DNA of 64,000 nucleotides, taken from positions 1 to 64,000 of the forward strand of contig CANQVC010000003.1 of assembly GCA_947627195.1 (NCBI GenBank), in the 5' to 3' direction. A model generated the notes under the pieces. The model ran no database searches. It was not told the DNA's origin and saw only the letters and a program-made list of their open reading frames with translations. Numbering within the stretch: position 1 is the stretch's first letter; every line of letters starts with the position of its first letter. Source of the stretch: an uncultured Bacilli bacterium (GTDB lineage Bacteria; Bacillota_I; Bacilli_A; ML615J-28; CAG-698). Positions 1-64,000 of this stretch are shown in pieces. The translations under genes were made by a program, and so were the position numbers.

Positions 1-263
1 TTTTAAACTTTTTTGAAAAGTGTATAGCCATACTTAGTACTTATATATTATATCACTTTTATTTGCGTTTGTCAATAGGCAATTTTATTTTATACACATT
101 TTTATTATATGCAATTGTAATGAAAAAAGTACCAAAAAATGGACTTCTCATAAGGATGATAAAAAAACAATTGAGATTGTAAAACGAATAATATTAAGCA
201 TGAGCAAAAAAGCAGATAAAATATGTGGCTTTAGCATGCAAACATTTATAGAAAGCTAAAAGA
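1..263. other. non-coding stretch at left edge
   Basis: No open frame with a ribosome site and no recognisable RNA was found here. The stretch is AT-rich and lies beyond the terminator of the amidase gene. It may hold the promoter region of a gene to the left of the window, but no convincing -35/-10 pair could be assigned. Confidence 0.5.
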
Positions 264-300
264 AAAGCCTTTAAATAGCAAAAATGCTATTGAAAGGCTT
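264..300 (-). terminator. intrinsic terminator after the amidase gene
   Basis: A long hairpin with arms AAGCCTTT/AAAGGCTT, continued by AATAGC/GCTATT around an A/T loop, is followed on the minus strand by a broken T run (TTTTCTTTT). It lies about 50 bases after the amidase stop codon. Confidence 0.75.
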
Positions 301-351
301 CAAAAAATCTAATATAAACATTTGTAGTTATAAAGCTAAAACATTAACATG

Positions 352-1464
352 TCAAGTGTTATTCGAAATATTTATTAAAAAAGAAAATCTTTTTTCTTTA
401 TTATTTGTTTTAATTAAGACATTTAAAGTAACTTCTTTATTATATTGTTTTACTTTACCATCATTAGATAATATATTAGGATTTGAACTTTCCCATATTA
501 ATGATGTATTATATTTATCTAATTTTAAAGGTAAATTAATATCATTATTTATTTCTTTAGGAATAAAATAAGAATATAGATAAAGATAGCTATTTTCAAT
601 TCTTTCTTCATCATCCATTCCTTCAACAACTACATTATAAAAGTAATCTTTTTTGAATGAATCAACTTCAATTGATATTTTTATTTCCACAGTTGTCGTT
701 ATAATTGGTTTTTTAATTCCTCCACCTGGAAGAATAATTTCAGGATGATTAGATTCCCAAGTTCCTTTAAGATTAGGATATTTTAATAAAAACAATTCTA
801 TTTCCACATCTTTCAAGAAACTTTCCCATCTACCTTTTAAGCTACGAATAACATTAGGGCAATTTTTACCACTAAAATTAAAATGTTGTTTTACTCTTTC
901 AATTCCTAAATGATATTTATTAAGTAGTGTTGCTGTTAATTTAGCAGCATTTTTTAATGTTAAATCATAATTGCCACCTTGTTCAATACAAGTTTCAATA
1001 CCAATACCATTTTTGTTTCCTCCACCAATACATTCAAGTTTACTTGATTTATTAATGTAAGTTTCTCCAAACAATGTACTACCATCACCAGCATGCCATG
1101 CAACTTCATCAGTAGGAATGTGTTGGAAAATTGTATTTTCATCAACAGAAAAATGCCATGAAGCAACTCTTCCATCTAAACTATTTGCTTGATCATGAAT
1201 GTATTTATTTAAACCATATGCATTATGATGTGGGGCAGGCATTCCTGTATCATGAATAACAACATATTGTGGTCCACCATTCATTTTATCACCAATTTTC
1301 CCATTTCCAGGTCGTAATTGATTTACTGAATCAGGATAAATAAAATTTTGAATAATATTTAACGGTTTAAAATAAGGTATATTAAGCCATTTGTCTATTT
1401 TTGTTGGAATTAAATTTGTGAAAAAAGTATCTAGTTCATTTATTGATTTATTTTCTTTATTCAT
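352..1464 (-). CDS. N-acetylmuramoyl-L-alanine amidase with Ig-like tail
   Basis: Predicted zinc amidase that cuts the bond between MurNAc and the L-Ala of the stem peptide. The Amidase_2 (T7 lysozyme-like) fold spans about residues 60-215. Visible zinc ligands are H71 (VVIHDTG), H194 and C202 (HFNFSGKNCP), with the supporting K200; the H-to-C spacing of eight matches T7 lysozyme. Residues about 255-370 look like a degenerate bacterial Ig-like domain (LIWESSNPNI). No signal peptide is seen, so it may act in the cytoplasm on recovered wall fragments, be released by lysis, or be a phage-type endolysin. It is transcribed alone, with its own terminator. The family call is firm; location and role are inferred. 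Confidence 0.85.
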   Translation of the reverse strand: MNKENKSINELDTFFTNLIPTKIDKWLNIPYFKPLNIIQNFIYPDSVNQLRPGNGKIGDKMNGGPQYVVIHDTGMPAPHHNAYGLNKYIHDQANSLDGRVASWHFSVDENTIFQHIPTDEVAWHAGDGSTLFGETYINKSSKLECIGGGNKNGIGIETCIEQGGNYDLTLKNAAKLTATLLNKYHLGIERVKQHFNFSGKNCPNVIRSLKGRWESFLKDVEIELFLLKYPNLKGTWESNHPEIILPGGGIKKPIITTTVEIKISIEVDSFKKDYFYNVVVEGMDDEERIENSYLYLYSYFIPKEINNDINLPLKLDKYNTSLIWESSNPNILSNDGKVKQYNKEVTLNVLIKTNNKEKRFSFLINISNNT

Positions 1465-1527
1465 TTCTCATGTCTCTTTTATATATTATATTTTGTAATC
1501 TTGTATATAATTTGAAATCTATAAATA

Positions 1528-1558
1528 AAGACCAGAATCAAATGAAACTGGTCTTTAT
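1528..1558 (-). terminator. intrinsic terminator after the Ig-domain lipoprotein gene
   Basis: Hairpin with arms AAGACCAG/CTGGTCTT and a 12-base loop, followed by TTTATTT on the minus strand. It lies about 17 bases after the stop codon of the gene ending at 1575. Confidence 0.8.
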
Positions 1559-1574
1559 TATTTAATTCAGGAAA

Positions 1575-4172
1575 TTAGTGTACATATGATTGTAAACCAC
1601 TTGCATCATTACCTTCAACTTTATGCCATGGAGTAAATGTTTCAAATGTAAGTTTTGCACCTTTAGTACAGAATTCTTTTGTAACGCTAGCTTTATTCAT
1701 TTGTGTCTTGAATGTCATTCCATATCCACCTGCAGGAATTTCAATATAATAATCATTAAGAACATATTGAATAACTTGGTCGCCATTTCCTAGTACAACC
1801 TTACCATCTGCATCACAAACCCACGCTGCTCTCCAGCCATCAAATGTAAATGCATTTTCACGTCCACTATCAATTGCAAGTGCTGCATCTGCAATCATTG
1901 TTCCTTCCATTGGGCTACCAGCCAATGGAGCCATTGGAACTTTAACTGGTTTATCTAATGTATTATGGAAGAAAATACCCCAGTTACCACCATCACCACT
2001 TACAAGTTGACCTTGAATGTGAGTTGATGCATAAGCTACATCTGTATATTGTTTATCTTTAACTGTAACATCATGGATATCAGTTGCTTCAATATTAGCA
2101 ATTGTTTGTTCGCCAATGAATAATTGATGTCTTGTAACATTACCAGCATCATCAGTAACATCTACATAAACTGTTACACCGCTCCAAGGAGAACCAGCAC
2201 CAGGTTTTCCACCCCATGTTTTACCACGTTCAGTGTTTGTTGGAGTTGAATCATCAAATTTACTTAATTGTGATAATGCATCACCTGAAGCACCATCAGT
2301 TTGGTCTGTAGAGAAGAAACCACCAAGATAGAATGTAGTTTCAAGTTGAGCAATACCGACATTGATTGTAATTTCATTTGTAGCTGTATCTGAACCTTTT
2401 GTTAAAGCAAATGTTAATGTTGTATCACGATATCTTAAGAATTGTTTTAATAAGTTACCTTCAGCATCAAACATATCTTGTTCAAATGTCCAAGTTAAAG
2501 CAACAGCTGCATCTGCATTGCTAGAACCTAATACGTCACCAACAGTCATAGGTAAAGGAAGTTTATTTCCACCTTCACGACCAATTGCGCCATAAGGGAA
2601 CCATGCAATTTTACTTAATAATTCACCTTCTTCAGCAAATTTATTAACAATAGTTAAACTTAATCTTTGAGCATCATTTGCACAAGGTTTAACAGTGAAA
2701 TCTAGTGGAACATCTTGTTCAAATGCATATTCTTCAGAAACAGTTCCTGCATATTTAATTTTTGCAGTTAATGTAACATTTTTATTTCCAGAAAGATTTA
2801 CATCGATTTGACCTTTAGATGATAAAGTATTTTCATCTGATGAAGACCATTCAATTGCTAATTTACCAAATTTACGAGTTGTATCTTTTGTTGGTAAATT
2901 AATATTTGCACCTTCTAATTCATAATTACCACTAGCTGCTTTTTGAGGAAGAACATTTTCAGTAACATATTGAACGATTTCTTCTTTAGTAAATCCAGCA
3001 ACCATAAATGTATATCTGAAAGTTTGTTTATTATTTCCAACTTCTGTTGTAGCTGATAAAACTATTTGTGTATCATCTAGAGGTTTTGTATATTTACCTT
3101 CACTTGTAAGTGGGTTAGTACCAACAACTGCAGATGTACCCCAAGTAACTTTAGCTTCTTTACCAGCTTCTTCAGCTGTAAATTCTGTCTTAAATGTAAC
3201 ATCACCTTTTAATTTGTCATTGCCTGAAAGGTAATCAGCAAATTGATCTTTAAAATAATTGTCAATAAATGTTAATGCTGTAAAATCATTAACATCAGGA
3301 TCATCAACAACAAGTAATGTTAATGTTTCTACTAATTCATCACCATCTAATGAAAGTTTACAAGTTACAGGAACTTTTACATCACCAACAGCTTCATTAT
3401 AATCATAAATATATCTGTTTTGTTCTAAAACAGAACCATCTTCTAATGTATATTCTACTTCAACACCTTGTTCAGGAATAGGTAAATAGAAATCTTTAAT
3501 AACAAATTCAGGTAATTTACCTTTTATTTTGTTCATTTCATCAATTAATATTTGACGACTTTCATCACTTTTAACAACTGTAATTGTAACAGAATCAGTT
3601 ACAGATGGATCTTTAATTGATTTTGCTGTGATTTTACAAGGACCAGGTAAAACACCTGTAATTGTACCATCAGTAGCAATTGTTATATTTTCATTAGATA
3701 ATTCCCATGTAACAGCAGCATTTGCACCAATTGGATCTGTTTCAATCATTAAGAATCCAGTTCCTTTTATAGGAAGAACTAATCTTGAGCCATCAGAAGG
3801 AACACCATCTGTATTAATTTTAATTGATGTTGGAACAATAGTACTTGCCAATACTTTAACAGTAAATGTTCTTTCAGTAGTTTGTTCACCATAAGACAAT
3901 TTTGCAGTTAAAGTTACAGTAACATCTTCACCTGGAAGTGTAACTAATGCAGTCTTATTATTAAGAATAGAAATAATTGATGTATTATCGCTTTTCCATT
4001 CAACAGTCGCATCGCCAACTTTAGAAGTTAGGCCAAAGTCACCTGAAACTTCAGTAGGCACTTTTAAAGAATCTGCCCAGTCTTCTAGTCCACCATTGCC
4101 ACAACCAACAACAACCAATGCTAGTAAAGCAACAGCAACTAATAGAAAAAGCTTTTTCATTTTGTTTAACAT
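1575..4172 (-). CDS. large surface lipoprotein with bacterial Ig-like domains
   Basis: Secreted lipoprotein of about 865 residues. The start is set at the ATG at 4172 because AGGAGG lies just upstream; a TTG further upstream (4193) overlaps that ribosome site and is unlikely. The signal peptide ends in a lipobox (VVGC, Cys24). About residues 110-205 form a Big_2 domain (TDPIGANAAVTWELS, then a TDGTITGV-type motif). At least three further modules with the WxSs/LTSxGKY pattern of degenerate bacterial Ig domains follow. The C-terminal third (from about 600) is probably beta-rich and unassigned. No catalytic motif was found. It is likely a cell-surface adhesin or glycan-binding protein. It has its own consensus promoter with cre-like sites, so it is probably controlled by sugar supply. 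Confidence 0.7.
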   Translation of the reverse strand: MLNKMKKLFLLVAVALLALVVVGCGNGGLEDWADSLKVPTEVSGDFGLTSKVGDATVEWKSDNTSIISILNNKTALVTLPGEDVTVTLTAKLSYGEQTTERTFTVKVLASTIVPTSIKINTDGVPSDGSRLVLPIKGTGFLMIETDPIGANAAVTWELSNENITIATDGTITGVLPGPCKITAKSIKDPSVTDSVTITVVKSDESRQILIDEMNKIKGKLPEFVIKDFYLPIPEQGVEVEYTLEDGSVLEQNRYIYDYNEAVGDVKVPVTCKLSLDGDELVETLTLLVVDDPDVNDFTALTFIDNYFKDQFADYLSGNDKLKGDVTFKTEFTAEEAGKEAKVTWGTSAVVGTNPLTSEGKYTKPLDDTQIVLSATTEVGNNKQTFRYTFMVAGFTKEEIVQYVTENVLPQKAASGNYELEGANINLPTKDTTRKFGKLAIEWSSSDENTLSSKGQIDVNLSGNKNVTLTAKIKYAGTVSEEYAFEQDVPLDFTVKPCANDAQRLSLTIVNKFAEEGELLSKIAWFPYGAIGREGGNKLPLPMTVGDVLGSSNADAAVALTWTFEQDMFDAEGNLLKQFLRYRDTTLTFALTKGSDTATNEITINVGIAQLETTFYLGGFFSTDQTDGASGDALSQLSKFDDSTPTNTERGKTWGGKPGAGSPWSGVTVYVDVTDDAGNVTRHQLFIGEQTIANIEATDIHDVTVKDKQYTDVAYASTHIQGQLVSGDGGNWGIFFHNTLDKPVKVPMAPLAGSPMEGTMIADAALAIDSGRENAFTFDGWRAAWVCDADGKVVLGNGDQVIQYVLNDYYIEIPAGGYGMTFKTQMNKASVTKEFCTKGAKLTFETFTPWHKVEGNDASGLQSYVH

Positions 4173-4230
4173 TGAAATCCTCCTCTTTTTCAATTTTGAT
4201 TTTTTAGATTTATTATCTAAATCTAATTAT

Positions 4231-4259
4231 ATTATAATTCATTTTCTATAAAATGTCAA
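4231..4259 (-). promoter_or_regulatory. consensus sigma-A promoter of the Ig lipoprotein gene
   Basis: TTGACA (4254-4259) and TATAAT (4231-4236) are separated by exactly 17 bases, a perfect match to the vegetative consensus. The start codon lies about 60 bases downstream. Confidence 0.88.
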
Positions 4260-4266
4260 CATAATT

Positions 4267-4320
4267 TGAAAACGTTTTAAATTATTTTTTCATTTTCATA
4301 TTATTTTCATAAAAACGTTT
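4267..4320. promoter_or_regulatory. paired cre/LacI-type operator half-palindromes
   Basis: TGAAAACGTTTTAA at 4267-4280 matches 13 of 14 positions of the CcpA cre consensus (TGWAANCGNTNWCA) and lies 7 bases upstream of the -35 box. A second AAACGTTT palindrome lies at 4313-4320. Their position upstream of the promoter would fit activation or looping by CcpA or another LacI-family regulator; which regulator binds is not known. Confidence 0.55.
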
Positions 4321-4343
4321 AACTAAAATTGGATAAAAAGTTC

Positions 4344-5072
4344 TTATTTTAGGAATAATAGAGACTTATTATATAGTTCTTGTTCTTGTTCATATGTATC
4401 ATACCCATGTCCTGCATGATCTATGATATGTAAATTGGAATTAGCAAATCTTACTACATATTCAACACCAAAAACGAATGGAACATTAGTATCATCTCTT
4501 CCGCAAATAACCATTACGGGATTTTTAAAGTTTTTGGTGTTTTGATACATGTCATATTTTTGAATTGTTTTAACAAAATTTTCACTCATTTCAAATCCTG
4601 AAAAATAAGCATTACCATTTTCTAGTTTTAATGCTTTCTCAAATCTTGCTTTAGCAAGTTCTTTCATATTACCAGCAGGAGACCATAATAAAAGTTTTTT
4701 AATTACTTTATCATCAGCTACAAGACTTGCAACAGCTCCACCTAAACTAAAACCTAATAATTCAACTTCTTTAATTCCTTTAACATTTTTCGCAAATTCA
4801 ATCATTTGTTTAGCATCTTCTAACAAATAATCAAAATCAAAATCATAAAATTCACCATCAGATTCACCATTACCATGATAATCCATACGTAAACTAGCAA
4901 TATTATTTTTACTTAATAATCTTGATAAATTGCGAAAATGACCATTATGTTCCATTCTGTGACCAGTAAATCCATGTAGCATTACAACAATCTTTTCCGC
5001 ATTTTCAGGTAAATCAAGATATCCTCTTAAGATAAGTCCTTTTTTGTTTAATATTTCAACTGCTTCTACCAT
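4344..5072 (-). CDS. alpha/beta hydrolase (carboxylesterase-like)
   Basis: Cytoplasmic serine hydrolase of 242 residues. The triad is visible: nucleophile S109 in GFSLGG, acid D193 or D194 (CGRDDTNVP) and H222 (HAGHGYD). The oxyanion-side HGFTGH motif is at 33-38. The length is typical of the family. It is the last gene of the amino-sugar operon, 12 bases after murQ, so its substrate may be an acylated or lactyl sugar or a peptide ester from wall turnover. That link is inferred only from position. The start has no strong alternative. Confidence 0.8.
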   Translation of the reverse strand: MVEAVEILNKKGLILRGYLDLPENAEKIVVMLHGFTGHRMEHNGHFRNLSRLLSKNNIASLRMDYHGNGESDGEFYDFDFDYLLEDAKQMIEFAKNVKGIKEVELLGFSLGGAVASLVADDKVIKKLLLWSPAGNMKELAKARFEKALKLENGNAYFSGFEMSENFVKTIQKYDMYQNTKNFKNPVMVICGRDDTNVPFVFGVEYVVRFANSNLHIIDHAGHGYDTYEQEQELYNKSLLFLK

Positions 5073-5084
5073 AATAATATCCTT

Positions 5085-6002
5085 CTATTTGTTTTGATTT
5101 GCTTCCTTTAAAGCATTACGTATATGTCCATGATATTTATCTAAAAGTTTAGTTACTTTTTCAACATCATCAATACCACTTAAGATAGAAAATAAAGCTT
5201 TTTTAACACTACCAAATTTATCAATAGCAACTTGAGCTTCTTCATTAGAAACACCTGTAGCTTGAGTAATAATACTTTGCGCTCTTTTAACTAATTTTAA
5301 ATTAGTTGGTTGAACATCAATCATTAAATTTTCATATACTTTTCCCATACGAATCATGGAAGCTGTGGATAACATATTACAAATTAATTTTTGTGCTGTT
5401 CCTGATTTCATTCTTGTGGAACCTGTAACAGGTTCACAACCTGTTATAGCCTCAATTGGATAATCAGCTTTTTTCGCAATCTCACTATTAGGTGAAGTTG
5501 TAATACAACCAGTAATACATCCTATTACTTTCGCATATTCAACAGCACTAACAGCATAAGGAGTTCTTCCACTAGCTGTAATACCAATAACAACATCATT
5601 TTTATTAACATTAATATTTTTAAGATCTTCAATCGCCATTTCTTTAGAATCTTCTGCTCCTTCAACAGCTTTAGTCATTGCTTTCATCCCACCAGCCATT
5701 AAACATTGAACCATTTCATCAGGACAAGAATAAGTTGGACGACATTCAACAGCATCTAAAATACCTATTCTTCCACTAGTTCCCGCACCTACATAAATTA
5801 GTCTACCATCTTTATAAAACGCCTCAACAATCTTATCAACTAAAGCAGCAATTTGTGGCAAAGCTTTTTCCACAGCATATGGTACTGTTTTATCTTCATT
5901 ATTAATAACAGTTACAATTTCTAAAGTAGACATTGTATCGATATTCATTGTGTTTTTATTTCTTTGTTCAGTTCCTATTTTTTTTAAATCTACACTATTC
6001 AT
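5085..6002 (-). CDS. murQ: N-acetylmuramic acid 6-phosphate etherase
   Basis: MurQ removes the D-lactyl ether of MurNAc-6-P to give GlcNAc-6-P, the committed step of MurNAc recycling. The SIS-fold sugar-phosphate site GAGTSGRIG lies at about residues 72-80, followed by the catalytic glutamate of DAVECRPTY and the second acidic cluster VEGAED near 115. A helical C-terminal domain completes the usual 300-residue length. The start is placed at ATG 6002, which overlaps the end of anmK by 8 bases; a TTG nine bases upstream is possible. Neighbouring kinases (BadF-type and AnmK) supply its substrate. Confidence 0.95.
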   Translation of the reverse strand: MNSVDLKKIGTEQRNKNTMNIDTMSTLEIVTVINNEDKTVPYAVEKALPQIAALVDKIVEAFYKDGRLIYVGAGTSGRIGILDAVECRPTYSCPDEMVQCLMAGGMKAMTKAVEGAEDSKEMAIEDLKNINVNKNDVVIGITASGRTPYAVSAVEYAKVIGCITGCITTSPNSEIAKKADYPIEAITGCEPVTGSTRMKSGTAQKLICNMLSTASMIRMGKVYENLMIDVQPTNLKLVKRAQSIITQATGVSNEEAQVAIDKFGSVKKALFSILSGIDDVEKVTKLLDKYHGHIRNALKEANQNK

Positions 6003-7137
6003 TTTGTTCAAATGGATTTAATGTGATGTTACCTAAAATGACATTATCTTTAGCTCCTGTTGCAGATGGAACATTACTTGATTTATGTTGTAATGTTTGA
6101 TAACCAAGAACAACAAAAGCTATAGCTTCTTTGGCATCACTATTAATCCCAAACTCCTCTCCTGTTAATATTTGTAAATGTGTAAGTTCTTTTAATCTTT
6201 TCATAATGTATTTATTATGACTTCCACCACCACTGACAACTACTAAATCAATATCTTTTAAATAAGTTAAATAATGATAAGCAATTGAATATGCGGTAAA
6301 TTCACTAATAGTTGTTATAATATCTTTTTTATCATAATTAATAAATGAACATTTATTAGCAAGTTCCTCCATGAATAAAAAACTATATTGTTCTCTACCT
6401 GTTGATTTAGGTGGTTTTCTTTGAAGGAATGGATCTTTTTTTAATTCATCTAAAATTTCATTTATGATTTTACCATTAGAGGCAATATTTCCATCTTTAT
6501 CATATGGTAAATTAAAATATTTTTGCATAAAATAATCAATCATCATATTACCAACACCTGTATCAAAAGATAAAACATCTTCAATTTTACAGTTTTTCTT
6601 CAAATATGTTACATTACCAATTCCCCCAATATTTTGTAAAGCAATATTTTTTGTATCACTTTTAAACAAATAATATTCCGAAAAAGGAACTAATGGTGCT
6701 CCTTCGCCCCCTGAAGCTATATCCATAGTACGGAAATTGGAAATCGTTGGTATATGAGTATGATAACTAATAACACTAGGTTCACCAATTTGTAAAGTTG
6801 ATGGAACTTTAATTTCAGATTTATTACCTTTAGGATCGTGCCAAATTGTTTGACCATGACTAGCAACAAAAGCAATGTCACTATAATGATATGCTGTTTT
6901 TTCTAATAATGCATCAATTGCTTTTACAAAATAATAACCAAGTTGAAAATTTAAACTACTTATTTCATTTAATTTAGCTGTTTCCATATTAAGATTTCTT
7001 GATAAACATTTTTTAAATGAATCGTCATATGGATAAGTAATAAATTTCTTTAATGTGAACTTTTCATTTATTATTTCCACAAGTGCACAATCAACACCAT
7101 CTAAAGAAGTCCCACTCATCAATCCTATCGCTAGCAT
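5995..7137 (-). CDS. anmK: anhydro-N-acetylmuramic acid kinase
   Basis: AnmK hydrates and phosphorylates 1,6-anhydroMurNAc, the product of lytic transglycosylases, to MurNAc-6-P for MurQ. The N-terminal GLMSGTSLDGVDCALVEI motif is diagnostic, with VASHGQTIWHDP near residue 93-104, NIGGIGNVTYL near 170 and VVSGGGSHN near 298. At 380 residues it is the full family length. AGAGG lies upstream of ATG 7137. It overlaps the upstream kinase gene by 7 bases and murQ by 8, so translation is probably coupled. AnmK implies that this cell meets anhydro-muropeptides, made by itself or by other bacteria. Confidence 0.95.
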   Translation of the reverse strand: MLAIGLMSGTSLDGVDCALVEIINEKFTLKKFITYPYDDSFKKCLSRNLNMETAKLNEISSLNFQLGYYFVKAIDALLEKTAYHYSDIAFVASHGQTIWHDPKGNKSEIKVPSTLQIGEPSVISYHTHIPTISNFRTMDIASGGEGAPLVPFSEYYLFKSDTKNIALQNIGGIGNVTYLKKNCKIEDVLSFDTGVGNMMIDYFMQKYFNLPYDKDGNIASNGKIINEILDELKKDPFLQRKPPKSTGREQYSFLFMEELANKCSFINYDKKDIITTISEFTAYSIAYHYLTYLKDIDLVVVSGGGSHNKYIMKRLKELTHLQILTGEEFGINSDAKEAIAFVVLGYQTLQHKSSNVPSATGAKDNVILGNITLNPFEQNE

Positions 7138-8042
7138 AATAGACCTCTTCTTAATCCCATATAATATGCCCCATATATAGGATCTTCATCGCCTTGAACA
7201 ACTAAAGGGTTAAAACCATTTTGTTTTAAATGTTCTAAAAGACTATCTTGAACTTCTTGAACATGACTAATAAAACCCCCTCTAAATCCTATGACAAATG
7301 ATGATAAATTAAGCATACGAATACAATTTAAAACATCATTTCCTAAAAATATACCATTTTGTTTTAACCACTCTTTAGCTTCTAAATCATTAACTGCTTC
7401 TTTACTAAAGAATGAAGCATATGATGCAACATCTTTTTTAGTATTTTGATACATTAATACTTTAAATTCTTGGATATCTTTATAATTAAGTTCTTGCATA
7501 AACTTTTTACCAAGAGGTGTTATTTCTTTAGTTTGTTCATATTTATCTATTATTTTAATAATATAATCTTTAACACAAGAATATGCTGAACCTTTTTCAT
7601 TTAATAAATGTCCCCAACCACCAATTAATGATGTTGTTTCATTTTTTATTCCAAGAATAGAACTACCTGTACCAGCTAAGACCATGACACCTTCTTGATA
7701 TTTATCTTGGACTATCGAATATAAAGCAATTACAGCATCATTCTCCATAATAATAGGTACTTGATATATATCTTTAAATTCTTGTTCAATTTCTTGCTTG
7801 TTTTTAACAACACCCAATCCAGAAATACCCATTGATATTCCCATTAATTGATACTGTTCTTTTTTGATTTCTTCTAAAACAATATTAATACCTTGTTTAA
7901 TGTTTTTAAATGCTTCATCTTTCATGGCAGCAGGACTACCTGAACCAACAATTGCTTCTTTAAGAATTGATCTATTTTTATCAATAATCGCAACTTTAGT
8001 CTTTGTTCCGCCAGCATCAACAACAATTAAAACTTTTTTCAC
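7131..8042 (-). CDS. BadF/BadG-type amino-sugar kinase (GlcNAc/MurNAc kinase)
   Basis: ASKHA-fold kinase of 303 residues. Phosphate-1 motif VDAGGTKTKVAIID is at residues 8-21, the catalytic-region MENDAVIALY is near 99, and phosphate-2 LAGTGSSILGI near 122. The family includes N-acetylglucosamine kinase and Clostridium MurK, which phosphorylates both MurNAc and GlcNAc. Lying between a NagZ-MupG gene and anmK-murQ, it most likely makes MurNAc-6-P and/or GlcNAc-6-P from free sugars released in the cytoplasm. It starts with GTG inside the stop codon of the upstream gene (GTGA overlap), with a GAGGTG ribosome site. Exact specificity cannot be read from the sequence. Confidence 0.85.
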   Translation of the reverse strand: MKKVLIVVDAGGTKTKVAIIDKNRSILKEAIVGSGSPAAMKDEAFKNIKQGINIVLEEIKKEQYQLMGISMGISGLGVVKNKQEIEQEFKDIYQVPIIMENDAVIALYSIVQDKYQEGVMVLAGTGSSILGIKNETTSLIGGWGHLLNEKGSAYSCVKDYIIKIIDKYEQTKEITPLGKKFMQELNYKDIQEFKVLMYQNTKKDVASYASFFSKEAVNDLEAKEWLKQNGIFLGNDVLNCIRMLNLSSFVIGFRGGFISHVQEVQDSLLEHLKQNGFNPLVVQGDEDPIYGAYYMGLRRGLLC

Positions 8043-10696
8043 TCTTCTTCACCTCGAATTACAAATGAAAACTTTTCTCCAGGTTCGATATGTTCTAAAA
8101 GGAATAAACTAGCAAGACATCTTGCAACAATATTAACACGTTCATCACTATCTAAAGTTTTAGTCATTACACAAACTTCACCTTGATAACGTAAAAACTT
8201 TTCATTATCAATTGTAACCATTTTTTCCAATCTTTTAATATTATTCCAAGGGATAATACCATTACATCTAACTGACGAACGAACAAAATATTGATTATTA
8301 TCTAATCTATTACGATGAACTTGTTTTAATAAAGCAAGTTCATTTTCATGAATTCCTTTTTTTACAAGAATTGGTAAATGGACAATTGATGTATCAAAAC
8401 ATTTAGCTTCTTTTAATTCTTCTTCACTAGCAAAAGCATCACCAAAACAAACTCCATCACTATGTACTTTCACAATTTCACTTAAAATAGCTTGTAAATC
8501 AGCATTTCTTTGTTCTTCAATCGTTGGTAAGCCTTCATATAGGGGTGGTCTTTTCCCTGTATGGGAAGGAATATAACAAATAACTTTTAAACCAAATTGG
8601 TGAAAGTAATCATTTTTGTTTAAAACATCTTCATATGATAAGCCTGTATATGGTTTAGGATAAAAATTATGACTAATTCTTATTCGAGAAAAATCGGCAT
8701 GAAATGCTTTTAAATATTCTAATGTACCTTTAGGTGTACATGAAGCATTTAACTCTAATAAATAAGGTTTATTAAGCATTTTTAAAATGTCTTCTTTTGT
8801 AAAGCCATAATCTAGTCTTAATGCATAGATATCTTCTAAAGGTTTATCTTTTTCTAATTCATTTAAACGATTTTTATTAACATCTAAAATTATTTTTAGA
8901 TTTTTTTTCTTGGCTTCATCTAAAACAACTTTTAATTCATCTTGAAATTTATTATTCATTTCTGGCATATGAGTCGAAATAAAGACAGTATCAATATTAC
9001 ATTTTTGTAAAGTTTCTAAATATTTTAAATTATCTTTTAATGAATAATCATCTAAACCAAGATATATAGAAGCAGATACTTCTAAAGTTTTGGCATCATG
9101 TATAGGAAATTTTCCTTTAGGTAATATTTCACCTTTTAAATATTTAATGACTGTTGAAACAGAATTTGGGGTATATTCATATAAACAGCATAAATTTTCA
9201 ATATCATCTAATACTAAATAATCATAAGGATTTCTTGTTGAAAGGACATATAATTCTTTCGCAATCTTATTAGCTTGTTTAATAAATCTTGCTTGATTAA
9301 GAAATGTATTAGCATTATATGAACAAATAACTACTTGATCATATTGAGGAATAATATCTAAAATATGATGATAATCTTCACTATTTGACTCCATTGCTAT
9401 AGCATCCATAGTAGGAATTTCTTTATGTACCATATCAACAATACTACGACTGTTTAATTCATCTTCCGCAATAGTAGCAGCAAAAGGATTAGCAGCAACA
9501 ACTAATACTTTACCTTTATTTTGGAATATTTTTCCTTTTAATAAAGTTAATGATTGGTCTACTAATTTACTAGCGACATTCTTATTATTCTCATTTTCAA
9601 AATACTTTATTAAAGCATTTGTTTGGTAAGTTTTAATATTATTTAATTGTTTATCAAAATATGAATAGAAATTTTTTGTAATTGCTTCTTTTGTTTTTTC
9701 TTTATATTTTAAAATTCTTTCAACTTTTTCATCAATTACATCAATTGGTATTTCATTGTTTAGGACAGCTTCTTCTAACAATTTTAAAGCTCCAATTTGT
9801 TTTTCTAATGTATGAGAAATACAAGCAATATCTAATCCTGCTTTAATTCCCATTACTGCACCTTTCTCAGAAGTGAACTTTGTATCGATTGCTTTCATTT
9901 GCATGCAATCACTGACAATTAAACCTTTAAAATTGAATTTATGGCGTAAAATATCTGTTAGAATAGTTTTTGATAAAGTAGTCGGGTAATCTTTATCTAT
10001 TTTATCAAAAATTATATGAGCGCTCATAATAGCATCAACACCAGATTCAATAGCTTTTTTAAATGGCAATAATTCAATTTCTTCTAATCGTTTCATGTCA
10101 TGAGAAACAGTTGGTAAACCTAAATGGCTGTCAACATTAGTGTCACCATGTCCTGGAAAATGTTTTGCAGTTGCAATAACATTTTCACTTTGTAAACCAC
10201 GAATATAAGAAATACCATATTCACTAACAACATTAGGATCATCAGAATAACTTCTAACACCAATAACAGGATTAGCTGGATTATTATTGACATCTAATGA
10301 TGGTGCAAGATTCATATTAATTCCTAAATGAGTTAATTCTTCACCCATTCCTTTACCAACAATTTCAGCATTTTGTTTATTATCAGTGGCTGTTAAAGTC
10401 ATATTTCCTGGCCAAAATGTTGCACCATCCATAATTCTTGTAACCATTCCACCTTCTTGATCAATGGAAATAAAAGGAATTGTTTTAGTATTTTTAATTA
10501 CTTCTTGATGAATTTTTAAATTTAATTCAATTAATTGTTTTAAGGAAGAAATATTTCTAGTAAATAAAATAATATTTGCTACTTTATATTCTTCAATTAA
10601 AATACGTAAATGTTCATCATATTCATAACCATCAAATCCAGCAATAATTAATTGTCCCAATTTTTCTTTTAGTGTCATTTCTTTTATTGTTCTCAT
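8039..10696 (-). CDS. NagZ (GH3) fused to MupG-type 6-phospho-N-acetylmuramidase
   Basis: Two-enzyme protein of 885 residues without a signal peptide. Residues 1 to about 330 form a GH3 barrel: KHFPGHGDTNVDSH at 178-191 holds the NagZ Asp-His acid/base dyad (D189, H191), and D263 (VSDCMQMKA) is the nucleophile. Residues about 370-535 form the second GH3 domain. From about residue 540 to the end the sequence follows the DUF871/MupG family: SASIYLGLD start, LRLDYGFT, LELNAS, SHNFYPKPYTGLS, PLYEGLPT, VHRNR, VTIDNEKFLRYQGE. NagZ frees GlcNAc from wall oligomers; MupG (known from Staphylococcus aureus) splits MurNAc-6-P-GlcNAc. The open frame is continuous across the junction. The operon setting supports a joint recycling role. 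Confidence 0.9.
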   Translation of the reverse strand: MRTIKEMTLKEKLGQLIIAGFDGYEYDEHLRILIEEYKVANIILFTRNISSLKQLIELNLKIHQEVIKNTKTIPFISIDQEGGMVTRIMDGATFWPGNMTLTATDNKQNAEIVGKGMGEELTHLGINMNLAPSLDVNNNPANPVIGVRSYSDDPNVVSEYGISYIRGLQSENVIATAKHFPGHGDTNVDSHLGLPTVSHDMKRLEEIELLPFKKAIESGVDAIMSAHIIFDKIDKDYPTTLSKTILTDILRHKFNFKGLIVSDCMQMKAIDTKFTSEKGAVMGIKAGLDIACISHTLEKQIGALKLLEEAVLNNEIPIDVIDEKVERILKYKEKTKEAITKNFYSYFDKQLNNIKTYQTNALIKYFENENNKNVASKLVDQSLTLLKGKIFQNKGKVLVVAANPFAATIAEDELNSRSIVDMVHKEIPTMDAIAMESNSEDYHHILDIIPQYDQVVICSYNANTFLNQARFIKQANKIAKELYVLSTRNPYDYLVLDDIENLCCLYEYTPNSVSTVIKYLKGEILPKGKFPIHDAKTLEVSASIYLGLDDYSLKDNLKYLETLQKCNIDTVFISTHMPEMNNKFQDELKVVLDEAKKKNLKIILDVNKNRLNELEKDKPLEDIYALRLDYGFTKEDILKMLNKPYLLELNASCTPKGTLEYLKAFHADFSRIRISHNFYPKPYTGLSYEDVLNKNDYFHQFGLKVICYIPSHTGKRPPLYEGLPTIEEQRNADLQAILSEIVKVHSDGVCFGDAFASEEELKEAKCFDTSIVHLPILVKKGIHENELALLKQVHRNRLDNNQYFVRSSVRCNGIIPWNNIKRLEKMVTIDNEKFLRYQGEVCVMTKTLDSDERVNIVARCLASLFLLEHIEPGEKFSFVIRGEEE

Positions 10697-10708
10697 AAAA
10701 TTAACCTT

Positions 10709-11845
10709 TTAATATAACAAATATTTCTTTCTTGTCATTTTAAATTTTTCTGTATCTTCATCTATAATTTCAAATTGTTTTTCTAATGGATAAAGATCAT
10801 CCATAATATATTGACATCCTGTATTAAATTGTAACATGCAATGATTTCCTTCTTTATATGGTGGAAGAATTTTAAAATCGTTTGGATACATATCACGTAT
10901 AACTTTCAACATTGCCCATCCAGTATGAACAGGTAAAAAGCCATCACGATCTAATACATGTACTTGAACACCACCACATACTACTTTTTCATGTTTAGAA
11001 AATGTTGGGGTAAAATATTGTCTACGAAAATAAACACTAGGTAAACATAAACTATTTAATTTATCAGCTAAAGATTTAGGATCAATATATGGGGCACCAA
11101 CAAATTCAAATGGAGCAGTTGTTCCTCTTCCTTCACTGACATTTGTGCCTTCAAAAATACATGTAGCATTATAAACAATAGCAGTATTAACAGATGGAAA
11201 ATTTGGTGAAGGCATTATCCATAATAAACCAGTTTCATCATAATATTTTTTACGATCATAACCTTCCATTTTTATTAAATGTAATTTACAGCCAATGCCA
11301 AATTCTTCATTAAACATTTTAGCTAATTCAGCAATTGTCATACCATGACGTTGAACTATTGGATAATATCCAACAAATGAACGATAATTAATATCTAATA
11401 TATTTCCTTCAACATCTACACCATTAATTGGATTTGGTCGATCAAATACCACAAATTCTTTATTATGCTCTTTACAAGCCATCATGGCATATGCCATTGT
11501 ATAAATATATGTATAAAATCTAGATCCACCATCTTGAATATCAATACATAATACATCAATTGTATCTAACATTTCTTTTGTTGGACGTTTATCTTTTGTA
11601 TATAGACTATATACAATAATACCTGTTTCTTCATCAATATATGAATCGAAACGAACACCAGCTTGCATATGTCCTCTTACGCCATGTTCTGGTGAAAACA
11701 AACAAACTAAATTAACTTTTTCTTTTAAAACATCAATTGAAGAGCGAAAAGAACTATCTACACCAGTAGGATTTGTAATAAGTCCTACTCTTTTTCCTTT
11801 GAAAAAATCTAAATGTTGGTCAATACAATCAATTCCTAATTTCAT
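10709..11845 (-). CDS. namZ: NamZ-type exo-beta-N-acetylmuramidase (DUF1343)
   Basis: DUF1343/GH171 protein of 378 residues, homologous in pattern to Bacillus subtilis NamZ (YbbC), which releases MurNAc from the non-reducing end of wall fragments. Characteristic stretches are RVGLITNPTGVD at 19-30, LFSPEHGVRG, DIQDGGSRFYTYIYT, FDRPNPINGVDVEGN and WIMPSPNFPS. B. subtilis NamZ is secreted, whereas this protein begins directly with the catalytic fold and shows no signal peptide, so it should work in the cytoplasm beside the NagZ-MupG fusion. Its ATG overlaps the stop of the yesL-like gene (ATGA) with GGAG upstream. Alternating NagZ and NamZ action would strip a glycan chain from one end. Confidence 0.9.
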   Translation of the reverse strand: MKLGIDCIDQHLDFFKGKRVGLITNPTGVDSSFRSSIDVLKEKVNLVCLFSPEHGVRGHMQAGVRFDSYIDEETGIIVYSLYTKDKRPTKEMLDTIDVLCIDIQDGGSRFYTYIYTMAYAMMACKEHNKEFVVFDRPNPINGVDVEGNILDINYRSFVGYYPIVQRHGMTIAELAKMFNEEFGIGCKLHLIKMEGYDRKKYYDETGLLWIMPSPNFPSVNTAIVYNATCIFEGTNVSEGRGTTAPFEFVGAPYIDPKSLADKLNSLCLPSVYFRRQYFTPTFSKHEKVVCGGVQVHVLDRDGFLPVHTGWAMLKVIRDMYPNDFKILPPYKEGNHCMLQFNTGCQYIMDDLYPLEKQFEIIDEDTEKFKMTRKKYLLY

Positions 11846-12588
11846 TTTTTATCTCCTTTATTTGTTTTTGTATCATCTTCATAATTTTCTCTAACATCTT
11901 CATCTTTATTATCTAATTCATCTTTAGAAGAAAAACCATTATCTTGTAAATATGTATAAATTCTTCGCGAAATTAAATAAATGAGAAATAATGGAACACT
12001 AATACCAAAGAAAATCCAAATTGGTAAAAGTGGTAAATATATTATTAACATTAAAAAAGCCACAATAACTACTACTTCTAAAAGAGTTGAGGGAATATAT
12101 TTAAAAGCCATAAAGAATGATAATCTTATTTTTTGCATGAATGTTGCTCTAAAATATACGGTAACAATTATTGTTTGAATACCAGCCATTAATATAACAA
12201 AAGCAAAACCCATCATTAAAAATACACATATAAATGCAATTGTATACCAAGTACTATCTCCTGGATATAAATCCTGAGATGTTTCACCTAAAACACCATC
12301 ATACCATAAATATGCATATCCTGAAATGCCTATCAGAGCAACTAATAAAATTCCAAAGCCAATTGTTTCTTTAAAAAGTAAGGCAAAATTACGAAAATAT
12401 GGTTTGATTACTTCTCTTGTATATTCATCTTTAGCATCTTTAATTGATTTAAAACAAGCCGATATTGATGTAAAGATAGTGATGATACCAAGTGATGTAA
12501 TTAATGTCAATACATTTAAGACAAATAATCGCCATAACCAATCAAAGAAAGTAAATAATTTACCATTACCAATATTTTCTTCTTTCAT
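11842..12588 (-). CDS. YesL-like (DUF624) membrane protein
   Basis: Membrane protein of 248 residues with about five to six hydrophobic segments (near 18-40, 76-96, 112-142, 165-205) and a charged, Asp/Glu/Lys-rich C-terminal tail from about 215. The opening FTFFDWLWRLFVLNVLTLI is typical of DUF624, a family found with carbohydrate ABC transporters (for example yesL next to yesOPQ). It heads the wall-sugar operon, and a solute-binding protein gene lies just upstream, so it may assist uptake of muro-oligosaccharides. Its molecular role is not established. Confidence 0.75.
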   Translation of the reverse strand: MKEENIGNGKLFTFFDWLWRLFVLNVLTLITSLGIITIFTSISACFKSIKDAKDEYTREVIKPYFRNFALLFKETIGFGILLVALIGISGYAYLWYDGVLGETSQDLYPGDSTWYTIAFICVFLMMGFAFVILMAGIQTIIVTVYFRATFMQKIRLSFFMAFKYIPSTLLEVVVIVAFLMLIIYLPLLPIWIFFGISVPLFLIYLISRRIYTYLQDNGFSSKDELDNKDEDVRENYEDDTKTNKGDKK

Positions 12589-12615
12589 TATTTCACCACC
12601 TTTTTTACTTCTTTT

Positions 12616-12644
12616 ATTTTAGCATATTCTAGCAAAAAATACAA
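12616..12644 (-). promoter_or_regulatory. promoter of the NamZ/NagZ-MupG/MurQ operon
   Basis: TTGTAT (12639-12644), 17 bases, then TAAAAT (12616-12621) with an extended -10 (TGCTAAAAT). An AGGTGG ribosome site precedes ATG 12588. No cre-like palindrome is seen here. Confidence 0.7.
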
Positions 12645-12668
12645 TAAAAATCAACGAGAATGAAGCCA

Positions 12669-12702
12669 CAAAAAAAGACCTAAGGAAAACCTTAGATCTT
12701 TA
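12669..12702 (-). terminator. intrinsic terminator after the Big_2 solute-binding protein gene
   Basis: Hairpin with arms AAAGATCTAAGG and CCTTAGGTCTTT around TTTT, followed by TTTTG on the minus strand. It separates the solute-binding protein gene from the wall-sugar operon, so the two can be expressed at different levels. Confidence 0.9.
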
Positions 12703-12712
12703 TTTTCAATCA

Positions 12713-14506
12713 TTAGCTATAAGCAGCTGCTAATAAGTTTTGAATTCTATCAGCTTCACCAGCTATAGCATCAGCCCATGAGCTTTTTTTACCTGTCATA
12801 TATCCTCTAATATTTTCTACAAATGTACCAGAATATGTACTTACAACAGGGTTATCTGAAGTTGATAATGGTTCAAAGAATGAAATATCTTTTAATCTTG
12901 ATTTAACGTAAACCATGGCATCAACACTTGCTGGAGAATCAGTGAATTTTTGAACAGTTCTTAGTCTTGCAGCTTCTTCATCATATCCACTATCTGGACC
13001 TTTATAAAATTCTCTAGTCTTCTTGTAATACATCATAACTGCTAGGTAAATATTTTCAGGATTAACTTCGTTTCCATATTTTGCATATTCGTTTTGTCTA
13101 CCAACAGGCATTACCCATGTAGCAGTTCCACCAAGACCAACATGATAATCTTCTTTCTTACCAGTTAATGATGGGAATGGAACATATCCATATTGAGTTG
13201 TACCTTCACCCCATTGATTATTAGTCCATCTACCAGCATCTCTTACGAACCATAAGTCACCAGTATTGAATAATGCTGTTTGATTATTCCATGATTCAAC
13301 AGAACCATCAACTGCTGATAAACTACCATCAACTAATTGAGCATCATATAAGTTTTTCATTAAATCTGCTGCTTTAGATTCAGCTTCTGCTTCTAGATAA
13401 ACTTTCATTGCATATGGATCACAAATGTTAGTTCCACTAGCATTTACTAATCCAACCCAGTAATAAACAACATGACCAGCTACTGCATGGTATTCTTTTT
13501 GTTGTGCATCTGGTAATGAATTCATAGCAGCTTGTGCTTTTGTACAATATGTTAAGAAATCATCATAACTCCATTCATCATCTAAGAATGCTTGTGCAGG
13601 TTCTTTTAATGATGGGTCAATTGCATTTAAAGATTTCCATAAGTTAACATTGTAATACATAACATTGTAAATATCTGCATCACCATTTGTTACAGAATAT
13701 AATTTACCTTGATATGTTCCTGATTTTTTATAAACAGGGTCTAAAATTTCTGTATTATCATCATATGTTCCATATTTTTGATAGAAATCAGATACATCGA
13801 TTAAGCAGTTACCAGCAACGAATGTTGGAATTTGACTGTCTGGAACAGTAAGGAAATCAAAATCAGATATATTTTTTCTTCCTTGGTCAAGAATATAATT
13901 CCATCTTGCAGGTCCCCAATCGGCATTTGAAGGATATGCTACAGCTTCAAGTGAACAGTTGAATGTTTGTTCAACCCAGTTCCAAGCTGCAACTCTTGCA
14001 TCTTTATCATCACCAGCATATGTTAATGAACCAGGAATTGGATTACCTTGATCATCTACATAAACAAATGTTGGGTCAGTTTCATGTAATGCATGTGATG
14101 CATTAGCAATTTTAATTGTATAACCACCTAGGTCTGGATATGATCCTACAGCACCAGCTGTATTTACACTAAATCTAACAACTGCTGTATTTCCATCTTT
14201 ATCTTCAGCTCCGATTACAACAATACCTTTACCAGTTGCTACACCTGTAACAAGTCCATTTTGGTCAACTGTTGCAGCTTCTGGTTTATCAGATGTCCAT
14301 GTAACTGAAACTTCTTTTAATGTTTTAGCATCTACAGCTTTTAATTGTACTTGTGCATTAACAGCAATAGAGCTAACAGTAAGAGTTTTGCCATTTGATT
14401 GAATTAGAATTTTTCCAGTGCTACCATTAGTTTGTTCAGTATTACCACAACCAACTAAAACGAAAGCAAAGAAAAGCATCAAAAACATAGCCATAAACTT
14501 TTTCAT
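12713..14506 (-). CDS. sugar ABC transporter solute-binding lipoprotein with N-terminal Ig-like domain
   Basis: Lipoprotein of 597 residues with lipobox LVGC (Cys20). About residues 30-118 form a Big_2 domain (VSVTWTSDKPEAATVD, then NGLVTGVATGKG), which is unusual at the N-terminus of a binding protein. From about 125 onward it has the family 1 extracellular binding-protein pattern (AAWNWVEQTFNC, FDFLTVPDSQIPTF, DEWSYDDFLTYCTKAQ, NTGDLWFVRDAG). AGGAGG precedes the ATG. No permease is adjacent, so membrane partners must lie elsewhere. Its place upstream of the muro-sugar operon suggests a wall-derived or amino-sugar oligosaccharide ligand, which is inference. The cre-like operator at its start predicts catabolite repression. 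Confidence 0.8.
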   Translation of the reverse strand: MKKFMAMFLMLFFAFVLVGCGNTEQTNGSTGKILIQSNGKTLTVSSIAVNAQVQLKAVDAKTLKEVSVTWTSDKPEAATVDQNGLVTGVATGKGIVVIGAEDKDGNTAVVRFSVNTAGAVGSYPDLGGYTIKIANASHALHETDPTFVYVDDQGNPIPGSLTYAGDDKDARVAAWNWVEQTFNCSLEAVAYPSNADWGPARWNYILDQGRKNISDFDFLTVPDSQIPTFVAGNCLIDVSDFYQKYGTYDDNTEILDPVYKKSGTYQGKLYSVTNGDADIYNVMYYNVNLWKSLNAIDPSLKEPAQAFLDDEWSYDDFLTYCTKAQAAMNSLPDAQQKEYHAVAGHVVYYWVGLVNASGTNICDPYAMKVYLEAEAESKAADLMKNLYDAQLVDGSLSAVDGSVESWNNQTALFNTGDLWFVRDAGRWTNNQWGEGTTQYGYVPFPSLTGKKEDYHVGLGGTATWVMPVGRQNEYAKYGNEVNPENIYLAVMMYYKKTREFYKGPDSGYDEEAARLRTVQKFTDSPASVDAMVYVKSRLKDISFFEPLSTSDNPVVSTYSGTFVENIRGYMTGKKSSWADAIAGEADRIQNLLAAAYS

Positions 14507-14548
14507 TTTTCTTCCTCCTTGTTTTTATTGTGTTATATCACAATAGTG

Positions 14549-14562
14549 TGAAAATGTTTACA
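14549..14562. promoter_or_regulatory. cre-like operator downstream of the -10 box
   Basis: TGAAAATGTTTACA matches 13 of 14 positions of the cre consensus and sits within a longer inverted repeat (TGTG...CACA). It lies just downstream of the -10 box, near the expected transcription start, the classical place for CcpA repression. Confidence 0.65.
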
Positions 14563-14569
14563 CATTATC

Positions 14570-14598
14570 ATTATACAACACATTTGTTTTTTTGGCAA
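14570..14598 (-). promoter_or_regulatory. sigma-A promoter of the Big_2 solute-binding protein gene
   Basis: TTGCCA (14593-14598), 17-base spacer, TATAAT (14570-14575). This is a strong near-consensus promoter for the gene starting at 14506. Confidence 0.85.
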
Positions 14599-14614
14599 GC
14601 ATTTTTTACTTTTT

Positions 14615-15622
14615 TTATTTTTTTGTAATTATCTTATTAAGGTATTTATAAGATTTCCATACTTCAAAATAAAATTTTTGATAAAACTCCATCAAACCAG
14701 TCCAATCGATCATCACTTCAGTGCATCCATCATGTCGCAATGAAGATATGGAAAATTGTAATAAATCATTTCCAAATCCATGTTTACGATATTTTTGATC
14801 AACACCAAGTGGACCGATTCCACCTAACGATTTAAACCTTTCCTTCCACATCATATTATATGCAATTATTTTAGTTTTTGCCCTATTTACACGGGAAAAA
14901 GCAATGATTGGATAATTTAAATCATTAGGATCACGAATTAATAAATAGTCGTCACCATTTCCACCTAAGGTGAAATAATCTTTAACTTCATATGCCCATC
15001 GATTCCAATGATTATTTAACATCATTTTTATCATTTCTTCTTGATCATCTATTGTCGCTTTAACATAATCATAATTTTTATTTATAATATTATTTTCAAT
15101 ATTATTAATGTTATTAATATTGATATTAATATTATTATTATCATTAAATCTACAAATCAAATCGTGAGTATAACGAGACCCTTGATACCCTCTTTTTTCC
15201 AACCAGACATCTGTTAGATTATCGAAGTCAGTTGCAACACCTGGAAAAAAATTACGAATATCTTTACCAATGTGAATTTGCATTTCATCAAATGAACTTT
15301 CATTTAATATATTATGACAAATTTCTTCAGAAATATTAAATAATTTAGAACCTATTCCTTGTTTTCGATATTTCTTTGCTACATAAAATAATGATATAAA
15401 AGCCATTTTTTTATAATCAGGTATTAAATCATCATCAAAGAATTTTAAAATGATAAAGCCAACTAAATTATTATTAGAATCATATGCACATATTATTCTT
15501 TTTAATTTATAACAATCAATAGATTGATAAAACCAATCTTGGGGAATGGGATAAATCATTCCCATTTCCTGATTCCATAAAGATAAAATTTTTTCTTCTT
15601 TTTCTACTTCTTTAAAATACAT
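14615..15622 (-). CDS. tandem GNAT N-acetyltransferase
   Basis: Protein of 335 residues with two GNAT halves. The first (about 1-155) carries the acetyl-CoA loop RKQGIGSKLF; the second (about 190-335) carries RKHGFGNDLL and ends in FYQKFYFEVW. They are joined by an Asn/Ile-only tract (about residues 160-185) encoded by AAT/ATT repeats. ATG 15622 is preferred over the TTG one codon upstream. No clear ribosome site is visible, so expression may depend on read-through from nagB 40 bases upstream. Position after nagZ2-nagB suggests an amino-sugar or wall-peptide substrate, but the acceptor is unknown. Confidence 0.75.
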   Translation of the reverse strand: MYFKEVEKEEKILSLWNQEMGMIYPIPQDWFYQSIDCYKLKRIICAYDSNNNLVGFIILKFFDDDLIPDYKKMAFISLFYVAKKYRKQGIGSKLFNISEEICHNILNESSFDEMQIHIGKDIRNFFPGVATDFDNLTDVWLEKRGYQGSRYTHDLICRFNDNNNINININNINNIENNIINKNYDYVKATIDDQEEMIKMMLNNHWNRWAYEVKDYFTLGGNGDDYLLIRDPNDLNYPIIAFSRVNRAKTKIIAYNMMWKERFKSLGGIGPLGVDQKYRKHGFGNDLLQFSISSLRHDGCTEVMIDWTGLMEFYQKFYFEVWKSYKYLNKIITKK

Positions 15623-15633
15623 CAATTTAAATT

Positions 15634-15672
15634 ATTTTACTTTAGTATATTACTTAAGTATATTACTTTAGT
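15634..15672. repeat. 13-bp tandem repeat, three copies, across the nagB stop codon
   Basis: Three units read on the minus strand as ACTAAAGTAATAT, ACTTAAGTAATAT and ACTAAAGTAAAAT. The first unit includes the last codons and stop of nagB. It may arise from slippage; it also lengthens the nagB-GNAT gap. Confidence 0.8.
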
Positions 15673-16397
15673 AATGAACATGCTTCTTCATCAGCTACAA
15701 CAGTAACAACACCAGGATGTTTCTTTAATGCTGATGCTGGAAATTCTTCTGTAACTGGTCCATTAACTAATTGATAAATTGCTTCAGCTTTGTTTTTACC
15801 ACTTGCTACTAATAATACTGATTTAGCATTCATTATATTTTTAATACCCATTGTAATTGCATGTGTTGGAACTTGATTAATATCATTATCAAAGAAACGT
15901 GCATTATCTTTTCTTGTCTTTTCAGTTAATGTCACAACTAATGTTTCACTTTCAAATGAAGTTCCTGGTTCATTGAAACCAATATGTCCATTAGCACCAA
16001 TTCCTAATAATTGTAAATCAACAGTTACTTTATTTAAAGCATCACTATATTCTTGACAATTTTTTTGTAAATCTTTACCTAATGATGAAGGTAAATGAAC
16101 ATTTTCTTCTTCAATATCAACATGATTGAATAAATTTGTATGCATGAATGAATAATAACTTTCAGGATGTTCTCTTGGTAAATCACAATATTCATCCAAA
16201 TTGTATGTTTTCACATTCTTAAAGGAAACTTCACCTTTTTTATAGGCATCAATTAAATATTGATACAATCCTACTGGACTACTTCCTGTTGCTAAACCTA
16301 ATACACAATTGGGTTTTTCTTTGATTTGATGAAGCATGATTTCTCCTGCAACTTTACTTAATTCTTGATAATCTTTAACTTTGATGAATTTAATCAT
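15663..16397 (-). CDS. nagB: glucosamine-6-phosphate deaminase
   Basis: NagB converts glucosamine-6-P to fructose-6-P and ammonia, feeding amino sugars into glycolysis. At 244 residues it is the short Gram-positive form. Motifs: LGLATGSSPVGLY near residues 33-45, NLDEYCDLP near 67, LGIGANGHIGFNEPG near 131-145. The longer allosteric tail of enteric NagB is absent. It starts one base after nagZ2 ends, with GGAG upstream, so the two are an operon. It is the outlet for GlcNAc-6-P made by MurQ in the neighbouring operon, but NagA deacetylase is not in this window. Confidence 0.96.
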   Translation of the reverse strand: MIKFIKVKDYQELSKVAGEIMLHQIKEKPNCVLGLATGSSPVGLYQYLIDAYKKGEVSFKNVKTYNLDEYCDLPREHPESYYSFMHTNLFNHVDIEEENVHLPSSLGKDLQKNCQEYSDALNKVTVDLQLLGIGANGHIGFNEPGTSFESETLVVTLTEKTRKDNARFFDNDINQVPTHAITMGIKNIMNAKSVLLVASGKNKAEAIYQLVNGPVTEEFPASALKKHPGVVTVVADEEACSLLK

Positions 16398-16398
16398 T

Positions 16399-17985
16399 TT
16401 ACTTCTCCTCTTTTTTGTTATTCATCTTAATTGGTAACTTGCCATAAAAAACATTAGATTGTAAACAATTTGCTAAAGCTTTTAAAGATTCTTTTGTACA
16501 ATCATATGTACAAATATAATCTTTACAATTAGGTAATAAATTAATATCATAAGGTGATCTTAAACTTATAACAATTAATTTATCTTTGTCTAATGCTTCA
16601 TACAACTTTGTTTGTATATCATCTTTTTTAAGGTTGTAAGTTACTAACAATATTTTATCATATTTTTGCTCTTTTTGCACTATATTTTCAAAATTTTTTA
16701 AGTCTTGATTAATAATTATTTCATCATAATTTAAATATTGATTTAAAGTTTCACATTTATTATTTGCATTATCAACTAATGATGCTAAGTGAATTTCTGG
16801 AAATAAAATTAAAACTTTATCATTTTTCTTTAATGGTAATAAAGAATTGTCCACAACATGAGTAATACTTTTATTTGTTAATTCTATACTTAATTTTTCA
16901 TTATTAATATTATTAATGATATTAATATTATTATTATTTAGATATTTTTGTTTTAATTTTAATATTTTTGTTACTGATTCATTAATTCTTGAAATGGAAA
17001 TTTTTTTATCTTTAACTAAAGTTTGAAAAGCTTTAATAATTTCTAATTGTTCATTAATATCAGCTTTCCCACAAAACATTAGTATATCATTTCCTGCCAT
17101 TATACCATGATAAACAATTTCAGGAATGGAATATTTTTGCCATATAGCAGCCATTGTTAATGAATCAGTAATAATAAGTCCTTTAAAATTCATCTTTTCT
17201 TTTAATAATTTAGTAATTATTTGATAAGATAATGATGCTGGTAAATTTTCATCAATTGAAGAATACAAAATATGAGAAATCATAATACCATCAATATTTT
17301 CTTTTATACTTTTTTCAAATGGTATAAATTCACATTTTTTTAAATCTTCGATTGTTTTAGAAACAATTGGTAAGCCTAAATGACTATCAACATTTGTATC
17401 ACCATGTCCAGGAAAATGTTTAAGTGTTGGTAATATTCCGCCATCTTGTAAAGCTTTTGCGGAAAGTGTACAATATTTTGCCACAACTTCAGGATCATCT
17501 GCATAACTTCTAGAATTAATAACTGGATTTAAAGGATTATTATTAACATCAGCAACAGGAGCAAAATCTAAATCAAATCCTAATTTTTTTAAATCCATTC
17601 CTAATAATTTATTAACTAAATATATCTTATTAGGATCATCATAACAACTTGCACTTAAAGCCATTGCCCCTGGTACATATGTTATCCCACTTTCGATTCT
17701 TCTAACCATTCCTCCTTCTTGATCTAAACCAATCCATAAAGGATAAGTGGCATGACTTCTAATTGTGTCATTTAATAATTTAACTTGTTCATTGTTTTCA
17801 ATATTCCTTGCAAAATAAATAATTGAACCTATTTTTTCTTTTTCAATTAATATTTCTAATTGTTCATTCCAAGTTGTACCATGAAAAGCAAAGCATAACA
17901 TTTGGGCAATTTTTTCTTCTAATGTCATTTTATCTAGCAATTCATTTATATTATTAATATTATTAATGTTGTTAATATTGTTCAT
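16399..17985 (-). CDS. nagZ: second NagZ-like beta-N-acetylglucosaminidase (GH3)
   Basis: Cytoplasmic GH3 enzyme of 528 residues without signal peptide. KHFPGHGDTNVDSH at 189-202 provides the acid/base dyad D200/H202, and D274 (ITDSLTM) is the nucleophile. A shorter second GH3-like domain follows (about 370-520), but there is no MupG part, unlike the homologue at 8039-10696. The first 14 residues are an Asn/Ile repeat (NNI units), and a similar tract interrupts the linker at about 345-362. GGAGG lies 18 bases upstream of ATG 17985, unusually far, perhaps because the repeat tract has changed the start. It is cotranscribed with nagB. Confidence 0.88.
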   Translation of the reverse strand: MNNINNINNINNINELLDKMTLEEKIAQMLCFAFHGTTWNEQLEILIEKEKIGSIIYFARNIENNEQVKLLNDTIRSHATYPLWIGLDQEGGMVRRIESGITYVPGAMALSASCYDDPNKIYLVNKLLGMDLKKLGFDLDFAPVADVNNNPLNPVINSRSYADDPEVVAKYCTLSAKALQDGGILPTLKHFPGHGDTNVDSHLGLPIVSKTIEDLKKCEFIPFEKSIKENIDGIMISHILYSSIDENLPASLSYQIITKLLKEKMNFKGLIITDSLTMAAIWQKYSIPEIVYHGIMAGNDILMFCGKADINEQLEIIKAFQTLVKDKKISISRINESVTKILKLKQKYLNNNNINIINNINNEKLSIELTNKSITHVVDNSLLPLKKNDKVLILFPEIHLASLVDNANNKCETLNQYLNYDEIIINQDLKNFENIVQKEQKYDKILLVTYNLKKDDIQTKLYEALDKDKLIVISLRSPYDINLLPNCKDYICTYDCTKESLKALANCLQSNVFYGKLPIKMNNKKEEK

Positions 17986-18030
17986 ATTATTATATTATAA
18001 ATACCTCCATTCTATTATTTAAATTAAATA

Positions 18031-18062
18031 AGCGGCATATTTATATGATTCTTATATGCCGC
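18031..18062 (-). terminator. intrinsic terminator after the dUTPase gene
   Basis: Hairpin with arms GCGGCATAT/ATATGCCGC, an unusually GC-rich stem for this DNA. On the minus strand it is followed by a broken T tract; on the plus strand by ATTTTTT. It separates the nrd operon from nagZ2. Confidence 0.75.
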
Positions 18063-18067
18063 ATTTT

Positions 18068-18613
18068 TTATTTAGTTGTACTGCCAAAACCACCATCACG
18101 GATAGATGTACATTCATCATCAATAGTTATACCATATTCAATAAATATTCCTTGCATAAATCCAGTATTTTTTTCTATGAAAATTGTTTTATTTTCATTG
18201 GTATCATTAGTTATTTTGGAAAATATATGTCCTTCGTTTGATGAATAATAATAATCACTATCAATAATACCAACAGTGTTATTTAATTGTAATCGATATT
18301 TAAATCCTAATCCACTACGAGGAAAACATTGTAATACCCATTCTTCATTCATGTAGACTCTAATTCCTGTAGGGATTTTACATGTTTCATTAGGTTTTAA
18401 TGTTATGTCATATGGGGCAAAGAAATCATATCCAGCTGAACCAATTGTTGCTCTTTTTGGTAAAAGAATTGCATCATAAATTTGTTGAATTTCTTCGATA
18501 CTTTTATTAGGAAATATTTCTTTTACATCTTTTAAATATTGATTAAAACTTACTTTTTCGAATTTCGCAATTCTTTTAGGGCTATTATTATGAATAAATA
18601 TTTTGTTGTTCAT
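18068..18613 (-). CDS. dut: dUTPase-like deoxyuridine triphosphatase
   Basis: Trimeric-type dUTPase of 181 residues; it would split dUTP into dUMP and pyrophosphate. Motif 1 AGYDFFAP at 60-67, motif 2 PRSGLG at 98-103, motif 3 GIIDSDY at 115-121 and glycine-rich motif 5 RDGGFGST at the C-terminus are all present. It is longer than usual: about 45 extra N-terminal residues that are helical-looking and charged, and an insertion after motif 3. The family also includes dCTP deaminase-type enzymes. It starts 3 bases after nrdG with AAGGAA upstream, so dNTP synthesis and dUTP removal are co-expressed. Confidence 0.88.
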   Translation of the reverse strand: MNNKIFIHNNSPKRIAKFEKVSFNQYLKDVKEIFPNKSIEEIQQIYDAILLPKRATIGSAGYDFFAPYDITLKPNETCKIPTGIRVYMNEEWVLQCFPRSGLGFKYRLQLNNTVGIIDSDYYYSSNEGHIFSKITNDTNENKTIFIEKNTGFMQGIFIEYGITIDDECTSIRDGGFGSTTK

Positions 18614-18616
18614 ATT

Positions 18617-19111
18617 TTATTTTCCTTCATATAAAACAATTTCTTTTGTTGATAATGATTTTTGGACATCAATAACTCTTTGATTAGTACTGCCAGCCCA
18701 TGGATATTTTTCATCTAAAAGTTCTTTGACAAATGGTCCATCTACTAATACATCAATATGTTTTAACAATGGCATATTTTCAATATCTTCAAATAAAAAT
18801 CCTGTATATAGCCAGATTGTTTTTGTTGGGAAAAGTTTTTTAACTTCGGAAACTAATTTACCAACATCTTTAAAATTTAAAGGATGTAATGGATCTCCAC
18901 CACTTAATGTCAATCCTGATACATAATCTTTATTAAGTTCAGTAAATATTTCTTCTTTTGCTGCTTCATCAAAAATAAGACCACCATTAATATCCCATGT
19001 TATGGGATTATGGCATCCATCACAATGATGAGTGCAACCACTTACCCATAATACGACACGTAAGCCACTTCCATTTAACATATCATCTTTTGTGATATTA
19101 TGATATCTCAT
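18617..19111 (-). CDS. nrdG: anaerobic ribonucleotide reductase activating protein
   Basis: Radical-SAM activase that puts the glycyl radical on NrdD. The [4Fe-4S] motif C26-xxx-C30-xx-C33 (SGCTHHCDGC) and the SAM-binding LSGGDPLHP are clear, and 164 residues is the usual length. It lies 1 base after nrdD. The class III system works only without oxygen, which supports an anaerobic host. Confidence 0.97.
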   Translation of the reverse strand: MRYHNITKDDMLNGSGLRVVLWVSGCTHHCDGCHNPITWDINGGLIFDEAAKEEIFTELNKDYVSGLTLSGGDPLHPLNFKDVGKLVSEVKKLFPTKTIWLYTGFLFEDIENMPLLKHIDVLVDGPFVKELLDEKYPWAGSTNQRVIDVQKSLSTKEIVLYEGK

Positions 19112-19112
19112 G

Positions 19113-21251
19113 TTACATGCTCTTTCTTTCTTTTATCTCTGCCATTTTTGCAGCATTTAATCTTGTATCACCTTTAACACGAGAATATGATAAATAACCA
19201 TTCATACGATCTATTTTTGTTAAATTGGTGCTACCACATTTTGGGCATACATCCATATTTAATTCTTCATGTCCACAATCTTCACAATATGCTAAACTAA
19301 GATTTACTCCTTCATAAAATCCCATTTTCATTGCCCTACGAACTAAAGTACGAACAGCATCAACATTATAATCAATTGGATATTTAACATATTGAATTTT
19401 TCCTCCATTGGATAATTCCCAGAATCGACCTTCTAAGTCTTGTTTTTGAATTGGGGTGATTGATTCTGTAACATGACAATGGAAACTATTGGAAACATAT
19501 GGTCTATCTGATACACCTTCAATTATACCATATTTTTTACGGAATTGTTCAACTTGTAATCCACATAAACTTTCCGCAGGTGTTCCATAAATTGCGTATA
19601 AATTACCATCAATTTTTTTGAATTCTTGAATTTTTTTATTGATGTAACTTAATACTTCATGAGCAAATTCTCCATCTTCAACTAATGATTTACCATTATA
19701 TAACATTTGCAATTCATTCAATGCTGTATAACCAAATGAAGCAGTTGCTGTTTTTAATAATGGTTTAATTTTATCATGGATTCCTAAATGTCCACCATAA
19801 AAGCCACCTTCACAATAAGCAATTGGATTAATTGATGCTCTCATTTCACCTAAATATGCATATGTTTTAATATGTAATTGACGAATTAATTCTAAATAAT
19901 AATCTAATACTTCATAAAAATCTTTACTTTCTTGGCGAGCTTTTGCTAAAATCATTGGTAAATGCAAACTAATAGCACCAATATTGAAACGACCAACAAA
20001 TACTGGCTTGTCATCTTCATCAGCTGGTTCCATTCCACCTCTTTCATACCATGGACTTAAGAAAGCACGGCAACCCATTGGACTAATAATTTTACCATAT
20101 TTTTTATACATACTAGCAACATATCCTTCACCTGTTAGACTTAACCAATCAGGATACATTGTTTTACATGAACATTGAATTCCTTCTTCAAATACATCTT
20201 CTAATTCTTTACCTGGTCCATGTAAGTTTTCATCATATAAAAAGACAATTTTAGGGAATAACACAGCTTTTTTAAATCCTGGTTTACCTTGTCCACCTTT
20301 ACGAGTACGTAACATTTGAATAGATGCCATTTTCGCAAATCTTCCTGTACCAGTACCCATTGTCATAGTAATAAAAGGATAATCGCCACGACTAGATCCA
20401 ATAGTATTAAATTTATATTCAAATCCTTGAAATCCTTGTTTGAATGTTTCTTCAACATCTTTTAAAGCTTGTTCTTCTGATGTTTTTTCATCTAAGCCTA
20501 AAGATAAATATTTTTCATAAGCTTTATCATAAGATTTTTGGGCATAAGGTTCTAATACTAAATCAATTGATGGAACTGTAAAACCACCATATTGTTGACT
20601 TGCTGCACTTAAGACAACATCACCAATAACATCAAAAGCTACATCTAATGATTTAGGTTCGTTATACCAAACATTTCCCATCTCAAAACCACCATGTAAG
20701 ACTGTTTCGATATCAAACAAACAACAATTCATTGTATCACGTCTTGCTGACATATCATGAATATATATATATCCATCATTACATGCTTGCAATTCTTCTG
20801 TTGTTAAAAAGAATTTTTTGTAAAGTTCTTTGTTTAATTGATTAAAAATTAAACTACGCTTCGTGGAAACAAGAGCACTATCGGTGTTACTATTTTCTTT
20901 ATCACCTATATACATAATTGCTTGACTTTTAACATATACATCGTCCAACATTTTAACAAAGTCTTGTTTATAATTACGATAATCACGATAACTTTTGGCT
21001 ACTTGAGGAAAACTTTCTTCTAATGCATTTTCAACAAGATAATGCATAGTAGAAATATTAATTTCTTTCATATCCATTTCTTGGATTTTACCAATAACAC
21101 TGCCGATTATTTTTTGATAATCATCATCATTGAATTTAACCAACACTCTTTGTGCTGATTTTGTAATTGCATTAACAATTTTTTGCGCATTAAACGCTTC
21201 TTTTGTACCATCTTTTTTGATGATAAAAACATTTTCCAACTTTTGTTCCAC
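19113..21251 (-). CDS. nrdD: anaerobic ribonucleoside-triphosphate reductase
   Basis: Class III reductase of 712 residues making deoxyribonucleotides anaerobically. An ATP-cone occupies about residues 8-95. The catalytic barrel includes MNCCLFDIETVLHGGFEMGN. A C-terminal zinc site has C656, C659, C669 and C672, and the glycyl radical residue is G685 (RMNGYLS). The start is GTG at 21251, supported by GGGAGGG 8 bases upstream. A promoter lies about 40 bases further up. It leads the nrdD-nrdG-dut operon. No palindrome resembling an NrdR box was found. Confidence 0.97.
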   Translation of the reverse strand: MEQKLENVFIIKKDGTKEAFNAQKIVNAITKSAQRVLVKFNDDDYQKIIGSVIGKIQEMDMKEINISTMHYLVENALEESFPQVAKSYRDYRNYKQDFVKMLDDVYVKSQAIMYIGDKENSNTDSALVSTKRSLIFNQLNKELYKKFFLTTEELQACNDGYIYIHDMSARRDTMNCCLFDIETVLHGGFEMGNVWYNEPKSLDVAFDVIGDVVLSAASQQYGGFTVPSIDLVLEPYAQKSYDKAYEKYLSLGLDEKTSEEQALKDVEETFKQGFQGFEYKFNTIGSSRGDYPFITMTMGTGTGRFAKMASIQMLRTRKGGQGKPGFKKAVLFPKIVFLYDENLHGPGKELEDVFEEGIQCSCKTMYPDWLSLTGEGYVASMYKKYGKIISPMGCRAFLSPWYERGGMEPADEDDKPVFVGRFNIGAISLHLPMILAKARQESKDFYEVLDYYLELIRQLHIKTYAYLGEMRASINPIAYCEGGFYGGHLGIHDKIKPLLKTATASFGYTALNELQMLYNGKSLVEDGEFAHEVLSYINKKIQEFKKIDGNLYAIYGTPAESLCGLQVEQFRKKYGIIEGVSDRPYVSNSFHCHVTESITPIQKQDLEGRFWELSNGGKIQYVKYPIDYNVDAVRTLVRRAMKMGFYEGVNLSLAYCEDCGHEELNMDVCPKCGSTNLTKIDRMNGYLSYSRVKGDTRLNAAKMAEIKERKSM

Positions 21252-21290
21252 GATTCTACCCTCCCCAAAAAATTAACATATATCGACAAG

Positions 21291-21319
21291 AGTTTATCAT
21301 TTTTTTTTATTGTTTGCAA
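21291..21319 (-). promoter_or_regulatory. promoter of nrdD-nrdG-dut
   Basis: TTGCAA (21314-21319), 17 bases, TAAACT (21291-21296) with an extended -10 TGA. The GTG start of nrdD lies 40 bases downstream. Confidence 0.6.
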
Positions 21320-21463
21320 GGGAAATGTATATGAAAATTTTTCATTTATTTTTTTGTATTTTTTAAGTTTTTTGTATTTTTTTTTGATTATTTCCTATAG
21401 GATTATTATAGTAAAAAAGATGTTTATAAATCATATAATAATTTATCAAACATCTAATATATA

Positions 21464-22333
21464 TTATGTTTTATCAAATAATTTTCTTTTAGCTTTTGAT
21501 GAAGAAAATTTCATTTTTAAACTTTCACTATTATCTTCTTCAATATCTTTTTTTATCTTTTCTAATTCAATAATGAATTGATTTATTTCACTGATTAAAT
21601 AATCTTTATTTGATAAAAACAATTCACTCCATAATTCTTCATTTACTTTCGCAATTCTTGTTAAATCACGAAATGAATCTCCTGTATATTTAATATAATT
21701 TTCTGCTTCATGAGAATTCATTAAACTAACAGCTATAGCATGAGGAAGCTGGGATAAGAAACCAATAATTTCATCATGTTGTTCAGGGGTTAATATTTCA
21801 ATATATTTGCATCCTAATAATAAAGCAAATTGTTTTAATAATTCAATTGCTTCTAAAGAATTTTTATTTGTTGGGGTAATAATGAAATTAGCTTTTTTAA
21901 ATAAATCACCACTACTATTCATTATACCACTTGTTTCTTTTCCTGCCATAGGATGACTAGCAATAAATTCTAAATCATCTCTTAATATCATTTGTGCTTT
22001 TTCAATAATTTTTCTTTTAACACCAGTACAATCAGTAATAATAGTATGCGGTTTAATTTTATTTTGATTATTTTCTAACCACGTCATTACATTATTAGGA
22101 TATAAACCTAAAATGATAAAATCTGCTTCTTTAATACAATCATCAAAAGAAAGATTATGATTATCAATTATATTATTTTTTATAGCATATTGCATTGTTT
22201 GTTGATTAATATCTATACCCATAGGTATTATATTATTTTCATTTAATACTTTGGCATAGCTACCACCAATAAGACCTAAACCAACAATAAGAATTTTTTT
22301 CATTGAAAATATTTTAGTATTATTTATATTCAT
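21464..22333 (-). CDS. tyrA: prephenate dehydrogenase
   Basis: TyrA oxidatively decarboxylates prephenate to 4-hydroxyphenylpyruvate for tyrosine. The NAD-binding GLGLIGGSYAK motif is at about residues 17-27; SHPMAGKETSG near 129 and the TPEQHDEIIGFLSQLPH motif near 198-215 carry the substrate-binding and catalytic histidines. At 289 residues it lacks the ACT domain and chorismate mutase found in some TyrAs. The ATG at 22333 overlaps the aroA stop (ATGA); a second Met (residue 11) just before the Rossmann motif is a possible start. It is the last gene of the aromatic operon. Confidence 0.93.
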   Translation of the reverse strand: MNINNTKIFSMKKILIVGLGLIGGSYAKVLNENNIIPMGIDINQQTMQYAIKNNIIDNHNLSFDDCIKEADFIILGLYPNNVMTWLENNQNKIKPHTIITDCTGVKRKIIEKAQMILRDDLEFIASHPMAGKETSGIMNSSGDLFKKANFIITPTNKNSLEAIELLKQFALLLGCKYIEILTPEQHDEIIGFLSQLPHAIAVSLMNSHEAENYIKYTGDSFRDLTRIAKVNEELWSELFLSNKDYLISEINQFIIELEKIKKDIEEDNSESLKMKFSSSKAKRKLFDKT

Positions 22334-23586
22334 ATTAGTTCAACTTTAACTCCTAATTTTCTTAAATCAGTAAAAAATGTTGGATATGATTTATTTATAC
22401 ATTCAACACCTGTTAATTTAACTGGATTAGCTGAAATTGTTGCCATAATTGCCATTGCCATACAAATGCGATGATCATTATGACAATCAATTACTTCATT
22501 TGTTTTTATTTCATCTTTACCAGTTATAATAACTTTATCGGGATAAACGCAAAATGAAATATTAAATTTTTGTAATTCCTGTTGCATTGAAAGAATTCTA
22601 TCAGATTCTTTTAAACGTAATCTTTCGATATTATAAAATGTTGTTTGACCATTTGCATGAGCACTTGCAACCATTAAAATTGGTCCTAAATCTGGACAAT
22701 CTTCTAAAGATATTTCAACATTCTTTAGTTTAGATGGATAAACTGTATGAGTAAGATCATCTATTCTACCATTCATTTGCTTTAATATTTTTTCAATTGC
22801 TTTATCACCTTGTAAACTATTATTATTTAATCCTTGAATTGTTAATTCTTGATTAAATAAACCAAAAACATAAAAGAAAGCAGCTTGTGAATAATCTCCT
22901 TCAACAATATAATTACAAGGTTTATATTGTTGCATACCTGGAATATAAAATAAATATTGAGATTTTCTTTCTATGTTTATGCCAAATTTATTTAATACAT
23001 CTAATGTTAATTCTAAATATGAACCTGATTCAAGAGGAGGAATTATTTCAATTGAGGAAGATGTAGGAAGTAATGGAAGACTAAATAATAATCCAGTAAT
23101 AAATTGACTCGAAACATTTCCTAATATCGAATAATGATTTCCTTTTAAACATGGTTTTACTTCTAAATAATTTTCATAAATTTTTAAATTATCTTTAAAT
23201 ATATCTTGATATATACTAAGTGGTCTTGATAATAATTTAGGTGTTCCATATATCTTAGTATTTAAAGAAAATAAAGAACAAATAGGAATCATGAAACGCA
23301 ATGTAGATCCTGATTCATTGCAAGAAAAAGAAAGAGAATCTAATATTTTATTACTTCTACCAATAATTTCTAAATTATTATTTATAATATTAATATTTGC
23401 ACCAAGATTTTTTACTGCATTAATGGTAGCTATAATATCATCACTTAAATTAACATTACTAATAATACTTTTACCATTTGCTAGGGAAGCACTAATAATA
23501 CTGCGATGTGCTAAACTTTTTGATGTTGGCACTTTTATAAAATTAGTTTCATCTACTTTTTGATATGGATAGATAATAGCATCCAT
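22330..23586 (-). CDS. aroA: 5-enolpyruvylshikimate-3-phosphate synthase
   Basis: AroA joins shikimate-3-P and phosphoenolpyruvate. KVPTSKSLAHRSII near residues 18-31, NESGSTLRFMIP near 89-100 and the RLRLKESDR stretch near 325 are family hallmarks; 418 residues is close to normal. NESGSTLRFM has Glu and Ser where many enzymes read GNAGTxxR, as in the more divergent glyphosate-tolerant-like types. It overlaps aroF by 1 base and tyrA by 4. Confidence 0.95.
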   Translation of the reverse strand: MDAIIYPYQKVDETNFIKVPTSKSLAHRSIISASLANGKSIISNVNLSDDIIATINAVKNLGANINIINNNLEIIGRSNKILDSLSFSCNESGSTLRFMIPICSLFSLNTKIYGTPKLLSRPLSIYQDIFKDNLKIYENYLEVKPCLKGNHYSILGNVSSQFITGLLFSLPLLPTSSSIEIIPPLESGSYLELTLDVLNKFGINIERKSQYLFYIPGMQQYKPCNYIVEGDYSQAAFFYVFGLFNQELTIQGLNNNSLQGDKAIEKILKQMNGRIDDLTHTVYPSKLKNVEISLEDCPDLGPILMVASAHANGQTTFYNIERLRLKESDRILSMQQELQKFNISFCVYPDKVIITGKDEIKTNEVIDCHNDHRICMAMAIMATISANPVKLTGVECINKSYPTFFTDLRKLGVKVELI

Positions 23587-24602
23587 TACATATCACGTCC
23601 TATTATTTTCGCAATAGCTTTTCCTTTTCTAATCAATTCTGTAAAATGTTCAACAGTTAATGATTGTTGTCCATCACTTAAGGCTTTTTCTGGATGATTA
23701 TGAACTTCAATAATTAAACCATCACATCCTGCAGCAATTGCCGCTAAAGACATCGATTCCACAAGTTCCCAATGTCCTGTGGCATGAGATGGATCAATAA
23801 TAATTGGTAAATGACTTAATTTTTTAATTTGAGGAACAACTGATAAATCTAAGGTATTTCTTGTCGATCTTTCAAAAGTTCTAATTCCTCTTTCACATAA
23901 TATGACATTAGGATTTCCTTCAGACATTATATATTCAGCACTCATTAACCATTCTTCTAAAGTATTAGCTAATCCTCTTTTTAATAAAATTGGTTTATTT
24001 GTTTTACCTAATGCACGCAATAAATCAAAGTTTTGCATATTTCTTGCCCCAACTTGAATTATATCAACATTCTTAACGAATTCATCAATTTTATCAACTG
24101 ACATAATTTCAGTAACTATTGGTAAATTAGTTTTTTCTCTTGCTTCGCATAAATATTTAATACCTTCACTTTTTAATCCTTGAAAAACATAAGGAGATGT
24201 TCTTGGTTTATATGCCCCACCTCTTAACATTTTAGCGCCAGCTTCTTTTACACCACTAGCTATTTCCATAATTTGTTCTTCACTTTCCACAGAACAAGGT
24301 CCACCAATAACTACTACTGGTTCATTTCCACCAATTTTTATACCATTGACATCAATAATTGTATCTTCAGGATGAAATTGTCTACTTACTTTTTTATATG
24401 GAGTAGCAATATGAGTGACACTAATGACCCATGGATACATCCCTAGTCTACTTTCATCAACAATTGTTGTATCACCAATTAAACCTAAAATATTAACAGT
24501 TTCTCCAACTATTTCTTGAACTTTTAAACCTTTACTTTCTATATCATGAATGACTGCCTCAACTTCTTCTCTTGGGGCTTTACTTTGGATTGTTATAACC
24601 AT
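23586..24602 (-). CDS. aroF: DAHP synthase, type I-beta with regulatory domain
   Basis: First enzyme of the shikimate pathway (PEP plus erythrose-4-P). Residues 1-70 form a small ferredoxin-like domain as in Thermotoga DAHP synthase, where it mediates tyrosine feedback. The catalytic barrel follows: GGPCSVESEEQI near 99-110, RGGAYKPRTSPYVFQG near 126-141, KRGL, and DPSHATGHWE near 267. No chorismate mutase domain is attached. The gene overlaps the aroE/K gene by 10 bases. Feedback control at protein level would act together with the leader attenuator upstream. Confidence 0.95.
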   Translation of the reverse strand: MVITIQSKAPREEVEAVIHDIESKGLKVQEIVGETVNILGLIGDTTIVDESRLGMYPWVISVTHIATPYKKVSRQFHPEDTIIDVNGIKIGGNEPVVVIGGPCSVESEEQIMEIASGVKEAGAKMLRGGAYKPRTSPYVFQGLKSEGIKYLCEAREKTNLPIVTEIMSVDKIDEFVKNVDIIQVGARNMQNFDLLRALGKTNKPILLKRGLANTLEEWLMSAEYIMSEGNPNVILCERGIRTFERSTRNTLDLSVVPQIKKLSHLPIIIDPSHATGHWELVESMSLAAIAAGCDGLIIEVHNHPEKALSDGQQSLTVEHFTELIRKGKAIAKIIGRDM

Positions 24603-25858
24603 TTTAATTCACCTAATATTCCTTTCACAGCATCAATTATATTATCATCATTTTTAATAACAATATCAGCATATTGTTTATATAAATCTTTTCTTTCTTG
24701 ATATCTCTTTTCTAAATCTTCTTTATTTTTAGTTAATGGTCTAGATTCTTCATCAACAATTATTTTATCAATTGAACGGTCTATCCATATAATTATTCCA
24801 TTACCTTTTAAATTATTGATATTATTTTGTCTTAAAATTACTCCTCCACCTGAAGAAATAATTTTTTGTTTTTCTAGTGATACTTCTTTTATCACATTTT
24901 CTTCTAAATCACGAAAATATTGTTCACCATATTTTTTAAATATTTCAGGAATTGTCATTTTAGCTTTTTCTTCAATGATTTTGTCACATTCTAATACATC
25001 CATATCGATACCATTAGAATGTAAAACTTTTTGTAGTTGTGATGCAATTGTTGACTTACCTGATCCAGGCATACCAATTAATACAATATTTAATACTTCA
25101 GTTTTTAATTTTTGATAAATTCTAGTAATTTCATCATTATTAATTGGTGAATTATGAAAAAATATTTCACTAGCAACTTTAGCTTGTGTTACTAACATTT
25201 CTAAACCAGAAACAGCTTTTATTTTCCTTTTTTCCGCCTCTAAAATGAGCTGTGTTCGAATTGGATTATATACCACATCAATTATTGCTTCCACATTTTT
25301 ATAACAATCTAGGTCAATAATTAGTTTACCTAAATTGGGATACATGCCAACAGGCGTTGTATTAACAAATATTTCAATTTCATTATGTAGAGCTAATTCT
25401 TCATATGTTAATAAATTTTCTTCATCTAAATCTTCAATTGTTGCTTTATAAACAATTTTAGCTTGTAAATCTTCTAAAACACATTTAGCTGTTTTACTTG
25501 TTCCCCCAGTTCCTAAAATACAAACAGTTTTACCTTTTACTTCAATATTATGTTTCTTAATTAAATATAAAAAACCATCATAATCAGTATTATAACCATA
25601 TAATTTACCATTATCATTAACAATGGTATTAACAGCTCCTATTTTTTTAGCACTTTCGCTTATTGTATCTAAATAAGGAATTACTTTTTGTTTATAGGGA
25701 ATAGTTACATTAATTCCATCAAAGTCTTTTTTATCCATGAATTTATGAAAATCATCTTCATTTAATGGCCATAATTCATAAGGTTCATTTCTTAATTCTT
25801 CATGAATAATTTTTGAATAAGAATGCCCAAGTTTACCACCTATTAATCCTAATTTCAT
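24593..25858 (-). CDS. aroE-aroK: shikimate dehydrogenase-shikimate kinase fusion
   Basis: Bifunctional protein of 421 residues. Residues 1 to about 250 are AroE: GKLGHSYSKIIHE at 8-20, catalytic K56 (TIPYKQ) and D92 (NTDYDG), dinucleotide loop GTGGTSKTA at 116-124, and GLEMLVTQA at 218-226. Residues about 256-421 are AroK: Walker A GMPGSGKST at 262-270, followed by a GGGVILR-type shikimate-binding motif. One chain would therefore catalyse two consecutive steps, reducing dehydroshikimate and phosphorylating shikimate. The frame is continuous and it abuts aroC. 3-Dehydroquinate dehydratase is not encoded in this operon. Confidence 0.94.
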   Translation of the reverse strand: MKLGLIGGKLGHSYSKIIHEELRNEPYELWPLNEDDFHKFMDKKDFDGINVTIPYKQKVIPYLDTISESAKKIGAVNTIVNDNGKLYGYNTDYDGFLYLIKKHNIEVKGKTVCILGTGGTSKTAKCVLEDLQAKIVYKATIEDLDEENLLTYEELALHNEIEIFVNTTPVGMYPNLGKLIIDLDCYKNVEAIIDVVYNPIRTQLILEAEKRKIKAVSGLEMLVTQAKVASEIFFHNSPINNDEITRIYQKLKTEVLNIVLIGMPGSGKSTIASQLQKVLHSNGIDMDVLECDKIIEEKAKMTIPEIFKKYGEQYFRDLEENVIKEVSLEKQKIISSGGGVILRQNNINNLKGNGIIIWIDRSIDKIIVDEESRPLTKNKEDLEKRYQERKDLYKQYADIVIKNDDNIIDAVKGILGELKWL

Positions 25859-26950
25859 TTATTCCATCCACATATAGCCATATCTTGATACATACAAATC
25901 TAATAAACCAATTGCTGTCATACTATCGACAACAACTCTTGCTCGATGAACAATGCATGGATCATGACGGCCTTTTCCTTTCATTATTATTTCTTTACTT
26001 GTCAATAAATCAACTGTTTGTTGTTCTTTACCGATTGATGGAGTAGGTTTAATAACAGTTTTAAAACGAATTGGCATACCATTACTAATTCCTCCATTTA
26101 TACCACCATTATTATTTGTTTTTGTTTCAATTTTATTATTAAAGATAAATGAATCATTAGCTTCACTACCATATAAATTAGCAAATTCAAATCCTAAACC
26201 AAATTCAACACCTTTAACAGCAGGAATTGAAAATAATAGTGAAGAAAGTACAGATTCAATTGAGGAAAAGAATGGTTCACCAATTCCTCCTTCAATATTT
26301 AAAATAGCTGTTTCTAAAATGCCACCAACTGAATCTAAATTTTCTTTAGCTTTTTTTATTTCATCTAACATTTTATTTTTAGAAGTAGATGATATAACAG
26401 CAAAATATGAATCATTTATTTTATCAATTTGTTTTTCTAATTCTTGAGGATTAACAGCAAAATCAACATCAATTGTATGATGAATTTGTTTGATATGAGT
26501 TGCTATTTTAATATGTTTATTTAATAAAATTTGTTTACAAATTGCTCCTGCAATAACAATTGGTGCCGTAATTCTTCCCGAAAAATGGCCTCCACCACGA
26601 TAATCTTGATAACCATCATATTTTAAAAAGGCAGTATAATCAGCATGTCCAGGACGAAGTATATTAGGTTGATAATCTGTTGATTTCGTATCTTCATTAG
26701 GAATTAAAATTGTTAATGGAGTACCTGTTGTATAACCATTAAAATAACCACTAATAATTTTAAAAGAATCTTTTTCTTGCCTTGATGTTGATATTGAACC
26801 TTGAGGTTTCCTTTTGTTTAATTCTTTTTCGATATTATCAATATCTAACATAATACCTTGTTTTAATCCATCAATAACAACACCTATTGCCTCACCATGA
26901 GATTCACCAAATAAAGATATGTGAATGTTTTTACCAAATGATGATGCCAT
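25859..26950 (-). CDS. aroC: chorismate synthase
   Basis: FMN-dependent enzyme turning EPSP into chorismate, 363 residues. Signatures: GESHGEAIGVVIDG at 15-28, GYQDYRGGGHFSGR near 110-123 and the C-terminal KGRHDPCIVHRARVVVDSM. It lies 1 base after aroB and directly before aroE/K. No flavin reductase domain is attached, so reduced FMN must come from elsewhere. Confidence 0.96.
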   Translation of the reverse strand: MASSFGKNIHISLFGESHGEAIGVVIDGLKQGIMLDIDNIEKELNKRKPQGSISTSRQEKDSFKIISGYFNGYTTGTPLTILIPNEDTKSTDYQPNILRPGHADYTAFLKYDGYQDYRGGGHFSGRITAPIVIAGAICKQILLNKHIKIATHIKQIHHTIDVDFAVNPQELEKQIDKINDSYFAVISSTSKNKMLDEIKKAKENLDSVGGILETAILNIEGGIGEPFFSSIESVLSSLLFSIPAVKGVEFGLGFEFANLYGSEANDSFIFNNKIETKTNNNGGINGGISNGMPIRFKTVIKPTPSIGKEQQTVDLLTSKEIIMKGKGRHDPCIVHRARVVVDSMTAIGLLDLYVSRYGYMWME

Positions 26951-26951
26951 A

Positions 26952-27959
26952 TTATTCCATCTCCTTTATTTTTTGATATAATTCATTAATAGAAATATTA
27001 ACCATTTTGTATTTTTCAATTGCTTCTAATTGAATAATGGTAATTTCATTTTGCTGTCTTTTTTTATCATTTAAAACAGCTTGATATATTTGATCTGTTT
27101 TATTTAGAATTGGTTTTTTTATATTCATTTTATTTAAGTAATTTAAGACTTGATTTTTAAGTTCTAAATCTTTTATCCATGGTATCATCCCAAAACCAAC
27201 AGCTTCGCCATGGTAAATTTCTCCTAAATAAGCACTTTCAATTCCATGACCAATTGTATGGCCAAAATTTAATATTTTACGTAAGCCTGTTTCTTTTTCA
27301 TCTTCTTCAACAATTTTTCTTTTAGCATCTAATGATCGATAAATAATTTCTTCTAAATTATTATCTATATCATCAAATAAAGATAATAATGTTTTATCCA
27401 TTATTAATCCCATTTTCATTGCTTCAACAAGTCCATTATAATATTGTCTTTTAGGTAAACTTTTTAATGTTTCAAAATCTATTAAAACACATAATGGTTG
27501 ATAAAATGCCCCTACAACATTTTTCACATGTTCTAAATTGACAGCAACTTTTCCGCCAATTGAACTATCAACCATAGAAAGTGTTGATGTAGGAATATTA
27601 ATAAATTTACAGCCTCTTTTATATGATGAAGCTACAAATCCAGCTAAATCACCAACTACTCCCCCACCTAAAGCAATAATAGTATCAGTTCGAGAAAATT
27701 GTTTTTCTAATAATGATTTTAAGATTTTTTCATAAGTTTGTAATGTTTTACTAACTTCTCCTGGATGAATAATATATTCATAACCATATTTTATCTTATC
27801 TAAAATTTTTTTACGATATGATGAAGGAATATTTTCATCACTTATTATCATAACTTTATTATTCAAAACATTAGATGGAATATACTCATCTATTTTTTCT
27901 AATAAATTATGACCAAAATAAATATCATAACCTTGTTCTAAATTAACATGTAATTTCAT
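26952..27959 (-). CDS. aroB: 3-dehydroquinate synthase
   Basis: AroB cyclises DAHP to 3-dehydroquinate with NAD and zinc, about 335 residues. ALGGGVVGDLAGFVASSYKRG and PTSTLSMVDSSIGGK are diagnostic, as is LNFGHTIGHGIE with zinc-binding histidines. The start is set at ATG 27959 because AGGAGG lies 5 bases upstream; a further-upstream start at 27989 would begin inside the leader terminator. First structural gene of the operon, directly behind the attenuator. Confidence 0.96.
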   Translation of the reverse strand: MKLHVNLEQGYDIYFGHNLLEKIDEYIPSNVLNNKVMIISDENIPSSYRKKILDKIKYGYEYIIHPGEVSKTLQTYEKILKSLLEKQFSRTDTIIALGGGVVGDLAGFVASSYKRGCKFINIPTSTLSMVDSSIGGKVAVNLEHVKNVVGAFYQPLCVLIDFETLKSLPKRQYYNGLVEAMKMGLIMDKTLLSLFDDIDNNLEEIIYRSLDAKRKIVEEDEKETGLRKILNFGHTIGHGIESAYLGEIYHGEAVGFGMIPWIKDLELKNQVLNYLNKMNIKKPILNKTDQIYQAVLNDKKRQQNEITIIQLEAIEKYKMVNISINELYQKIKEME

Positions 27960-27972
27960 AATACCTCCTAAC

Positions 27973-28003
27973 AAAAAATGTGTTACCATTTAGATAACAC
28001 ATT
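27973..28003 (-). terminator. attenuator terminator in front of aroB
   Basis: Minus-strand hairpin with arms AATGTGTTA and TAACACATT around a short loop, followed by TTTTTTG. It ends about 14 bases before the aroB start codon, just ahead of AGGAGG. Its 5' arm (27993-28001) can instead pair with GATAACAC at 28026-28033, so it is a conditional terminator. Confidence 0.88.
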
Positions 28004-28145
28004 AAATATTTATATTTATAAATCCGTGTTATCCCTGATATTGTTTATCGAATCAAGAATAACTTACAGATATTTATCATGGCATTACTAAAATACCAAG
28101 ATATGAGAGTAAATTAAACTCGACTCTTTCTTGGATTAAAGTAAT
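28004..28145 (-). promoter_or_regulatory. aro operon transcription attenuator (alternative stems)
   Basis: Several exclusive pairings can be drawn on the transcript. (1) A long hairpin at 28084-28145 with outer ATTACT/AGTAAT, then CCAAGA/TCTTGG and AGAGT/ACTCT; its 5' side includes the last Tyr and Phe codons of the leader peptide. (2) A small alternative stem GGTATT/AATGCC at 28081-28097. (3) TTATTCTTGAT/ATCAGGGATAA, 11 pairs with G-U, at 28029-28062, which hides GATAACAC. (4) Antiterminator GATAACAC/GTGTTATC, which breaks the terminator. The T-box core TGGNACC is missing, so control through a translated leader is the better model. Confidence 0.7.
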
Positions 28146-28188
28146 AGTAATAAAACATATTATTTATAATATTGTTTATAATGTTCAT
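28114..28188 (-). CDS. aro operon leader peptide (aromatic-rich)
   Basis: Small open frame of 24 codons plus TAA, too short for standard ORF listing. Residues 12-17 read FYYYYF (codons TTT TAT TAC TAT TAC TTT), six aromatic codons in a row, followed by NPRKSRV and the stop. The N-terminal part is MNIINNIINNM. The stop codon lies in the loop of the first attenuator hairpin and the Tyr/Phe codons lie at its base, as expected if ribosome stalling for charged tRNA-Tyr or tRNA-Phe sets the RNA fold. The ribosome site is weak (AAAAGTGG before ATG 28188); an internal ATG at residue 11 is an alternative start. Confidence 0.7.
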   Translation of the reverse strand: MNIINNIINNMFYYYYFNPRKSRV

Positions 28189-28241
28189 GTGCCACTTTTT
28201 AATGTCAATTAATGTATTGACATCTTCTCCATTCTACTAGT

Positions 28242-28270
28242 AGTATATCATATTATTCTTTTATTTGCAA
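28242..28270 (-). promoter_or_regulatory. promoter of the aromatic biosynthesis operon
   Basis: TTGCAA (28265-28270), 17 bases, TATACT (28242-28247) with extended -10 TGA. Transcription would start near 28235, giving a leader of about 275 bases before aroB. A further short hairpin (ATGTCAAT/ATTGACAT) lies between this start and the leader peptide. Confidence 0.75.
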
Positions 28271-28308
28271 TAATAATTTGAAATATTACAATAATAATTA
28301 CAATATTT

Positions 28309-29025
28309 TTATAATAATAATAGTGCTCCGAAGGCAAGCGTTGCTAATGCGGAAAGAGCATTATTGATATAATGAAGAATAAATGGGATATATATTGAAT
28401 CAGTTGCATATTCTAAGAATCCTAAAACAAGACCCATTACAATATATGGAAATACCATAATATAATCTTTACCACTATAAACATGTAAAAAACCAAACAC
28501 AAGAGCAACAATAAATACCACAACAAGACGAGGTATTTTAAAACTTCTTAAGACATCTGTAAGTGCTCTTCTAAAAACAAGTTCTTCAACAACAGGTCCA
28601 ACAAAGGCAATAATAAAGAAGTAAGGTACACCATATGCACTTCTTAAAACTAAATCAAGACCTTCTTCATTAATTGAATCACTTGGTAATTTCGCAATTT
28701 CAGAAATTAGATTAAAAATGACATTAAACATAATAGATATAGCAAATCCAATAGTCACTAAAATTAAACATTTAATAGCATTTTGTTTGTTTAATGCGAG
28801 ATAATCTTTTTTAATATCTTTATGTAATAAAACAACTGTAAAAATAAACATAAAAATATATATAATAAAATTGACAAGAAAAGACGCTAACATTGGATTA
28901 TCAGGATAAGCTTTTCTAAGTGCAGTAGCTAAATACTTTCCAAGCCATAAAAATACTAAAGCATATATAACAACAACTATTATTTTAACTACTTCAAATC
29001 TTTTCACAAATTCTTTAAACTTCAT
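28309..29025 (-). CDS. CPBP-family intramembrane metalloprotease
   Basis: Polytopic membrane protein of 238 residues with about seven hydrophobic segments. The three CPBP/Abi motifs are present: EELVFRR (near 144-150), FGFLHVYSG (near 182-190) and LHYINNA (near 216-222), with Glu and His residues that bind the metal. Family members include CAAX-type prenyl proteases and bacteriocin-immunity proteins. Nothing nearby points to a specific substrate. It follows the HAD gene by 9 bases and probably shares its transcript. Confidence 0.85.
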   Translation of the reverse strand: MKFKEFVKRFEVVKIIVVVIYALVFLWLGKYLATALRKAYPDNPMLASFLVNFIIYIFMFIFTVVLLHKDIKKDYLALNKQNAIKCLILVTIGFAISIMFNVIFNLISEIAKLPSDSINEEGLDLVLRSAYGVPYFFIIAFVGPVVEELVFRRALTDVLRSFKIPRLVVVFIVALVFGFLHVYSGKDYIMVFPYIVMGLVLGFLEYATDSIYIPFILHYINNALSALATLAFGALLLL

Positions 29026-29034
29026 TTATTCCTC

Positions 29035-29742
29035 CTATAAATATTTTTTTATCGTTGATACAATTTCATTTAAAGCAATTGTAGGACAATCAATATTTTG
29101 TTCAGGATGTAAAATTAAATTATTACCAACTAAATAACATCTTAAAGAAGATTGTTTACAACATAAATAATCTTCTATATCATTGTTACCAAATACTATT
29201 ACTTCATCAGGTTTTAAATTAAATTTATCTAATAATGTTTGAAAATATTTAGGATTTGGCTTACAATATGAACTATTTTCATAACAAGTAATGTAATCAA
29301 AATCTTTTTCTGTTAAGCCAATGAAATTCATTCTTGTAAGAGTTCCAGATAAAGGAAAAATAGGGTTTGTTGATAAAATGGATAAAAGATTATTTTCCTT
29401 CACAAACTTAATTATATCTTTTACATATGGATTATCACTGCAAGTTTCTTTGGTATTTTTAAATTCATTAACATAAAATGAATTAAATATTTCTTTGTCT
29501 TTTATTTTTTCATTACCATATTGACTAATAAAATATTGCCAAAAAGCTTCTTCATTTGTTTTGGATCCATTATTATGATACATGGCATTTACTCCACCCC
29601 AAACTACTTCAATAAGTTTTTGTGGTTCATAACCATATGGTTTTGCTTTTTTGCATAATAAATTAAAATATGATTTGGTAAATATATTTTCATCCATTGG
29701 TAGAAGTGTACCATCTAAATCAAAAAATACACTTTTCAACAT
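29035..29742 (-). CDS. HAD-family hydrolase (phosphatase)
   Basis: Haloacid dehalogenase-fold phosphatase of 235 residues. Motif I FFDLDGTLL at 6-14 holds the nucleophile Asp and acid/base Asp; motif II is ILSTNP; motif IV GNNDIED supplies the magnesium aspartates. The helical cap lies between motifs I and II (subclass I). GGAGG precedes the ATG. Substrate unknown; with the CPBP gene it forms a two-gene operon divergent from pheA. Confidence 0.85.
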   Translation of the reverse strand: MLKSVFFDLDGTLLPMDENIFTKSYFNLLCKKAKPYGYEPQKLIEVVWGGVNAMYHNNGSKTNEEAFWQYFISQYGNEKIKDKEIFNSFYVNEFKNTKETCSDNPYVKDIIKFVKENNLLSILSTNPIFPLSGTLTRMNFIGLTEKDFDYITCYENSSYCKPNPKYFQTLLDKFNLKPDEVIVFGNNDIEDYLCCKQSSLRCYLVGNNLILHPEQNIDCPTIALNEIVSTIKKYL

Positions 29743-29782
29743 TCTTCTATTTCCTCCTTGTATAACAAGATTTATAACATTT

Positions 29783-29811
29783 ATTCTAGCAAGATATTAT
29801 AATTTTGTCAA
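29783..29811 (-). promoter_or_regulatory. promoter of the HAD-CPBP operon
   Basis: TTGACA (29806-29811), 17 bases, TAGAAT (29783-29788) with extended -10 TGC. It is back to back with the pheA promoter region. Confidence 0.75.
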
Positions 29812-29904
29812 TGATATTCAAATTTTTTTTAATTTTATTTCTTTTCTTACCATTTTATGATAAACTATTGTAAACAAAATATATTAAAAAAGGAATTAAA
29901 CTAT

Positions 29905-30972
29905 ATGAAAGATTTAAAAGAAATTAGAAAAGAAATTAATCAAATTGATGAAGAGATGTTAAAACTATTTGAAAAGAGAATGGATGTTGTGAATGATGTC
30001 GCTTTATATAAAAAAGAAAATAATATTCCTATTTTAGATATATCTAGAGAAAAAAAAGTTATTGATGATAATTGTAATAAAATTTATAACAAAGAATATC
30101 TTCCTTATTATGAAACATTTATTAAAGATATAATGGATATATCTAAAGAATATCAAAAAACAAAAATTGAAACTTTTCATATAGCATATCAAGGAAGTGA
30201 AGGAGCATTTTCTCATTTAGCAAGTCTAGCATGTTTTCCTAATGCTTCTTTCACATCTTTTCCAACATTTGAAGATGTTTTTATTGCAGTAAAAAATAAT
30301 ATAGTTGATTATGGAATTGTGCCATTTGAAAATTCATATACGGGTGAAGTTGGCGAAGTATTAGATTTATTAGTAAAATATGATTTATATTTTAATAAAA
30401 TATATGATTTAAAGATCCAACAAAATCTATTAGGTATTCCTGGAGCAACAATTAATGATATAACTGATGTTTATTCAAAAGATCAAGCAATTGCTCAATC
30501 TAGTAAATTTTTAAAAAATCGTAATTTCACAATTCATGAATTTTTAAATACAGCTTTAGCAGCTAAATATGTTCATGAACAAAACGATAAATCTAAAGCA
30601 GCTATCGCATCTTTAGAAACTGCAAAATTATATCAATTAGAAGTAATTGCACAAGATATTAATACTGCTCAATCAAACACAACAAGATTTATAGTTTTAT
30701 CGAAAAAACTTGATAAAACAGGTAATCGTATTAATCTTTCTTTTACTTTGTCTAATGAAGTTGGTTCATTAGCTAAGATTATTAATATTATTACTAATCA
30801 TCATTTTAATATGGAAAAAATTCAATCAAGAGCTATTAAAGATTTGCCTTGGGAATATTATTTTCAAATTGAAATTGTTGGTGAATTAATTTCAAAATAT
30901 ACTGAAGAATTGTTAAATGAATTAAAAGAACATACTAAAGAACTTAAAATATTAGGTTGTTATACAAAATAA
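29905..30972 (+). CDS. pheA: chorismate mutase-prephenate dehydratase
   Basis: Bifunctional P-protein for phenylalanine. From ATG 29905 (AAGGAA 9 bases upstream) it has 355 residues; the in-frame ATG at 29857 lies at or before the likely transcription start (extended -10 TGATAAACT at about 29858-29866) and is rejected. About residues 1-85 are an AroQ-type chorismate mutase (IRKEINQIDEEMLKLFEKR). About 95-270 are prephenate dehydratase (GSEGAFSHLA; NTTRFIVLS). About 275-355 are an ACT domain (FTLSNEVGSLAKII) for Phe feedback. It is the only confident plus-strand gene and is transcribed apart from the aro operon, with no attenuator of its own visible. The mutase domain also supplies prephenate for TyrA. 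Confidence 0.95.
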   Translation: MKDLKEIRKEINQIDEEMLKLFEKRMDVVNDVALYKKENNIPILDISREKKVIDDNCNKIYNKEYLPYYETFIKDIMDISKEYQKTKIETFHIAYQGSEGAFSHLASLACFPNASFTSFPTFEDVFIAVKNNIVDYGIVPFENSYTGEVGEVLDLLVKYDLYFNKIYDLKIQQNLLGIPGATINDITDVYSKDQAIAQSSKFLKNRNFTIHEFLNTALAAKYVHEQNDKSKAAIASLETAKLYQLEVIAQDINTAQSNTTRFIVLSKKLDKTGNRINLSFTLSNEVGSLAKIINIITNHHFNMEKIQSRAIKDLPWEYYFQIEIVGELISKYTEELLNELKEHTKELKILGCYTK

Positions 30973-30977
30973 ATATC

Positions 30978-31013
30978 AAAAAAGTTGACTTTATAATAAG
31001 GTCAACTTTTTTA
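30978..31013. terminator. bidirectional terminator between pheA and the HTH gene
   Basis: Symmetric hairpin AAAAAAGTTGAC/GTCAACTTTTTT around a short AT loop, with a T run on either strand. It ends pheA transcripts on the plus strand and serves the convergent HTH gene, whose stop lies inside it. Confidence 0.92.
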
Positions 31014-31796
31014 ATTAATATTATTTGCTTCAACTTTATTAGGATAATATTTATAATAGCGCATAATGTTTATAATTGATAAAATAATTGAAACAAGAGA
31101 AAATACTAAAAATAAAATAAAATATACTGATATAATTTCTAAATCAATCATATAACAAATAAAATATATGACAAATAATAATTGTGATATAATTGTAAAC
31201 ATTGATAAGAAAATATTTTTATGAATATTTTTAACTAATTGACTTTCAACGATTCCTTCGATTTCTTCTTTATTATCTTTTAAAACTTTGGTATCTATTG
31301 ATACTATATAACTACGATTAAAATATAATTTCAATGCAGGAAGAGCAATAAATAATAATGGGGTTACAAATAATTCAATTAAGAAAACAAATCTTAATAT
31401 TGTTAATATGGCTATTGTTCCTTCTTCAATAGGTAATTTTTTTAATATAGCACATAGTAACAAAAATATAACAACTAAAATATCTGATATAAATGATATT
31501 AAAGGAAATATATGTCTTTTACATTCAATGACATGGTATTTTAAATAAGTATAATTAGTACCATATATTTTCTTTTTTCTTAAATCAATTGTTTCAAATG
31601 ATTCATTACTAAATGATAAATAATCAACATGAAATAAATTAGCTAATATTTTTATTTGTTCTTCTGTTGGATCATCTTTTTCTTTTTCCCATTGATATAT
31701 AGTTTTTTTAGAAACATTTAAAATTGAAGAAATTTCTTTAATACTTATTTTATATTCTTTACGATATTTATATAAATTATATGCAACAAAATTCAT
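31011..31796 (-). CDS. HTH (XRE-type) protein with membrane domain
   Basis: Protein of 261 residues. Residues 1-60 are a Cro/C1-type helix-turn-helix (YRKEYKISIKEISSILNVSK, then TIYQWEKEKDDPTEEQI). From about 90 to 250 there are four to five hydrophobic segments. Membrane-bound XRE-type regulators occur in Firmicutes, often sensing envelope state, but no target is suggested here. It is a single-gene unit ending in the pheA terminator. Confidence 0.75.
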   Translation of the reverse strand: MNFVAYNLYKYRKEYKISIKEISSILNVSKKTIYQWEKEKDDPTEEQIKILANLFHVDYLSFSNESFETIDLRKKKIYGTNYTYLKYHVIECKRHIFPLISFISDILVVIFLLLCAILKKLPIEEGTIAILTILRFVFLIELFVTPLLFIALPALKLYFNRSYIVSIDTKVLKDNKEEIEGIVESQLVKNIHKNIFLSMFTIISQLLFVIYFICYMIDLEIISVYFILFLVFSLVSIILSIINIMRYYKYYPNKVEANNIN

Positions 31797-31889
31797 TTTC
31801 TAATCTTTATTACCTTTATTTCATTATCTTTTTATATCATTGATTATACCACATGTTACTTTATTTTGGAATAATATTTTATTAAATTT

Positions 31890-31920
31890 AAAAAAGAACA
31901 GAGTGATATCTGTTCTTTTG
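31890..31920 (-). terminator. terminator of the putative ncRNA
   Basis: Arms AAAAGAACAG/CTGTTCTTTT with an 8-base loop, followed by TT and AAATTT on the minus strand. No coding gene ends just upstream of it on that strand, which is why an RNA gene is suspected. The HTH gene lies 93 bases further on. Confidence 0.8.
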
Positions 31921-32101
31921 CAAAATGGTTCGTTATTGTTTTGATATACAATAAGTTGACCATATCTAATATACTCATTAATTTAGGAGTGAGTATTGCT
32001 CCTTCGAATTCAATTTAGTGAATGTTCCCTAGGCCTCGATTCACTTTTATACTAAAATGAATTGGCGAAGTTCATTTAGTAATTATCATAGGATTTCCTA
32101 T
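31890..32101 (-). ncRNA. putative structured non-coding RNA, about 210 nt
   Basis: A gene-free stretch folding into consecutive minus-strand hairpins: ATAGGA/TCCTAT at 32088-32101, ACTAAATGAA/TTCATTTTAGT at 32051-32080, AGTGAAT/ATTCACT at 32017-32045, TACTCA/TGAGTA at 31972-31995, TTATTG/CAATAA at 31933-31954, then a terminator at 31892-31919. The loops (CTTCGCCAA; CGAGGCCTAGGGAAC) are GC-rich against an AT-rich background, as seen for conserved RNA loops. There is no coding frame of note. It does not show hallmarks of tRNA, SRP RNA, RNase P, tmRNA or a T-box. Ends are approximate and the promoter is not sure. Confidence 0.5.
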
Positions 32102-32178
32102 CTATTTAATATAAAAGTTATTTTTGCCTTAAATAATCTTTTATACAATAATATTATGGATAATATTTAAATTATTAT

Positions 32179-33969
32179 TCATTTTTTTTGAAAAAATTTT
32201 TCAAAGTCAGTTAATTCATTATATTTATTTGAATTATCTTTAAAAATAATATTTGAATAAAATTTTTCTAAAATTGTTTTATAATCAAGTCCTTGAGAAG
32301 CATATCCATTTGCACCATATTGAGACATACCTACTCCATGTCCATATCCACCACCATAAAAATGTAAAGTATCATTTTGCCATTCTAAGGCAAAGAATCC
32401 TGAACCTAATACATTGTCATTAGTTGTTTGCGATGAATATGTATTATCAGAACTTTTCGCATGTTCAGTTATAACAGTGCTTTTAGCATCTTTAGGACGT
32501 ATAGTAAAACGAATATTATATTGATTTATAATACGAAATGTTAATTTATCAGTTGTAATTTTTAAACTAATTACAACACCACTTTTACTTCTTTGGTCGA
32601 CTTCTATATTTTGAATATTACCAATATCATTAGGAAATTCTTTAATTACCCATTGATTATTTTCTAATTGAGGATAAGATGTTGGATATGTATTAGTCAT
32701 ATTTTCAATATTAGCATTAATTGTATTTTTTAATTGTTCTTTGGTTAATGAAACATGCCAACGATGATTTGATGAATTACCACATGGGGAATCCATTTTA
32801 ATTGTTTTAAAGAAATTAAGCATCCTTTCTTCATTTGTTGGATCAAAACTAATTGGATTACCATTTGAATCTTTTGTTAAATTATGACCTAATAAATAAG
32901 GGATTTCTTCAATTGGTTTATCTTCTATCCAAACATCATTACCATCAGCTGTTAAACCACATGAACAAGAATAATAATATGCTATAATTGGTTCATCTAG
33001 ATAAAACATGGTTATTCCTTTAGTATTATTGACAGCATTTGTGGACGATGGGGCAGTATTAATATTATTATATACTTGACTTTGTTCACTATCGTCTACA
33101 GCATATCCATATTGAGGAAATTTTCGATTGTAAATATCACGATATGCATAAGTTCTAGCGGCAACTGCTTGAGCTTTTAAAGCTTCCATATTCCATGATG
33201 AAGGCATTTCAGATGGAACAACTTTTGTTAAATAGTTTTCCATATCTACTTCATTGATTAATAATAATCTATTATTACAAATAGATATTTCCATATTACC
33301 TTGATAAAATGGATTACCAACATTTCTTCTAATAGATGTTACTTGAACTTCATGATTACCACCTTTTAATATTAATCGTTTATCACTTTTAATTAATGTA
33401 TTGCCAATCCATGTAACAATATTACCATCTTTAATTTCAAATTTTAAAGTAGAATGATCAGGAATTTGATATTTTTCTAATCCATCAAATGTCATCATTT
33501 CTATCGAAAATGGACATAATATAGTTATTTCATCATGATATAAATTATTGATATTAGCAATATCAGCTATTGAATTTCTTATAGCAACTCTAATTGTATT
33601 AAATACTGGTTCATTATCAATTAAGATTTTTTTGATATTTGTTTTATCATATTGGACATATACATTATTCATACCTATTAATAAATCATTTAATGTACCA
33701 TAAACTATATTATTATTTTGTAATAATAAAATTTCTATTGAATCATCAAATGATGTTGTTGGACAATTTAATAATTCCATATAATGATTTTCTTCATCTA
33801 TTAATAAAACTTCAGTATGAATAATGTTTTCTTCTGTTTCTGAAGGATTATCAGAAATAGTTGGATTAGGATTAGTTGGTTTATTTTCTTTACAACTAAA
33901 TAAAAAGAAAGATAAAATAAATATAAGAACTAAATTGAAAATTTTCTGAAAATTACATCTTTTAAACAT
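32179..33969 (-). CDS. SpoIID/LytB-domain lipoprotein (probable lytic transglycosylase)
   Basis: Lipoprotein of 596 residues (lipobox LFSC, Cys26). The SpoIID domain covers about 215-590: VPSEMPSSWNMEALKAQAVA with the catalytic-type Glu, ARTYAYRDI, DDSEQSQVYN, and the C-terminal YGHGVGMSQYGANGYASQG. SpoIID cuts glycan strands stripped of peptides, leaving anhydroMurNAc ends. The N-terminal 200 residues are beta-rich and unassigned. No other sporulation gene is nearby, so it may be a vegetative LytB-like enzyme. Its anhydro products would fit AnmK in this window. GAGGTG precedes the ATG. Confidence 0.85.
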   Translation of the reverse strand: MFKRCNFQKIFNLVLIFILSFFLFSCKENKPTNPNPTISDNPSETEENIIHTEVLLIDEENHYMELLNCPTTSFDDSIEILLLQNNNIVYGTLNDLLIGMNNVYVQYDKTNIKKILIDNEPVFNTIRVAIRNSIADIANINNLYHDEITILCPFSIEMMTFDGLEKYQIPDHSTLKFEIKDGNIVTWIGNTLIKSDKRLILKGGNHEVQVTSIRRNVGNPFYQGNMEISICNNRLLLINEVDMENYLTKVVPSEMPSSWNMEALKAQAVAARTYAYRDIYNRKFPQYGYAVDDSEQSQVYNNINTAPSSTNAVNNTKGITMFYLDEPIIAYYYSCSCGLTADGNDVWIEDKPIEEIPYLLGHNLTKDSNGNPISFDPTNEERMLNFFKTIKMDSPCGNSSNHRWHVSLTKEQLKNTINANIENMTNTYPTSYPQLENNQWVIKEFPNDIGNIQNIEVDQRSKSGVVISLKITTDKLTFRIINQYNIRFTIRPKDAKSTVITEHAKSSDNTYSSQTTNDNVLGSGFFALEWQNDTLHFYGGGYGHGVGMSQYGANGYASQGLDYKTILEKFYSNIIFKDNSNKYNELTDFEKFFQKK

Positions 33970-34008
33970 ATGTCATCACCTCTAATTAAAAAAGCTTTTA
34001 TATAATAT

Positions 34009-34038
34009 ATGATATCATAATATTTTAAGTATTGTCAA
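34009..34038 (-). promoter_or_regulatory. promoter of the SpoIID-like gene
   Basis: TTGACA (34033-34038), 18-base spacer, TATCAT (34009-34014) with extended -10 TGA. The pattern is vegetative sigma-A rather than a sporulation sigma factor type. Confidence 0.6.
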
Positions 34039-34101
34039 CTTTATCATTTTAAAAAAATTATAAATTAAGACAACATTAATAATTTAATTTGATTAGTTGT
34101 G

Positions 34102-34136
34102 AAAAAAACTACCAATGATTTAACATTAGTAGGTTT
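34102..34136 (-). terminator. intrinsic terminator after pyk
   Basis: Arms AAACCTACTAATG and CATTGGTAGTTT around a 6-base loop, followed by TTTT on the minus strand, about 17 bases after the pyruvate kinase stop. Confidence 0.9.
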
Positions 34137-34152
34137 CTTGATAATTATAATT

Positions 34153-35580
34153 TTAATAATCTACTTCTATAACACGAATAGTATTTGTACCACCAATTGA
34201 ACCACCCATTCCTGATGTAATAATTACTTTAGATCCTATTGGTAATCTTTTTCTACGAGCAATTTCATTAGCAACACCATCATATCCAGCAATATTACGA
34301 ATGTTTTCAACAATAGTAGGGAACACTCCCCAATAATGTTCTAATTGTAAACACACTTCTTCTTTTTCTGTGCAAGCAATAATTGGTACATTAGGTCGAT
34401 ACATACTAATTCTTCTAGCTGTTGAACCTGTTTCTGTAAATGCAATAATTGCACTTACATTATCTAAATTTAATGTACATTCCACAACAGATATACAAAT
34501 AGCATCATTAATAGTTCTTTGTCGTTTTTCTATTGCTTTATTTAATCTTTCACGATAAGGAATAAATGGTTCAATTGAAGAGGCAATTTTAACCATCATT
34601 TCTACTGATTCCACAGGATATTCACCTGCAGCACTTTCACCACTTAACATAACAGCATCTGTACCATCTAATATAGCATTGGCAACATCACTTGCTTCTG
34701 CTCTAGTTGGGGTGGGATTTGCACACATTGAATCTAACATATGGGTTGCTGTAACAACAGGTTTACCTAATTGATTACATAATTTGATGATTTGTTTTTG
34801 ATATACTGGTACATCTTCAGGTTCAGTTTCAACTGCTAAATCTCCACGGGCAACCATAATAGCATCACTTGCTTGAATAACTTCATTTAAATTTTGTACA
34901 GCTTCTTTACTTTCAATTTTGGCCATAATAGTTAGTGATGGAGCACCTAATTGTTTTAAATAATTTTTTACTTCATAAATATCTTCAGGACATCTTACAA
35001 AAGATAAAGATAAAATATCAACATCTTCTTGTACCCCAAAAGCAATATCGTCCATATCTTTTTGACTTAAAAATGGCATATTAATATGAACATCAGGAAT
35101 ATTAACACCTTTACGATCTTTTAACCATCCATGTGTCAGTACTTTACATGTGAAGCCATCTTCTTCAATGGAAATAATTTCAAAACGCATTTTACCATCA
35201 TCAAACAATATTAAGTTTCCAATATTTACATCACTAAACACTTCTTTACATTGTAAAGTGAATCTTTCTTTTGTACCAATTACATCATCACGAACAATAC
35301 GAACAATGTCATCTTTAGAAAAATAAGCTTTTCCATCAGTAAATAAACCAGTTCTAATTTCTGGTCCTTTAGTATCTAGCATAATGGCAATTTTTTTATT
35401 TTTTTTACGACTTACATTGCGAATATTTTTTATTCTTTTGCCATGTTCTTGATAATCGCCATGTGAAAAATTAAGTCTAGCTATATTCATTCCTGCATCA
35501 ACTAATTTACCTAACATTTCAATAGATTCACTAGCAGGTCCTATGGTACAAACAATTTTAGTTTTAATTTGATTTTCCAT
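34153..35580 (-). CDS. pyk: pyruvate kinase
   Basis: Last step of glycolysis (PEP plus ADP to pyruvate plus ATP), 475 residues. TIGPASESIEMLGKL near the start, the active-site MAKIESKEAVQNL with catalytic Lys, MVARGDLAVE, and TATHMLDSM are all present. The C-terminal allosteric domain runs to residue 475, without the extra PEP-utiliser domain of Bacillus enzymes. The start is ATG 35580, 8 bases after GGAG; a GTG nine bases upstream overlaps that site. Single-gene transcript. Confidence 0.97.
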   Translation of the reverse strand: MENQIKTKIVCTIGPASESIEMLGKLVDAGMNIARLNFSHGDYQEHGKRIKNIRNVSRKKNKKIAIMLDTKGPEIRTGLFTDGKAYFSKDDIVRIVRDDVIGTKERFTLQCKEVFSDVNIGNLILFDDGKMRFEIISIEEDGFTCKVLTHGWLKDRKGVNIPDVHINMPFLSQKDMDDIAFGVQEDVDILSLSFVRCPEDIYEVKNYLKQLGAPSLTIMAKIESKEAVQNLNEVIQASDAIMVARGDLAVETEPEDVPVYQKQIIKLCNQLGKPVVTATHMLDSMCANPTPTRAEASDVANAILDGTDAVMLSGESAAGEYPVESVEMMVKIASSIEPFIPYRERLNKAIEKRQRTINDAICISVVECTLNLDNVSAIIAFTETGSTARRISMYRPNVPIIACTEKEEVCLQLEHYWGVFPTIVENIRNIAGYDGVANEIARRKRLPIGSKVIITSGMGGSIGGTNTIRVIEVDY

Positions 35581-35628
35581 ATATATCACTCCATAAATTA
35601 AATAAATTATACTATAAATAACAAAAAA

Positions 35629-35664
35629 AAGAAATACATAAATATCGTTTTCATGTATTTCTTA
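35629..35664 (-). terminator. intrinsic terminator after the zinc-ribbon gene
   Basis: Arms AAGAAATACAT and ATGTATTTCTT with a 12-base loop, followed by TTTTTTG on the minus strand. Lies just after the stop codon at 35680. Confidence 0.88.
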
Positions 35665-35679
35665 ATATTTATTAAAATA

Positions 35680-35994
35680 TCATACTAATAAAGAAACAAC
35701 ACCAGCACCTAAAAGGGCAAAAGAAATAATAGAAATAACTATAGAAACTCCTAAGTCAATTAAAAACCCAATAAGTCCACCTTTTTTAGCATCTTCATCA
35801 CCTAAACAAAGAGCAAGAATTAAGCCAATTAGACCAAGTAGTAATCCTAATAATATACCTATTCCTTTTCCTTTAATTGGTTTATCTGAACTATTATTTA
35901 CTTGAACATTTAGATTTGCATTACATGGGGTGCCACAATTAGGGCAAAATGTTGCATCATCATTTATTTCTTGTCCACAATTTTTACAATACAT
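35680..35994 (-). CDS. small zinc-ribbon membrane protein
   Basis: Protein of 104 residues. A zinc ribbon is formed by C3-xx-C6 and C17-xx-C20 (YCKNCGQ...FCPNCGTPC). After a short linker there are two transmembrane segments at about 44-64 and 76-102, separated by DEDAKKGG. Such zinc-ribbon/TM proteins are common in Firmicutes and their role is not known. GGAGG precedes ATG 35994. Transcribed alone. Confidence 0.85.
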   Translation of the reverse strand: MYCKNCGQEINDDATFCPNCGTPCNANLNVQVNNSSDKPIKGKGIGILLGLLLGLIGLILALCLGDEDAKKGGLIGFLIDLGVSIVISIISFALLGAGVVSLLV

Positions 35995-36078
35995 ATATAA
36001 TTCCTCCTATAACTTAAATTATATACTAAATATTAAATATTTGTCAACAAAAAATGAAAGTTTCATTAGATTAATTTA

Positions 36079-36112
36079 AAAAATGAAGTTATCAGAATAT
36101 AACTTCATTTAT
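36079..36112 (-). terminator. intrinsic terminator after the ferritin-like gene
   Basis: Arms AAATGAAGTTAT and ATAACTTCATTT with a 6-base loop, followed by TTT on the minus strand. It ends the ABC-exporter/aminopeptidase operon. Confidence 0.88.
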
Positions 36113-36117
36113 ATATT

Positions 36118-36570
36118 TTAGGCATTTTTTCTTAAGAATGATTGGATTTTATCATCAGTTGAACGATAATCATCTAATACAGACTGAACTCTTGATATGA
36201 AGTTTTTATTCATTTCTTTATTATCGTGAAGAAACCGAATTGAACCAATTATACCCATATGAACTGCTTTCAATGATGCAATGCATATTCTAAAATCATT
36301 ACTTAATAATTTAACTTTTGAACTTTCCATTGCTACTGACATTGATTCAAATACAGTAAGTTCATCAGTCGGATTTCCTCCAACATGTTCAATAATAGAT
36401 GTCATTTTTTCTTCATGAGTTTTAAAAATTTCAGATATTTCGGAAAACAATTTTTTTAATTCTTCATTTTCAGCTTTTTCAAAATAAATTCGAAAAACAT
36501 TATTTCCCATATGAATACCTGATAAAAATTTATTCATTCTTTTGATATCTTTTGTTGATGCTTTATTCAT
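36118..36570 (-). CDS. ferritin-like four-helix protein (DUF2383-type)
   Basis: Soluble, all-helical protein of 150 residues with no signal peptide. The pattern (heptad-like helices at about 5-40, 42-75, 80-115, 117-148; FKTHEEKM with Glu/His; a C-terminal DDYRSTDDKIQSFL) resembles DUF2383/PA2169-type ferritin-like proteins. Whether the metal-binding Glu/His set is complete cannot be judged by eye. It lies 50 bases after the aminopeptidase gene and before the terminator. Confidence 0.5.
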   Translation of the reverse strand: MNKASTKDIKRMNKFLSGIHMGNNVFRIYFEKAENEELKKLFSEISEIFKTHEEKMTSIIEHVGGNPTDELTVFESMSVAMESSKVKLLSNDFRICIASLKAVHMGIIGSIRFLHDNKEMNKNFISRVQSVLDDYRSTDDKIQSFLRKNA

Positions 36571-36620
36571 TTATTTTACACCTCAACAATATGATATCCA
36601 AAATATATTATTCAATACAA

Positions 36621-37856
36621 TTAAAATACAAAATTACCATTAATAAATATTTTGACATTTTTTCCATCTTTAGTAGTACCAACAATTTCCATATCTTTAC
36701 TACCAAACATGAAATCAACATGAACAATTGATTTATTATAACCTTTTTTCATCAATTCTTCTTCACTTAAATTATTACCATCTTTAATATTCATTGTATA
36801 AGCATTTCCTAATGCTAAATGACAAGAAGCATTTTCATCAAATAAAGTATTATAAAACAATATATTCATATTAGATATAGGTGAATCATGAGATATCAAA
36901 GCAACTTCACCTAATCTAGAACTACCACTATCTGTTTCAAGTAATGCTTTTAATGTTTCTTTTTCTTTTTTAGCATCAAAATCAACTACTTTTCCATCTT
37001 TAAAAATCAAATAAAAATCTTCAATTAATTTGCCTTGATAATTAAGAGGTTTTGTGGCAACTACTTTACCATTTACACCATGAGAATGAGGCATTGAAAA
37101 TGTTTCTTCTGTTGGAATATTAGGGGCAAAATAGACACCTTTTTGCGAATATTCTCCACCTCCACCCCAAATATGTCCATCAACAAGTTTAACTTCTAAA
37201 TCAGTTCCTAAATTATTTTTAAAATGTAATTTATCAAAAGCATACTTATTTAACATATCATTATGTTTAGCAAGTCTATCCATATGTTCTTGCCAAGCTT
37301 CTACAGGATTATTATCTTTAGTAACTCTACTTGCATTTAAAATTGCTTCTAATAATTTATCTTGGGCAATTTCATCATCACAATTTGGAAAAACTTTTTT
37401 CGCCCAAGCAAGTGTTGGATAAGCTACAACAACCCATTGAGTAGCATTACTCATCGTGAATTTTCTAAAAAATCCTAATTTGTTTTGCGAAGCAATATTT
37501 GCTAATTTAATTTTATTGGGATCAACATCCTTCATTAATCCAGGTGTTGGTGAAGAAATACTTATTAAACAAGCATTTTGATCTACAAAATAATGATTCT
37601 TTTCAATAACATATTGTGGAACATCTTTTAATACTTCTTCATCAACATTTTCATAATATTCTTTATTTACATAATCATCAGACCATTCAACAATCACATT
37701 TTTAGCTTTAGCTTCATATGCAGCTTTAACTAATTCTCTAACAAATAATACACATTCAACATTTGAACGAATAACAACGAGTTGATTTTTTTGAACATTA
37801 ACACCTACTTGAATTGTTAGAGTAGCGTACTTTTTTAATAATTCTTGATTAACCAT
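36621..37856 (-). CDS. M29-family metallo-aminopeptidase
   Basis: Aminopeptidase of 411 residues, AmpS/PepS type, releasing N-terminal residues from peptides with a two-metal site. Family stretches: N-terminal YATLTIQVGVNVQKNQLVV, LGEVALISHDSPIS with metal-binding Glu, CHLALGNAYTM with His, and HVDFMFGSKDMEI with His and Asp. Cytoplasmic. It lies 12 bases downstream of an ABC exporter gene; why an exporter and peptidase are cotranscribed is unclear. Confidence 0.93.
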   Translation of the reverse strand: MVNQELLKKYATLTIQVGVNVQKNQLVVIRSNVECVLFVRELVKAAYEAKAKNVIVEWSDDYVNKEYYENVDEEVLKDVPQYVIEKNHYFVDQNACLISISSPTPGLMKDVDPNKIKLANIASQNKLGFFRKFTMSNATQWVVVAYPTLAWAKKVFPNCDDEIAQDKLLEAILNASRVTKDNNPVEAWQEHMDRLAKHNDMLNKYAFDKLHFKNNLGTDLEVKLVDGHIWGGGGEYSQKGVYFAPNIPTEETFSMPHSHGVNGKVVATKPLNYQGKLIEDFYLIFKDGKVVDFDAKKEKETLKALLETDSGSSRLGEVALISHDSPISNMNILFYNTLFDENASCHLALGNAYTMNIKDGNNLSEEELMKKGYNKSIVHVDFMFGSKDMEIVGTTKDGKNVKIFINGNFVF

Positions 37857-37868
37857 TTAATAACTCCT

Positions 37869-39653
37869 TTATTGATTATTTTTTAGGTTACTTTCATATT
37901 GTAATCGATACAATTTATAATAATAACCATGTAACTTTAATAATTCTTGATGATTTCCTTCTTCAATAATTGTTCCTTTTTGCATAACAATAATATTATC
38001 AGCATGTTGAATAGTTGATAGACGATGAGCAACAATTAACATAGTACCAATATTTTTCATCTTTTCTAAAGAATCTTGAATTAATAATTCTGTTTCTGTA
38101 TCAATATTTGCCGTTGCTTCATCTAATATCATTACTTTAGGTTTATGAACAATAGTTCTAGCAAATGATAACAATTGTCTTTGTCCACTCGAAAAATTAT
38201 TTCCTCTTTCTCTTACTTCTTCATCATATCCATTAGGTAATTGATCGATAAAATGATTAGCATTTACATATGTTGATGCTTTTTTAACATCATCTAAAGA
38301 AATACTTTCTTCACGCATTTGAATATTAGAAAATATTGTACCACTAAATAAGAATACATCTTGTAACATTTGTCCAATTTGTTTACGTAAACTAGCAATT
38401 TTAATATGTTTAATATCAATGCCATCAATTAATATTTCTCCTTTTTGGATATCATAATTTCGAACAATTAATGATAAAATTGTCGTTTTACCGCTACCTG
38501 TTGCCCCAACAAATGCAACAGTATCACCAGCATTAATTTTAAACGAAACATCTTTTAATATCCATTCATCAGGAATATAACTAAACCATACATGTTTAAA
38601 TTCTATATCACCACGAATATTATTTAATTCAATGGCATCAGGACTATCAACGATTACAGGTTTAGTGTCTAATACTTCAAATATTCTTTCACTTGCCGCA
38701 AATGCACTTTGCATTACATTAAATTGATCAGCTAATTGTTGAATAGGATCAAACAATTTAGTAATATATTGTTGGAATATAATTATAATGGCAAATGTTA
38801 CTACACCACTTGTTAATGCCATTTTACAGCCAATATAAATAACCAAAATTAAAGTAGTAATATATAATACATATATAATTGGTCTAAAGATAGCAAATAC
38901 CCAAATTTCTTTCATTGAACTTTTTCTTAATTGTTTATTTCTATCTTGAAATTCATTAAACTTTTTCTTTTCTTGATTAAATACTTGAGTTATTTTCATT
39001 CCACTTAAATTTTCAGAAAGAAAAGCATTAATATTACTTACATTGGCTCTTACTTCGGAATAAGCTTTTCTTGATACTTTTCTAAATATAATAGAAACTA
39101 CAACTAATAATGGTGCAAATGCTAAAACAATTAAAGCTAACTTCCATTGAATTACAAACATAATAATAATGACAACTATAATTGTTAATATATTTTTAAT
39201 TAAATTAATAACAATATTAGTATACATTTCATTAACTGCATTTGTATCACTTGTTACTCTTGTAACTAATTTACCAACAAGAATAACATTTAATTGTTCA
39301 TTAGAAAATGTTTCAATAGTTCTAAAAACATCTTCACGAATTGTATACATAATTTCTTGCCCAACTTTTTGTAATGATATTGATTGAATATATTGAATAA
39401 TATATTCAACAATCATAAATATAGCATATAAAATTATATATAATAAAACAACTGAAAATTTAATAACATCTTTTCCTAATTCATCGACAATTTTACCTGT
39501 AAATATTGGTAAAGATGTATCTAAACCAACTACAATAACCATTAAGAAAAAAGCAATAACAAATGATTTTACATGTCCATTAATATAATGTAATAATCTT
39601 TTCATTAAACCTTTTTGTTGAGGTGTTTTTGTTTTCTTAACTAATATTTTCAT
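37869..39653 (-). CDS. ABC exporter half-transporter (active ATPase subunit)
   Basis: Fused membrane/ATPase subunit of 594 residues. Six transmembrane helices in residues 25-310; ATPase with Walker A GATGSGKTT, signature FSSGQ, and Walker B ILDEATANID with the catalytic Glu. ATG 39653 is chosen (GAGGTG about 9 bases upstream); it lies one base after the partner gene's stop. With that partner it forms a heterodimeric exporter of the LmrCD/TM287-288 class, for drugs, lipids or peptides; substrate unknown. Confidence 0.9.
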   Translation of the reverse strand: MKILVKKTKTPQQKGLMKRLLHYINGHVKSFVIAFFLMVIVVGLDTSLPIFTGKIVDELGKDVIKFSVVLLYIILYAIFMIVEYIIQYIQSISLQKVGQEIMYTIREDVFRTIETFSNEQLNVILVGKLVTRVTSDTNAVNEMYTNIVINLIKNILTIIVVIIIMFVIQWKLALIVLAFAPLLVVVSIIFRKVSRKAYSEVRANVSNINAFLSENLSGMKITQVFNQEKKKFNEFQDRNKQLRKSSMKEIWVFAIFRPIIYVLYITTLILVIYIGCKMALTSGVVTFAIIIIFQQYITKLFDPIQQLADQFNVMQSAFAASERIFEVLDTKPVIVDSPDAIELNNIRGDIEFKHVWFSYIPDEWILKDVSFKINAGDTVAFVGATGSGKTTILSLIVRNYDIQKGEILIDGIDIKHIKIASLRKQIGQMLQDVFLFSGTIFSNIQMREESISLDDVKKASTYVNANHFIDQLPNGYDEEVRERGNNFSSGQRQLLSFARTIVHKPKVMILDEATANIDTETELLIQDSLEKMKNIGTMLIVAHRLSTIQHADNIIVMQKGTIIEEGNHQELLKLHGYYYKLYRLQYESNLKNNQ

Positions 39654-39654
39654 A

Positions 39655-41415
39655 TTATTCATTCACCTCATCTTCTAGTTTTTGTAAATAAACCATTCTT
39701 TCATATTCTTTACATGTCTTTAATAATTCATCATGGCTACCATATCCTATTATCTTTCCATCATCAATTAATAATATTTTATCCATTTGTTTGATTGTGG
39801 AAATACGATGAGCAATTAAAATTGTTGTTTTATCTTTTCTTATATTTTTAAGATTTCTTAAAATACTTTCTTCTGTTTTAGTATCAACAGCTGATACAGA
39901 ATCATCTAAAATTAATATTTTAGCATCTTTTATTAATGCTCTTGCAATACTTATTCTTTGCTTTTGACCACCAGAGACTGTTACACCTCTTTCACCTAAA
40001 ATAGTATCATAGCCATCTTTAAATTCAATAATATTATCATGAACATCACTATATTTTGCTGCTTCAATTACTTGTTCTATATTTGTCTTTTCTTGACAAA
40101 AGGCAATGTTATTAGAAATTTTATCGCTAAATAAAAAGTTGTCTTGAGGTACATAAGCTATTATATTACGAAGTTCTTTAATTGGTAATTTCATAATATC
40201 AATATCATCAATAAATAATGAGGCTTTTTCATTAGTTGGTAAATTATAAATACGTAATAATAAATCAACTAATGTTGTTTTACCACTACCAGTTCGACCA
40301 ATAATACCAACACTTTGTCCAGCTTCAATAGTAAATGTAACATCATGTAGTACTTCTCTTTCTGAATCAGGATAAGTAAATGATAAATGATTGAATGATA
40401 TTTTACCTTGATATGAATGATTTTTAACAACATCATTTGCATCATTTATTTCCACAGGATAATTTAATAATTGATCGACACGATTCAATGATGCTCTAGC
40501 TTGAGAATGTAAATTAATTAATTGTCCTAATGCCATCATTGGCCATGTTAAAGTAGTAAAATATGATAAATATGCAGTTAAATCACCGATAGTAAATCCT
40601 GTTTTATTTTGATATACTATCCAACCACCATAGGCATATATAGCAACACCAACCATTCCTATTAATGTTCCATATAATAAAACATTAACTAATGTGGACA
40701 TTTTTATATAATCGACATTTTTATCTTGGTTATCTTTATTAACTATCGCAAATGCTTTTAATTCATGTACTTCTTTTACAAAAGCTTTTATAACACTTAA
40801 TCCCGAAAAACTTTCTTGAGCAAAATCTGATAAGTCACCATATGCTTTTTGTCTAATTTGGAATTTCTTACGCATAAATCTTCCCGCAATTAAACTAGCA
40901 ATAGCTAACATAATTAAAGGAATAATACATATTATAGATAATCTAACATCCTTACGAATCATTTTTATAAAAGAAATAATTCCTAAAAATGTTGCATCAA
41001 CAAACATCATAGTTCCACTTGCAAATGAAGCACGTATTGTTTGTAAATCATTAGTATATAATGCCATTAAATTACCTGTTTTATTATGTTGATAAAATCT
41101 TTGACTTAATAATTCAGAATGAGCAAATAATTTAGCACGCATATCTGCTTCTATGCGCACCCCATTACCAAAAATACAAATACGCCAAGTAAATCTTCCA
41201 AGAAAGATTGCTAAAACAATTAATGCCATTTTTTTAGTATAATCAGCAAGTAGTTCAAGGCTAAATGTATTATTATTTAAGTGGTCAACAATTTTTCCAA
41301 TATAATCAGGAATTTGTAATTGTAATATATCAACAACAATTAAGGCAATAATTCCAATGACAAAAAAGTGTAAATATTTTAAATAATAGATATTAACATT
41401 TCTTCCTATTAGCAT
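39655..41415 (-). CDS. ABC exporter half-transporter (degenerate-site subunit)
   Basis: Fused membrane/ATPase subunit of 586 residues with six N-terminal helices. Walker A GRTGSGKTT, signature SGGQKQR and Walker B ILILDDSVSAVD: the catalytic Glu after Walker B is Asp here, the usual mark of the non-hydrolysing site in heterodimeric exporters. AAGGAA precedes the ATG. First gene of an operon with the second half-transporter, aminopeptidase and ferritin-like gene. Confidence 0.9.
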   Translation of the reverse strand: MLIGRNVNIYYLKYLHFFVIGIIALIVVDILQLQIPDYIGKIVDHLNNNTFSLELLADYTKKMALIVLAIFLGRFTWRICIFGNGVRIEADMRAKLFAHSELLSQRFYQHNKTGNLMALYTNDLQTIRASFASGTMMFVDATFLGIISFIKMIRKDVRLSIICIIPLIMLAIASLIAGRFMRKKFQIRQKAYGDLSDFAQESFSGLSVIKAFVKEVHELKAFAIVNKDNQDKNVDYIKMSTLVNVLLYGTLIGMVGVAIYAYGGWIVYQNKTGFTIGDLTAYLSYFTTLTWPMMALGQLINLHSQARASLNRVDQLLNYPVEINDANDVVKNHSYQGKISFNHLSFTYPDSEREVLHDVTFTIEAGQSVGIIGRTGSGKTTLVDLLLRIYNLPTNEKASLFIDDIDIMKLPIKELRNIIAYVPQDNFLFSDKISNNIAFCQEKTNIEQVIEAAKYSDVHDNIIEFKDGYDTILGERGVTVSGGQKQRISIARALIKDAKILILDDSVSAVDTKTEESILRNLKNIRKDKTTILIAHRISTIKQMDKILLIDDGKIIGYGSHDELLKTCKEYERMVYLQKLEDEVNE

Positions 41416-41442
41416 ATGTAATTCCTTTCATTATAATACAAT

Positions 41443-41471
41443 ATTATATCACTTTTATAACTAAAAATAAA
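41443..41471 (-). promoter_or_regulatory. promoter of the ABC exporter operon
   Basis: TATAAT at 41443-41448 with extended -10 TGA; a weak TTTATT -35 lies 17 bases upstream. The start codon is about 28 bases downstream of the -10. Confidence 0.6.
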
Positions 41472-41504
41472 GATATTTATACTAGTACTTTTAATAACAA
41501 AAAA

Positions 41505-41540
41505 AGAGCTGATTATGAATAACCAACTCTTTATAATATT
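41505..41540 (-). terminator. strong terminator of the glycan-uptake operon
   Basis: A 14-pair stem (AAAGAGTTGGTTAT with ATAATCAGCTCTTT, including G-U pairs) with a tight loop, followed by TTTTTTTG on the minus strand. It ends the long operon that starts near 57045. Confidence 0.9.
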
Positions 41541-41552
41541 ATTTATAATATT

Positions 41553-42878
41553 TTACATACCTGTAATACCAGTACGTTCAATAGATTCAACAAATTGTCT
41601 TTGAACAAAGAAATAAGCAATTATTAATGGTAGCATCATTAGTAATGCAGCTGTATTTAAGATTAATCCATAGAACATTCTATCTTCAGTAATCTTTCCA
41701 AGTTCTTGTGACAAAGATCTAAATGATGTTTCAAATAATGAATTGAATGATTCAGCACTACTTGCTAATGCTGTAGTTAATACTGGTAAAACTTTTTTAT
41801 CACGGAAGCCGAATAATGTTGCAAAATAGTAATCATTATATTGCCATACAAATGAGAACAAACCAACAGTAATGATAGCTCCACGAGCATTAGGAAGCAT
41901 TACACTCCAGAATGTTCTAATTACACCAGCACCATCAATTTCCGCAGATTCTTCAAGTTCAATTGGAACACCACGGAAGAATTGTCTAAACAAATATATG
42001 AAAATAGCTGAACGTAATCCCATACCAAATGCTGACATTATAAATATAGCAAACATATTATTCATTAATTGAATTCCGAAGAATGGTAGTTCAACATAAA
42101 GAATTTTTCTGGCAATATTTAAAGCTTCATTTGGAACTATTAAAGTAATAATTACTGTATAGAAGAAAATATTACTAAAATATTTAACTTTTAAACGAGC
42201 AAATGCATATCCTGCAACAGCTGTAGCCATAATTTGAATAAACATTGTTACCGTTGATAAGAAAACAGTATTAAGAAATACGTTATTTGATTCAAGCGTT
42301 AAATATTTATAGGCGATTTGAATATTTAAAACGCTCCATTCGGCTGGTATCCAAACTACTTCAGGTCTAGTAATATCTGTAGGATAACGACAAGCATATG
42401 ATATTTTTTCTAGAATTGGTAAGATAATGACAAAACATAAACCAATTAGAATAAATGTTCTAAAAATGGCACCTAAGATTTGTAAAGTTTTACGACTTCT
42501 AACCATTCTTAATGTTGGATCATGCCAATCAGATTTTGCTTTCGCAATTCTGTATTTAATTTCTTGACCAACTGTCATATTATCTAATGCTAATTCAACC
42601 GTTTCTTGTGTTTCTTCTTTTCTTGTTAAAGCACTATCTTCATCTTCATCTAAGATTTGTTGCAAAGCACGTTCAGCACAAAGTTTAGTAATATATGCAT
42701 CACGTTCAGCTTTCGCAAGTTCTTCTTTTTCTTGTGGTGTTAATTCATCAGATGTAGTAGCTTCATTTACATCATTTGCATCTTCAAGATTTTCTTCATT
42801 AGAAACTTCTTGTTCTTGAATATTTTCTTGTTCAGTTATAGCGATTTTTTCTTTTTCTTCTTTATTTTTATTCGTCAT
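41553..42878 (-). CDS. carbohydrate ABC permease (MalG type) with acidic N-terminal extension
   Basis: Membrane permease of 441 residues. The permease core (about 140-441) has six helices and the EAA loop EESAEIDGAGVIRTFW, which contacts the ATPase. The first ~130 residues are an added cytoplasmic region, very rich in Glu/Asp (EKIAITEQENIQEQEVSNEE), which standard MalG-like proteins lack. It overlaps the MalF-type gene by 11 bases, so they act as a pair. No ATPase is encoded in the operon; a shared MsmX-like ATPase elsewhere is likely. Confidence 0.88.
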   Translation of the reverse strand: MTNKNKEEKEKIAITEQENIQEQEVSNEENLEDANDVNEATTSDELTPQEKEELAKAERDAYITKLCAERALQQILDEDEDSALTRKEETQETVELALDNMTVGQEIKYRIAKAKSDWHDPTLRMVRSRKTLQILGAIFRTFILIGLCFVIILPILEKISYACRYPTDITRPEVVWIPAEWSVLNIQIAYKYLTLESNNVFLNTVFLSTVTMFIQIMATAVAGYAFARLKVKYFSNIFFYTVIITLIVPNEALNIARKILYVELPFFGIQLMNNMFAIFIMSAFGMGLRSAIFIYLFRQFFRGVPIELEESAEIDGAGVIRTFWSVMLPNARGAIITVGLFSFVWQYNDYYFATLFGFRDKKVLPVLTTALASSAESFNSLFETSFRSLSQELGKITEDRMFYGLILNTAALLMMLPLIIAYFFVQRQFVESIERTGITGM

Positions 42879-44028
42879 AATAGAACACCACCTTTGACAA
42901 TACTCCTAATACAATAGCTAATAATATTCCAATAACAACTGTAAAAATTAAGGAAATTGATGCACCAATACCATAATTTGATAATACATTTTTGCCATCA
43001 ATTAATAATCCTAAATCTTCACTTGTAACTTCTTGAGTACCAGGTTTAGAGAATTTATCTAAAATTGTAATCATTGGTGAACGCAAGAAGGAATCGACGA
43101 CTGTATACACAGCTGCCGCGAGCAGCATTGGCGAAACCATCGGGAAAGTAATTTTCCAGAACATTTCATATTGGGTTGCCCCTTCCATTTTTGCCGCTTC
43201 ATACAAATGTCTCGGAACAGACTGAATAGCTGATAAGAATATTAATATTTGAATACCTGAATATGCAATAATATCATAAATCTTTTGCGATGCATTTCCT
43301 AAAAAGTCGACGAGCCATTTCGGGAAATTAGCATTCGTTAAAAAGTCTTTAAAACTAAACATTTGTTCAAACAAATCTTTAGTAGCGCCACTTGTCGACT
43401 CATCTAAAACTGTATATGCTTTGGTTGCAACGTCAATGGCTTGAGAGTTAAAGATTACAGGAACAAAGAATACAGCACGAACAAAGGCACGTCCTTTAAA
43501 TTTAGAATTCAAAACTACAGCCATGATTAAACTAAAGATCAATATAATTGGAATATCAGTTAATATTGAAATAATTGATTGTGTTAAGAATTCTAAGAAT
43601 GTTAATTCTGATTCACCTCTAGGAGTAGCTGTTGCTTCGGTGAATACATAAATATAATTCTTAATACCAACAAAACTAACTTTAAGTCCAACACTTCCTC
43701 CTGATTCAATAAAACCTAAACTAAACCAAATAGTATAGATAAATGGAATTAAGAAGAAATAAACAAATCCAATTAACAATGGAAGAACAAAAATAATTCC
43801 CCAAATAGTTTTACGTGTATGGTTTGTAAGTTCGCCAAACTTTCTTGGAATGAAAGTTACAACTGGTCCTACTTTCTTACCAAATTTGGATTCGGCAATT
43901 TTATGAAACAAATTTTTAATAGCATCCATGCATATATGATAAACATGTGCTATCTTACTGCCAATAAACGAAAAGAAACTTTTTATTTTATTTTTAATAT
44001 TGGCAAAGAAACTTTTAATTTTTTTCAT
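42868..44028 (-). CDS. carbohydrate ABC permease (MalF type)
   Basis: Permease of 386 residues. A basic, amphipathic N-terminal region (about 1-65, many Lys) precedes six or more transmembrane helices. The EAA loop is YEAAKMEGATQYEMFWKITFP near 270-290. A periplasmic-side loop between helices 1 and 2 is long. The gene starts at the stop of the DUF5696-like gene (1-base overlap). A segment around 43081-43220 is clearly richer in GC than its surroundings, which is odd inside a single gene. Confidence 0.88.
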   Translation of the reverse strand: MKKIKSFFANIKNKIKSFFSFIGSKIAHVYHICMDAIKNLFHKIAESKFGKKVGPVVTFIPRKFGELTNHTRKTIWGIIFVLPLLIGFVYFFLIPFIYTIWFSLGFIESGGSVGLKVSFVGIKNYIYVFTEATATPRGESELTFLEFLTQSIISILTDIPIILIFSLIMAVVLNSKFKGRAFVRAVFFVPVIFNSQAIDVATKAYTVLDESTSGATKDLFEQMFSFKDFLTNANFPKWLVDFLGNASQKIYDIIAYSGIQILIFLSAIQSVPRHLYEAAKMEGATQYEMFWKITFPMVSPMLLAAAVYTVVDSFLRSPMITILDKFSKPGTQEVTSEDLGLLIDGKNVLSNYGIGASISLIFTVVIGILLAIVLGVLSKVVFYYDE

Positions 44029-47000
44029 TAGTCCTCCTCCCCTTTTACTTTATAACTTTCTTTAGGATAAGTTTTTCCTTCATATGTTGTGTCCATATTT
44101 GTTGAATTGATATAAATACCAATACGTGAACCATCTTTTTTCTCGTATTCAACAAATACTAAATTTGGGTTAAGAATTTCATGATTAACTAATCTAGCAT
44201 TATAAATACCTAATTGTTCTAATTCATTGATTTGATTAATCATAGTTTCCTTAATGTTTTGATAATATGCTTGGAAATAATATGTATAATCAGTTTTTAA
44301 TAATGTACTTGGATCTTCATATGAAACTAAATAATTTATGTTACTACCTGTTTCAATTGCTTTTAATAAGAACCATTTTTCATTATGTCCAGCAGTATTA
44401 GAATTAATAGCAATTGTTGAATAATCAAATAAACCATTGACAACTAATTGATAGAATGGAATCATTTGATCAAACATACCATACATAGAAGATGTAACAG
44501 GAACATCAACTGCTGTTGTTACATATTTAAATGCATAATCATATGGAGCAGATAATTTTAATTGGTTTTGTTCAGCTAAAATATCTAATGCTTTCATTTG
44601 ATATTCTAGTGATTGTTGACCATAAACTTCTTTATTTTTTGCATAATTAGGAATAAATGAATTTCCTAAATCAGAAACAAATAATCCACCATAAGCTTTG
44701 TTTGAGTCATTCCAAACTTTTAATTTGTTAATTGATTTATTTAATTTAGTTGCAATGCTTTCATAATATTGTGGAGCAATGATATATGTACGAGGAGCTT
44801 TTTTATCTTGTCTTAAAGTACCTGGATCAAATGTATATCTTATTGCTGTATCATTACTTACACTTCTTGTTGAATATTTTTGATTACCAAAATTAAGATC
44901 ATATCCTTTTGTTGTGGTAACAAACATTTCAGGATAGAATGTAATAGTATTGTCAACACAATATTGGAAGAACTTCTTCATAGAAGTTGCTTTTCCTAAA
45001 ACACTTGAAACTTTCACAGCTCCACCAAGTTCATATTCAAAGTTTTCTTTTGTCCAACCAGTATATGAAATATTAAAATTATTAACATTATTAGCTTTTA
45101 ATTCTTCAATAATTTCTTGAGCTTGATTAAATGTTGTTAATGAATCAGATGTCTTATATTTAATACCAATTGCTAAGGCATATTTATCATATGAGCCTAG
45201 GAAATTAAGATTTAATACAGGACTTGTAGTTGTATCTTTTAATTCTAATCCATCACGTTCAATTAAATAATTACGATAAATATTAGCTAGATCAACATAA
45301 TCTAATTCAGTTTCATCAAGGAAAATGTAACGATAAATAAGATCATTATCAGCTATATTCTTACTCCATTTTTCATAAGTTCTTGATTCATAAACAGTAC
45401 CAACTTGAACTGATTCTTTAATACGAAGATTTGCTGAAAAATATGCATAATTTGTACCAACGGCAGCAGCTGCAAGTACTGTTTGAGCTCCACCTTTTTC
45501 AACAATTCCCATATATCCTTTAGGAACATCAGATGCACCGTTAGTGCTATTTCTATTAACAACAAAACCAAACATACCTAATAACATATTTCCTTGTTCA
45601 ATTGTATATGTTTTAGAAATATATGCACTATCTTCACCATAATAATTATTAACATAACCACGATAGCCCATTTCTTCATTCTTTTTATTATTGAAATCAA
45701 TGATAGCACCAGATCCATCAGGAACAAGAATATATCCATCAGTATCAACACTTTGACTAGCAAGTGGAACATTTGTCATATTTTGTAAAATACTAATTTG
45801 TGATAATGAATGATCTCCTTTAATTAAATCATAATTAAAATCATCTTCTGTTGCGTTTTGACCATCACGTAAAGAATCACCTAAGATTGTTGTAACTAAG
45901 CCCTTATCGGTAATTTTAAATTCAACACATACATTAAAGATAGGTAAAGATGTTTCAGTTGCAACACCAAACATTTCGTTATCTAATGCAACTTGTTCCA
46001 ATGAGTAAATAGTATTTTTAATATAACCATCTTCATAAATTACAGTTCCGTCACTATTTCTAGCAATAATTCCACCACCAACAAATGGTGTCATTTCATC
46101 TTTATATAGTGGAAAGCCTCTTGTTTGATTTTGTAATAATTCTCCATAATTATATAATATTGCATATCCACCTCTGATGTTTTCTAAAGCACCACTTTTT
46201 AATTCATAAAATGGATATGGAAATTCTTTAGAAGGATATTGCGAATCAAATATACCCTTTAAAAAGTTCCATTGTTGTTCAGGTAAAAATGGATTATTTG
46301 TTAATGGAGAATCAGGATTATTAAAATATTTTTTGTATAATTCACCATCAACATCTAATAATTCTAAAGGTAGACCGACGAATTTAAAATATTTAGTATT
46401 ACCATAATTACCATATGATGTATCTTCACCAAGAGTGCTGTCAACGATTGGATTACCTTCAAAAGTATAGAATCCTTCTTCTTCACTTCCCAAAATTAAT
46501 CCCATATCAGCTAAATCAGGTAGAACTGTATGTAACATATATTCATACCCTTCTTTAGTATAGACATTCATCTTTCCATCATATTTAACTATTCTAATTT
46601 CTTGACCATCAACATTAACAGCTTTAGCTTGGGTTGATCTTAATAAAGTATTACCTCTAAATCTTTCTTCAAAAGTATTACCTAAATTACCAACATAATT
46701 CATATATTCTTCCCAAGCATCATGGGCATTTTTAAATGCTTCTTCATCTAATTCCAATGTTTGAGCATTAATATATGCTTCTTCAAATGGTTCATACCAA
46801 GTATTATACATTCTAGTTGGGAAATAACCAGCACCAGCACTAAAATTACCAATAGTATATAGAACTTGTACAGCATCATATCCATTTTGTTCTTTTGTTA
46901 AATAACGTAAACGATAATGTTTTTCACTACCTTCAGTTAGTGAATTAAGGTAAGAAACACTATTTGTATAACTATCAAGAACAATTGAACTTGCTGTACC

Positions 47001-47456
47001 AGTCTCAGTTTGGAAATAACTAAGGCTTACATTAGCAGCAGTTCTATCACTTTTAGTAGGATCAGCTGTTGTATATTTTAATTTATAACTATTAGGATTA
47101 TCAGCTGGTTGACCAGCAATCAATGTAGTAGTATCAACAACAGTAACAATAGTTGAATCTTCATCAAAGAACATTTTATATTTACCAGCTGTACCAATAA
47201 CCACATTATTATTTAATTCTAATAAATCACCAGTATAACTTGGACTTAAATACCATTCAGTTTTATCTTTCTGACGATAAGCTTCCATATCTTTAAATTC
47301 TTCAGGTAAGAATTCAATATTATCTGACTTTTCATATTTATAATTTAATTGATCAACATAATACATACAAAGTACAGTAACAATTAAAACAACAAGTATG
47401 AAGGCAACAATGTTTCTTAATCTAAATATTCTACGTAATATTTTTCTTGTTTTCAT
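44028..47456 (-). CDS. large membrane-anchored DUF5696-like protein
   Basis: Protein of 1142 residues with one N-terminal transmembrane helix (about 13-33) and a long extracellular part. The overall pattern and setting recall DUF5696 proteins that accompany carbohydrate ABC systems in Paenibacillus-like bacteria; this is recalled, not searched. The C-terminal half has barrel-like stretches (LNFLGSYDKYALAIGIKY; NNFNISYTGWTKENFEY; YAPYD-like LSAPYDYAFKYVTT) suggesting a glycosidase-like fold, but no catalytic pair can be named. It sits between YIP1-like and MalF-like genes and probably binds or processes the imported glycan on the cell surface. Confidence 0.6.
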   Translation of the reverse strand: MKTRKILRRIFRLRNIVAFILVVLIVTVLCMYYVDQLNYKYEKSDNIEFLPEEFKDMEAYRQKDKTEWYLSPSYTGDLLELNNNVVIGTAGKYKMFFDEDSTIVTVVDTTTLIAGQPADNPNSYKLKYTTADPTKSDRTAANVSLSYFQTETGTASSIVLDSYTNSVSYLNSLTEGSEKHYRLRYLTKEQNGYDAVQVLYTIGNFSAGAGYFPTRMYNTWYEPFEEAYINAQTLELDEEAFKNAHDAWEEYMNYVGNLGNTFEERFRGNTLLRSTQAKAVNVDGQEIRIVKYDGKMNVYTKEGYEYMLHTVLPDLADMGLILGSEEEGFYTFEGNPIVDSTLGEDTSYGNYGNTKYFKFVGLPLELLDVDGELYKKYFNNPDSPLTNNPFLPEQQWNFLKGIFDSQYPSKEFPYPFYELKSGALENIRGGYAILYNYGELLQNQTRGFPLYKDEMTPFVGGGIIARNSDGTVIYEDGYIKNTIYSLEQVALDNEMFGVATETSLPIFNVCVEFKITDKGLVTTILGDSLRDGQNATEDDFNYDLIKGDHSLSQISILQNMTNVPLASQSVDTDGYILVPDGSGAIIDFNNKKNEEMGYRGYVNNYYGEDSAYISKTYTIEQGNMLLGMFGFVVNRNSTNGASDVPKGYMGIVEKGGAQTVLAAAAVGTNYAYFSANLRIKESVQVGTVYESRTYEKWSKNIADNDLIYRYIFLDETELDYVDLANIYRNYLIERDGLELKDTTTSPVLNLNFLGSYDKYALAIGIKYKTSDSLTTFNQAQEIIEELKANNVNNFNISYTGWTKENFEYELGGAVKVSSVLGKATSMKKFFQYCVDNTITFYPEMFVTTTKGYDLNFGNQKYSTRSVSNDTAIRYTFDPGTLRQDKKAPRTYIIAPQYYESIATKLNKSINKLKVWNDSNKAYGGLFVSDLGNSFIPNYAKNKEVYGQQSLEYQMKALDILAEQNQLKLSAPYDYAFKYVTTAVDVPVTSSMYGMFDQMIPFYQLVVNGLFDYSTIAINSNTAGHNEKWFLLKAIETGSNINYLVSYEDPSTLLKTDYTYYFQAYYQNIKETMINQINELEQLGIYNARLVNHEILNPNLVFVEYEKKDGSRIGIYINSTNMDTTYEGKTYPKESYKVKGEED

Positions 47457-47469
47457 TATCTCAACCTCC

Positions 47470-48150
47470 CTACAATAAGTCCCTTAACGTTATTTCACGG
47501 TAAATTGTATAAACAAATCCATACATTCTTTGGAATAAATCAAAGAACAATAAACATGCAAAGATTACAATCATAACAGCAATAACAGTAGCTAAAATTG
47601 TTAATACACATTGTAATAATCCATATTCATGAATACTAATAATGCCAAAGAAGAACATATAGAATGTTAAGAACGCACCTAAAGCAATAACTAATGTATA
47701 AAGAGCCATTTCATCTTCCGCAAGCACATTACTTAAAATCATTCCAATTGATGTTGCCCAAATTAATGGATAAGTACAATAACATACCATCATAAAGATT
47801 TCTTTCATATTACCTTTTCCATCAAATAAGGTTGTAACAGACCAGTTAGCAACAGTAACAACAGCAATTATTCCTACAACATAAGCTAATTGAGTAAATG
47901 TATTTAAATCTTGAACATCATTATCATTTACTAAAAATCCATTGTATTGGAAGCTTAAAATATTAACAATAATCATGATAACTGCAAAAGCAATTGCTAC
48001 AGATAGTTTTGCTCTTTTATAACGTTTAAATTCATCAAAACCTTTTAATGGGTGAATCAAAATGTATGCAGGAAATTTAATCATTTCTGTATAAACAAAT
48101 TTGAAAAATTGTTTAATTTTTTGACCAACTAATTTCATTTTTTCATTCAT
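47470..48150 (-). CDS. YIP1-family membrane protein
   Basis: Protein of 226 residues with about five to six transmembrane helices starting near residue 50 (AKLSVAIAFAVIMIIVNILS). The YIP1-type WSVTTLFDGKGNMKEIFMMVCY stretch near 104-125 supports the family. The amphipathic N-terminus includes FPAYILIHPLKGFDEFKRYKR. Its role is unknown, but YIP1-like genes recur beside sugar ABC loci. It overlaps the propeller/TPR gene by 1 base and precedes the DUF5696-like gene by 13. Confidence 0.75.
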   Translation of the reverse strand: MNEKMKLVGQKIKQFFKFVYTEMIKFPAYILIHPLKGFDEFKRYKRAKLSVAIAFAVIMIIVNILSFQYNGFLVNDNDVQDLNTFTQLAYVVGIIAVVTVANWSVTTLFDGKGNMKEIFMMVCYCTYPLIWATSIGMILSNVLAEDEMALYTLVIALGAFLTFYMFFFGIISIHEYGLLQCVLTILATVIAVMIVIFACLLFFDLFQRMYGFVYTIYREITLRDLL

Positions 48151-50015
48151 TATTCATCACCTATTCCTGTCTCTTCTTCTTTCACAATGCCAAGTTTTTT
48201 TCTACGAATGTGGATTAAAACTTCAACACCAACAATAACTACTACTATTGTTATTACTACGGCAGAAAAGTATTTTTTAATAAGAGCATCACGATATTGT
48301 TTAAATGCTTTTCCATAATAAACACGATCAGCACCTAATTTGAAATATTTCATTGCTTCTTTATAATCACCAAGTTCATTATATTTTTTACCAATACCAA
48401 CATATGCATATTCATAATTAGCATTTAAGGCAATAACTTGTTCCCAATAATCAGCTGCTGCTAATTCTTCAGTTTCTATACCAGTATCTTCATTTCCAAT
48501 AATCCAATGACCATTTGCTTCTGTCACATCTTTATTTGGATCAGTAATTTTAGTATTGTAACTACCTATCCACCATGTCTTAGTGTTTTTGTTATAGGTA
48601 GGAATTTCACGAATGCTTCTACCGTTATATTCTTCTTTAACTGCTTTATTAATTATTTTCGCAATTTCAGTTGGTTCAAACTTAATAATTGTTTTGTAAT
48701 ATTTATCTAATACAAGAATTGTTTCACCTAAATATTGAACAGCAACAGGGTTTTGAATATTATCTGTATATACATCACCTTTTTCACCAGAGATGTATAA
48801 TAAGTTACCTTCATTGTCGTATGTAAATAAACGTCCACGTTTAGAATCTACAACTGTATATACACCATAATCATTAACAGTAATACCATCAAATGTTGAT
48901 GGATTAGTTGTACCTTGACCATCATTTGTTTTGATATATTTTGCATCACCTTTTGGAGCTGAATAACCATTACGACGTAATACATCTTTTCCAGATGGAT
49001 TAATCTTTTTAATCATAATGTTATCATTTGTAATTCCTCCTGATTTAGGATCAGTAATGGCATATGATGTTGCATAAATCATGAAATTTGTATATACCAT
49101 ATCAGTAAATGATGTATTATGATAAGTTGTCATTTTTTCTCTTTGTGCTTGAGAAGCAAAGTTTCTCCAGAAAATATCCCATGCACTTAATGTTACATAG
49201 TTAACACCTACATAAGCATTAAATTGACCATCTTTACCAAACTGCATAATTCCTTCACCAACATTATCACAAATAACATAAATTCTTCCAGCTGTATCTG
49301 ATAATACTTCAGAAGGTGAAAACTTTTTATTTTCTAGTTGTTCTTCAGGTGCTGAGATAACTTGATATACATGAAATGTACCTTTTTCTTCATCAAATGA
49401 ATTAGGATCAATAACTACAATTTGTTCATTTCCATTATCACAAATATAAATTAAATCAGAAAGTTCTCCTTTTTCTTTATCAGCATTAGGATTAATACCA
49501 CGATGAATGCTTAATGGAGAATTCAAATAAAGTTCTCCTTTTTTTATTGTGTCTTCATCTTTTTGTGTTTCACCTGGAGCTTGTTCTTCAGGAGTCGTTT
49601 CGCCTGGAGTTGGTTCTTCTGGTTCTTCTTCTTTTTCTGCTTGGACACCATTGACATCATCATCATTTGTATAACGTAATGTATCCGCATCATAAATGAA
49701 TTTATTTGTTTTTAAAATCAAATTCAAGTTTTCATCAAAAACAAACATATAATTTGATTTACTATCTAATGCATAAATCAATGTTTCATCTTCACCATTA
49801 AATACAAATAAGTCTGATGGTGAACTAAAATCACTAGCTTCAATACCTAACTTTTTATAATTATAAGGCATCTCATTAACTGTAAATCCTTCAGCTGAAT
49901 AAATTACTTCACTTTTATGATTATAAGTGTAACCTGTAGCAGCTGAAACATGAGGTGTTGTAAAACAAACAAGAGCTAATAAAACAATGATATAAAATCT
50001 AATTTTTTTCTTCAT
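48150..50015 (-). CDS. surface beta-propeller (NHL-like) and TPR protein, C-terminally anchored
   Basis: Exported protein of 621 residues. A signal peptide (about 1-25, ending VSA-A), propeller-like repeats (LFVFNGEDETLIYALDSKSN; YICDNGNEQIVVIDP; GRLFTYDNEGNLLYISG), a Pro/Glu/Thr-rich linker near 130-155, a TPR-like pair near 535-580 (ALNANYEYAYVGIGKKYNEL) and a transmembrane helix near 583-605 with a short charged tail. Such gluconolactonase/NHL-like proteins often bind ligands or partner proteins. In this operon it may be part of a surface complex with the permeases, which is inference. Confidence 0.65.
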   Translation of the reverse strand: MKKKIRFYIIVLLALVCFTTPHVSAATGYTYNHKSEVIYSAEGFTVNEMPYNYKKLGIEASDFSSPSDLFVFNGEDETLIYALDSKSNYMFVFDENLNLILKTNKFIYDADTLRYTNDDDVNGVQAEKEEEPEEPTPGETTPEEQAPGETQKDEDTIKKGELYLNSPLSIHRGINPNADKEKGELSDLIYICDNGNEQIVVIDPNSFDEEKGTFHVYQVISAPEEQLENKKFSPSEVLSDTAGRIYVICDNVGEGIMQFGKDGQFNAYVGVNYVTLSAWDIFWRNFASQAQREKMTTYHNTSFTDMVYTNFMIYATSYAITDPKSGGITNDNIMIKKINPSGKDVLRRNGYSAPKGDAKYIKTNDGQGTTNPSTFDGITVNDYGVYTVVDSKRGRLFTYDNEGNLLYISGEKGDVYTDNIQNPVAVQYLGETILVLDKYYKTIIKFEPTEIAKIINKAVKEEYNGRSIREIPTYNKNTKTWWIGSYNTKITDPNKDVTEANGHWIIGNEDTGIETEELAAADYWEQVIALNANYEYAYVGIGKKYNELGDYKEAMKYFKLGADRVYYGKAFKQYRDALIKKYFSAVVITIVVVIVGVEVLIHIRRKKLGIVKEEETGIGDE

Positions 50016-50025
50016 TTGTTTCCTC

Positions 50026-51006
50026 CTATTTCATTCCTGAATGTGCCATTGTTTCCATAACTTGTGATTGAGAAATAACAAACACAACAATTGGAATAAT
50101 AATCATAATTAAACTTACAGCAGCAAGTGTTCCTTGTCTTGCAGCACCAGCTGTCGCAATTTGACTTAAAGCATAACTTACCATCTTGAAATCTTCACGA
50201 TAGATTGTTGTGGAACCTGAGTTTGCCCACAAACTTTGGAATAGTAAGATTATTAATGTAACCCACGCAGGTTTAACAAGTGGCATTACAATTGTCCAAT
50301 AAATTCTAAATTCACTAGCGCCATCTATTTTAGCTGCTTCTATTAAACTTGTTGGTATTTGTTCCATGAATTGTTTCATTAAGAATAATCCCATTGAATA
50401 AGCAAAGGCAGGTAAAATAATTGACCAATATGAATCAATCAAATGTAACCAATTTAATACCATATAGTTTGGAATAGCTGTTACTGATGATGGGAACATC
50501 AATGAATAAACAACAAGACCAAATATTAATGCACCACCTGGTACTTTATATTTTGCAAGTGGATAAGCACACATTGAAGCAATTATTACATGTCCAAATG
50601 TTCCAAGAATTGTTACAAAAATAGTATTGAAGAAGTAACGACTAAATGGAACAAGTGATGAGCCTAAGGCGTTTGCTAAATCAGAAAAGTTATCAAGAGT
50701 TGGGTTCTTTACAAAAAATCTTGGAGGGTATAGGAAAATTTCATCTAGAGGTTTAAAAGCATTTGATACTGTTAAAACTAAAGGTAAAATACTTAATATA
50801 CCAAATAATGCTAAAAAGACAAATAAGGCAATATCTCCACGAAGAGAACGGTTAACTCTTTTTCTTTTCTTTGAACGCATTTGAACTTTTAAATCACTGA
50901 TTTCGGCGAAAGGACGGGAATCAATTTTTTTCGACTTACGTTCATTACGGTCAAGCTTTTGCTTTTTTTCTTTTTTCTCTTTCTTCTCTTTAGCCACCCT
51001 AATCAC
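50026..51006 (-). CDS. carbohydrate ABC permease (MalG type) with basic N-terminus
   Basis: Permease of 326 residues with six helices and EAA loop LIEAAKIDGASEFRIYWTIVMP. The first ~55 residues are strongly basic (KEKKEKKEKKQK and further Lys/Arg), in contrast to the acidic extension of the other MalG-type subunit in the operon. The listed GTG start overlaps the previous gene by 8 bases; a GTG nine bases downstream is also possible. It pairs with the permease at 50999-51994. Confidence 0.88.
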   Translation of the reverse strand: MIRVAKEKKEKKEKKQKLDRNERKSKKIDSRPFAEISDLKVQMRSKKRKRVNRSLRGDIALFVFLALFGILSILPLVLTVSNAFKPLDEIFLYPPRFFVKNPTLDNFSDLANALGSSLVPFSRYFFNTIFVTILGTFGHVIIASMCAYPLAKYKVPGGALIFGLVVYSLMFPSSVTAIPNYMVLNWLHLIDSYWSIILPAFAYSMGLFLMKQFMEQIPTSLIEAAKIDGASEFRIYWTIVMPLVKPAWVTLIILLFQSLWANSGSTTIYREDFKMVSYALSQIATAGAARQGTLAAVSLIMIIIPIVVFVISQSQVMETMAHSGMK

Positions 51007-51994
51007 CCAACTTTCTAATAATCTTTTGAATTAATTTGTTCAATAAAATTGATGCGACAAACAATATCGTTGCAATAGCTGATGCATAACCCATTTCAAA
51101 ACGTAAACTACCATAATCTGTTAAGTGGTTTACAATTGTATGACCAGCATAAGATACTGAAGGGAAACCAGCTAAAGATGTTGTAATAGAACCTACTCCT
51201 AAAGCAGAAGATATTTGAATAACGGCACTAAACATTAGTTGTGGTTTTAATTGTGGTAAAGTAATATACCATAATTCTTGCCAACGATTCTTTACTCCAT
51301 CGACAGCTGCTGCTTCATATAGTGTTTTATCTACACCTTTTAAACCAGCTATTAATGCTAAGAAGTTAACACCTAAACTCATCCATAATTGAACAATAAT
51401 TACGATTGGTAAAATGTATTTCGCATTTGTTAACCAAGTAATTGGTTGAGAAATAAATCCCCATGACATTAAGAACGAGTTAGCATATCCATACATATCA
51501 CTTGAGAATATTAATGTCCAAATAGTAATGGCATTTCCTGAAAGAGATGGTGCATAGAAAACTAAGGTCATGATGGTTCTTAATTTACCAGGTAATTCAT
51601 TAATTAACCATGCCATAACAAATGACATTAAATAACCAAGTGGTCCACATATAACTGCTATAATTAATGTATTCTTAACAGCTGTTATAAATATTTCATC
51701 ATCTAAAAATAAAGTTAAATAGTTTTTAAATCCTAACCATGAAGGAGCTTCTAACATATTAAAGTAGGTGAAACTTAAGCAGAAACTCATAACTACAGGA
51801 ACGACTGTAAATAATGTAAATAGAATAACATAAGGTAACATCATTAAATATAATGTTCTATTTAAATATAATTTACGTCTTAATGGTTTTTTTCTACTCC
51901 AATGGTCGATTTTAATACCAGTTCGATGTTTCCAATCTAAGAATTGGTGCCATTTTTCTTTGAACCAGTTTTCTTTTTTTACTGTTTCTTCCAT
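50999..51994 (-). CDS. carbohydrate ABC permease (MalF type)
   Basis: Permease of 331 residues. A basic cytoplasmic start of about 45 residues is followed by six transmembrane helices; the EAA loop is YEAAAVDGVKNRWQELWYIT. AGGAGG lies 7 bases before the ATG. It directly follows the solute-binding protein gene, so these two permeases with 52005-55172 form the most obvious uptake system. Confidence 0.9.
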   Translation of the reverse strand: MEETVKKENWFKEKWHQFLDWKHRTGIKIDHWSRKKPLRRKLYLNRTLYLMMLPYVILFTLFTVVPVVMSFCLSFTYFNMLEAPSWLGFKNYLTLFLDDEIFITAVKNTLIIAVICGPLGYLMSFVMAWLINELPGKLRTIMTLVFYAPSLSGNAITIWTLIFSSDMYGYANSFLMSWGFISQPITWLTNAKYILPIVIIVQLWMSLGVNFLALIAGLKGVDKTLYEAAAVDGVKNRWQELWYITLPQLKPQLMFSAVIQISSALGVGSITTSLAGFPSVSYAGHTIVNHLTDYGSLRFEMGYASAIATILFVASILLNKLIQKIIRKLGD

Positions 51995-52004
51995 TATTTT
52001 CCTC

Positions 52005-55000
52005 CTACTTCTTTGCTGCTTTCGTTGATGTTGCTAAACCAAATTCTTCACGTTTTCTGTCAATTTCACTATTGATTGTTAAGATGTAATCAGATAATGT
52101 TTGACGTGGGTTTTCGTTATTATTAACAACATAACGGAATGCATTTTCAAGGTTACGTCCAGTATAATATCCACCAGCAACTTCTGGAACACCAATTGTT
52201 TGTTCCCATTGATCTAACAATACGGCTTGTTCTTTTGTCGTCCATGATAAACGTTTAAATGCTTCAACATTTGCAGTATTATGACGAGCTGCAGCTCCTA
52301 AAATTGCTTCAATTTCACGAGCATATCCAGCTTGTGTATCAGCACTTGTGAACCATTGCATGAACTTCCATGATTCAAATGGTACATCTGTTTGTTTCAT
52401 CATTATTAATGCTGTACCACTTGCAGCACCTAAATAATCAATTTCACCATTTTCTTTTTCAATACCAGGAAGTAATGCAAAATCCCATTTACCACGAATT
52501 TCTGGTGCAGAAACAGCTAATGTATTATAAATATCATAATTAACAATACCAATTGGTGTTTCACCACTACGGAAACGGTTAACGAAACTTGCTTGAAGTG
52601 GGAAACTATAATCAGTATAGAAACTAGTCCAAAATTCGAATGCTCTCATTGCAGCTTCAGAATCAAAATTTGATTCAACATATTCTTCACCAAATTCATT
52701 AATAGATGTTCTATAAAATGCTGATTCTCTAGCATTATCAACTGATTGATATAAATATGATGCAAATATTTGGTTAACAACACTTGATGAACCTACTGTA
52801 TTCAATGGTAAATAACATTCAAAATGTTGAATCTGTAATTCAGGAATTAAATTGATTAAATTATCCCAAGTTCTTGGAACTGACCAATCATATTCTTCAA
52901 ACATATCAGTACGATAGAATAATACTAAGAAACTTTGAGTATATGGAAGAGCATAATAACCACCTTCAAATTCATATGGTACCATCGCACTTTGTTTGAA
53001 CCACATTGTTTCTTCATTTAAGGCAATTTCTTCAAATGAAGGGACATTATTATAACCAATTTCATCTAATGCAGATCTTGAGAAAGTTGTTAAATCAAAT
53101 GTAGCACCACGTAAAGCATAATTTACAGGAGTACCATTTGCTACGTTAATTGCAACATCTGGACCACGCCCTGCAAGTGTTGCCGTTAATAATACATCTG
53201 GAGAAACAACTTTTAGACTTACATTAACTCCATTTAATACACTATTAGGATTACTTCTTTCTTCATTAATCATACTACTAATTGCATTAGCTTGTTCACG
53301 TCCTTGGTTTTCACTAGTTAATAGCCATACATCTACATCTTTCCATTCACTATTAGCTTCAGTCAAACCAACACTTTCATAATCATAGAAGAATGATAAA
53401 ACAAATCCTTTAATATTAAACCATAGACTACCAAAGGCATTTGGATTTGCTTTTGGAAGTTTGTAATCAGAACTATGAACTACAAGATAATCAATTGATA
53501 AAGCTTGTTGACTTACATCTAGAATCCATGTTCCTAATGAAGAAATATTTGTACTAAAATCAGATAGATTTTTTTGAATTTTATAATGATCTTTAATAAA
53601 TTGTTTTAATTGAACTGACATTGTTTCAAGTGATGCTGTTTCACTACTCTTTTCTCCAGAAATTTCAGTAATTTTTTTGGAAACATCAGTTAATGTATCA
53701 ACAGCTTCTTGGAATTTTTCTTTTGCTTCAGCAATGAATTCTTTTCCACTGTCACCACCAAAATAATTAATGTATGGGTCAGGATTAATACCAGTCTTTT
53801 GAATGATACGACGATATAATTTATTTAAATCATCAATGACATATTGAACACGACTAATTTGTGTTGCATAATCACCTAAAGTACATTCTAATGTAATTGT
53901 ATGTTTTCCTTTAGTTAGGTAGAATAAGAATGCTTCTTTATCAGTACCTAATGTAACGATACTCCAGTCACTATTGTAAACAAATTTACAATTTTGTGCT
54001 TCTGCAAAAGGTGTTTCACCATCAATAGCAAGTTTTCTTGTTGAGAATAATCCACGGGAAACATTTTGTTTACAACGAAGTGATATTTCATACATGCCTT
54101 CTTCTTGAACTTCAAAGTCCCATGTAATCCAATCACCTGGTGTACTCCATTTAGCACCACCAATTGTATTTAATACTAATTTAACTGGTGATGATTTTGT
54201 TTTATTATGGTTTTCATCAATACAAACATTATATGCACTTGTTCTATCAGATACAGCATAAATTGTTGAAGAAGATCTAACAACATTAGTTGTACGACCA
54301 TCTTCTTCAGGTCCACCTTCACCTTGAATTTGATATGCTACTTTACCACTAACAACTGGTTTACCTTGATATTGTGCTTTGTATTCTTCATATGAAATAT
54401 ATTTTTCAATACTTGTAACAAATACTTTAGAAACTAACATATTTTCACGAATTGATTCAATACCAATTGTATGAGCACCAGCTGTAAAATAAATCATATA
54501 TGGTTCTGTCACATATCCAACTTGATCATATACATATGAAGCTCTTAATTCAGGTTTTTCAACTTGTTTTGGTTTAATTTCATTTCCAGCTAAATCGACT
54601 AATTTACTACTTCCATCAGTAAATATTCTTTGGAATGCAACATTTGATAAATCGCTATATGGTATTTCTCCATCTATTTCAATTGCACGTTCAATATTAG
54701 CACCACCACTTGGTTCACCATCAGGATATACTTCTTCAGTTGATGGCATATATTCTAACAATAAATTATAAAAACCATTTTCAGGAATAACAACATCATA
54801 AATTAATTTTCCTAATGTTCCACTATAATTATAACTAACTTCATTAATTGTATGTGTAGCTCCTGTTGTAGTATCAAGTCCACTATTAGCATCTTGAGTT
54901 AATGTTGCATTATATTCAGCAGGAATTGCTTTATTTTCACCATTAACAACATAAGGATGATTTTCTGGGAAATTTTGTGGATAACTTTCCACATATTCTT

Positions 55001-55172
55001 TGTATTCACCACTTAATTCACTACCTCTAAGTGGAGTTGAATTAGACAATTTATGTCCACTACCAAAGCTTTGAATAACAACAACAAGAAGAAAAACAAA
55101 TACAGCAACGCCTATAGCAATTAACGCTATTCTTTTTATCATCTTGCTCGATATTTTAATTTTGCGTTTCAT
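52005..55172 (-). CDS. solute-binding protein with carbohydrate-binding-like modules, TM-anchored
   Basis: Protein of 1055 residues. The start is ATG 55172, with AAGGAGG upstream; the upstream in-frame start lies before that site. An N-terminal helix (about 14-35) without lipobox Cys should anchor it. Two jelly-roll-like modules follow (NGFYNLLLEYMPSTEE; EEGMYEISLRCKQN), then a helical region (about 465-545), then an extracellular solute-binding domain from about 615 (DVWLLTSENQGREQANAI; AGRGPDVAINVANGTPVNYA). Usual binding proteins have about 430 residues and a lipid anchor, so the extra modules are unusual. It overlaps the hexosaminidase gene by 17 bases; the ligand may be a hexosamine-containing glycan. 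Confidence 0.82.
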   Translation of the reverse strand: MKRKIKISSKMIKRIALIAIGVAVFVFLLVVVIQSFGSGHKLSNSTPLRGSELSGEYKEYVESYPQNFPENHPYVVNGENKAIPAEYNATLTQDANSGLDTTTGATHTINEVSYNYSGTLGKLIYDVVIPENGFYNLLLEYMPSTEEVYPDGEPSGGANIERAIEIDGEIPYSDLSNVAFQRIFTDGSSKLVDLAGNEIKPKQVEKPELRASYVYDQVGYVTEPYMIYFTAGAHTIGIESIRENMLVSKVFVTSIEKYISYEEYKAQYQGKPVVSGKVAYQIQGEGGPEEDGRTTNVVRSSSTIYAVSDRTSAYNVCIDENHNKTKSSPVKLVLNTIGGAKWSTPGDWITWDFEVQEEGMYEISLRCKQNVSRGLFSTRKLAIDGETPFAEAQNCKFVYNSDWSIVTLGTDKEAFLFYLTKGKHTITLECTLGDYATQISRVQYVIDDLNKLYRRIIQKTGINPDPYINYFGGDSGKEFIAEAKEKFQEAVDTLTDVSKKITEISGEKSSETASLETMSVQLKQFIKDHYKIQKNLSDFSTNISSLGTWILDVSQQALSIDYLVVHSSDYKLPKANPNAFGSLWFNIKGFVLSFFYDYESVGLTEANSEWKDVDVWLLTSENQGREQANAISSMINEERSNPNSVLNGVNVSLKVVSPDVLLTATLAGRGPDVAINVANGTPVNYALRGATFDLTTFSRSALDEIGYNNVPSFEEIALNEETMWFKQSAMVPYEFEGGYYALPYTQSFLVLFYRTDMFEEYDWSVPRTWDNLINLIPELQIQHFECYLPLNTVGSSSVVNQIFASYLYQSVDNARESAFYRTSINEFGEEYVESNFDSEAAMRAFEFWTSFYTDYSFPLQASFVNRFRSGETPIGIVNYDIYNTLAVSAPEIRGKWDFALLPGIEKENGEIDYLGAASGTALIMMKQTDVPFESWKFMQWFTSADTQAGYAREIEAILGAAARHNTANVEAFKRLSWTTKEQAVLLDQWEQTIGVPEVAGGYYTGRNLENAFRYVVNNNENPRQTLSDYILTINSEIDRKREEFGLATSTKAAKK

Positions 55173-57009
55173 GAGCTCCTCCTTCATAAAAATCTAAACT
55201 CTTTATAGCAAATTCTTTCAGTTTTTCTAAATTTAAAATAGTTTTATCTAAACCACTATATTTATTACGAATTAACCAAATTCTTTTTAATTCCAATATT
55301 AATCCATCTATCGAACCAATTGCTTCTTTTAGACAAGCAAGGCGATATTCGATATCAACTTTTGGTTGATGAGCTAGACTAACTTTCATAATTGTTTTTA
55401 AAACATTAATTGAATGAATAATTTCATCTTTAACTAATGAATCAACATCAGCAAATGATAATTCTTTACATTTTTGTTCAAAGAAATCATTCAATAAAAT
55501 AAATTCTTCTAAACTTAAATAATTATATTTCATTTTAGAAGTGAAATATTGAATTGGATCTTTTTCTTTTAAAGCATTTAATGCCCAAACCATTGAATAA
55601 AATGTTACACTACCATTACCTGTATAATGTGGTTCATATTTAAAATATGTACCAATATCCATCAATATATCAGAAATTAATTCTTTGGAATCATGGAAGA
55701 TATAATGATTTAAATAATATTTTAAATCTTTATAAGTTCCTTCTTTACAACGATAACTTAATAAACCAGCATAAGCTAAAGGAGCAAATGAAATTGGTAA
55801 ATGTTGCAAATGACCAACATCTCCCCAATCAGTAAGAATAACTCCCATTCCACCTAATTTATAAATATCCCAAACAGCATTATTAATTGTTTCTAACCAG
55901 TCTTGAGTTCGACCTAATAATGTGCACCATGTAGTAGTTCCTGGAGCAGCCATAAATTTAACCCCAGCATTTTTTAATTTTGATAAATGATCGTAGAAAG
56001 GATATTCAGCATCATATCCCCAATCAACAAATATCATATCTTTAGGAATTTTTGATAAGACATTGTCATGACGAATAAGAACATCTCCCCAAATTAATGG
56101 TGTTTTATGATATTTCTTTATTTCTTCATATGCTTTTATTGTATAATCTAAATATACATTTTCTTCGCCATATTTTTCACATTCTTCTTTAGATTTATCT
56201 TTTCCTAATTCGAATGGTTCATCAAAATTCATATGAAAATAAGATGATTTAAAATGAGGGAGCATATCGTGATACATTTTTTTAACTAATTCAATTGACT
56301 TTTCATCTAAAGGATTTAAAGTACTAGGTTTCCGATGTGAGCCCCATAAATCAATTCCATTAGGTGCTTCAGCAAGTTCTTTAAATTCATCTTTTTCAAG
56401 CCAATCAGTCATATGTCCAAATCCATTTTGATTTGGTACAAAATCTATTTCGTGTAATAAAGCATAATCTTCAATTTCATGATATTCATCAAGACTTAAA
56501 TATGAATCTTTTTCTAGATATTGTTTAAATGATTTATATTCAAAACTAAATCCTTCAACATATAATTCTAAATGATTCATTTTTAAATCACTCATTATAT
56601 CAATAATTTTCTTTACAGTTTCTACCTTTGGCACTTTATTACGACTAATATCGTAAGTAAATCCTCTAATTTCAATATCAGGACCATCTTCAATATGAAC
56701 ACATTTCATAAAAGGGTGATATATCTGTTTTAACGTTTTCACAGCATAATAAAAACCACTATTACTATTAGCATATATTGTAATTTTGTTTGGTTCAATA
56801 TCAAGTTCGTAATATTGATCTTTTAAAGATTTTTTTGTTATTAATAAAAAGTTGCTTTCCTCTTTAGATACTTGTTTATATTTTATAAATTCATTTAATT
56901 CTTGTATAACAGATTTTATGTTTATATCAAAGTAAATAAAGAATTCTGTTATATTTAATTCACCAAGTAAATCCTTTTGAATTTTTACTCTAGGGTAAAT
57001 GAGATACAT
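55156..57009 (-). CDS. GH20-like beta-N-acetylhexosaminidase
   Basis: Cytoplasmic glycosidase of 617 residues, no signal peptide. A small alpha/beta N-terminal domain (1-105) is followed by the barrel: RGFTYDISRNKVP, then a catalytic Asp-Glu pair in MNFDEPFELG (near 273-282), the usual GH20 signature. LIWGDVL and FVDWGYD, and late Trp residues (TTTWCT; TDWGD), would line the sugar pocket. GH20 enzymes remove terminal GlcNAc or GalNAc. GGAGG precedes ATG 57009. First gene of the uptake operon, so imported oligosaccharides are probably cut inside the cell, and products would flow to NagB. Confidence 0.85.
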   Translation of the reverse strand: MYLIYPRVKIQKDLLGELNITEFFIYFDINIKSVIQELNEFIKYKQVSKEESNFLLITKKSLKDQYYELDIEPNKITIYANSNSGFYYAVKTLKQIYHPFMKCVHIEDGPDIEIRGFTYDISRNKVPKVETVKKIIDIMSDLKMNHLELYVEGFSFEYKSFKQYLEKDSYLSLDEYHEIEDYALLHEIDFVPNQNGFGHMTDWLEKDEFKELAEAPNGIDLWGSHRKPSTLNPLDEKSIELVKKMYHDMLPHFKSSYFHMNFDEPFELGKDKSKEECEKYGEENVYLDYTIKAYEEIKKYHKTPLIWGDVLIRHDNVLSKIPKDMIFVDWGYDAEYPFYDHLSKLKNAGVKFMAAPGTTTWCTLLGRTQDWLETINNAVWDIYKLGGMGVILTDWGDVGHLQHLPISFAPLAYAGLLSYRCKEGTYKDLKYYLNHYIFHDSKELISDILMDIGTYFKYEPHYTGNGSVTFYSMVWALNALKEKDPIQYFTSKMKYNYLSLEEFILLNDFFEQKCKELSFADVDSLVKDEIIHSINVLKTIMKVSLAHQPKVDIEYRLACLKEAIGSIDGLILELKRIWLIRNKYSGLDKTILNLEKLKEFAIKSLDFYEGGAHETQN

Positions 57010-57050
57010 GATTCCTCCTTTCTAGAAAAAGCGTTTTTTCTCTTATGTTT

Positions 57051-57079
57051 ATTATACCATAGTATACCATTTTTTTCAA
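57051..57079 (-). promoter_or_regulatory. promoter of the glycan-uptake operon with TGGTATA repeats
   Basis: TTGAAA (57074-57079), 17 bases, TATAAT (57051-57056) with extended -10 TGG. The direct repeat TGGTATACTA-TGGTATAATA fills the spacer and the -10, and could be an operator for a GntR- or LacI-type regulator; the half-site resembles that of NagR-like regulators, though the orientation differs. Confidence 0.75.
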
Positions 57080-57489
57080 GGCATATTTCAATTTTTGTTA
57101 ATACTTTTTCAAAATGATACCAGTTTCTCATTTTTCAAAATGATACCACCTATTTGATATTTTTTTAATTGTTTTAATATATATGACCATATATTCAATA
57201 ATATTTGAAATTGTATTTATTTCATAAATTGTTTTAAAATTAATGATTTTATTAACACATATAACTCTTTTTAATTAAAAACAGCTAATAAATAAAGTAT
57301 TTTATCTAAAAAAAAGTCAATTTAAAATTTAAATTATATTTCAAATAAAAATAATCAATAGCTAAAGATTACTAAATATTTTAAAAAAATTATTTTACTT
57401 AACTAAAACAATATTATATTTTTACTAATTTCAAATATTTAAATGGTATCATTTTGATTAATGATTAACAGGCATATTTCAATTTTTAT
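57078..57489. mobile_element. possible remnant or non-autonomous element with IS21-like end repeats
   Basis: An 18-base direct repeat (AGGCATATTTCAATTTTT) occurs at 57079-57096 and 57471-57488. Just inside the left copy, TTTTTCAAAATGATACCA occurs twice (57105-57122 and 57131-57148); just inside the right copy its inverse, TGGTATCATTTTGA, occurs once (57444-57457). Tandem copies of such a motif at one end and an inverted copy at the other recall IS21-family ends. The interior is AT-rich with no open frame, so no transposase remains. Apart from this, the 57010-57574 gap shows nothing recognisable. Confidence 0.45.
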
Positions 57490-57573
57490 GTGCAATGTGC
57501 ACATTTTTATTTTTTGTTTAAGATATAATAAAAAAATAATTAATTAAAAATTTCCTACTTATAAATATAATAA

Positions 57574-57611
57574 AAAAGCTGATAATGTCATTTAAGATCA
57601 TTATCAACTTT
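57574..57611 (-). terminator. terminator overlapping the end of queH
   Basis: Arms AAGTTGATAATG and CATTATCAGCTT with an 11-base loop, followed by TTTTATT on the minus strand. The 5' arm codes for the last residues of QueH and the stop codon is in the loop, so the last translating ribosome may influence termination. Confidence 0.85.
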
Positions 57612-58205
57612 ATTACTTTCTAACAAAGAATATTTACATCCACAATATTCTTGACGGTATAAATTATATTTTTTCGATAATTGAATAGATTTTTTATATC
57701 CTTCTTTTTTCTTAAAATTGGAATAGAAAAAAGGAATATCATAAACTTTAGAAAAATGTTCACCAAGTTCATTTATCCAATCACTATTTTTATAAGGGCT
57801 AATTGAAAGAGTTGTTGTGAAAAAATCATAACCTAATCTTTTAGCTTCTTTAGCTGTTTCTTCTAAACGGAAGCTATAACAACAATAACATCTTTTACTT
57901 CCTTCTTTTAAATGTTCAAACCCTAATATAGCATTATCATATCTAAGTGGGTCATACTTTCCCTCGATGAATTTAAATTCTAGAGGAATCTTTTTAAATT
58001 GTTCTTTTCTTTTATCATATTCTTCTTTAGGAAAAATATTAGGATTATCATAAAAAATAGTAATTGCAAAATATTTATTTAAAATGTCCAATACTTCAGT
58101 AGAACAAGGTGCACAACAAGCATGAATTAATATTTTAGGTTTAGGATTTTGTGGTTCTGATTTAAGAAATTCAGTATAAGCTAAATAGCTATCAACTTTA
58201 AACAT
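57588..58205 (-). CDS. queH: epoxyqueuosine reductase QueH
   Basis: Last step of queuosine tRNA modification, by the QueH (non-QueG) route. The 205-residue protein has the diagnostic HACCAPCS motif (C30, C31, C34), a second cysteine cluster RCYCCYSFRLEETA near 102-115, and a late CGC near 186; these bind the iron-sulfur cluster and second iron. It lies 1 base after the GHL10 gene. The link with wall genes is probably only by operon. Confidence 0.93.
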   Translation of the reverse strand: MFKVDSYLAYTEFLKSEPQNPKPKILIHACCAPCSTEVLDILNKYFAITIFYDNPNIFPKEEYDKRKEQFKKIPLEFKFIEGKYDPLRYDNAILGFEHLKEGSKRCYCCYSFRLEETAKEAKRLGYDFFTTTLSISPYKNSDWINELGEHFSKVYDIPFFYSNFKKKEGYKKSIQLSKKYNLYRQEYCGCKYSLLESNKVDNDLK

Positions 58206-58206
58206 T

Positions 58207-59517
58207 TTAATAAGGTTTTACATCCTTTGTCCAAGCTTTTAATAATAATTCTCTAGCTTTAACTAATGTTGGTTTATCATTTTTAACAAAGTCATGATAT
58301 GTAAAGAAAACACATCCTTTAACATTTTCATATAAATCATTAACTTTCAATTGGTTAATTATTTCTTCAGGATTTCCCCAATTGCCATGATCAGTATAAC
58401 GATAAATTCCTTGACCAATATATAATTTAACATTAGTCTTTTTTGCTGCCCAACTCCACCAATCAACTAAATCAGCATATTTCACAATTTCAATTGTTTT
58501 GCCATCTTCTGCTACTTTAAAACTATCTAAGGAAAAATAATCTTGAGGAACAACATAATCTATCCAACCTTTTTCCATCCATAGATATATATCAGCATAT
58601 AATCCTTCATAACATTGGAAACATGAATGATGATTATGTGAGCCATATTCCCATCCGCCTTCTTTACCAGCTTCAGCGAAATGACTAGAATGAGTACGAT
58701 AAATACCAAATGGACTAATACCAAATTCTACTTTATGATCTAACGTATTTAACGCATCATGAATTTTCTTAATCATGGTATTAACATTTTCTCTTCTAAA
58801 ATCATCTAAAGAAAGTTCAGGGTGTAATGCTTGATGTTTTTTTTCTTCAAGTGGATCACTAATTGGATCATATGGATAAAAATAATCATCGATATGAATA
58901 GCTTTAATTGGATATTTTTTCGCAATTTCTAATACTGTATCAACAAGATAATCTTGAACTTTCGAACTAGCTGGATCTAATATTAATTTATGTTCAGATG
59001 TTTCAATAACACAATCAGGATATTTACGAGCAAAATTTTTAGGACTTAATTTTTCTTGTAAGAATTGTTCTTTTGTCATGTTAATTTCATTTAATTTTGT
59101 ACCTCTAACACGATAAGGATTCATCCATGCATGTACATCAATTTCAGCTTCTTTTGCTTTATTAACAAAATAACCAAATAAATCAAATCCAGGATCTTCA
59201 TCTTCAGTTTTTGTCTTACTTAAATAACAACTCCATGGATTAATATCTGATTGGTAAAAGGCATCACATCCTGGACGTACTTGAAATACAACAGTATTTA
59301 AATGATATTTTTTACAAGTTTTAATGACATCATCCATTTGTTCTTTGTATTCTTCAATAGAATCACAAGGATGTATATCAATATTTTCCACAGTAGAAAA
59401 CCAAACACCTCTAGTTTCTTGCTTTTTTTCTTTCACATTTTCGTTAATCATGACAGGTTTATCAGTACCATAATATGTAATAAATCCTTCACGTTCAACA
59501 CATTCAATTTTCTTCAT
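58207..59517 (-). CDS. GHL10-family glycosyl hydrolase-like protein
   Basis: Protein of about 436 residues in the GHL10/DUF187 family (YngK-like; barrel enzymes thought to act on wall glycans). Typical pieces: RGVWFSTVENIDIHP, NTVVFQVRPGCDAFY, DVHAWMNPYRV, IHIDDYFYP, and WWSWAAKKTNVKLYIGQGIYRY. No signal peptide, so cytoplasmic unless exported otherwise. The start is set at ATG 59517, 7 bases after AGGAG; the ATG at 59532 would lie over that site. The gene overlaps the LD-carboxypeptidase gene. Confidence 0.85.
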   Translation of the reverse strand: MKKIECVEREGFITYYGTDKPVMINENVKEKKQETRGVWFSTVENIDIHPCDSIEEYKEQMDDVIKTCKKYHLNTVVFQVRPGCDAFYQSDINPWSCYLSKTKTEDEDPGFDLFGYFVNKAKEAEIDVHAWMNPYRVRGTKLNEINMTKEQFLQEKLSPKNFARKYPDCVIETSEHKLILDPASSKVQDYLVDTVLEIAKKYPIKAIHIDDYFYPYDPISDPLEEKKHQALHPELSLDDFRRENVNTMIKKIHDALNTLDHKVEFGISPFGIYRTHSSHFAEAGKEGGWEYGSHNHHSCFQCYEGLYADIYLWMEKGWIDYVVPQDYFSLDSFKVAEDGKTIEIVKYADLVDWWSWAAKKTNVKLYIGQGIYRYTDHGNWGNPEEIINQLKVNDLYENVKGCVFFTYHDFVKNDKPTLVKARELLLKAWTKDVKPY

Positions 59518-60454
59518 CATTATTCTCCTCATATAATTCTTCTAAAATTGTTATTTCTTGTTTATTAGCATCTAATCTTACTTTTAAGCCAATTGGTAAA
59601 TTAATAAAAGGAAATTGATGACCAGATGCAAAATGATAAATAACAGGTTTATTTAAATTTTGAAAATATTCTTGAATTAATTCATCAACTTCAGGTTCAT
59701 CATCATCTTTATGACAATTTGTGAAATGTCCAAAGATAAATCCTTTAGCTTCATCAAGATATCCCCCTAATCTTAATTGAGCAAACATCCGATCAATATT
59801 ATATGGTTGTTCATCAACTTCTTCAATAAAAACAATTTTATCTTTAAAATCAATTTCATAAGGAGTACCTATCAAATCGGATATTAAACATAAGTTGCCA
59901 CCACTCATTTCTCCTTCAACAATTCCTCCACATAATGTTTTAGCATCATTATAAGGATTTTTTAAAACACGGTTTAAAGTGTTAGTTGTCAATAATGTTT
60001 TAAATTCATTTAAGGAAAATTCATCACATTTAGGACTTGATATAAATATTCCAACTTGTCCATGAACCGTTGGTAAATAACTATATTTATATAAATTATT
60101 TAATAATACAGTAATATCACTAAATCCCATAAATAATTTAGGATGTTTTTTAATCATTTCATAATCTATTTTATCAACAATTCTACTTGCTCCACAGCCA
60201 CCTTTATAACATATAATAGCTTTTATATTAGGATCTAAAAACATTTGATGAATGTCATTTATTCTTTCTTCATCATTTCCTGCTAAATAGCCATGTTGTA
60301 AATAACATGTTTTGCCAAATTGAACATTATAACCAAAAGAAGAAAAAATATCTTCAATTTTTTTCATTCTTTCTTGTTGTTTATTTCTTGAAGAAGGGCA
60401 AATAAAACCAATTGTATCCCCTTTCTTCAACATTCTTACTTGACATTTATTCAT
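59504..60454 (-). CDS. ldcA: LD-carboxypeptidase (S66 family)
   Basis: Serine peptidase of 316 residues related to LdcA/MccF, which removes the terminal D-Ala of wall tetrapeptides in the cytoplasm. Motifs: GFICPSSRNKQ, YKGGCGASRI, catalytic Ser in MGFSDIT (about 112), EGEMSGGNLCLI, FIEEVDE, and a late His in ASGHQFPFINLPIG. ATG 60454 is preferred; a GTG overlapping the upstream gene by 8 bases is possible. MccF-like activity (microcin cleavage) is an alternative, but the operon partners favour wall recycling. Confidence 0.88.
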   Translation of the reverse strand: MNKCQVRMLKKGDTIGFICPSSRNKQQERMKKIEDIFSSFGYNVQFGKTCYLQHGYLAGNDEERINDIHQMFLDPNIKAIICYKGGCGASRIVDKIDYEMIKKHPKLFMGFSDITVLLNNLYKYSYLPTVHGQVGIFISSPKCDEFSLNEFKTLLTTNTLNRVLKNPYNDAKTLCGGIVEGEMSGGNLCLISDLIGTPYEIDFKDKIVFIEEVDEQPYNIDRMFAQLRLGGYLDEAKGFIFGHFTNCHKDDDEPEVDELIQEYFQNLNKPVIYHFASGHQFPFINLPIGLKVRLDANKQEITILEELYEENNDEEN

Positions 60455-60455
60455 A

Positions 60456-61154
60456 TTAATCACTAAATGAATTAGGTTTTACAGTAAATTTGCCATAATC
60501 TTGGACATTAAATGCTTGAGCATGTTCACATTTAGCTAAGCATCCACGAACATAAGTTAAATGAGTATAATAATTATAATATTTAAAATCTTTACTGTTC
60601 ATAATAAACCAATGTTTAGCAATAGCTTTTGTCCATAAATCATAACCTTCAGAACAATTAACTAAAATATATGGATCAAATCCTATTCTATCTTCCCAGT
60701 TTTCACAGAAATATACTGGAGAATACCATCTTTCAAGAGGTACTTTATCCCCCATATCAATGCCTGCATAAAATTGAGCATCAACTACAATTTTAGAACA
60801 TGTTGCATGATCTTTATGCATACTATTTTTCCAATGAGTGAAAATTGCATTTGGACGATATTTACGAATTAAAGCTGCAACTTGTAATCTAACTTCATCA
60901 TTATCAGGAAGTTCACCATCACAATAAGGGAATACAATTGATTCACCATTTAACATTTCCGCAAATTCTTTTGCTTCTTTTACTTTTTGCACACGATATT
61001 CTTCAACAGTCATTGTTTTGGGATTTCCTCTTTCACCTGCTGTTAAAGCAACAGTAATAATTCTATCACCTATTAATGCTTGTGTAGCTAATACACAACC
61101 ACATGTTAACTCCATATCACCGATATGTCCACCAATTGCCATAAATGTTTTCAT
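60456..61154 (-). CDS. PIG-L/LmbE-type deacetylase
   Basis: Zinc deacetylase of 232 residues. The first metal motif reads GGHIGDMEL (H10, D13), a variant of the usual AHPDDE; the second is HKDH (113-116). The family removes N-acetyl groups from sugars or amino-sugar conjugates. In this operon it could act on a GlcNAc- or MurNAc-containing fragment, but bacillithiol-like or other conjugates are also possible. Starts 30 bases after the serine hydrolase gene with GGAG upstream. Confidence 0.88.
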   Translation of the reverse strand: MKTFMAIGGHIGDMELTCGCVLATQALIGDRIITVALTAGERGNPKTMTVEEYRVQKVKEAKEFAEMLNGESIVFPYCDGELPDNDEVRLQVAALIRKYRPNAIFTHWKNSMHKDHATCSKIVVDAQFYAGIDMGDKVPLERWYSPVYFCENWEDRIGFDPYILVNCSEGYDLWTKAIAKHWFIMNSKDFKYYNYYTHLTYVRGCLAKCEHAQAFNVQDYGKFTVKPNSFSD

Positions 61155-61184
61155 TTTTTAATTCTCCTTTTTTATATTTATTTT

Positions 61185-62240
61185 TTATTCAAACATTGTA
61201 TCTAAATGAGTAAAGATATAATTTGCTAATCTTGCTCTGAATGGAATAATTTTATTATTTTGTCTTGTAGGATGTACACGGTTACTTAAAACGCAATATG
61301 CTACTTTATTTTGACGATCAATGACAATATTAGTGCCAGTAAAACCTGTATGCATAATCGTTTCATCACTAGCAAATTCTCCACAACAACATTGTTTTCC
61401 TTTCACAATCCAACCTATTCCTCTTCGATATGTATCTAAACTAATTCCTTCTTTTTCTTCTACTTGGGGTTTAAAGAATAAATCGATACTTTGTTTAGAC
61501 AATATTCTTTTTCCTTTGTACATACCATTATCTAAAATCATTTTAAGAAAATGACTTAAATCTTTAACACAACTGAATAAACCAGCATGGCCTGCAACAC
61601 CATCTAATGTATGAGCAACTTCATCATGAACATAGCCACGATCTATTTTGTCACCTCTATCTTCAGTAGGGGCACATCTATTTACATCAGTTGGACAATA
61701 CCCTGAATCAAACATTTCTAAAGGTTCAAGCAAGTTCTCTTTCACAAACTTATCTAATGGCATATTACTTACTTTTTCAATAATCCATCCAAGTAAAATA
61801 AATCCTAAATCAGAATAAACCATTTTAGTGTTTTTTTCATATTCCTTTTCACAACTCATGATATTATCATATAATTCTTGTTTGGACAAGAAATGTCCAT
61901 TTATTAAATCAGCTGGTAAACCAGAAGTATGAGTTAATAAATCCCATATTGTAACATCTTTATGAATAAAATCAGGAAGAAATACTGATACATAATCATA
62001 TAAACGAATCAATCCTCTTTCAGCTAACATCATTATTGAACTTGTTGTGGCAACAACTTTTGTACATGATGCCATATCATAAAGAGTATTAATATCATTA
62101 TCTTCTTCAACTGGATATAAACTCTTTTTGCCATATGCATGAAAATAAGTTTTGTCATTAATTATTAAACATAATGTTGCTCCAGGAAATACTCCATCTT
62201 TAACTGCTTTAGTCATTATTTCATTAACTTTTTCAATCAT
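61185..62240 (-). CDS. beta-lactamase-fold serine hydrolase
   Basis: Protein of 351 residues of the class C beta-lactamase/D-aminopeptidase fold. SxxK is S58-C-T-K61, the YxN-type motif is Y142-S-D, and the third motif is HTGFTG near 292-297. No signal peptide, so it should work in the cytoplasm, unlike a true beta-lactamase or DD-peptidase. It could act as a D-amino peptidase or amide hydrolase on wall peptides or related esters. It lies 8 bases after the LysA fusion gene. Confidence 0.85.
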   Translation of the reverse strand: MIEKVNEIMTKAVKDGVFPGATLCLIINDKTYFHAYGKKSLYPVEEDNDINTLYDMASCTKVVATTSSIMMLAERGLIRLYDYVSVFLPDFIHKDVTIWDLLTHTSGLPADLINGHFLSKQELYDNIMSCEKEYEKNTKMVYSDLGFILLGWIIEKVSNMPLDKFVKENLLEPLEMFDSGYCPTDVNRCAPTEDRGDKIDRGYVHDEVAHTLDGVAGHAGLFSCVKDLSHFLKMILDNGMYKGKRILSKQSIDLFFKPQVEEKEGISLDTYRRGIGWIVKGKQCCCGEFASDETIMHTGFTGTNIVIDRQNKVAYCVLSNRVHPTRQNNKIIPFRARLANYIFTHLDTMFE

Positions 62241-62248
62241 ATTGCCTC

Positions 62249-64000
62249 CTAATCTTCTGATGTCATAACTATCTTATCATGATAACGACGATAGAAATTT
62301 TGGTAACATATTTTATCAATATCTTCTTCACTTAATCCTATTTTTTGCATTCCTTCTATAATACGATAAGCAAATGTTGCATCTTTTACTTCTTCTAAAT
62401 TACTATTAGGAAAATCAGATAAATAATCCATAAAATCAAATCCAAAGCACACATTATCAACGCCCATAATAGAAATAGCATATTTTAAATGTTCTAAAAA
62501 GCGATCTAATGTTTGATTGTTTTCATCTTTATCAACAAAATTATTAGCTAATGTCAATCCTAATAAACCATCAACTTTCTTTAAAGCTTTCATTTGATCA
62601 TCAGTGACATTTCTAACATGAGAACATAATTTCTTTACATTTCCATGGGAATAAATAATATTTTTATTAACTACTTTTAAAGCATCATAAAAACTTTTTT
62701 CGTTTAGATGAGCTAAATCAATAATCATTCCTAATTGTTCCATTCTTTTTAGTAGACGAATTCCTTCTTCAGTAAAGCCTCTTTCAGGATTAGATTTAGC
62801 TCCTGTTGCATATTTATTTTCTTCATTCCATGTTACCATAGCATGACGAAATCCCATATTGTATAAAATATCAATATCTTCAACACATTTTAAATTTCTT
62901 AAGCCTTCTAGTCCTAATACTACTTTAAAATTGGCAAGTTCTTTTAAATTGATTTCTTTTAATGCTATTTTACATGCTTCAATTAAGTCAAAGTCATTTG
63001 GTGAATACATTGTAAATATACTACCTTTAATAACACTTTGTGATAATTGTGGGACATGATATTTTTCAAAACGATGATCAATTCCTTTTGTTTTGTTTGT
63101 CCATAAATCATATAACATATCACTATGACAATCAAACATACGTTTTATCGGAGTAGAAATCATTGTTCGACATAAATCTTCATATTCTTCACGACGGATT
63201 GTTAAATGGACATGATCATTATTAACAAAAATAACAGCTCCACGTACCATGCCATTGTAATTTGAACTCATAGAATAACCATATGCTCCAGTACAATATG
63301 TAACTAAAACATCATTTTCTTTAACTTTTGTTAATGGATAATCAGTAACAATAATATCCCCAGATTCACAGCATGGTCCAACTACATCAACAATTTCTTT
63401 ATCTTGAATATTTTCATCAACATGATTAGCTATATCAACACTATATTTGGCTTGATATAAAGCAGGGCGAATATTATCAGTCATTCCGCCATCAACGAAA
63501 ACATATTTTTTACCTCCATATGTTTTCTTTGTTCCACCAACTGTATATAATGTGAAGCCAGCATCACCAACAATACTTCGACCAGGTTCAATCATGACTT
63601 TTTTTAAACTTAAATGATATTTATCAATAAATGAATCAATAGTATTAGTAATGGCTTTAACCATTGATGCTAAATCTATTTCAGTATCTTCATTAGTATA
63701 TTGAATGCCAAATCCTCCACCAAGATTTAAAACTTCAAATGAACAATTATTTCTTTCTTCTACATCTTTCATGAAATTTAAAAGGGTACTTGTGGCATCT
63801 TGAAAACTTTTAGGTTGATGAATATTCGAACCAATATGACTATGAAAACCTAATAATGTTAAATATTGGCTTTCATTTGCTTTTTTAACTATTTTATCAA
63901 TTTTATCTTTATCAAAAATTGATTCACCAAACTTACTACTTAATAAAGATGTTTGAATATATTCATGAGTATGAGCACTAATACCAGGATTAACGCGTAA
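62249..64000 (-). CDS. lysA: diaminopimelate decarboxylase-M19 dipeptidase fusion (5' end outside window)
   Basis: Reading frame of at least 583 residues that continues past the right edge. The visible first part is the LysA barrel and sheet domain: RVNPGISAHTHEY, HSHIGSNIH, LGGGFGIQY, EPGRSIVGDAG, CESGDI and GAYGYSMSSNYN; the PLP-lysine lies outside the window. About residues 290-583 of this part are a membrane-dipeptidase (M19) barrel: metal motif DCHSD, LEGLRNL with bridging Glu, IDLAH, YSHGN and HVRN, and GFDF. LysA makes lysine from meso-DAP; M19 enzymes split dipeptides, including those with D-residues. One chain could therefore free and use DAP or amino acids from wall peptides. The frame is open across the junction. 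Confidence 0.9.
   Translation of the reverse strand, partial: LRVNPGISAHTHEYIQTSLLSSKFGESIFDKDKIDKIVKKANESQYLTLLGFHSHIGSNIHQPKSFQDATSTLLNFMKDVEERNNCSFEVLNLGGGFGIQYTNEDTEIDLASMVKAITNTIDSFIDKYHLSLKKVMIEPGRSIVGDAGFTLYTVGGTKKTYGGKKYVFVDGGMTDNIRPALYQAKYSVDIANHVDENIQDKEIVDVVGPCCESGDIIVTDYPLTKVKENDVLVTYCTGAYGYSMSSNYNGMVRGAVIFVNNDHVHLTIRREEYEDLCRTMISTPIKRMFDCHSDMLYDLWTNKTKGIDHRFEKYHVPQLSQSVIKGSIFTMYSPNDFDLIEACKIALKEINLKELANFKVVLGLEGLRNLKCVEDIDILYNMGFRHAMVTWNEENKYATGAKSNPERGFTEEGIRLLKRMEQLGMIIDLAHLNEKSFYDALKVVNKNIIYSHGNVKKLCSHVRNVTDDQMKALKKVDGLLGLTLANNFVDKDENNQTLDRFLEHLKYAISIMGVDNVCFGFDFMDYLSDFPNSNLEEVKDATFAYRIIEGMQKIGLSEEDIDKICYQNFYRRYHDKIVMTSED

Follow-up and report, generated by a model that had tools for sequence, protein, structure and literature searches.

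Two enzymes that cut cell-wall sugars, NagZ and MupG, are separate proteins in other bacteria; in the locus described here they are one protein. To our knowledge, MupG has been characterised only behind PTS uptake. In Staphylococcus aureus, where MupG is a 6-phospho-N-acetylmuramidase of family GH170, MurNAc-6P-GlcNAc is made by MurP during PTS uptake (PMC6262408). GH170 is broader than MupG: ChbE acts on diacetylchitobiose phosphate (PMC12791066). The preliminary description of this DNA knew of no fusion of the two enzymes, and a literature search (coverage incomplete) likewise found no earlier report of one; the NagZ and MupG families are known, and their union and its PTS-free setting appear to be undescribed. 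The source bacterium is related to the wall-less mollicutes, and peptidoglycan has been lost several times in these orders (PMC10868615).

The nagZ-mupG fusion gene lies on the minus strand at positions 8039-10696 of the window (the whole stretch of DNA that was analysed, 64 000 nucleotides) and is a single uninterrupted ORF of 885 aa. Pfam profiles matched Glyco_hydro_3 at residues 8-330 (E 8.9e-93, far over the curated cut-off), MupG_N at residues 543-764 (E 1e-52; 179.5 bits, cut-off 24) and MupG_C at residues 773-879 (E 4.4e-21; 75.7 bits, cut-off 24.4). The single 885-residue NagZ-MupG chain first read from the letters is borne out by the ORF and by all three profiles, and the profile search proposed as a check on its C-terminal part gave MupG matches far over the cut-offs. 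The NagZ half (9101..10696, minus strand; residues 1-532) comprises the catalytic barrel and the full C-terminal domain. A linker of nine residues (9067..9100, minus strand) leads from P531, the last NagZ proline, to the [GS]AS start of MupG, and the MupG half (8042..9082, minus strand) covers residues ca. 539/540-885, starting at about window position 9080. The NagZ half is complete, since its PDB match to 6k5j (535 aa) extends to residue 532; this end and the start of MupG_N at residue 543 agree with the earlier placing of MupG from about residue 540 and of the junction at about 9080. The AlphaFold2 model of the fusion protein had a mean pLDDT of 89.9 and a pTM of 0.68. Foldseek searches with the predicted structure returned 6k5j (TM 0.90 by target) and 4gyj, which is B. 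subtilis NagZ with GlcNAc-MurNAc, for the NagZ half, and 2p0o (TM 0.74) and 1x7f (TM 0.80) for the MupG half, which matched the latter two in the PDB sequence comparison as well. No NCBIfam model matched MupG, and a fold search against BFVD gave no useful match. The fusion joins a complete two-domain NagZ to a complete MupG unit via a short linker.

The catalytic residues earlier assigned to the NagZ half were correctly placed: D189 and H191 lie within KHFPGHGDTNVDSH and D263 within VSDCM, the motifs align with those of B. subtilis NagZ/YbbD and of 6k5j, and all three residues are invariant in 14 fusion orthologues. The Asp-His dyad is carried on the KHFPGHGDT..DSH loop, and D263 is the nucleophile. 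The NCBIfam model PRK05337 (beta-N-acetylhexosaminidase) scored 205.8 bits, slightly under its cut-off of 207. A second, unfused NagZ paralogue of 528 aa (16399..17985, minus strand; Pfam GH3, E 3e-80) adjoins the gene for NagB, glucosamine-6P deaminase (15663..16397, minus strand; TIGR00502, over cut-off), and sits in a clade apart from fused NagZ in the NagZ tree.

The same fusion was found at 16 further loci, giving a total of at least 17: 14 long ones (including the studied protein), L054, and the contig-end-cut L078 and G022/L053. In a set of 100 relatives, MupG_C-containing frames of ca. 853-895 aa were found repeatedly within the same family and in a single sister-family genome (G034). 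Counted from the last NagZ proline to the residue before the AS/VS of the first MupG strand, the linker is exactly nine residues long in all 17 fusions. Its constancy despite an identity of only ca. 44-54 % between the fusion orthologues and the studied protein would fit a joint that arose once and is under constraint; the fusion is old. Outside this order, no MupG frame longer than ca. 455 aa was seen among the matches listed for two widely overlapping samples, 395 genomes from the class and 392 from the phylum, and no fusion was found on plasmids, phages or viral contigs. A joining of two genes by an assembly or sequencing error near 9080, named earlier as a point to be checked, would agree with relative G012, which has two overlapping genes at the same place; its probability is negligible, however, and it is refuted by the 16 other loci, which come from many projects and share the junction and the linker length.

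G099, a genome from a different family within the class, has separate consecutive genes for NamZ, NagZ (524 aa), MupG (354 aa), the kinase, AnmK and MurQ, and this is probably the ancestral gene order. The two genes of G012 overlap by 4 bases (ATGA), with ca. 10 bases fewer at the junction; its nagZ and mupG are both sister to the corresponding halves of the G010 fusion in the NagZ and GH170 trees. Since both halves share this sister pair, they were co-inherited; the G012 split looks like a later fission of the fusion. G005 retains MupG only, and in the sister family MupG with no NagZ is the usual state at this operon place.

Conserved residues in the MupG half include D629, E727, R730, D753 and E840. 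Besides members of the class, the GH170 alignment comprised S. aureus MupG, taken from a plasmid record that also carries murQ and an EIIC gene, an L. paracasei MupG linked to MurQ, and a Priestia GH170 protein linked to a cellobiose PTS. All fusions keep the family-wide invariant residues (15/15), as do S. aureus MupG and 2p0o. It is very improbable that the MupG half has lost its enzymatic function and serves NagZ in a structural or regulatory capacity. The fungal NagZ-GNAT fusion RmNag (4zm6, PMC4680927) illustrates that NagZ-type GH3 proteins can bear extra domains, but the invariant residues are intact, and related unfused MupG genes persist at that operon place in the absence of NagZ (G005, f2); the MupG unit is therefore selected by itself.

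The fusion carries MupG-type letters at S574, K681, R716, D753, R822 and D830, where the PTS/kinase-linked (ChbE-like) GH170 proteins have, respectively, C; H, Q or E; a residue other than R; N; I, L, M, F or Q; and varied residues. At every position that separates MurQ/MurP-linked MupG from the ChbE-like group, the MupG letter is found in every fusion, and a ChbE-like function of the MupG half is disfavoured by these diagnostic residues. The GH170 tree, which is unrooted and has a long S. aureus branch, falls into three clades: MurQ/MurP-linked MupG; genes linked to a PTS, frequently accompanied by a BadF-type kinase and ChbE-like by setting; and the fusions with their unfused kin from PTS-free AnmK operons. 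Taken with the MurQ linkage, the diagnostic residues support, but do not prove, MurNAc-6P chemistry for the MupG half. Elsewhere in GH170, small genomes of family f5 (e.g., G113, G151, G180) have up to four MupG-type genes each, with in-frame TGA, and probably belong to mollicutes that use code 4; the question of GH170 in cells without a wall reaches beyond the present fusion. Borreliella/Borrelia plasmids carry GH170 proteins, many of them annotated as alpha3-beta1 integrin-binding protein, which reflects either moonlighting or a doubtful name.

A profile search of the studied genome (98 % complete; controls normal) found neither PTS_EIIC nor Enzyme I, and one or the other is present in very few relatives. 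Of the association with a MurP-type PTS and MurQ that is found for MupG proper, only MurQ is present. MurNAc-6P-GlcNAc therefore cannot come from MurP, and the earlier proposal that one protein handles both GlcNAc-MurNAc and MurNAc-6P-GlcNAc ends is not supported as stated, the MurP source being absent. Without a PTS, three possibilities are left: an intracellular kinase makes the phospho-disaccharide, the cell imports it, or the substrate is something else.

If the enzyme is bifunctional and the phospho-substrate comes from food, the MupG half would salvage MurNAc-6P left at teichoic acid or polysaccharide attachment sites of Gram-positive peptidoglycan. Wall polymers are linked to MurNAc O6 by a phosphodiester, the studied genome has no PTS, and wall-less relatives must use foreign wall, all of which favours this source; no transporter for phosphorylated sugars was identified, however, and the phosphodiester would have to be cleaved with the phosphate staying on MurNAc. 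We judge a dietary origin to be improbable. A change of substrate in the MupG half after PTS loss, for example to an unphosphorylated muramyl or other 6-modified disaccharide, has a somewhat better claim and is still unlikely; the protein would then be NagZ plus a new GH170 activity. The separate third clade of the fusions, the precedent of another GH170 function in ChbE on diacetylchitobiose phosphate (PMC12791066), and the coverage of MurNAc-GlcNAc by NamZ would agree with such a change, but it is opposed by the MupG letter at all separating positions in every fusion and by the retention of MurQ in the operon.

For synthesis inside the cell, the candidate is the BadF/BcrAD-type sugar kinase (NagK/MurK-like; 7131..8042, minus strand; BcrAD_BadFG, E 1e-20; NagK_SO3507, E 4e-19, under cut-off), whose gene shares 4 bases with the fusion gene. 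It is missing from the operon in the fusion genomes G018, G025 and G034. BadF-type kinases also adjoin GH170 genes in PTS-linked loci, where they may be simple GlcNAc kinases, and gene linkage is for this reason indecisive on whether the kinase replaces the PTS. Channelling, suggested earlier, is unsupported in the strict sense because neither half acts directly on what the other releases; the kinase step, carried out by a third enzyme, must act between them.

The remaining genes of the core block, all on the minus strand, encode AnmK, an anhydro-MurNAc kinase (5995..7137; PRK09585, 457.8 bits, over cut-off), MurQ, a MurNAc-6P etherase (5085..6011; TIGR00274, 375.6 bits, over cut-off), and, as the last gene, an alpha/beta hydrolase that is kept in relatives (4344..5072). 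On the other side of the fusion gene lie NamZ, an exo-beta-N-acetylmuramidase (10709..11845, minus strand; Pfam NamZ_N/NamZ_C) that has no apparent N-terminal signal peptide and is therefore probably cytosolic; a membrane protein with a fixed operon place (11842..12588, minus strand; YesL/DUF624-like by size and position, no Pfam match); and a lipoprotein with a Big_2 domain, possibly solute-binding (12713..14506, minus strand; lipobox LVGC). The operon of NamZ, kinase, AnmK and MurQ is conserved among relatives, and its earlier assignment was confirmed by Pfam and NCBIfam profiles. The lipoprotein gene, which lies upstream of the core block, is flanked by a promoter-like site (14598-14570) and a terminator-like hairpin (12701-12674). 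The next unit could begin from a perfect sigma-70-like site at 4259-4231. Overall, promoter-like matches are no commoner than in shuffles. An Amidase_2 protein of the secreted type (N-acetylmuramoyl-L-alanine amidase) with an aBig_2 domain is encoded at 352..1464 (minus strand).

With two proteins bearing a transpeptidase domain and six matches to Mur ligases, the studied genome is probably able to make peptidoglycan. No transpeptidase match was obtained in the fusion carriers G004, G006, G007, G009, G010, G014, G019, G020 and G023 and the truncated G022; these ten gave at most three Mur-ligase matches each, weak and of FolC-like size where listed. Since some ten carriers are without wall-synthesis genes, the shared role of the fusion is catabolism of external peptidoglycan. 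Recycling of the cell's own wall as the sole role was rejected: PBPs and wall Mur ligases are missing from these carriers, though the studied genome has them. The amidase of the secreted type (352-1464), an LD-carboxypeptidase (59504-60463), part of an M19 dipeptidase, a GH20 enzyme and an ABC transporter cluster in the window agree with use of external peptidoglycan.

Several neighbouring features were recorded besides. The transport cluster (41553-57009) comprises two ABC permease pairs, a DUF5696 protein, a Yip1 protein, a 1060-aa SBP-domain protein and GH20; in G099 (L128), DUF5696 and ABC permease genes also precede the unfused operon. The same contig beyond the window (L126) encodes two more proteins with aBig_2, a GH18 and another Amidase_2 (7687-9291, 14768-16831), so that this is a broader region for degradation of peptidoglycan and amino sugars. 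At contig positions 62249-64453 (window part 62249-64000), a DAP/ornithine-type decarboxylase and an M19 membrane dipeptidase form a second enzyme fusion of 734 aa; M19 frames of 731-762 aa occur in ca. 12 genomes of the same family, and other genomes have M19 alone (ca. 300 aa).

On balance, the protein is probably a bifunctional cytosolic exo-glycosidase of a PTS-free operon for scavenging peptidoglycan sugars, with a kinase step between its halves. Peptidoglycan fragments would be imported without a PTS, probably by ABC transport. Judged by family and residues, the NagZ half would remove non-reducing GlcNAc from GlcNAc-MurNAc, GlcNAc-anhydroMurNAc and longer fragments; a cytosolic kinase, most likely the product of the overlapping BadF-type gene, would phosphorylate O6 of the MurNAc end that this exposes; and the MupG half, to go by its residues and the MurQ linkage, would then release MurNAc-6P from the next GlcNAc. 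MurQ would convert MurNAc-6P into GlcNAc-6P, AnmK would add anhydroMurNAc to the same pool, with NagB nearby, and NamZ would provide a parallel route on unphosphorylated ends. The fusion would fix the two enzymes at 1:1 amounts, and one protein would trim alternating GlcNAc and MurNAc ends.

The fusion and its age, the intact residues, the operon, the PTS absence and the presence in relatives without wall-synthesis genes are directly established. The scavenging model is favoured by the complete domains, the residues kept in all fusions, the 17 constant linkers, the co-inherited halves, the conserved operon, the MupG-type residues, the lack of EIIC and Enzyme I, the wall-less carriers, and the permease and DUF5696 genes ahead of the unfused version. 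Against it, the kinase may act on monosaccharides only, or may be replaced, as its absence from the operon in three fusion genomes would allow; MupG could be redundant beside the NamZ of its own operon; and substrate drift is possible, as the MupG halves form their own clade. The fuller account, in which the cytosolic kinase phosphorylates the MurNAc end of imported oligosaccharides, NagZ-MupG trims them alternately and wall-less bacteria eat the walls of others, is put forward tentatively. A conserved fusion in PTS-free genomes, several of them without wall-synthesis genes, implies that MurNAc-6P glycosides can be made in a second way, and it suggests that a pathway dedicated to foreign peptidoglycan is kept in mollicute-like bacteria.

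With S. aureus MupG (PMC6262408), the fusion has in common MupG_N and MupG_C, the invariant and clade-diagnostic residues, and MurQ in the operon; there, MupG is a separate protein beside the MurP PTS and MurR, whereas here it is fused to NagZ, in an AnmK/NamZ/kinase operon without a PTS, and in its own tree clade. ChbE of Lacticaseibacillus paracasei (PMC12791066) belongs to the same GH170 family, but by description lies in a cellobiose-type PTS locus; such loci form another clade with other diagnostic residues, the comparison being made via the loci and not the ChbE sequence. The two-domain GH3 architecture, the Asp-His dyad and the Asp nucleophile are shared with B. subtilis NagZ (YbbD) and with the Paenibacillus GH3 beta-N-acetylglucosaminidase 6k5j, the structural match to the latter showing 36 % identity over the entire chain. 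Whereas YbbD is exported as a lipoprotein, the fusion has no apparent signal peptide, and only the fusion protein bears MupG C-terminally. Fungal RmNag (4zm6, PMC4680927) is also a NagZ-type GH3 with a second enzyme at its C terminus; in RmNag this part is a GNAT acetyltransferase, whereas in the fusion it is a glycosidase-family domain.

Follow-up and report, generated by a model that had tools for sequence, protein, structure and literature searches.

A candidate Tyr/Phe-keyed transcription attenuator ahead of a shikimate/tyrosine operon in an uncultured Bacilli bacterium

What controls transcription of the shikimate/tyrosine operon in this uncultured Bacilli bacterium? In the window, by which we mean the whole stretch of 64,000 nucleotides analysed here (contig CANQVC010000003.1, positions 1 to 64,000), the operon occupies positions 27959 to 21464 of the minus strand in the order aroB-aroC-aroE/aroK-DAHP synthase-aroA-tyrA. 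The names of the genes behind aroB (aroC, an aroE-aroK fusion, DAHP synthase, aroA and tyrA) are presumed from their families, and the same gene order was found again in genomes G185, G150 and G044. Ahead of the operon lies a short frame with the run F Y Y Y Y F, that is, with codons for the amino acid products of an operon that holds both aroB and tyrA. The initial annotation had read this arrangement as an attenuator in which the position of a stalled ribosome decides between alternative helices, and the question is how far the helices, their conservation and their distribution bear this out.

The leader and its helices

The 24-codon frame lies between promoter and aroB exactly as first described, with the aromatic run at 28155-28138 (Table 1). 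When the leader was shuffled with its dinucleotides preserved, a run of six aromatic codons arose in 2 of 5000 cases. The frame is presumably translated, although the weak Shine-Dalgarno sequence (AAAGTGG) at its initiation site counts against the attenuator reading. The promoter, which had been called good, does have the hexamers and extended TG of a sigma-70-type promoter, but promoter scans are weak evidence in DNA this rich in AT (9 found versus 5.5 expected); the transcript would start at about 28235. Between this predicted start and the leader frame we observe a perfect inverted repeat, TGTCAAT-ACATTA-ATTGACA (28203-28222), possibly an operator, possibly a small hairpin; the same-genus homologue G001 lacks it.

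The fold of the whole leader is more stable than that of 200 out of 200 shuffles (z −4.75), and the helices proposed by the initial annotation were recovered, some in altered form. The frame was said to end in the loop of a long hairpin with the aromatic codons in its base: it does end in the loop region of stem I, where the stop codon sits in the loop, but the base of this stem holds the last three codons of the run only, not all six. The sequestering stem is present but longer than the 11 pairs given for it, with 12 + 6 pairs (28063-28052/28039-28028 and 28071-28066/28027-28022), while the antiterminator pairing (28034-28026 with 28000-27992) and a terminator with TTTTTT just before the aroB ribosome site stand as proposed, the latter being the sole terminator match in the region (0.0 expected in shuffles). 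The sequesterer C:D hides strand D, whose antiterminator partner E is also the 5' arm of the terminator, and by helix analysis antiterminator and terminator ahead of the first gene are mutually exclusive. Overlooked by the initial annotation was the helix 28126-28109/28067-28050, which couples the position of the ribosome to the switch and completes the relay: with the antisequesterer free, C is captured, so that D is free, E is captured and no terminator forms.

Table 1. Features of the operon and its leader in the window.
Feature	Coordinates	Strand	Remarks
Predicted sigma-70-type promoter, TTGCAA-17-TATACT, extended TG before -10	28242..28270	-	same-genus leader: TTGATT-17-TATACT, equivalent relative position
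Leader peptide frame MNIINNIINNMFYYYYFNPRKSRV*, 24 codons	28114..28188	-	ATG 28188, TAA 28116-28114; C-terminal half kept in G001
Candidate sensor F Y Y Y Y F = TTT TAT TAC TAT TAC TTT	28138..28155	-	shuffle test and folding walk
Stem I (protector), 28145-28129 with 28101-28084; antisequesterer strand in its loop	28084..28145	-	21/22 pairs kept in G001
Antisequesterer 5' strand, overlapping the stop codon; partner 28067-28050, 16/18 positions	28109..28126	-	-18.7 kcal/mol here, -16.5 in G001; 16/16 pairs kept
Small hairpin GGTATT/AATGCC inside the antisequesterer helix	28081..28097	-	invariant in both species
Sequesterer C:D, 18 pairs: 28071-28066 + 28063-28052 with 28039-28022	28022..28071	-	17/18 pairs kept in G001
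Antiterminator 5' strand D, GGATAACAC, pairing with E, GTGTTATCT, 28000-27992	28026..28034	-	9/9 pairs kept in G001
Intrinsic terminator E:F, 11-pair stem 28003-27977, T-run 27978-27973 (T6)	27973..28003	-	8/8 core pairs kept in G001
aroB, first gene of the operon	26952..27959	-	ATG 27959; Shine-Dalgarno TAGGAGG 27970-27964
Remaining operon genes: aroC, aroE-aroK fusion, DAHP synthase, aroA, tyrA (presumed names)	21464..26950	-

Two further genes of the pathway were noted. A pheA-type chorismate mutase/prephenate dehydratase gene lies nearby on the other strand (29857-30972, +), and neither an aromatic leader nor a T-box was seen in the ~110 bases examined upstream of it. Another DAHP synthase (L091, G000:C57:5736-6749, minus; L092 in G001) shares 69% identity with that of the operon; it has a promoter-like sequence of its own, with no leader and no T-box.

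Predicted switching, its conservation and its rivals

We followed the ribosome along the frame by RNA folding, setting the A site on each codon and making the RNA up to 15 bases past the first P-site base unpairable, with the transcript ended at the E strand and folded at equilibrium. Whichever of the six aromatic codons occupies the A site, the antisequesterer helix and D:E both have a probability of 1.00, and on the Asn just after the run one of 0.95-0.96; these probabilities are close to 0 on the codons that begin with Pro (A-site CCA) and end with the stop codon, where P(C:D) = 1.00, except for values of at most 0.25 on Arg and Lys, and they are also close to 0 in the window RNA with no ribosome. 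On the codons before the run we obtained 0.01-0.11 through the last Ile and 0.63-0.90 on the Asn-Asn-Met that adjoins it. The front of a ribosome positioned at the last Phe codon would come to lie at 28128, right next to the antisequesterer strand, and an equally strong switch was found in 1 of 300 shuffles of the RNA between run and terminator. The walk in G001 gave 0.98-1.00 for an A site within the aromatic run and 0 for one at the stop codon; there, the upstream codons and the ribosome-free equilibrium also favour the antiterminated state, the latter being a point against the proposed switch. In the folding model of both species a ribosome on the key codons would thus favour the antiterminator and one on the stop codon the terminator, in agreement with the earlier proposal that the position of stalling decides between the helices, while stalling itself, a polymerase that keeps in step with the ribosome, and the direction of the response in vivo are inferred. 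At equilibrium the terminator is the preferred state of the full-length window RNA, with a stalled ribosome too; the outcome must then depend on the order in which the helices form as the RNA is transcribed, as it does in other attenuators.

We judge it very probable that the leader is a ribosome-mediated transcription attenuator, in which the level of charged tRNA-Tyr (and tRNA-Phe) would set read-through into aroB-aroC-aroEK-aroF-aroA-tyrA. With Tyr and Phe in ample supply, the ribosome would run to the stop codon and cover the RNA to about 28104; the antisequesterer, being covered, could not pair, C would pair with D, and the terminator would form. With Tyr or Phe scarce, it would stall on one of the six codons, open stem I and free the strand 28126-28109, which would capture C, leaving D to pair with E and keeping the terminator from forming. 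If the frame is not translated, stem I would hold the antisequesterer in its loop and transcription would end.

The sole other member of the genus compared, G001 (aroB 72% identical in protein and 77% in DNA), has a leader peptide, MSVTMNMFYFYDYFNPRKGRV, with an N-terminus unrelated to that of the window peptide and a conserved C-terminal half, MFYFYDYFNPRKGRV. Its run stays in frame and otherwise aromatic despite one inserted codon (3 bases, Asp) and one change from Tyr to Phe (TAC to TTT), and the conserved Tyr/Phe run for which the initial annotation had looked to related leaders is accordingly found in this one. The six helices keep 77 of their 79 pair slots; scattering the 36 substitutions would leave an expected 60, and none of 20000 simulations reached 77. 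As to covariation in the stems, which had likewise been named as a check, 11 of the 13 changed pairs still pair (6.7 expected, P 0.02), but no pair changed on both sides, as strict covariation would require; these two close homologues lend the stems modest support. Identity amounts to 89% in the stem I region and 57% in the spacer, to either side of the value for aroB. Covariance model R1 matched G000, the genome of the window, and G001 only, among 43 genomes of the order, which points to a leader design limited to the genus; weak matches in G020 and G009 were rejected as overlapping coding sequence. A 20-base pattern search of 120 genomes otherwise gave chance matches, a scan of genome contigs returned only alphaproteobacterial relatives of AroB, and a scan of viral contigs returned nothing.

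The conservation of the core between the two species exceeds coding needs, and could also point to an element that binds a ligand or tRNA, such as an undescribed riboswitch or a degenerate T-box, to which the short frame would be incidental; Tyr/Phe T-boxes are indeed common in Firmicutes and present in the same genome. We hold this to be improbable, since bases that belong to two helices and a codon at once should be highly conserved in any case, since the predicted switch point coincides with the aromatic run, and since the run of G001 is mostly aromatic and in frame. Nor do searches at the leader favour it. A T-box (RF00230) was rejected for want of a covariance match, a stem I and a TGGNACC core, the last of which the initial annotation had also found missing, although 11 T-boxes were found elsewhere in the genome, and none of the 4227 Rfam families, the His leader RF00514 included, reaches threshold, with chance-level matches only at E 10. 

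Even less probable, in our estimate, is a constitutive terminator behind a chance aromatic frame, with control exerted at the promoter, e.g., through the inverted repeat at 28222-28203. While the terminator is strong, the repeat lies just downstream of the promoter, and most relatives in the family have no such leader, the rarity of the run in shuffles, the multi-helix relay kept in a second species, the similar leaders ahead of the same operon in other families and the loss of the repeat in G001 all speak against it. The aroB Shine-Dalgarno sequence follows directly on the terminator, so structure could affect both, and leader translation might act through a trapped aroB ribosome site or Rho-dependent termination, not through the intrinsic terminator; as the latter combines an 11-pair stem with six T, and the fold shows no helix that stably covers the Shine-Dalgarno sequence, we give this the lowest probability of all. 

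The T-boxes of the genome precede serS, leuA, valS, tyrS, thrS, pheS, a MetN-type transporter gene, trpB, alaS, asnS and hisS, gene names that we presume from their sequences. For Tyr and Phe, T-boxes thus probably do the sensing at the synthetase genes, but not at the aro operon. The asnS T-box (L047 ~1501-1791, G000:C52) carries 4-5 tandem copies of a ~17-base unit (TTTGCTTTACGCAA...) between stem I and antiterminator. Control by TRAP was also rejected: no mtrB (PF02081) was found in the genome, whereas the search did find it in the positive control, B. subtilis.

Aromatic leader peptides elsewhere in the class

With the DAHP synthase of the operon as query, matches were found in 117 of 247 genomes of the class, and the DNA around 80 of them was scanned for short extragenic frames with an aromatic run, followed by a terminator and then a gene. 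Apart from the leaders of the window and G001, the scan retained 20, each of which immediately precedes the first gene of an aro/tyr operon: they come from ten genomes of f10 (e.g., MLNMKKAVYYYGYC), four of f15 (e.g., MLKTQIRFSYYYYYI), three of f19 with four leaders (e.g., MIKHTNVTYFYFYFR), one of f4 (MKSYILSKQTTEKFYFYYYITPLY) and, less surely, one of f12. A simpler scan, for the peptide run alone, adds G129, G123, G112 and G255. Leader peptides with a Tyr/Phe run thus stand before aro/tyr operons in about 25 sampled genomes from six families; the scan found none in f13, f14, f21, f22 and most of f1, apart from one doubtful frame in G160 of f13.

The gene behind the leader is DAHP synthase in f10 and f15 and mostly aroB in f19, f4 and f1. 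The RNA designs differ among the families, which have in common the peptide run, the terminator and the position. A cruder, automatic walk over 19 leaders of other families gave a mixed result overall, with several f10 leaders switching as expected and those of G044 and G214 not doing so, and the subset of f10 and f15 leaders tested had no match in Rfam 15. In f10 (L134, L137, L140, L147, L149) and f15 (L156-L159), we observed Tyr-run leaders directly before DAHP synthase that share a conserved GGCATTCCTTTTT hairpin downstream of the stop codon. Several of the f10 leaders also contain AAAGGAACAGCC, which has two alternative pairing partners, the leader codons (GGCTGTTTA) and the terminator loop (GGTTCC). 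Genome G214 carries two different Tyr/Phe leaders (L098, L099): MHNKGFYYYL precedes aroB, and MHTTTYETFYFYFR precedes an aroE-type gene that is accompanied by DAHP synthase.

We lean, by a little, towards the view that the shikimate/tyrosine operon of much of the class is controlled by leader peptides with Tyr/Phe runs, not by T-boxes, with several unrelated RNA designs of multiple origins, among which the genus of the window would have a five-helix relay with a switch point exactly as wide as the aromatic run. If this is true, ribosome and polymerase would have to be closely coupled, in contrast to B. subtilis, where the polymerase outruns the ribosome; an RNAP-ribosome expressome has been seen in Mycoplasma pneumoniae (PMC9226507). 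Leader-peptide control across lineages of the class would then open the question of which parts of the Gram-positive tree couple transcription to translation.

Comparison with known attenuators

The layout had been called unusual for a Firmicute, which is partly softened by precedents for his, leu and Acholeplasma aroF and by the many aro/tyr leaders in the class. Acholeplasma belongs to the same broad class of bacteria as the organism of the window, which gene content and relatives place in Bacilli in the wide sense, together with Acholeplasma and Erysipelotrichia. The uORFC-13-1 of Acholeplasma, for which ribosome-mediated attenuation was proposed, is described as lying only before aroF and as having at least one Phe codon (PMC8632094). 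Both it and the window leader have aromatic codons in a short frame that is followed by a terminator and a shikimate gene; the window leader is set apart by description, as it precedes aroB, with DAHP synthase fourth in the operon, and has four Tyr and two Phe codons and other helices. The f10 and f15 leaders do precede DAHP synthase, and are possibly the published uORFC-13-1, but keyed to Tyr. In the open-access literature we found no other Tyr-codon leaders of aro operons in the class.

Among Firmicutes, leader-peptide attenuators of his operons are known from the Bacillus cereus group, Peptostreptococcaceae and Erysipelotrichales (PMC9413887); they likewise combine leader peptides, in their case with 3-5 consecutive His codons, with a terminator and antiterminator, but serve another amino acid and another operon. 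The leucine attenuator of the Staphylococcus aureus ilv-leu operon, for which there is genetic evidence (PMC5794164), also controls amino acid synthesis in a Firmicute through a leader peptide, and differs in its amino acid, Leu, and in structure. T-boxes (RF00230), which sense uncharged tRNA, share antitermination with the mechanism proposed for the window leader, which lacks their core and stem I. Together with protein regulators they are the textbook answer in this group of bacteria, for which we here describe a candidate Tyr/Phe attenuator in detail, and the tyrS and pheS genes of the same genome use them.

The window leader also resembles the his leader of enterobacteria (RF00514) and the trp and phe leaders in its run of product codons, its alternating helices and, by prediction, in termination when the ribosome reaches the stop codon. 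The his leader is built on a helix chain, A:B, C:D and E:F versus B:C and D:E, and the relay of the window is similar. The window leader differs from these in its Tyr/Phe codons, its aro/tyr operon, its low-GC Gram-positive lineage and its lack of an Rfam match, and also in that the strand capturing C is part of the stem I loop, near the stop codon, and not of the 3' arm of that stem. It is therefore not a new kind of system; what is new is a five-helix, his-like relay keyed to Tyr and Phe, with its antisequesterer strand at the stop codon.

Follow-up and report, generated by a model that had tools for sequence, protein, structure and literature searches.

Both of the enzymes joined in the protein described here are known, and it is their pairing, together with the diaminopimelate (DAP)-to-lysine salvage route proposed below, that looks new. 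By sequence, the closest solved relative of its DAP decarboxylase (LysA) half is LysA of M. tuberculosis (1hkv, 259 bits), and the solved relatives of its dipeptidase half include GliJ (5lwz) and Lmo2462 (3lu2), which are grouped with the renal-dipeptidase-like protein 3id7 and DPEP1 (1itq) among the membrane/renal dipeptidases of family M19 (PF01244). Characterised M19 enzymes cleave L,L- or L,D-dipeptides, some of them with a preference for L,D substrates. A LysA joined to a second enzyme is found in the bifunctional aspartate kinase/DAP decarboxylase (PRK08961, NF006515), where the partner opens the biosynthetic pathway. The nearest systems handling muropeptides are LdcA/NagZ/AmpD recycling in E. 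coli and the murQRP-amiE-nagZ MurNAc recycling cluster of B. subtilis, which includes the amidase AmiE (YbbE) (PMC5061867). For the bacterial orders concerned here, repeated wall loss and incomplete DAP-type pathways have been described and muropeptide scavenging has been predicted to be necessary (PMC10868615), lysine and DapF receiving no mention in the main text of that study. The literature searched contained nothing relevant on a LysA–dipeptidase fusion or on LysA in Acholeplasma.

The window, a stretch of 64,000 nucleotides, comes from a member of a bacterial family that is related to Acholeplasma and consists of small, partly wall-less organisms. At its end an open minus-strand frame runs past the window edge, and the continuation of the genome completes it as an ATG-initiated ORF of 734 residues free of internal stops (contig C3:62249-64453, the 5' end of the gene being position 64453), of which the window covers residues 152-734 and the stop codon (Table 1). 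The original prediction that LysA motifs are followed in a single frame by M19 motifs (DCHSD, the bridging Glu and HVRN) is confirmed by the profile matches as well as by the motif positions, and the sequence beyond the window supplies the missing part of the LysA domain. The LysA half matches TIGR01048 over residues 8-429 (444.8 bits against a cut-off of 297.9; model positions 4-414 of 417) and Orn_Arg_deC_N with 189 bits, and the M19 half matches PF01244 with 202 bits against a cut-off of 26; Pfam and NCBIfam reveal no third domain. The LysA motifs start at residues 61 (YATKAF, containing the PLP lysine Lys64), 245 (GGGFG), 289 (EPGRS), 362 (CESGD) and 389 (GAYxYS); among 11 aligned fusions Lys64 is invariant and the other motifs are conserved apart from single changes. 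In the M19 half, DCHSD begins at residue 441 and HVRN at 612, with the bridging Glu516 lying in GLEGLRN, and His443, Asp445, Glu516, His582, His603, Arg614 and Asp673 are invariant in the same alignment, so that the metal ligands, on whose conservation the original prediction had been made to depend, are retained. Both halves are under purifying selection, with dN/dS of about 0.15 for LysA and about 0.08 for M19 in a comparison of two congeners whose dS is near saturation. The predicted structure of the fusion (pLDDT 75, pTM 0.51) was made from a shallow alignment and is poor in the C-terminal half of LysA, and its domain geometry is unreadable.

Table 1. Features of the locus, in window coordinates.
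Feature	Position	Strand	Basis and remarks
LysA-M19 fusion gene, visible part	62249..64000	-	ORF list, genome continuation
LysA (DAP decarboxylase) part, residues 152-430	63164..64000	-	TIGR01048; PLP lysine and N-terminal third beyond window
Interdomain linker, residues 431-437	63143..63163	-	Junction DNA; internal ATG (KRM-FDCHSD) close by, Shine-Dalgarno absent
M19 dipeptidase part, residues 438-734	62252..63142	-	PF01244; short form, full metal ligand set
Beta-lactamase-fold serine hydrolase	61185..62240	-	PF00144, 176 bits; next operon gene; no signal peptide
PIG-L family deacetylase	60456..61154	-	PF02585; operon conservation
S66 LD-carboxypeptidase	59504..60463	-	PF02016, PF17676
GHL10 protein, Cwp19 homologue, no signal peptide	58207..59532	-	PF02638, 170 bits
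QueH	57588..58205	-	PF02677; in gene string of some species
GH20 family glycosidase, no signal peptide	55156..57009	-	PF00728; synteny
Sugar-type ABC transporter: solute-binding protein (52005-55187) and two permeases	50026..55187	-	SBP_bac_1/8, BPD_transp_1

Compared with LysA proper (TIGR01048; 1hkv), the N-terminal half of the fusion is full-length and has every motif, whereas the protein adds a C-terminal dipeptidase and occurs in genomes without DapA and DapB. With PRK08961 it has in common that LysA is joined to a second enzyme, but it scores only 197.6 bits against a cut-off of 802 and lacks the kinase domain, and thus falls outside the aspartate kinase–LysA family; its partner is instead a hydrolase that would supply DAP from peptides. 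The M19 half shares metal ligands and sequence family with the membrane/renal dipeptidases, from which it differs in the shortness and divergence of its N-terminal part, in lacking a signal peptide and in being attached to LysA.

The fusion gene stands in a string of genes, dusB, lysA-M19, beta-lactamase fold, (GNAT), PIG-L, S66, GHL10, (QueH) and GH20, whose order about 20 species share, apart from some gaps, whether their lysA and M19 are fused or not; in L074, from another family of the order, the S66 gene adjoins lysA and M19 adjoins two GHL10 genes. The beta-lactamase-fold hydrolase, which among NCBIfam models most resembles PBP4B (NF002968, 165 bits, below its cut-off), is a candidate muropeptide amidase or esterase; B. 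subtilis AmiE (YbbE) has the same fold, and the amidase role is our guess. The S66 protein matches structures of murein tetrapeptide carboxypeptidase and of MccF, the GH20 protein is a candidate intracellular N-acetylglucosaminidase, and QueH probably lies outside the salvage pathway. The GHL10 protein matches C. difficile Cwp19 (5oq2, E 6e-63), reported to be a lytic transglycosylase (PMC6016235). Like the recycling systems of B. subtilis and E. coli, the operon brings together a hydrolase, a glucosaminidase and an LD-carboxypeptidase for muropeptides; it differs from both in that GH20 replaces the GH3 enzyme NagZ and in the addition of a Cwp19-like transglycosylase, PIG-L and the predicted conversion of DAP to lysine. 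Judged by N-terminal hydropathy, the S66, GHL10, GH20, PIG-L and beta-lactamase-fold proteins lack the hydrophobic signal that is present in the nearby solute-binding protein, and most likely act on imported material; the ABC transporter of Table 1 possibly imports wall fragments or glycans, and oligopeptide-binding proteins encoded elsewhere in the genome are further transporter candidates. A wall-peptide salvage operon with an LD-carboxypeptidase and a GHL10 protein, as originally predicted, is supported, and more strongly than at first proposed, by the linkage in these species, by the match to Cwp19, by the absence of DapA and DapB with retention of DapF, and by the lack of MurE and MraY in seven of the 12 fused genomes.

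The window genome encodes DapF with both catalytic cysteines intact, whereas DapA and DapB are absent from this 98%-complete genome, matches being obtained in control genomes. Across the order, again with positive controls, DapA is absent in 39 of 43 genomes and DapB, at the curated cut-off, in all but two. The pathway is therefore cut upstream of DAP, which must be supplied from outside. Since G034, from another family of the order, keeps a dapF-asd-dapA-dapB cluster, the loss of DapA and DapB is probably secondary. Within the family, LysA and M19 occur together in 20 genomes, LysA alone in none, M19 alone in one and neither in six (Fisher p 2e-5), and LysA tracks DapF (p 0.002) but not MurE/MraY; these p values are indicative only, because the genomes are related and not independent. 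Three genomes (G013, G015 and G016) have LysA without a DapF match.

Referring to these observations, we consider it probable that LysA-M19 is a bifunctional salvage enzyme which produces lysine from imported wall peptides in cooperation with DapF. In the predicted route, short wall peptides of other bacteria would enter the cell, and the muropeptides would be trimmed in the cytoplasm by the LD-carboxypeptidase, the Cwp19-like transglycosylase, the GH20 enzyme and the beta-lactamase-fold hydrolase, as their families suggest. The M19 half would then split a DAP dipeptide, most likely the L,D-dipeptide meso-DAP-D-Ala in view of the L,D preference of some M19 enzymes, into DAP and D-Ala; DapF, whose gene is present, would epimerise DAP between its LL and meso forms; and by its family membership the LysA half is predicted to decarboxylate meso-DAP to L-lysine. 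The joining of LysA and M19 may bring a kinetic gain by channelling. As no NlpC/P60 endopeptidase was found in the window genome, the step releasing DAP-D-Ala from the stem peptide, for which D-Glu-DAP has to be cut, is missing, extracellular or performed by another family. The salvage reading is favoured by the completeness of both domains with their conserved catalytic residues and by the tendency of LysA, M19 and DapF to stay or disappear as a set within the family; against it stand the M19 genes of Haploplasma modicum, other acholeplasmas and G024, which occur where LysA is absent, and the three genomes with LysA but no DapF match. It offers a concrete molecular route, open to testing, by which the scavenging of muropeptides predicted in wall-deficient Bacilli could proceed, would explain why DapF and LysA are retained in genomes without DAP synthesis, and would make the lysine supply of such bacteria depend on walled neighbours. 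More tentatively, we put forward the possibility that wall-less bacteria devoid of a DAP pathway make lysine from the walls of others, a repeatedly fused LysA–dipeptidase passing DAP from hydrolysis to decarboxylation in one protein.

The fusion is present in 12 of 28 family genomes, that of the window included, whereas lysA and M19 are adjacent as separate frames in seven, M19 occurs alone in one and neither gene is found in six; in G015 and G027 the locus is interrupted by contig ends. Those relatives that bear a name are assemblies of uncultured Bacilli, Mollicutes and Acholeplasmataceae, a part of them from rumen or rabbit samples, and none of 392 genomes drawn across the phylum carries the fusion outside the family. 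In the unfused G004, the lysA stop codon is followed by one base and then by the ATG of M19, and in the unfused G002 the two genes overlap as ATGA. G009, considered as a further fusion, was rejected: its junction reads as an in-frame TAA, then AAGGAGAATTTT, then ATG, the stop thus lying exactly between the genes, ahead of the Shine-Dalgarno sequence and start codon. In the fused L013, the former ribosome-binding site of M19 is now a translated linker (TTT AAG GAG GAA AAT ATG AAA), with similar translated Shine-Dalgarno sequences in L015, L008 and L010 of the one fused clade; the former ATG has become ATA or GTA in L011 and L012, the start codon is gone at the junction in L006, L007, L009 and L014, and the window copy has kept the ATG without the Shine-Dalgarno sequence.

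Abutting separate genes are likely to be the ancestral arrangement, from which the fusion would have arisen, probably on two or more occasions, when the stop codon separating the tandem lysA and M19 genes was lost. On the tree of both halves the fused state needs three changes of state. A single fused clade was rejected (AU p=0.02), which speaks against a single origin; a plain LG tree has the same outline, the deep branches being weakly supported. At least two fusion events are likely, although fission is also compatible with the tree. Leading from separate genes, by way of a ribosome-binding site that is now translated, to a linker that has eroded, the junctions clearly document the formation of a bifunctional enzyme.

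The same junctions bear on the possibility that the fusion is neutral, in which LysA and M19, as two co-transcribed salvage genes, act independently on unrelated substrates, M19 being a general L,D-dipeptidase and a source of amino acids and D-Ala, and in which the stop codon disappeared without functional meaning. With the unfused genes abutting or overlapping by a few bases, one mutation is enough, and the separate state persists in the seven family members mentioned above, mostly in the same operon. Neutrality is best argued from those acholeplasmas that have M19 but no LysA, where M19 must have a use of its own. However, the fusion has probably occurred repeatedly and the internal start has been lost in several lineages while both active sites were kept, and LysA and M19 co-occur tightly, so that we regard neutral fusion as rather unlikely, though of some weight. 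It is considerably less credible that LysA serves normal lysine synthesis while M19 recycles the murein peptides of the cell itself. The window genome does encode MraY and a MurE with the DNPR motif of DAP-adding enzymes, and so probably has a wall to recycle, to which part of the DAP may be directed. However, without DapA and DapB the usual route yields no net DAP, and both MurE and MraY are absent from 7 of the 12 fused genomes, in which the DAP is thus not derived from an own wall. An assembly or frameshift artefact merging two genes is next to impossible, since the fusion recurs in genomes that differ in study and habitat of origin, its linkers have drifted, and the copies share 82-55% identity with that of the window (82, 62, 60, 58 and so on to 55%), which speaks against both chance and assembly error. 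The original prediction had taken separate genes in close relatives as the sign of such an error; they do exist in some relatives, but the DNA here represents tandem genes fused later.

Several further features of these genomes deserve mention. MurE and MraY are found in the same 10 of the 28 family genomes (G000-G027), which suggests several losses of wall synthesis in this one family. G013 encodes, in addition to the fusion, a second, distant LysA-like decarboxylase (G013:C7:9186-10412, 28% identity). The DapF of G009 (L072:5269-6066, minus strand) scores above the family cut-off although its first catalytic cysteine is gone (IYSNG in place of MCGNG), and is possibly, by its sequence, a decaying or altered epimerase.

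M19 also occurs in other settings. It follows dusB, with LysA absent, in G024 (L036:3064-4682, plus strand), where the next gene resembles NagB (glucosamine-6-phosphate deaminase) by eye, and in the acholeplasmas L093, L137 (Haploplasma modicum) and L092, likewise without LysA, it is paired with a PIG-L deacetylase gene, after which comes a GNAT-like gene. Another family of the class has frames of 551-558 residues (L133:2323-3987 and L134:2233-3885, both on the minus strand; probably also in G324 and G341) that unite the head domain of poly(A) polymerase/CCA-adding enzyme (PF01743) with a full-length M19, and in L134 this fusion is adjoined by dapB.
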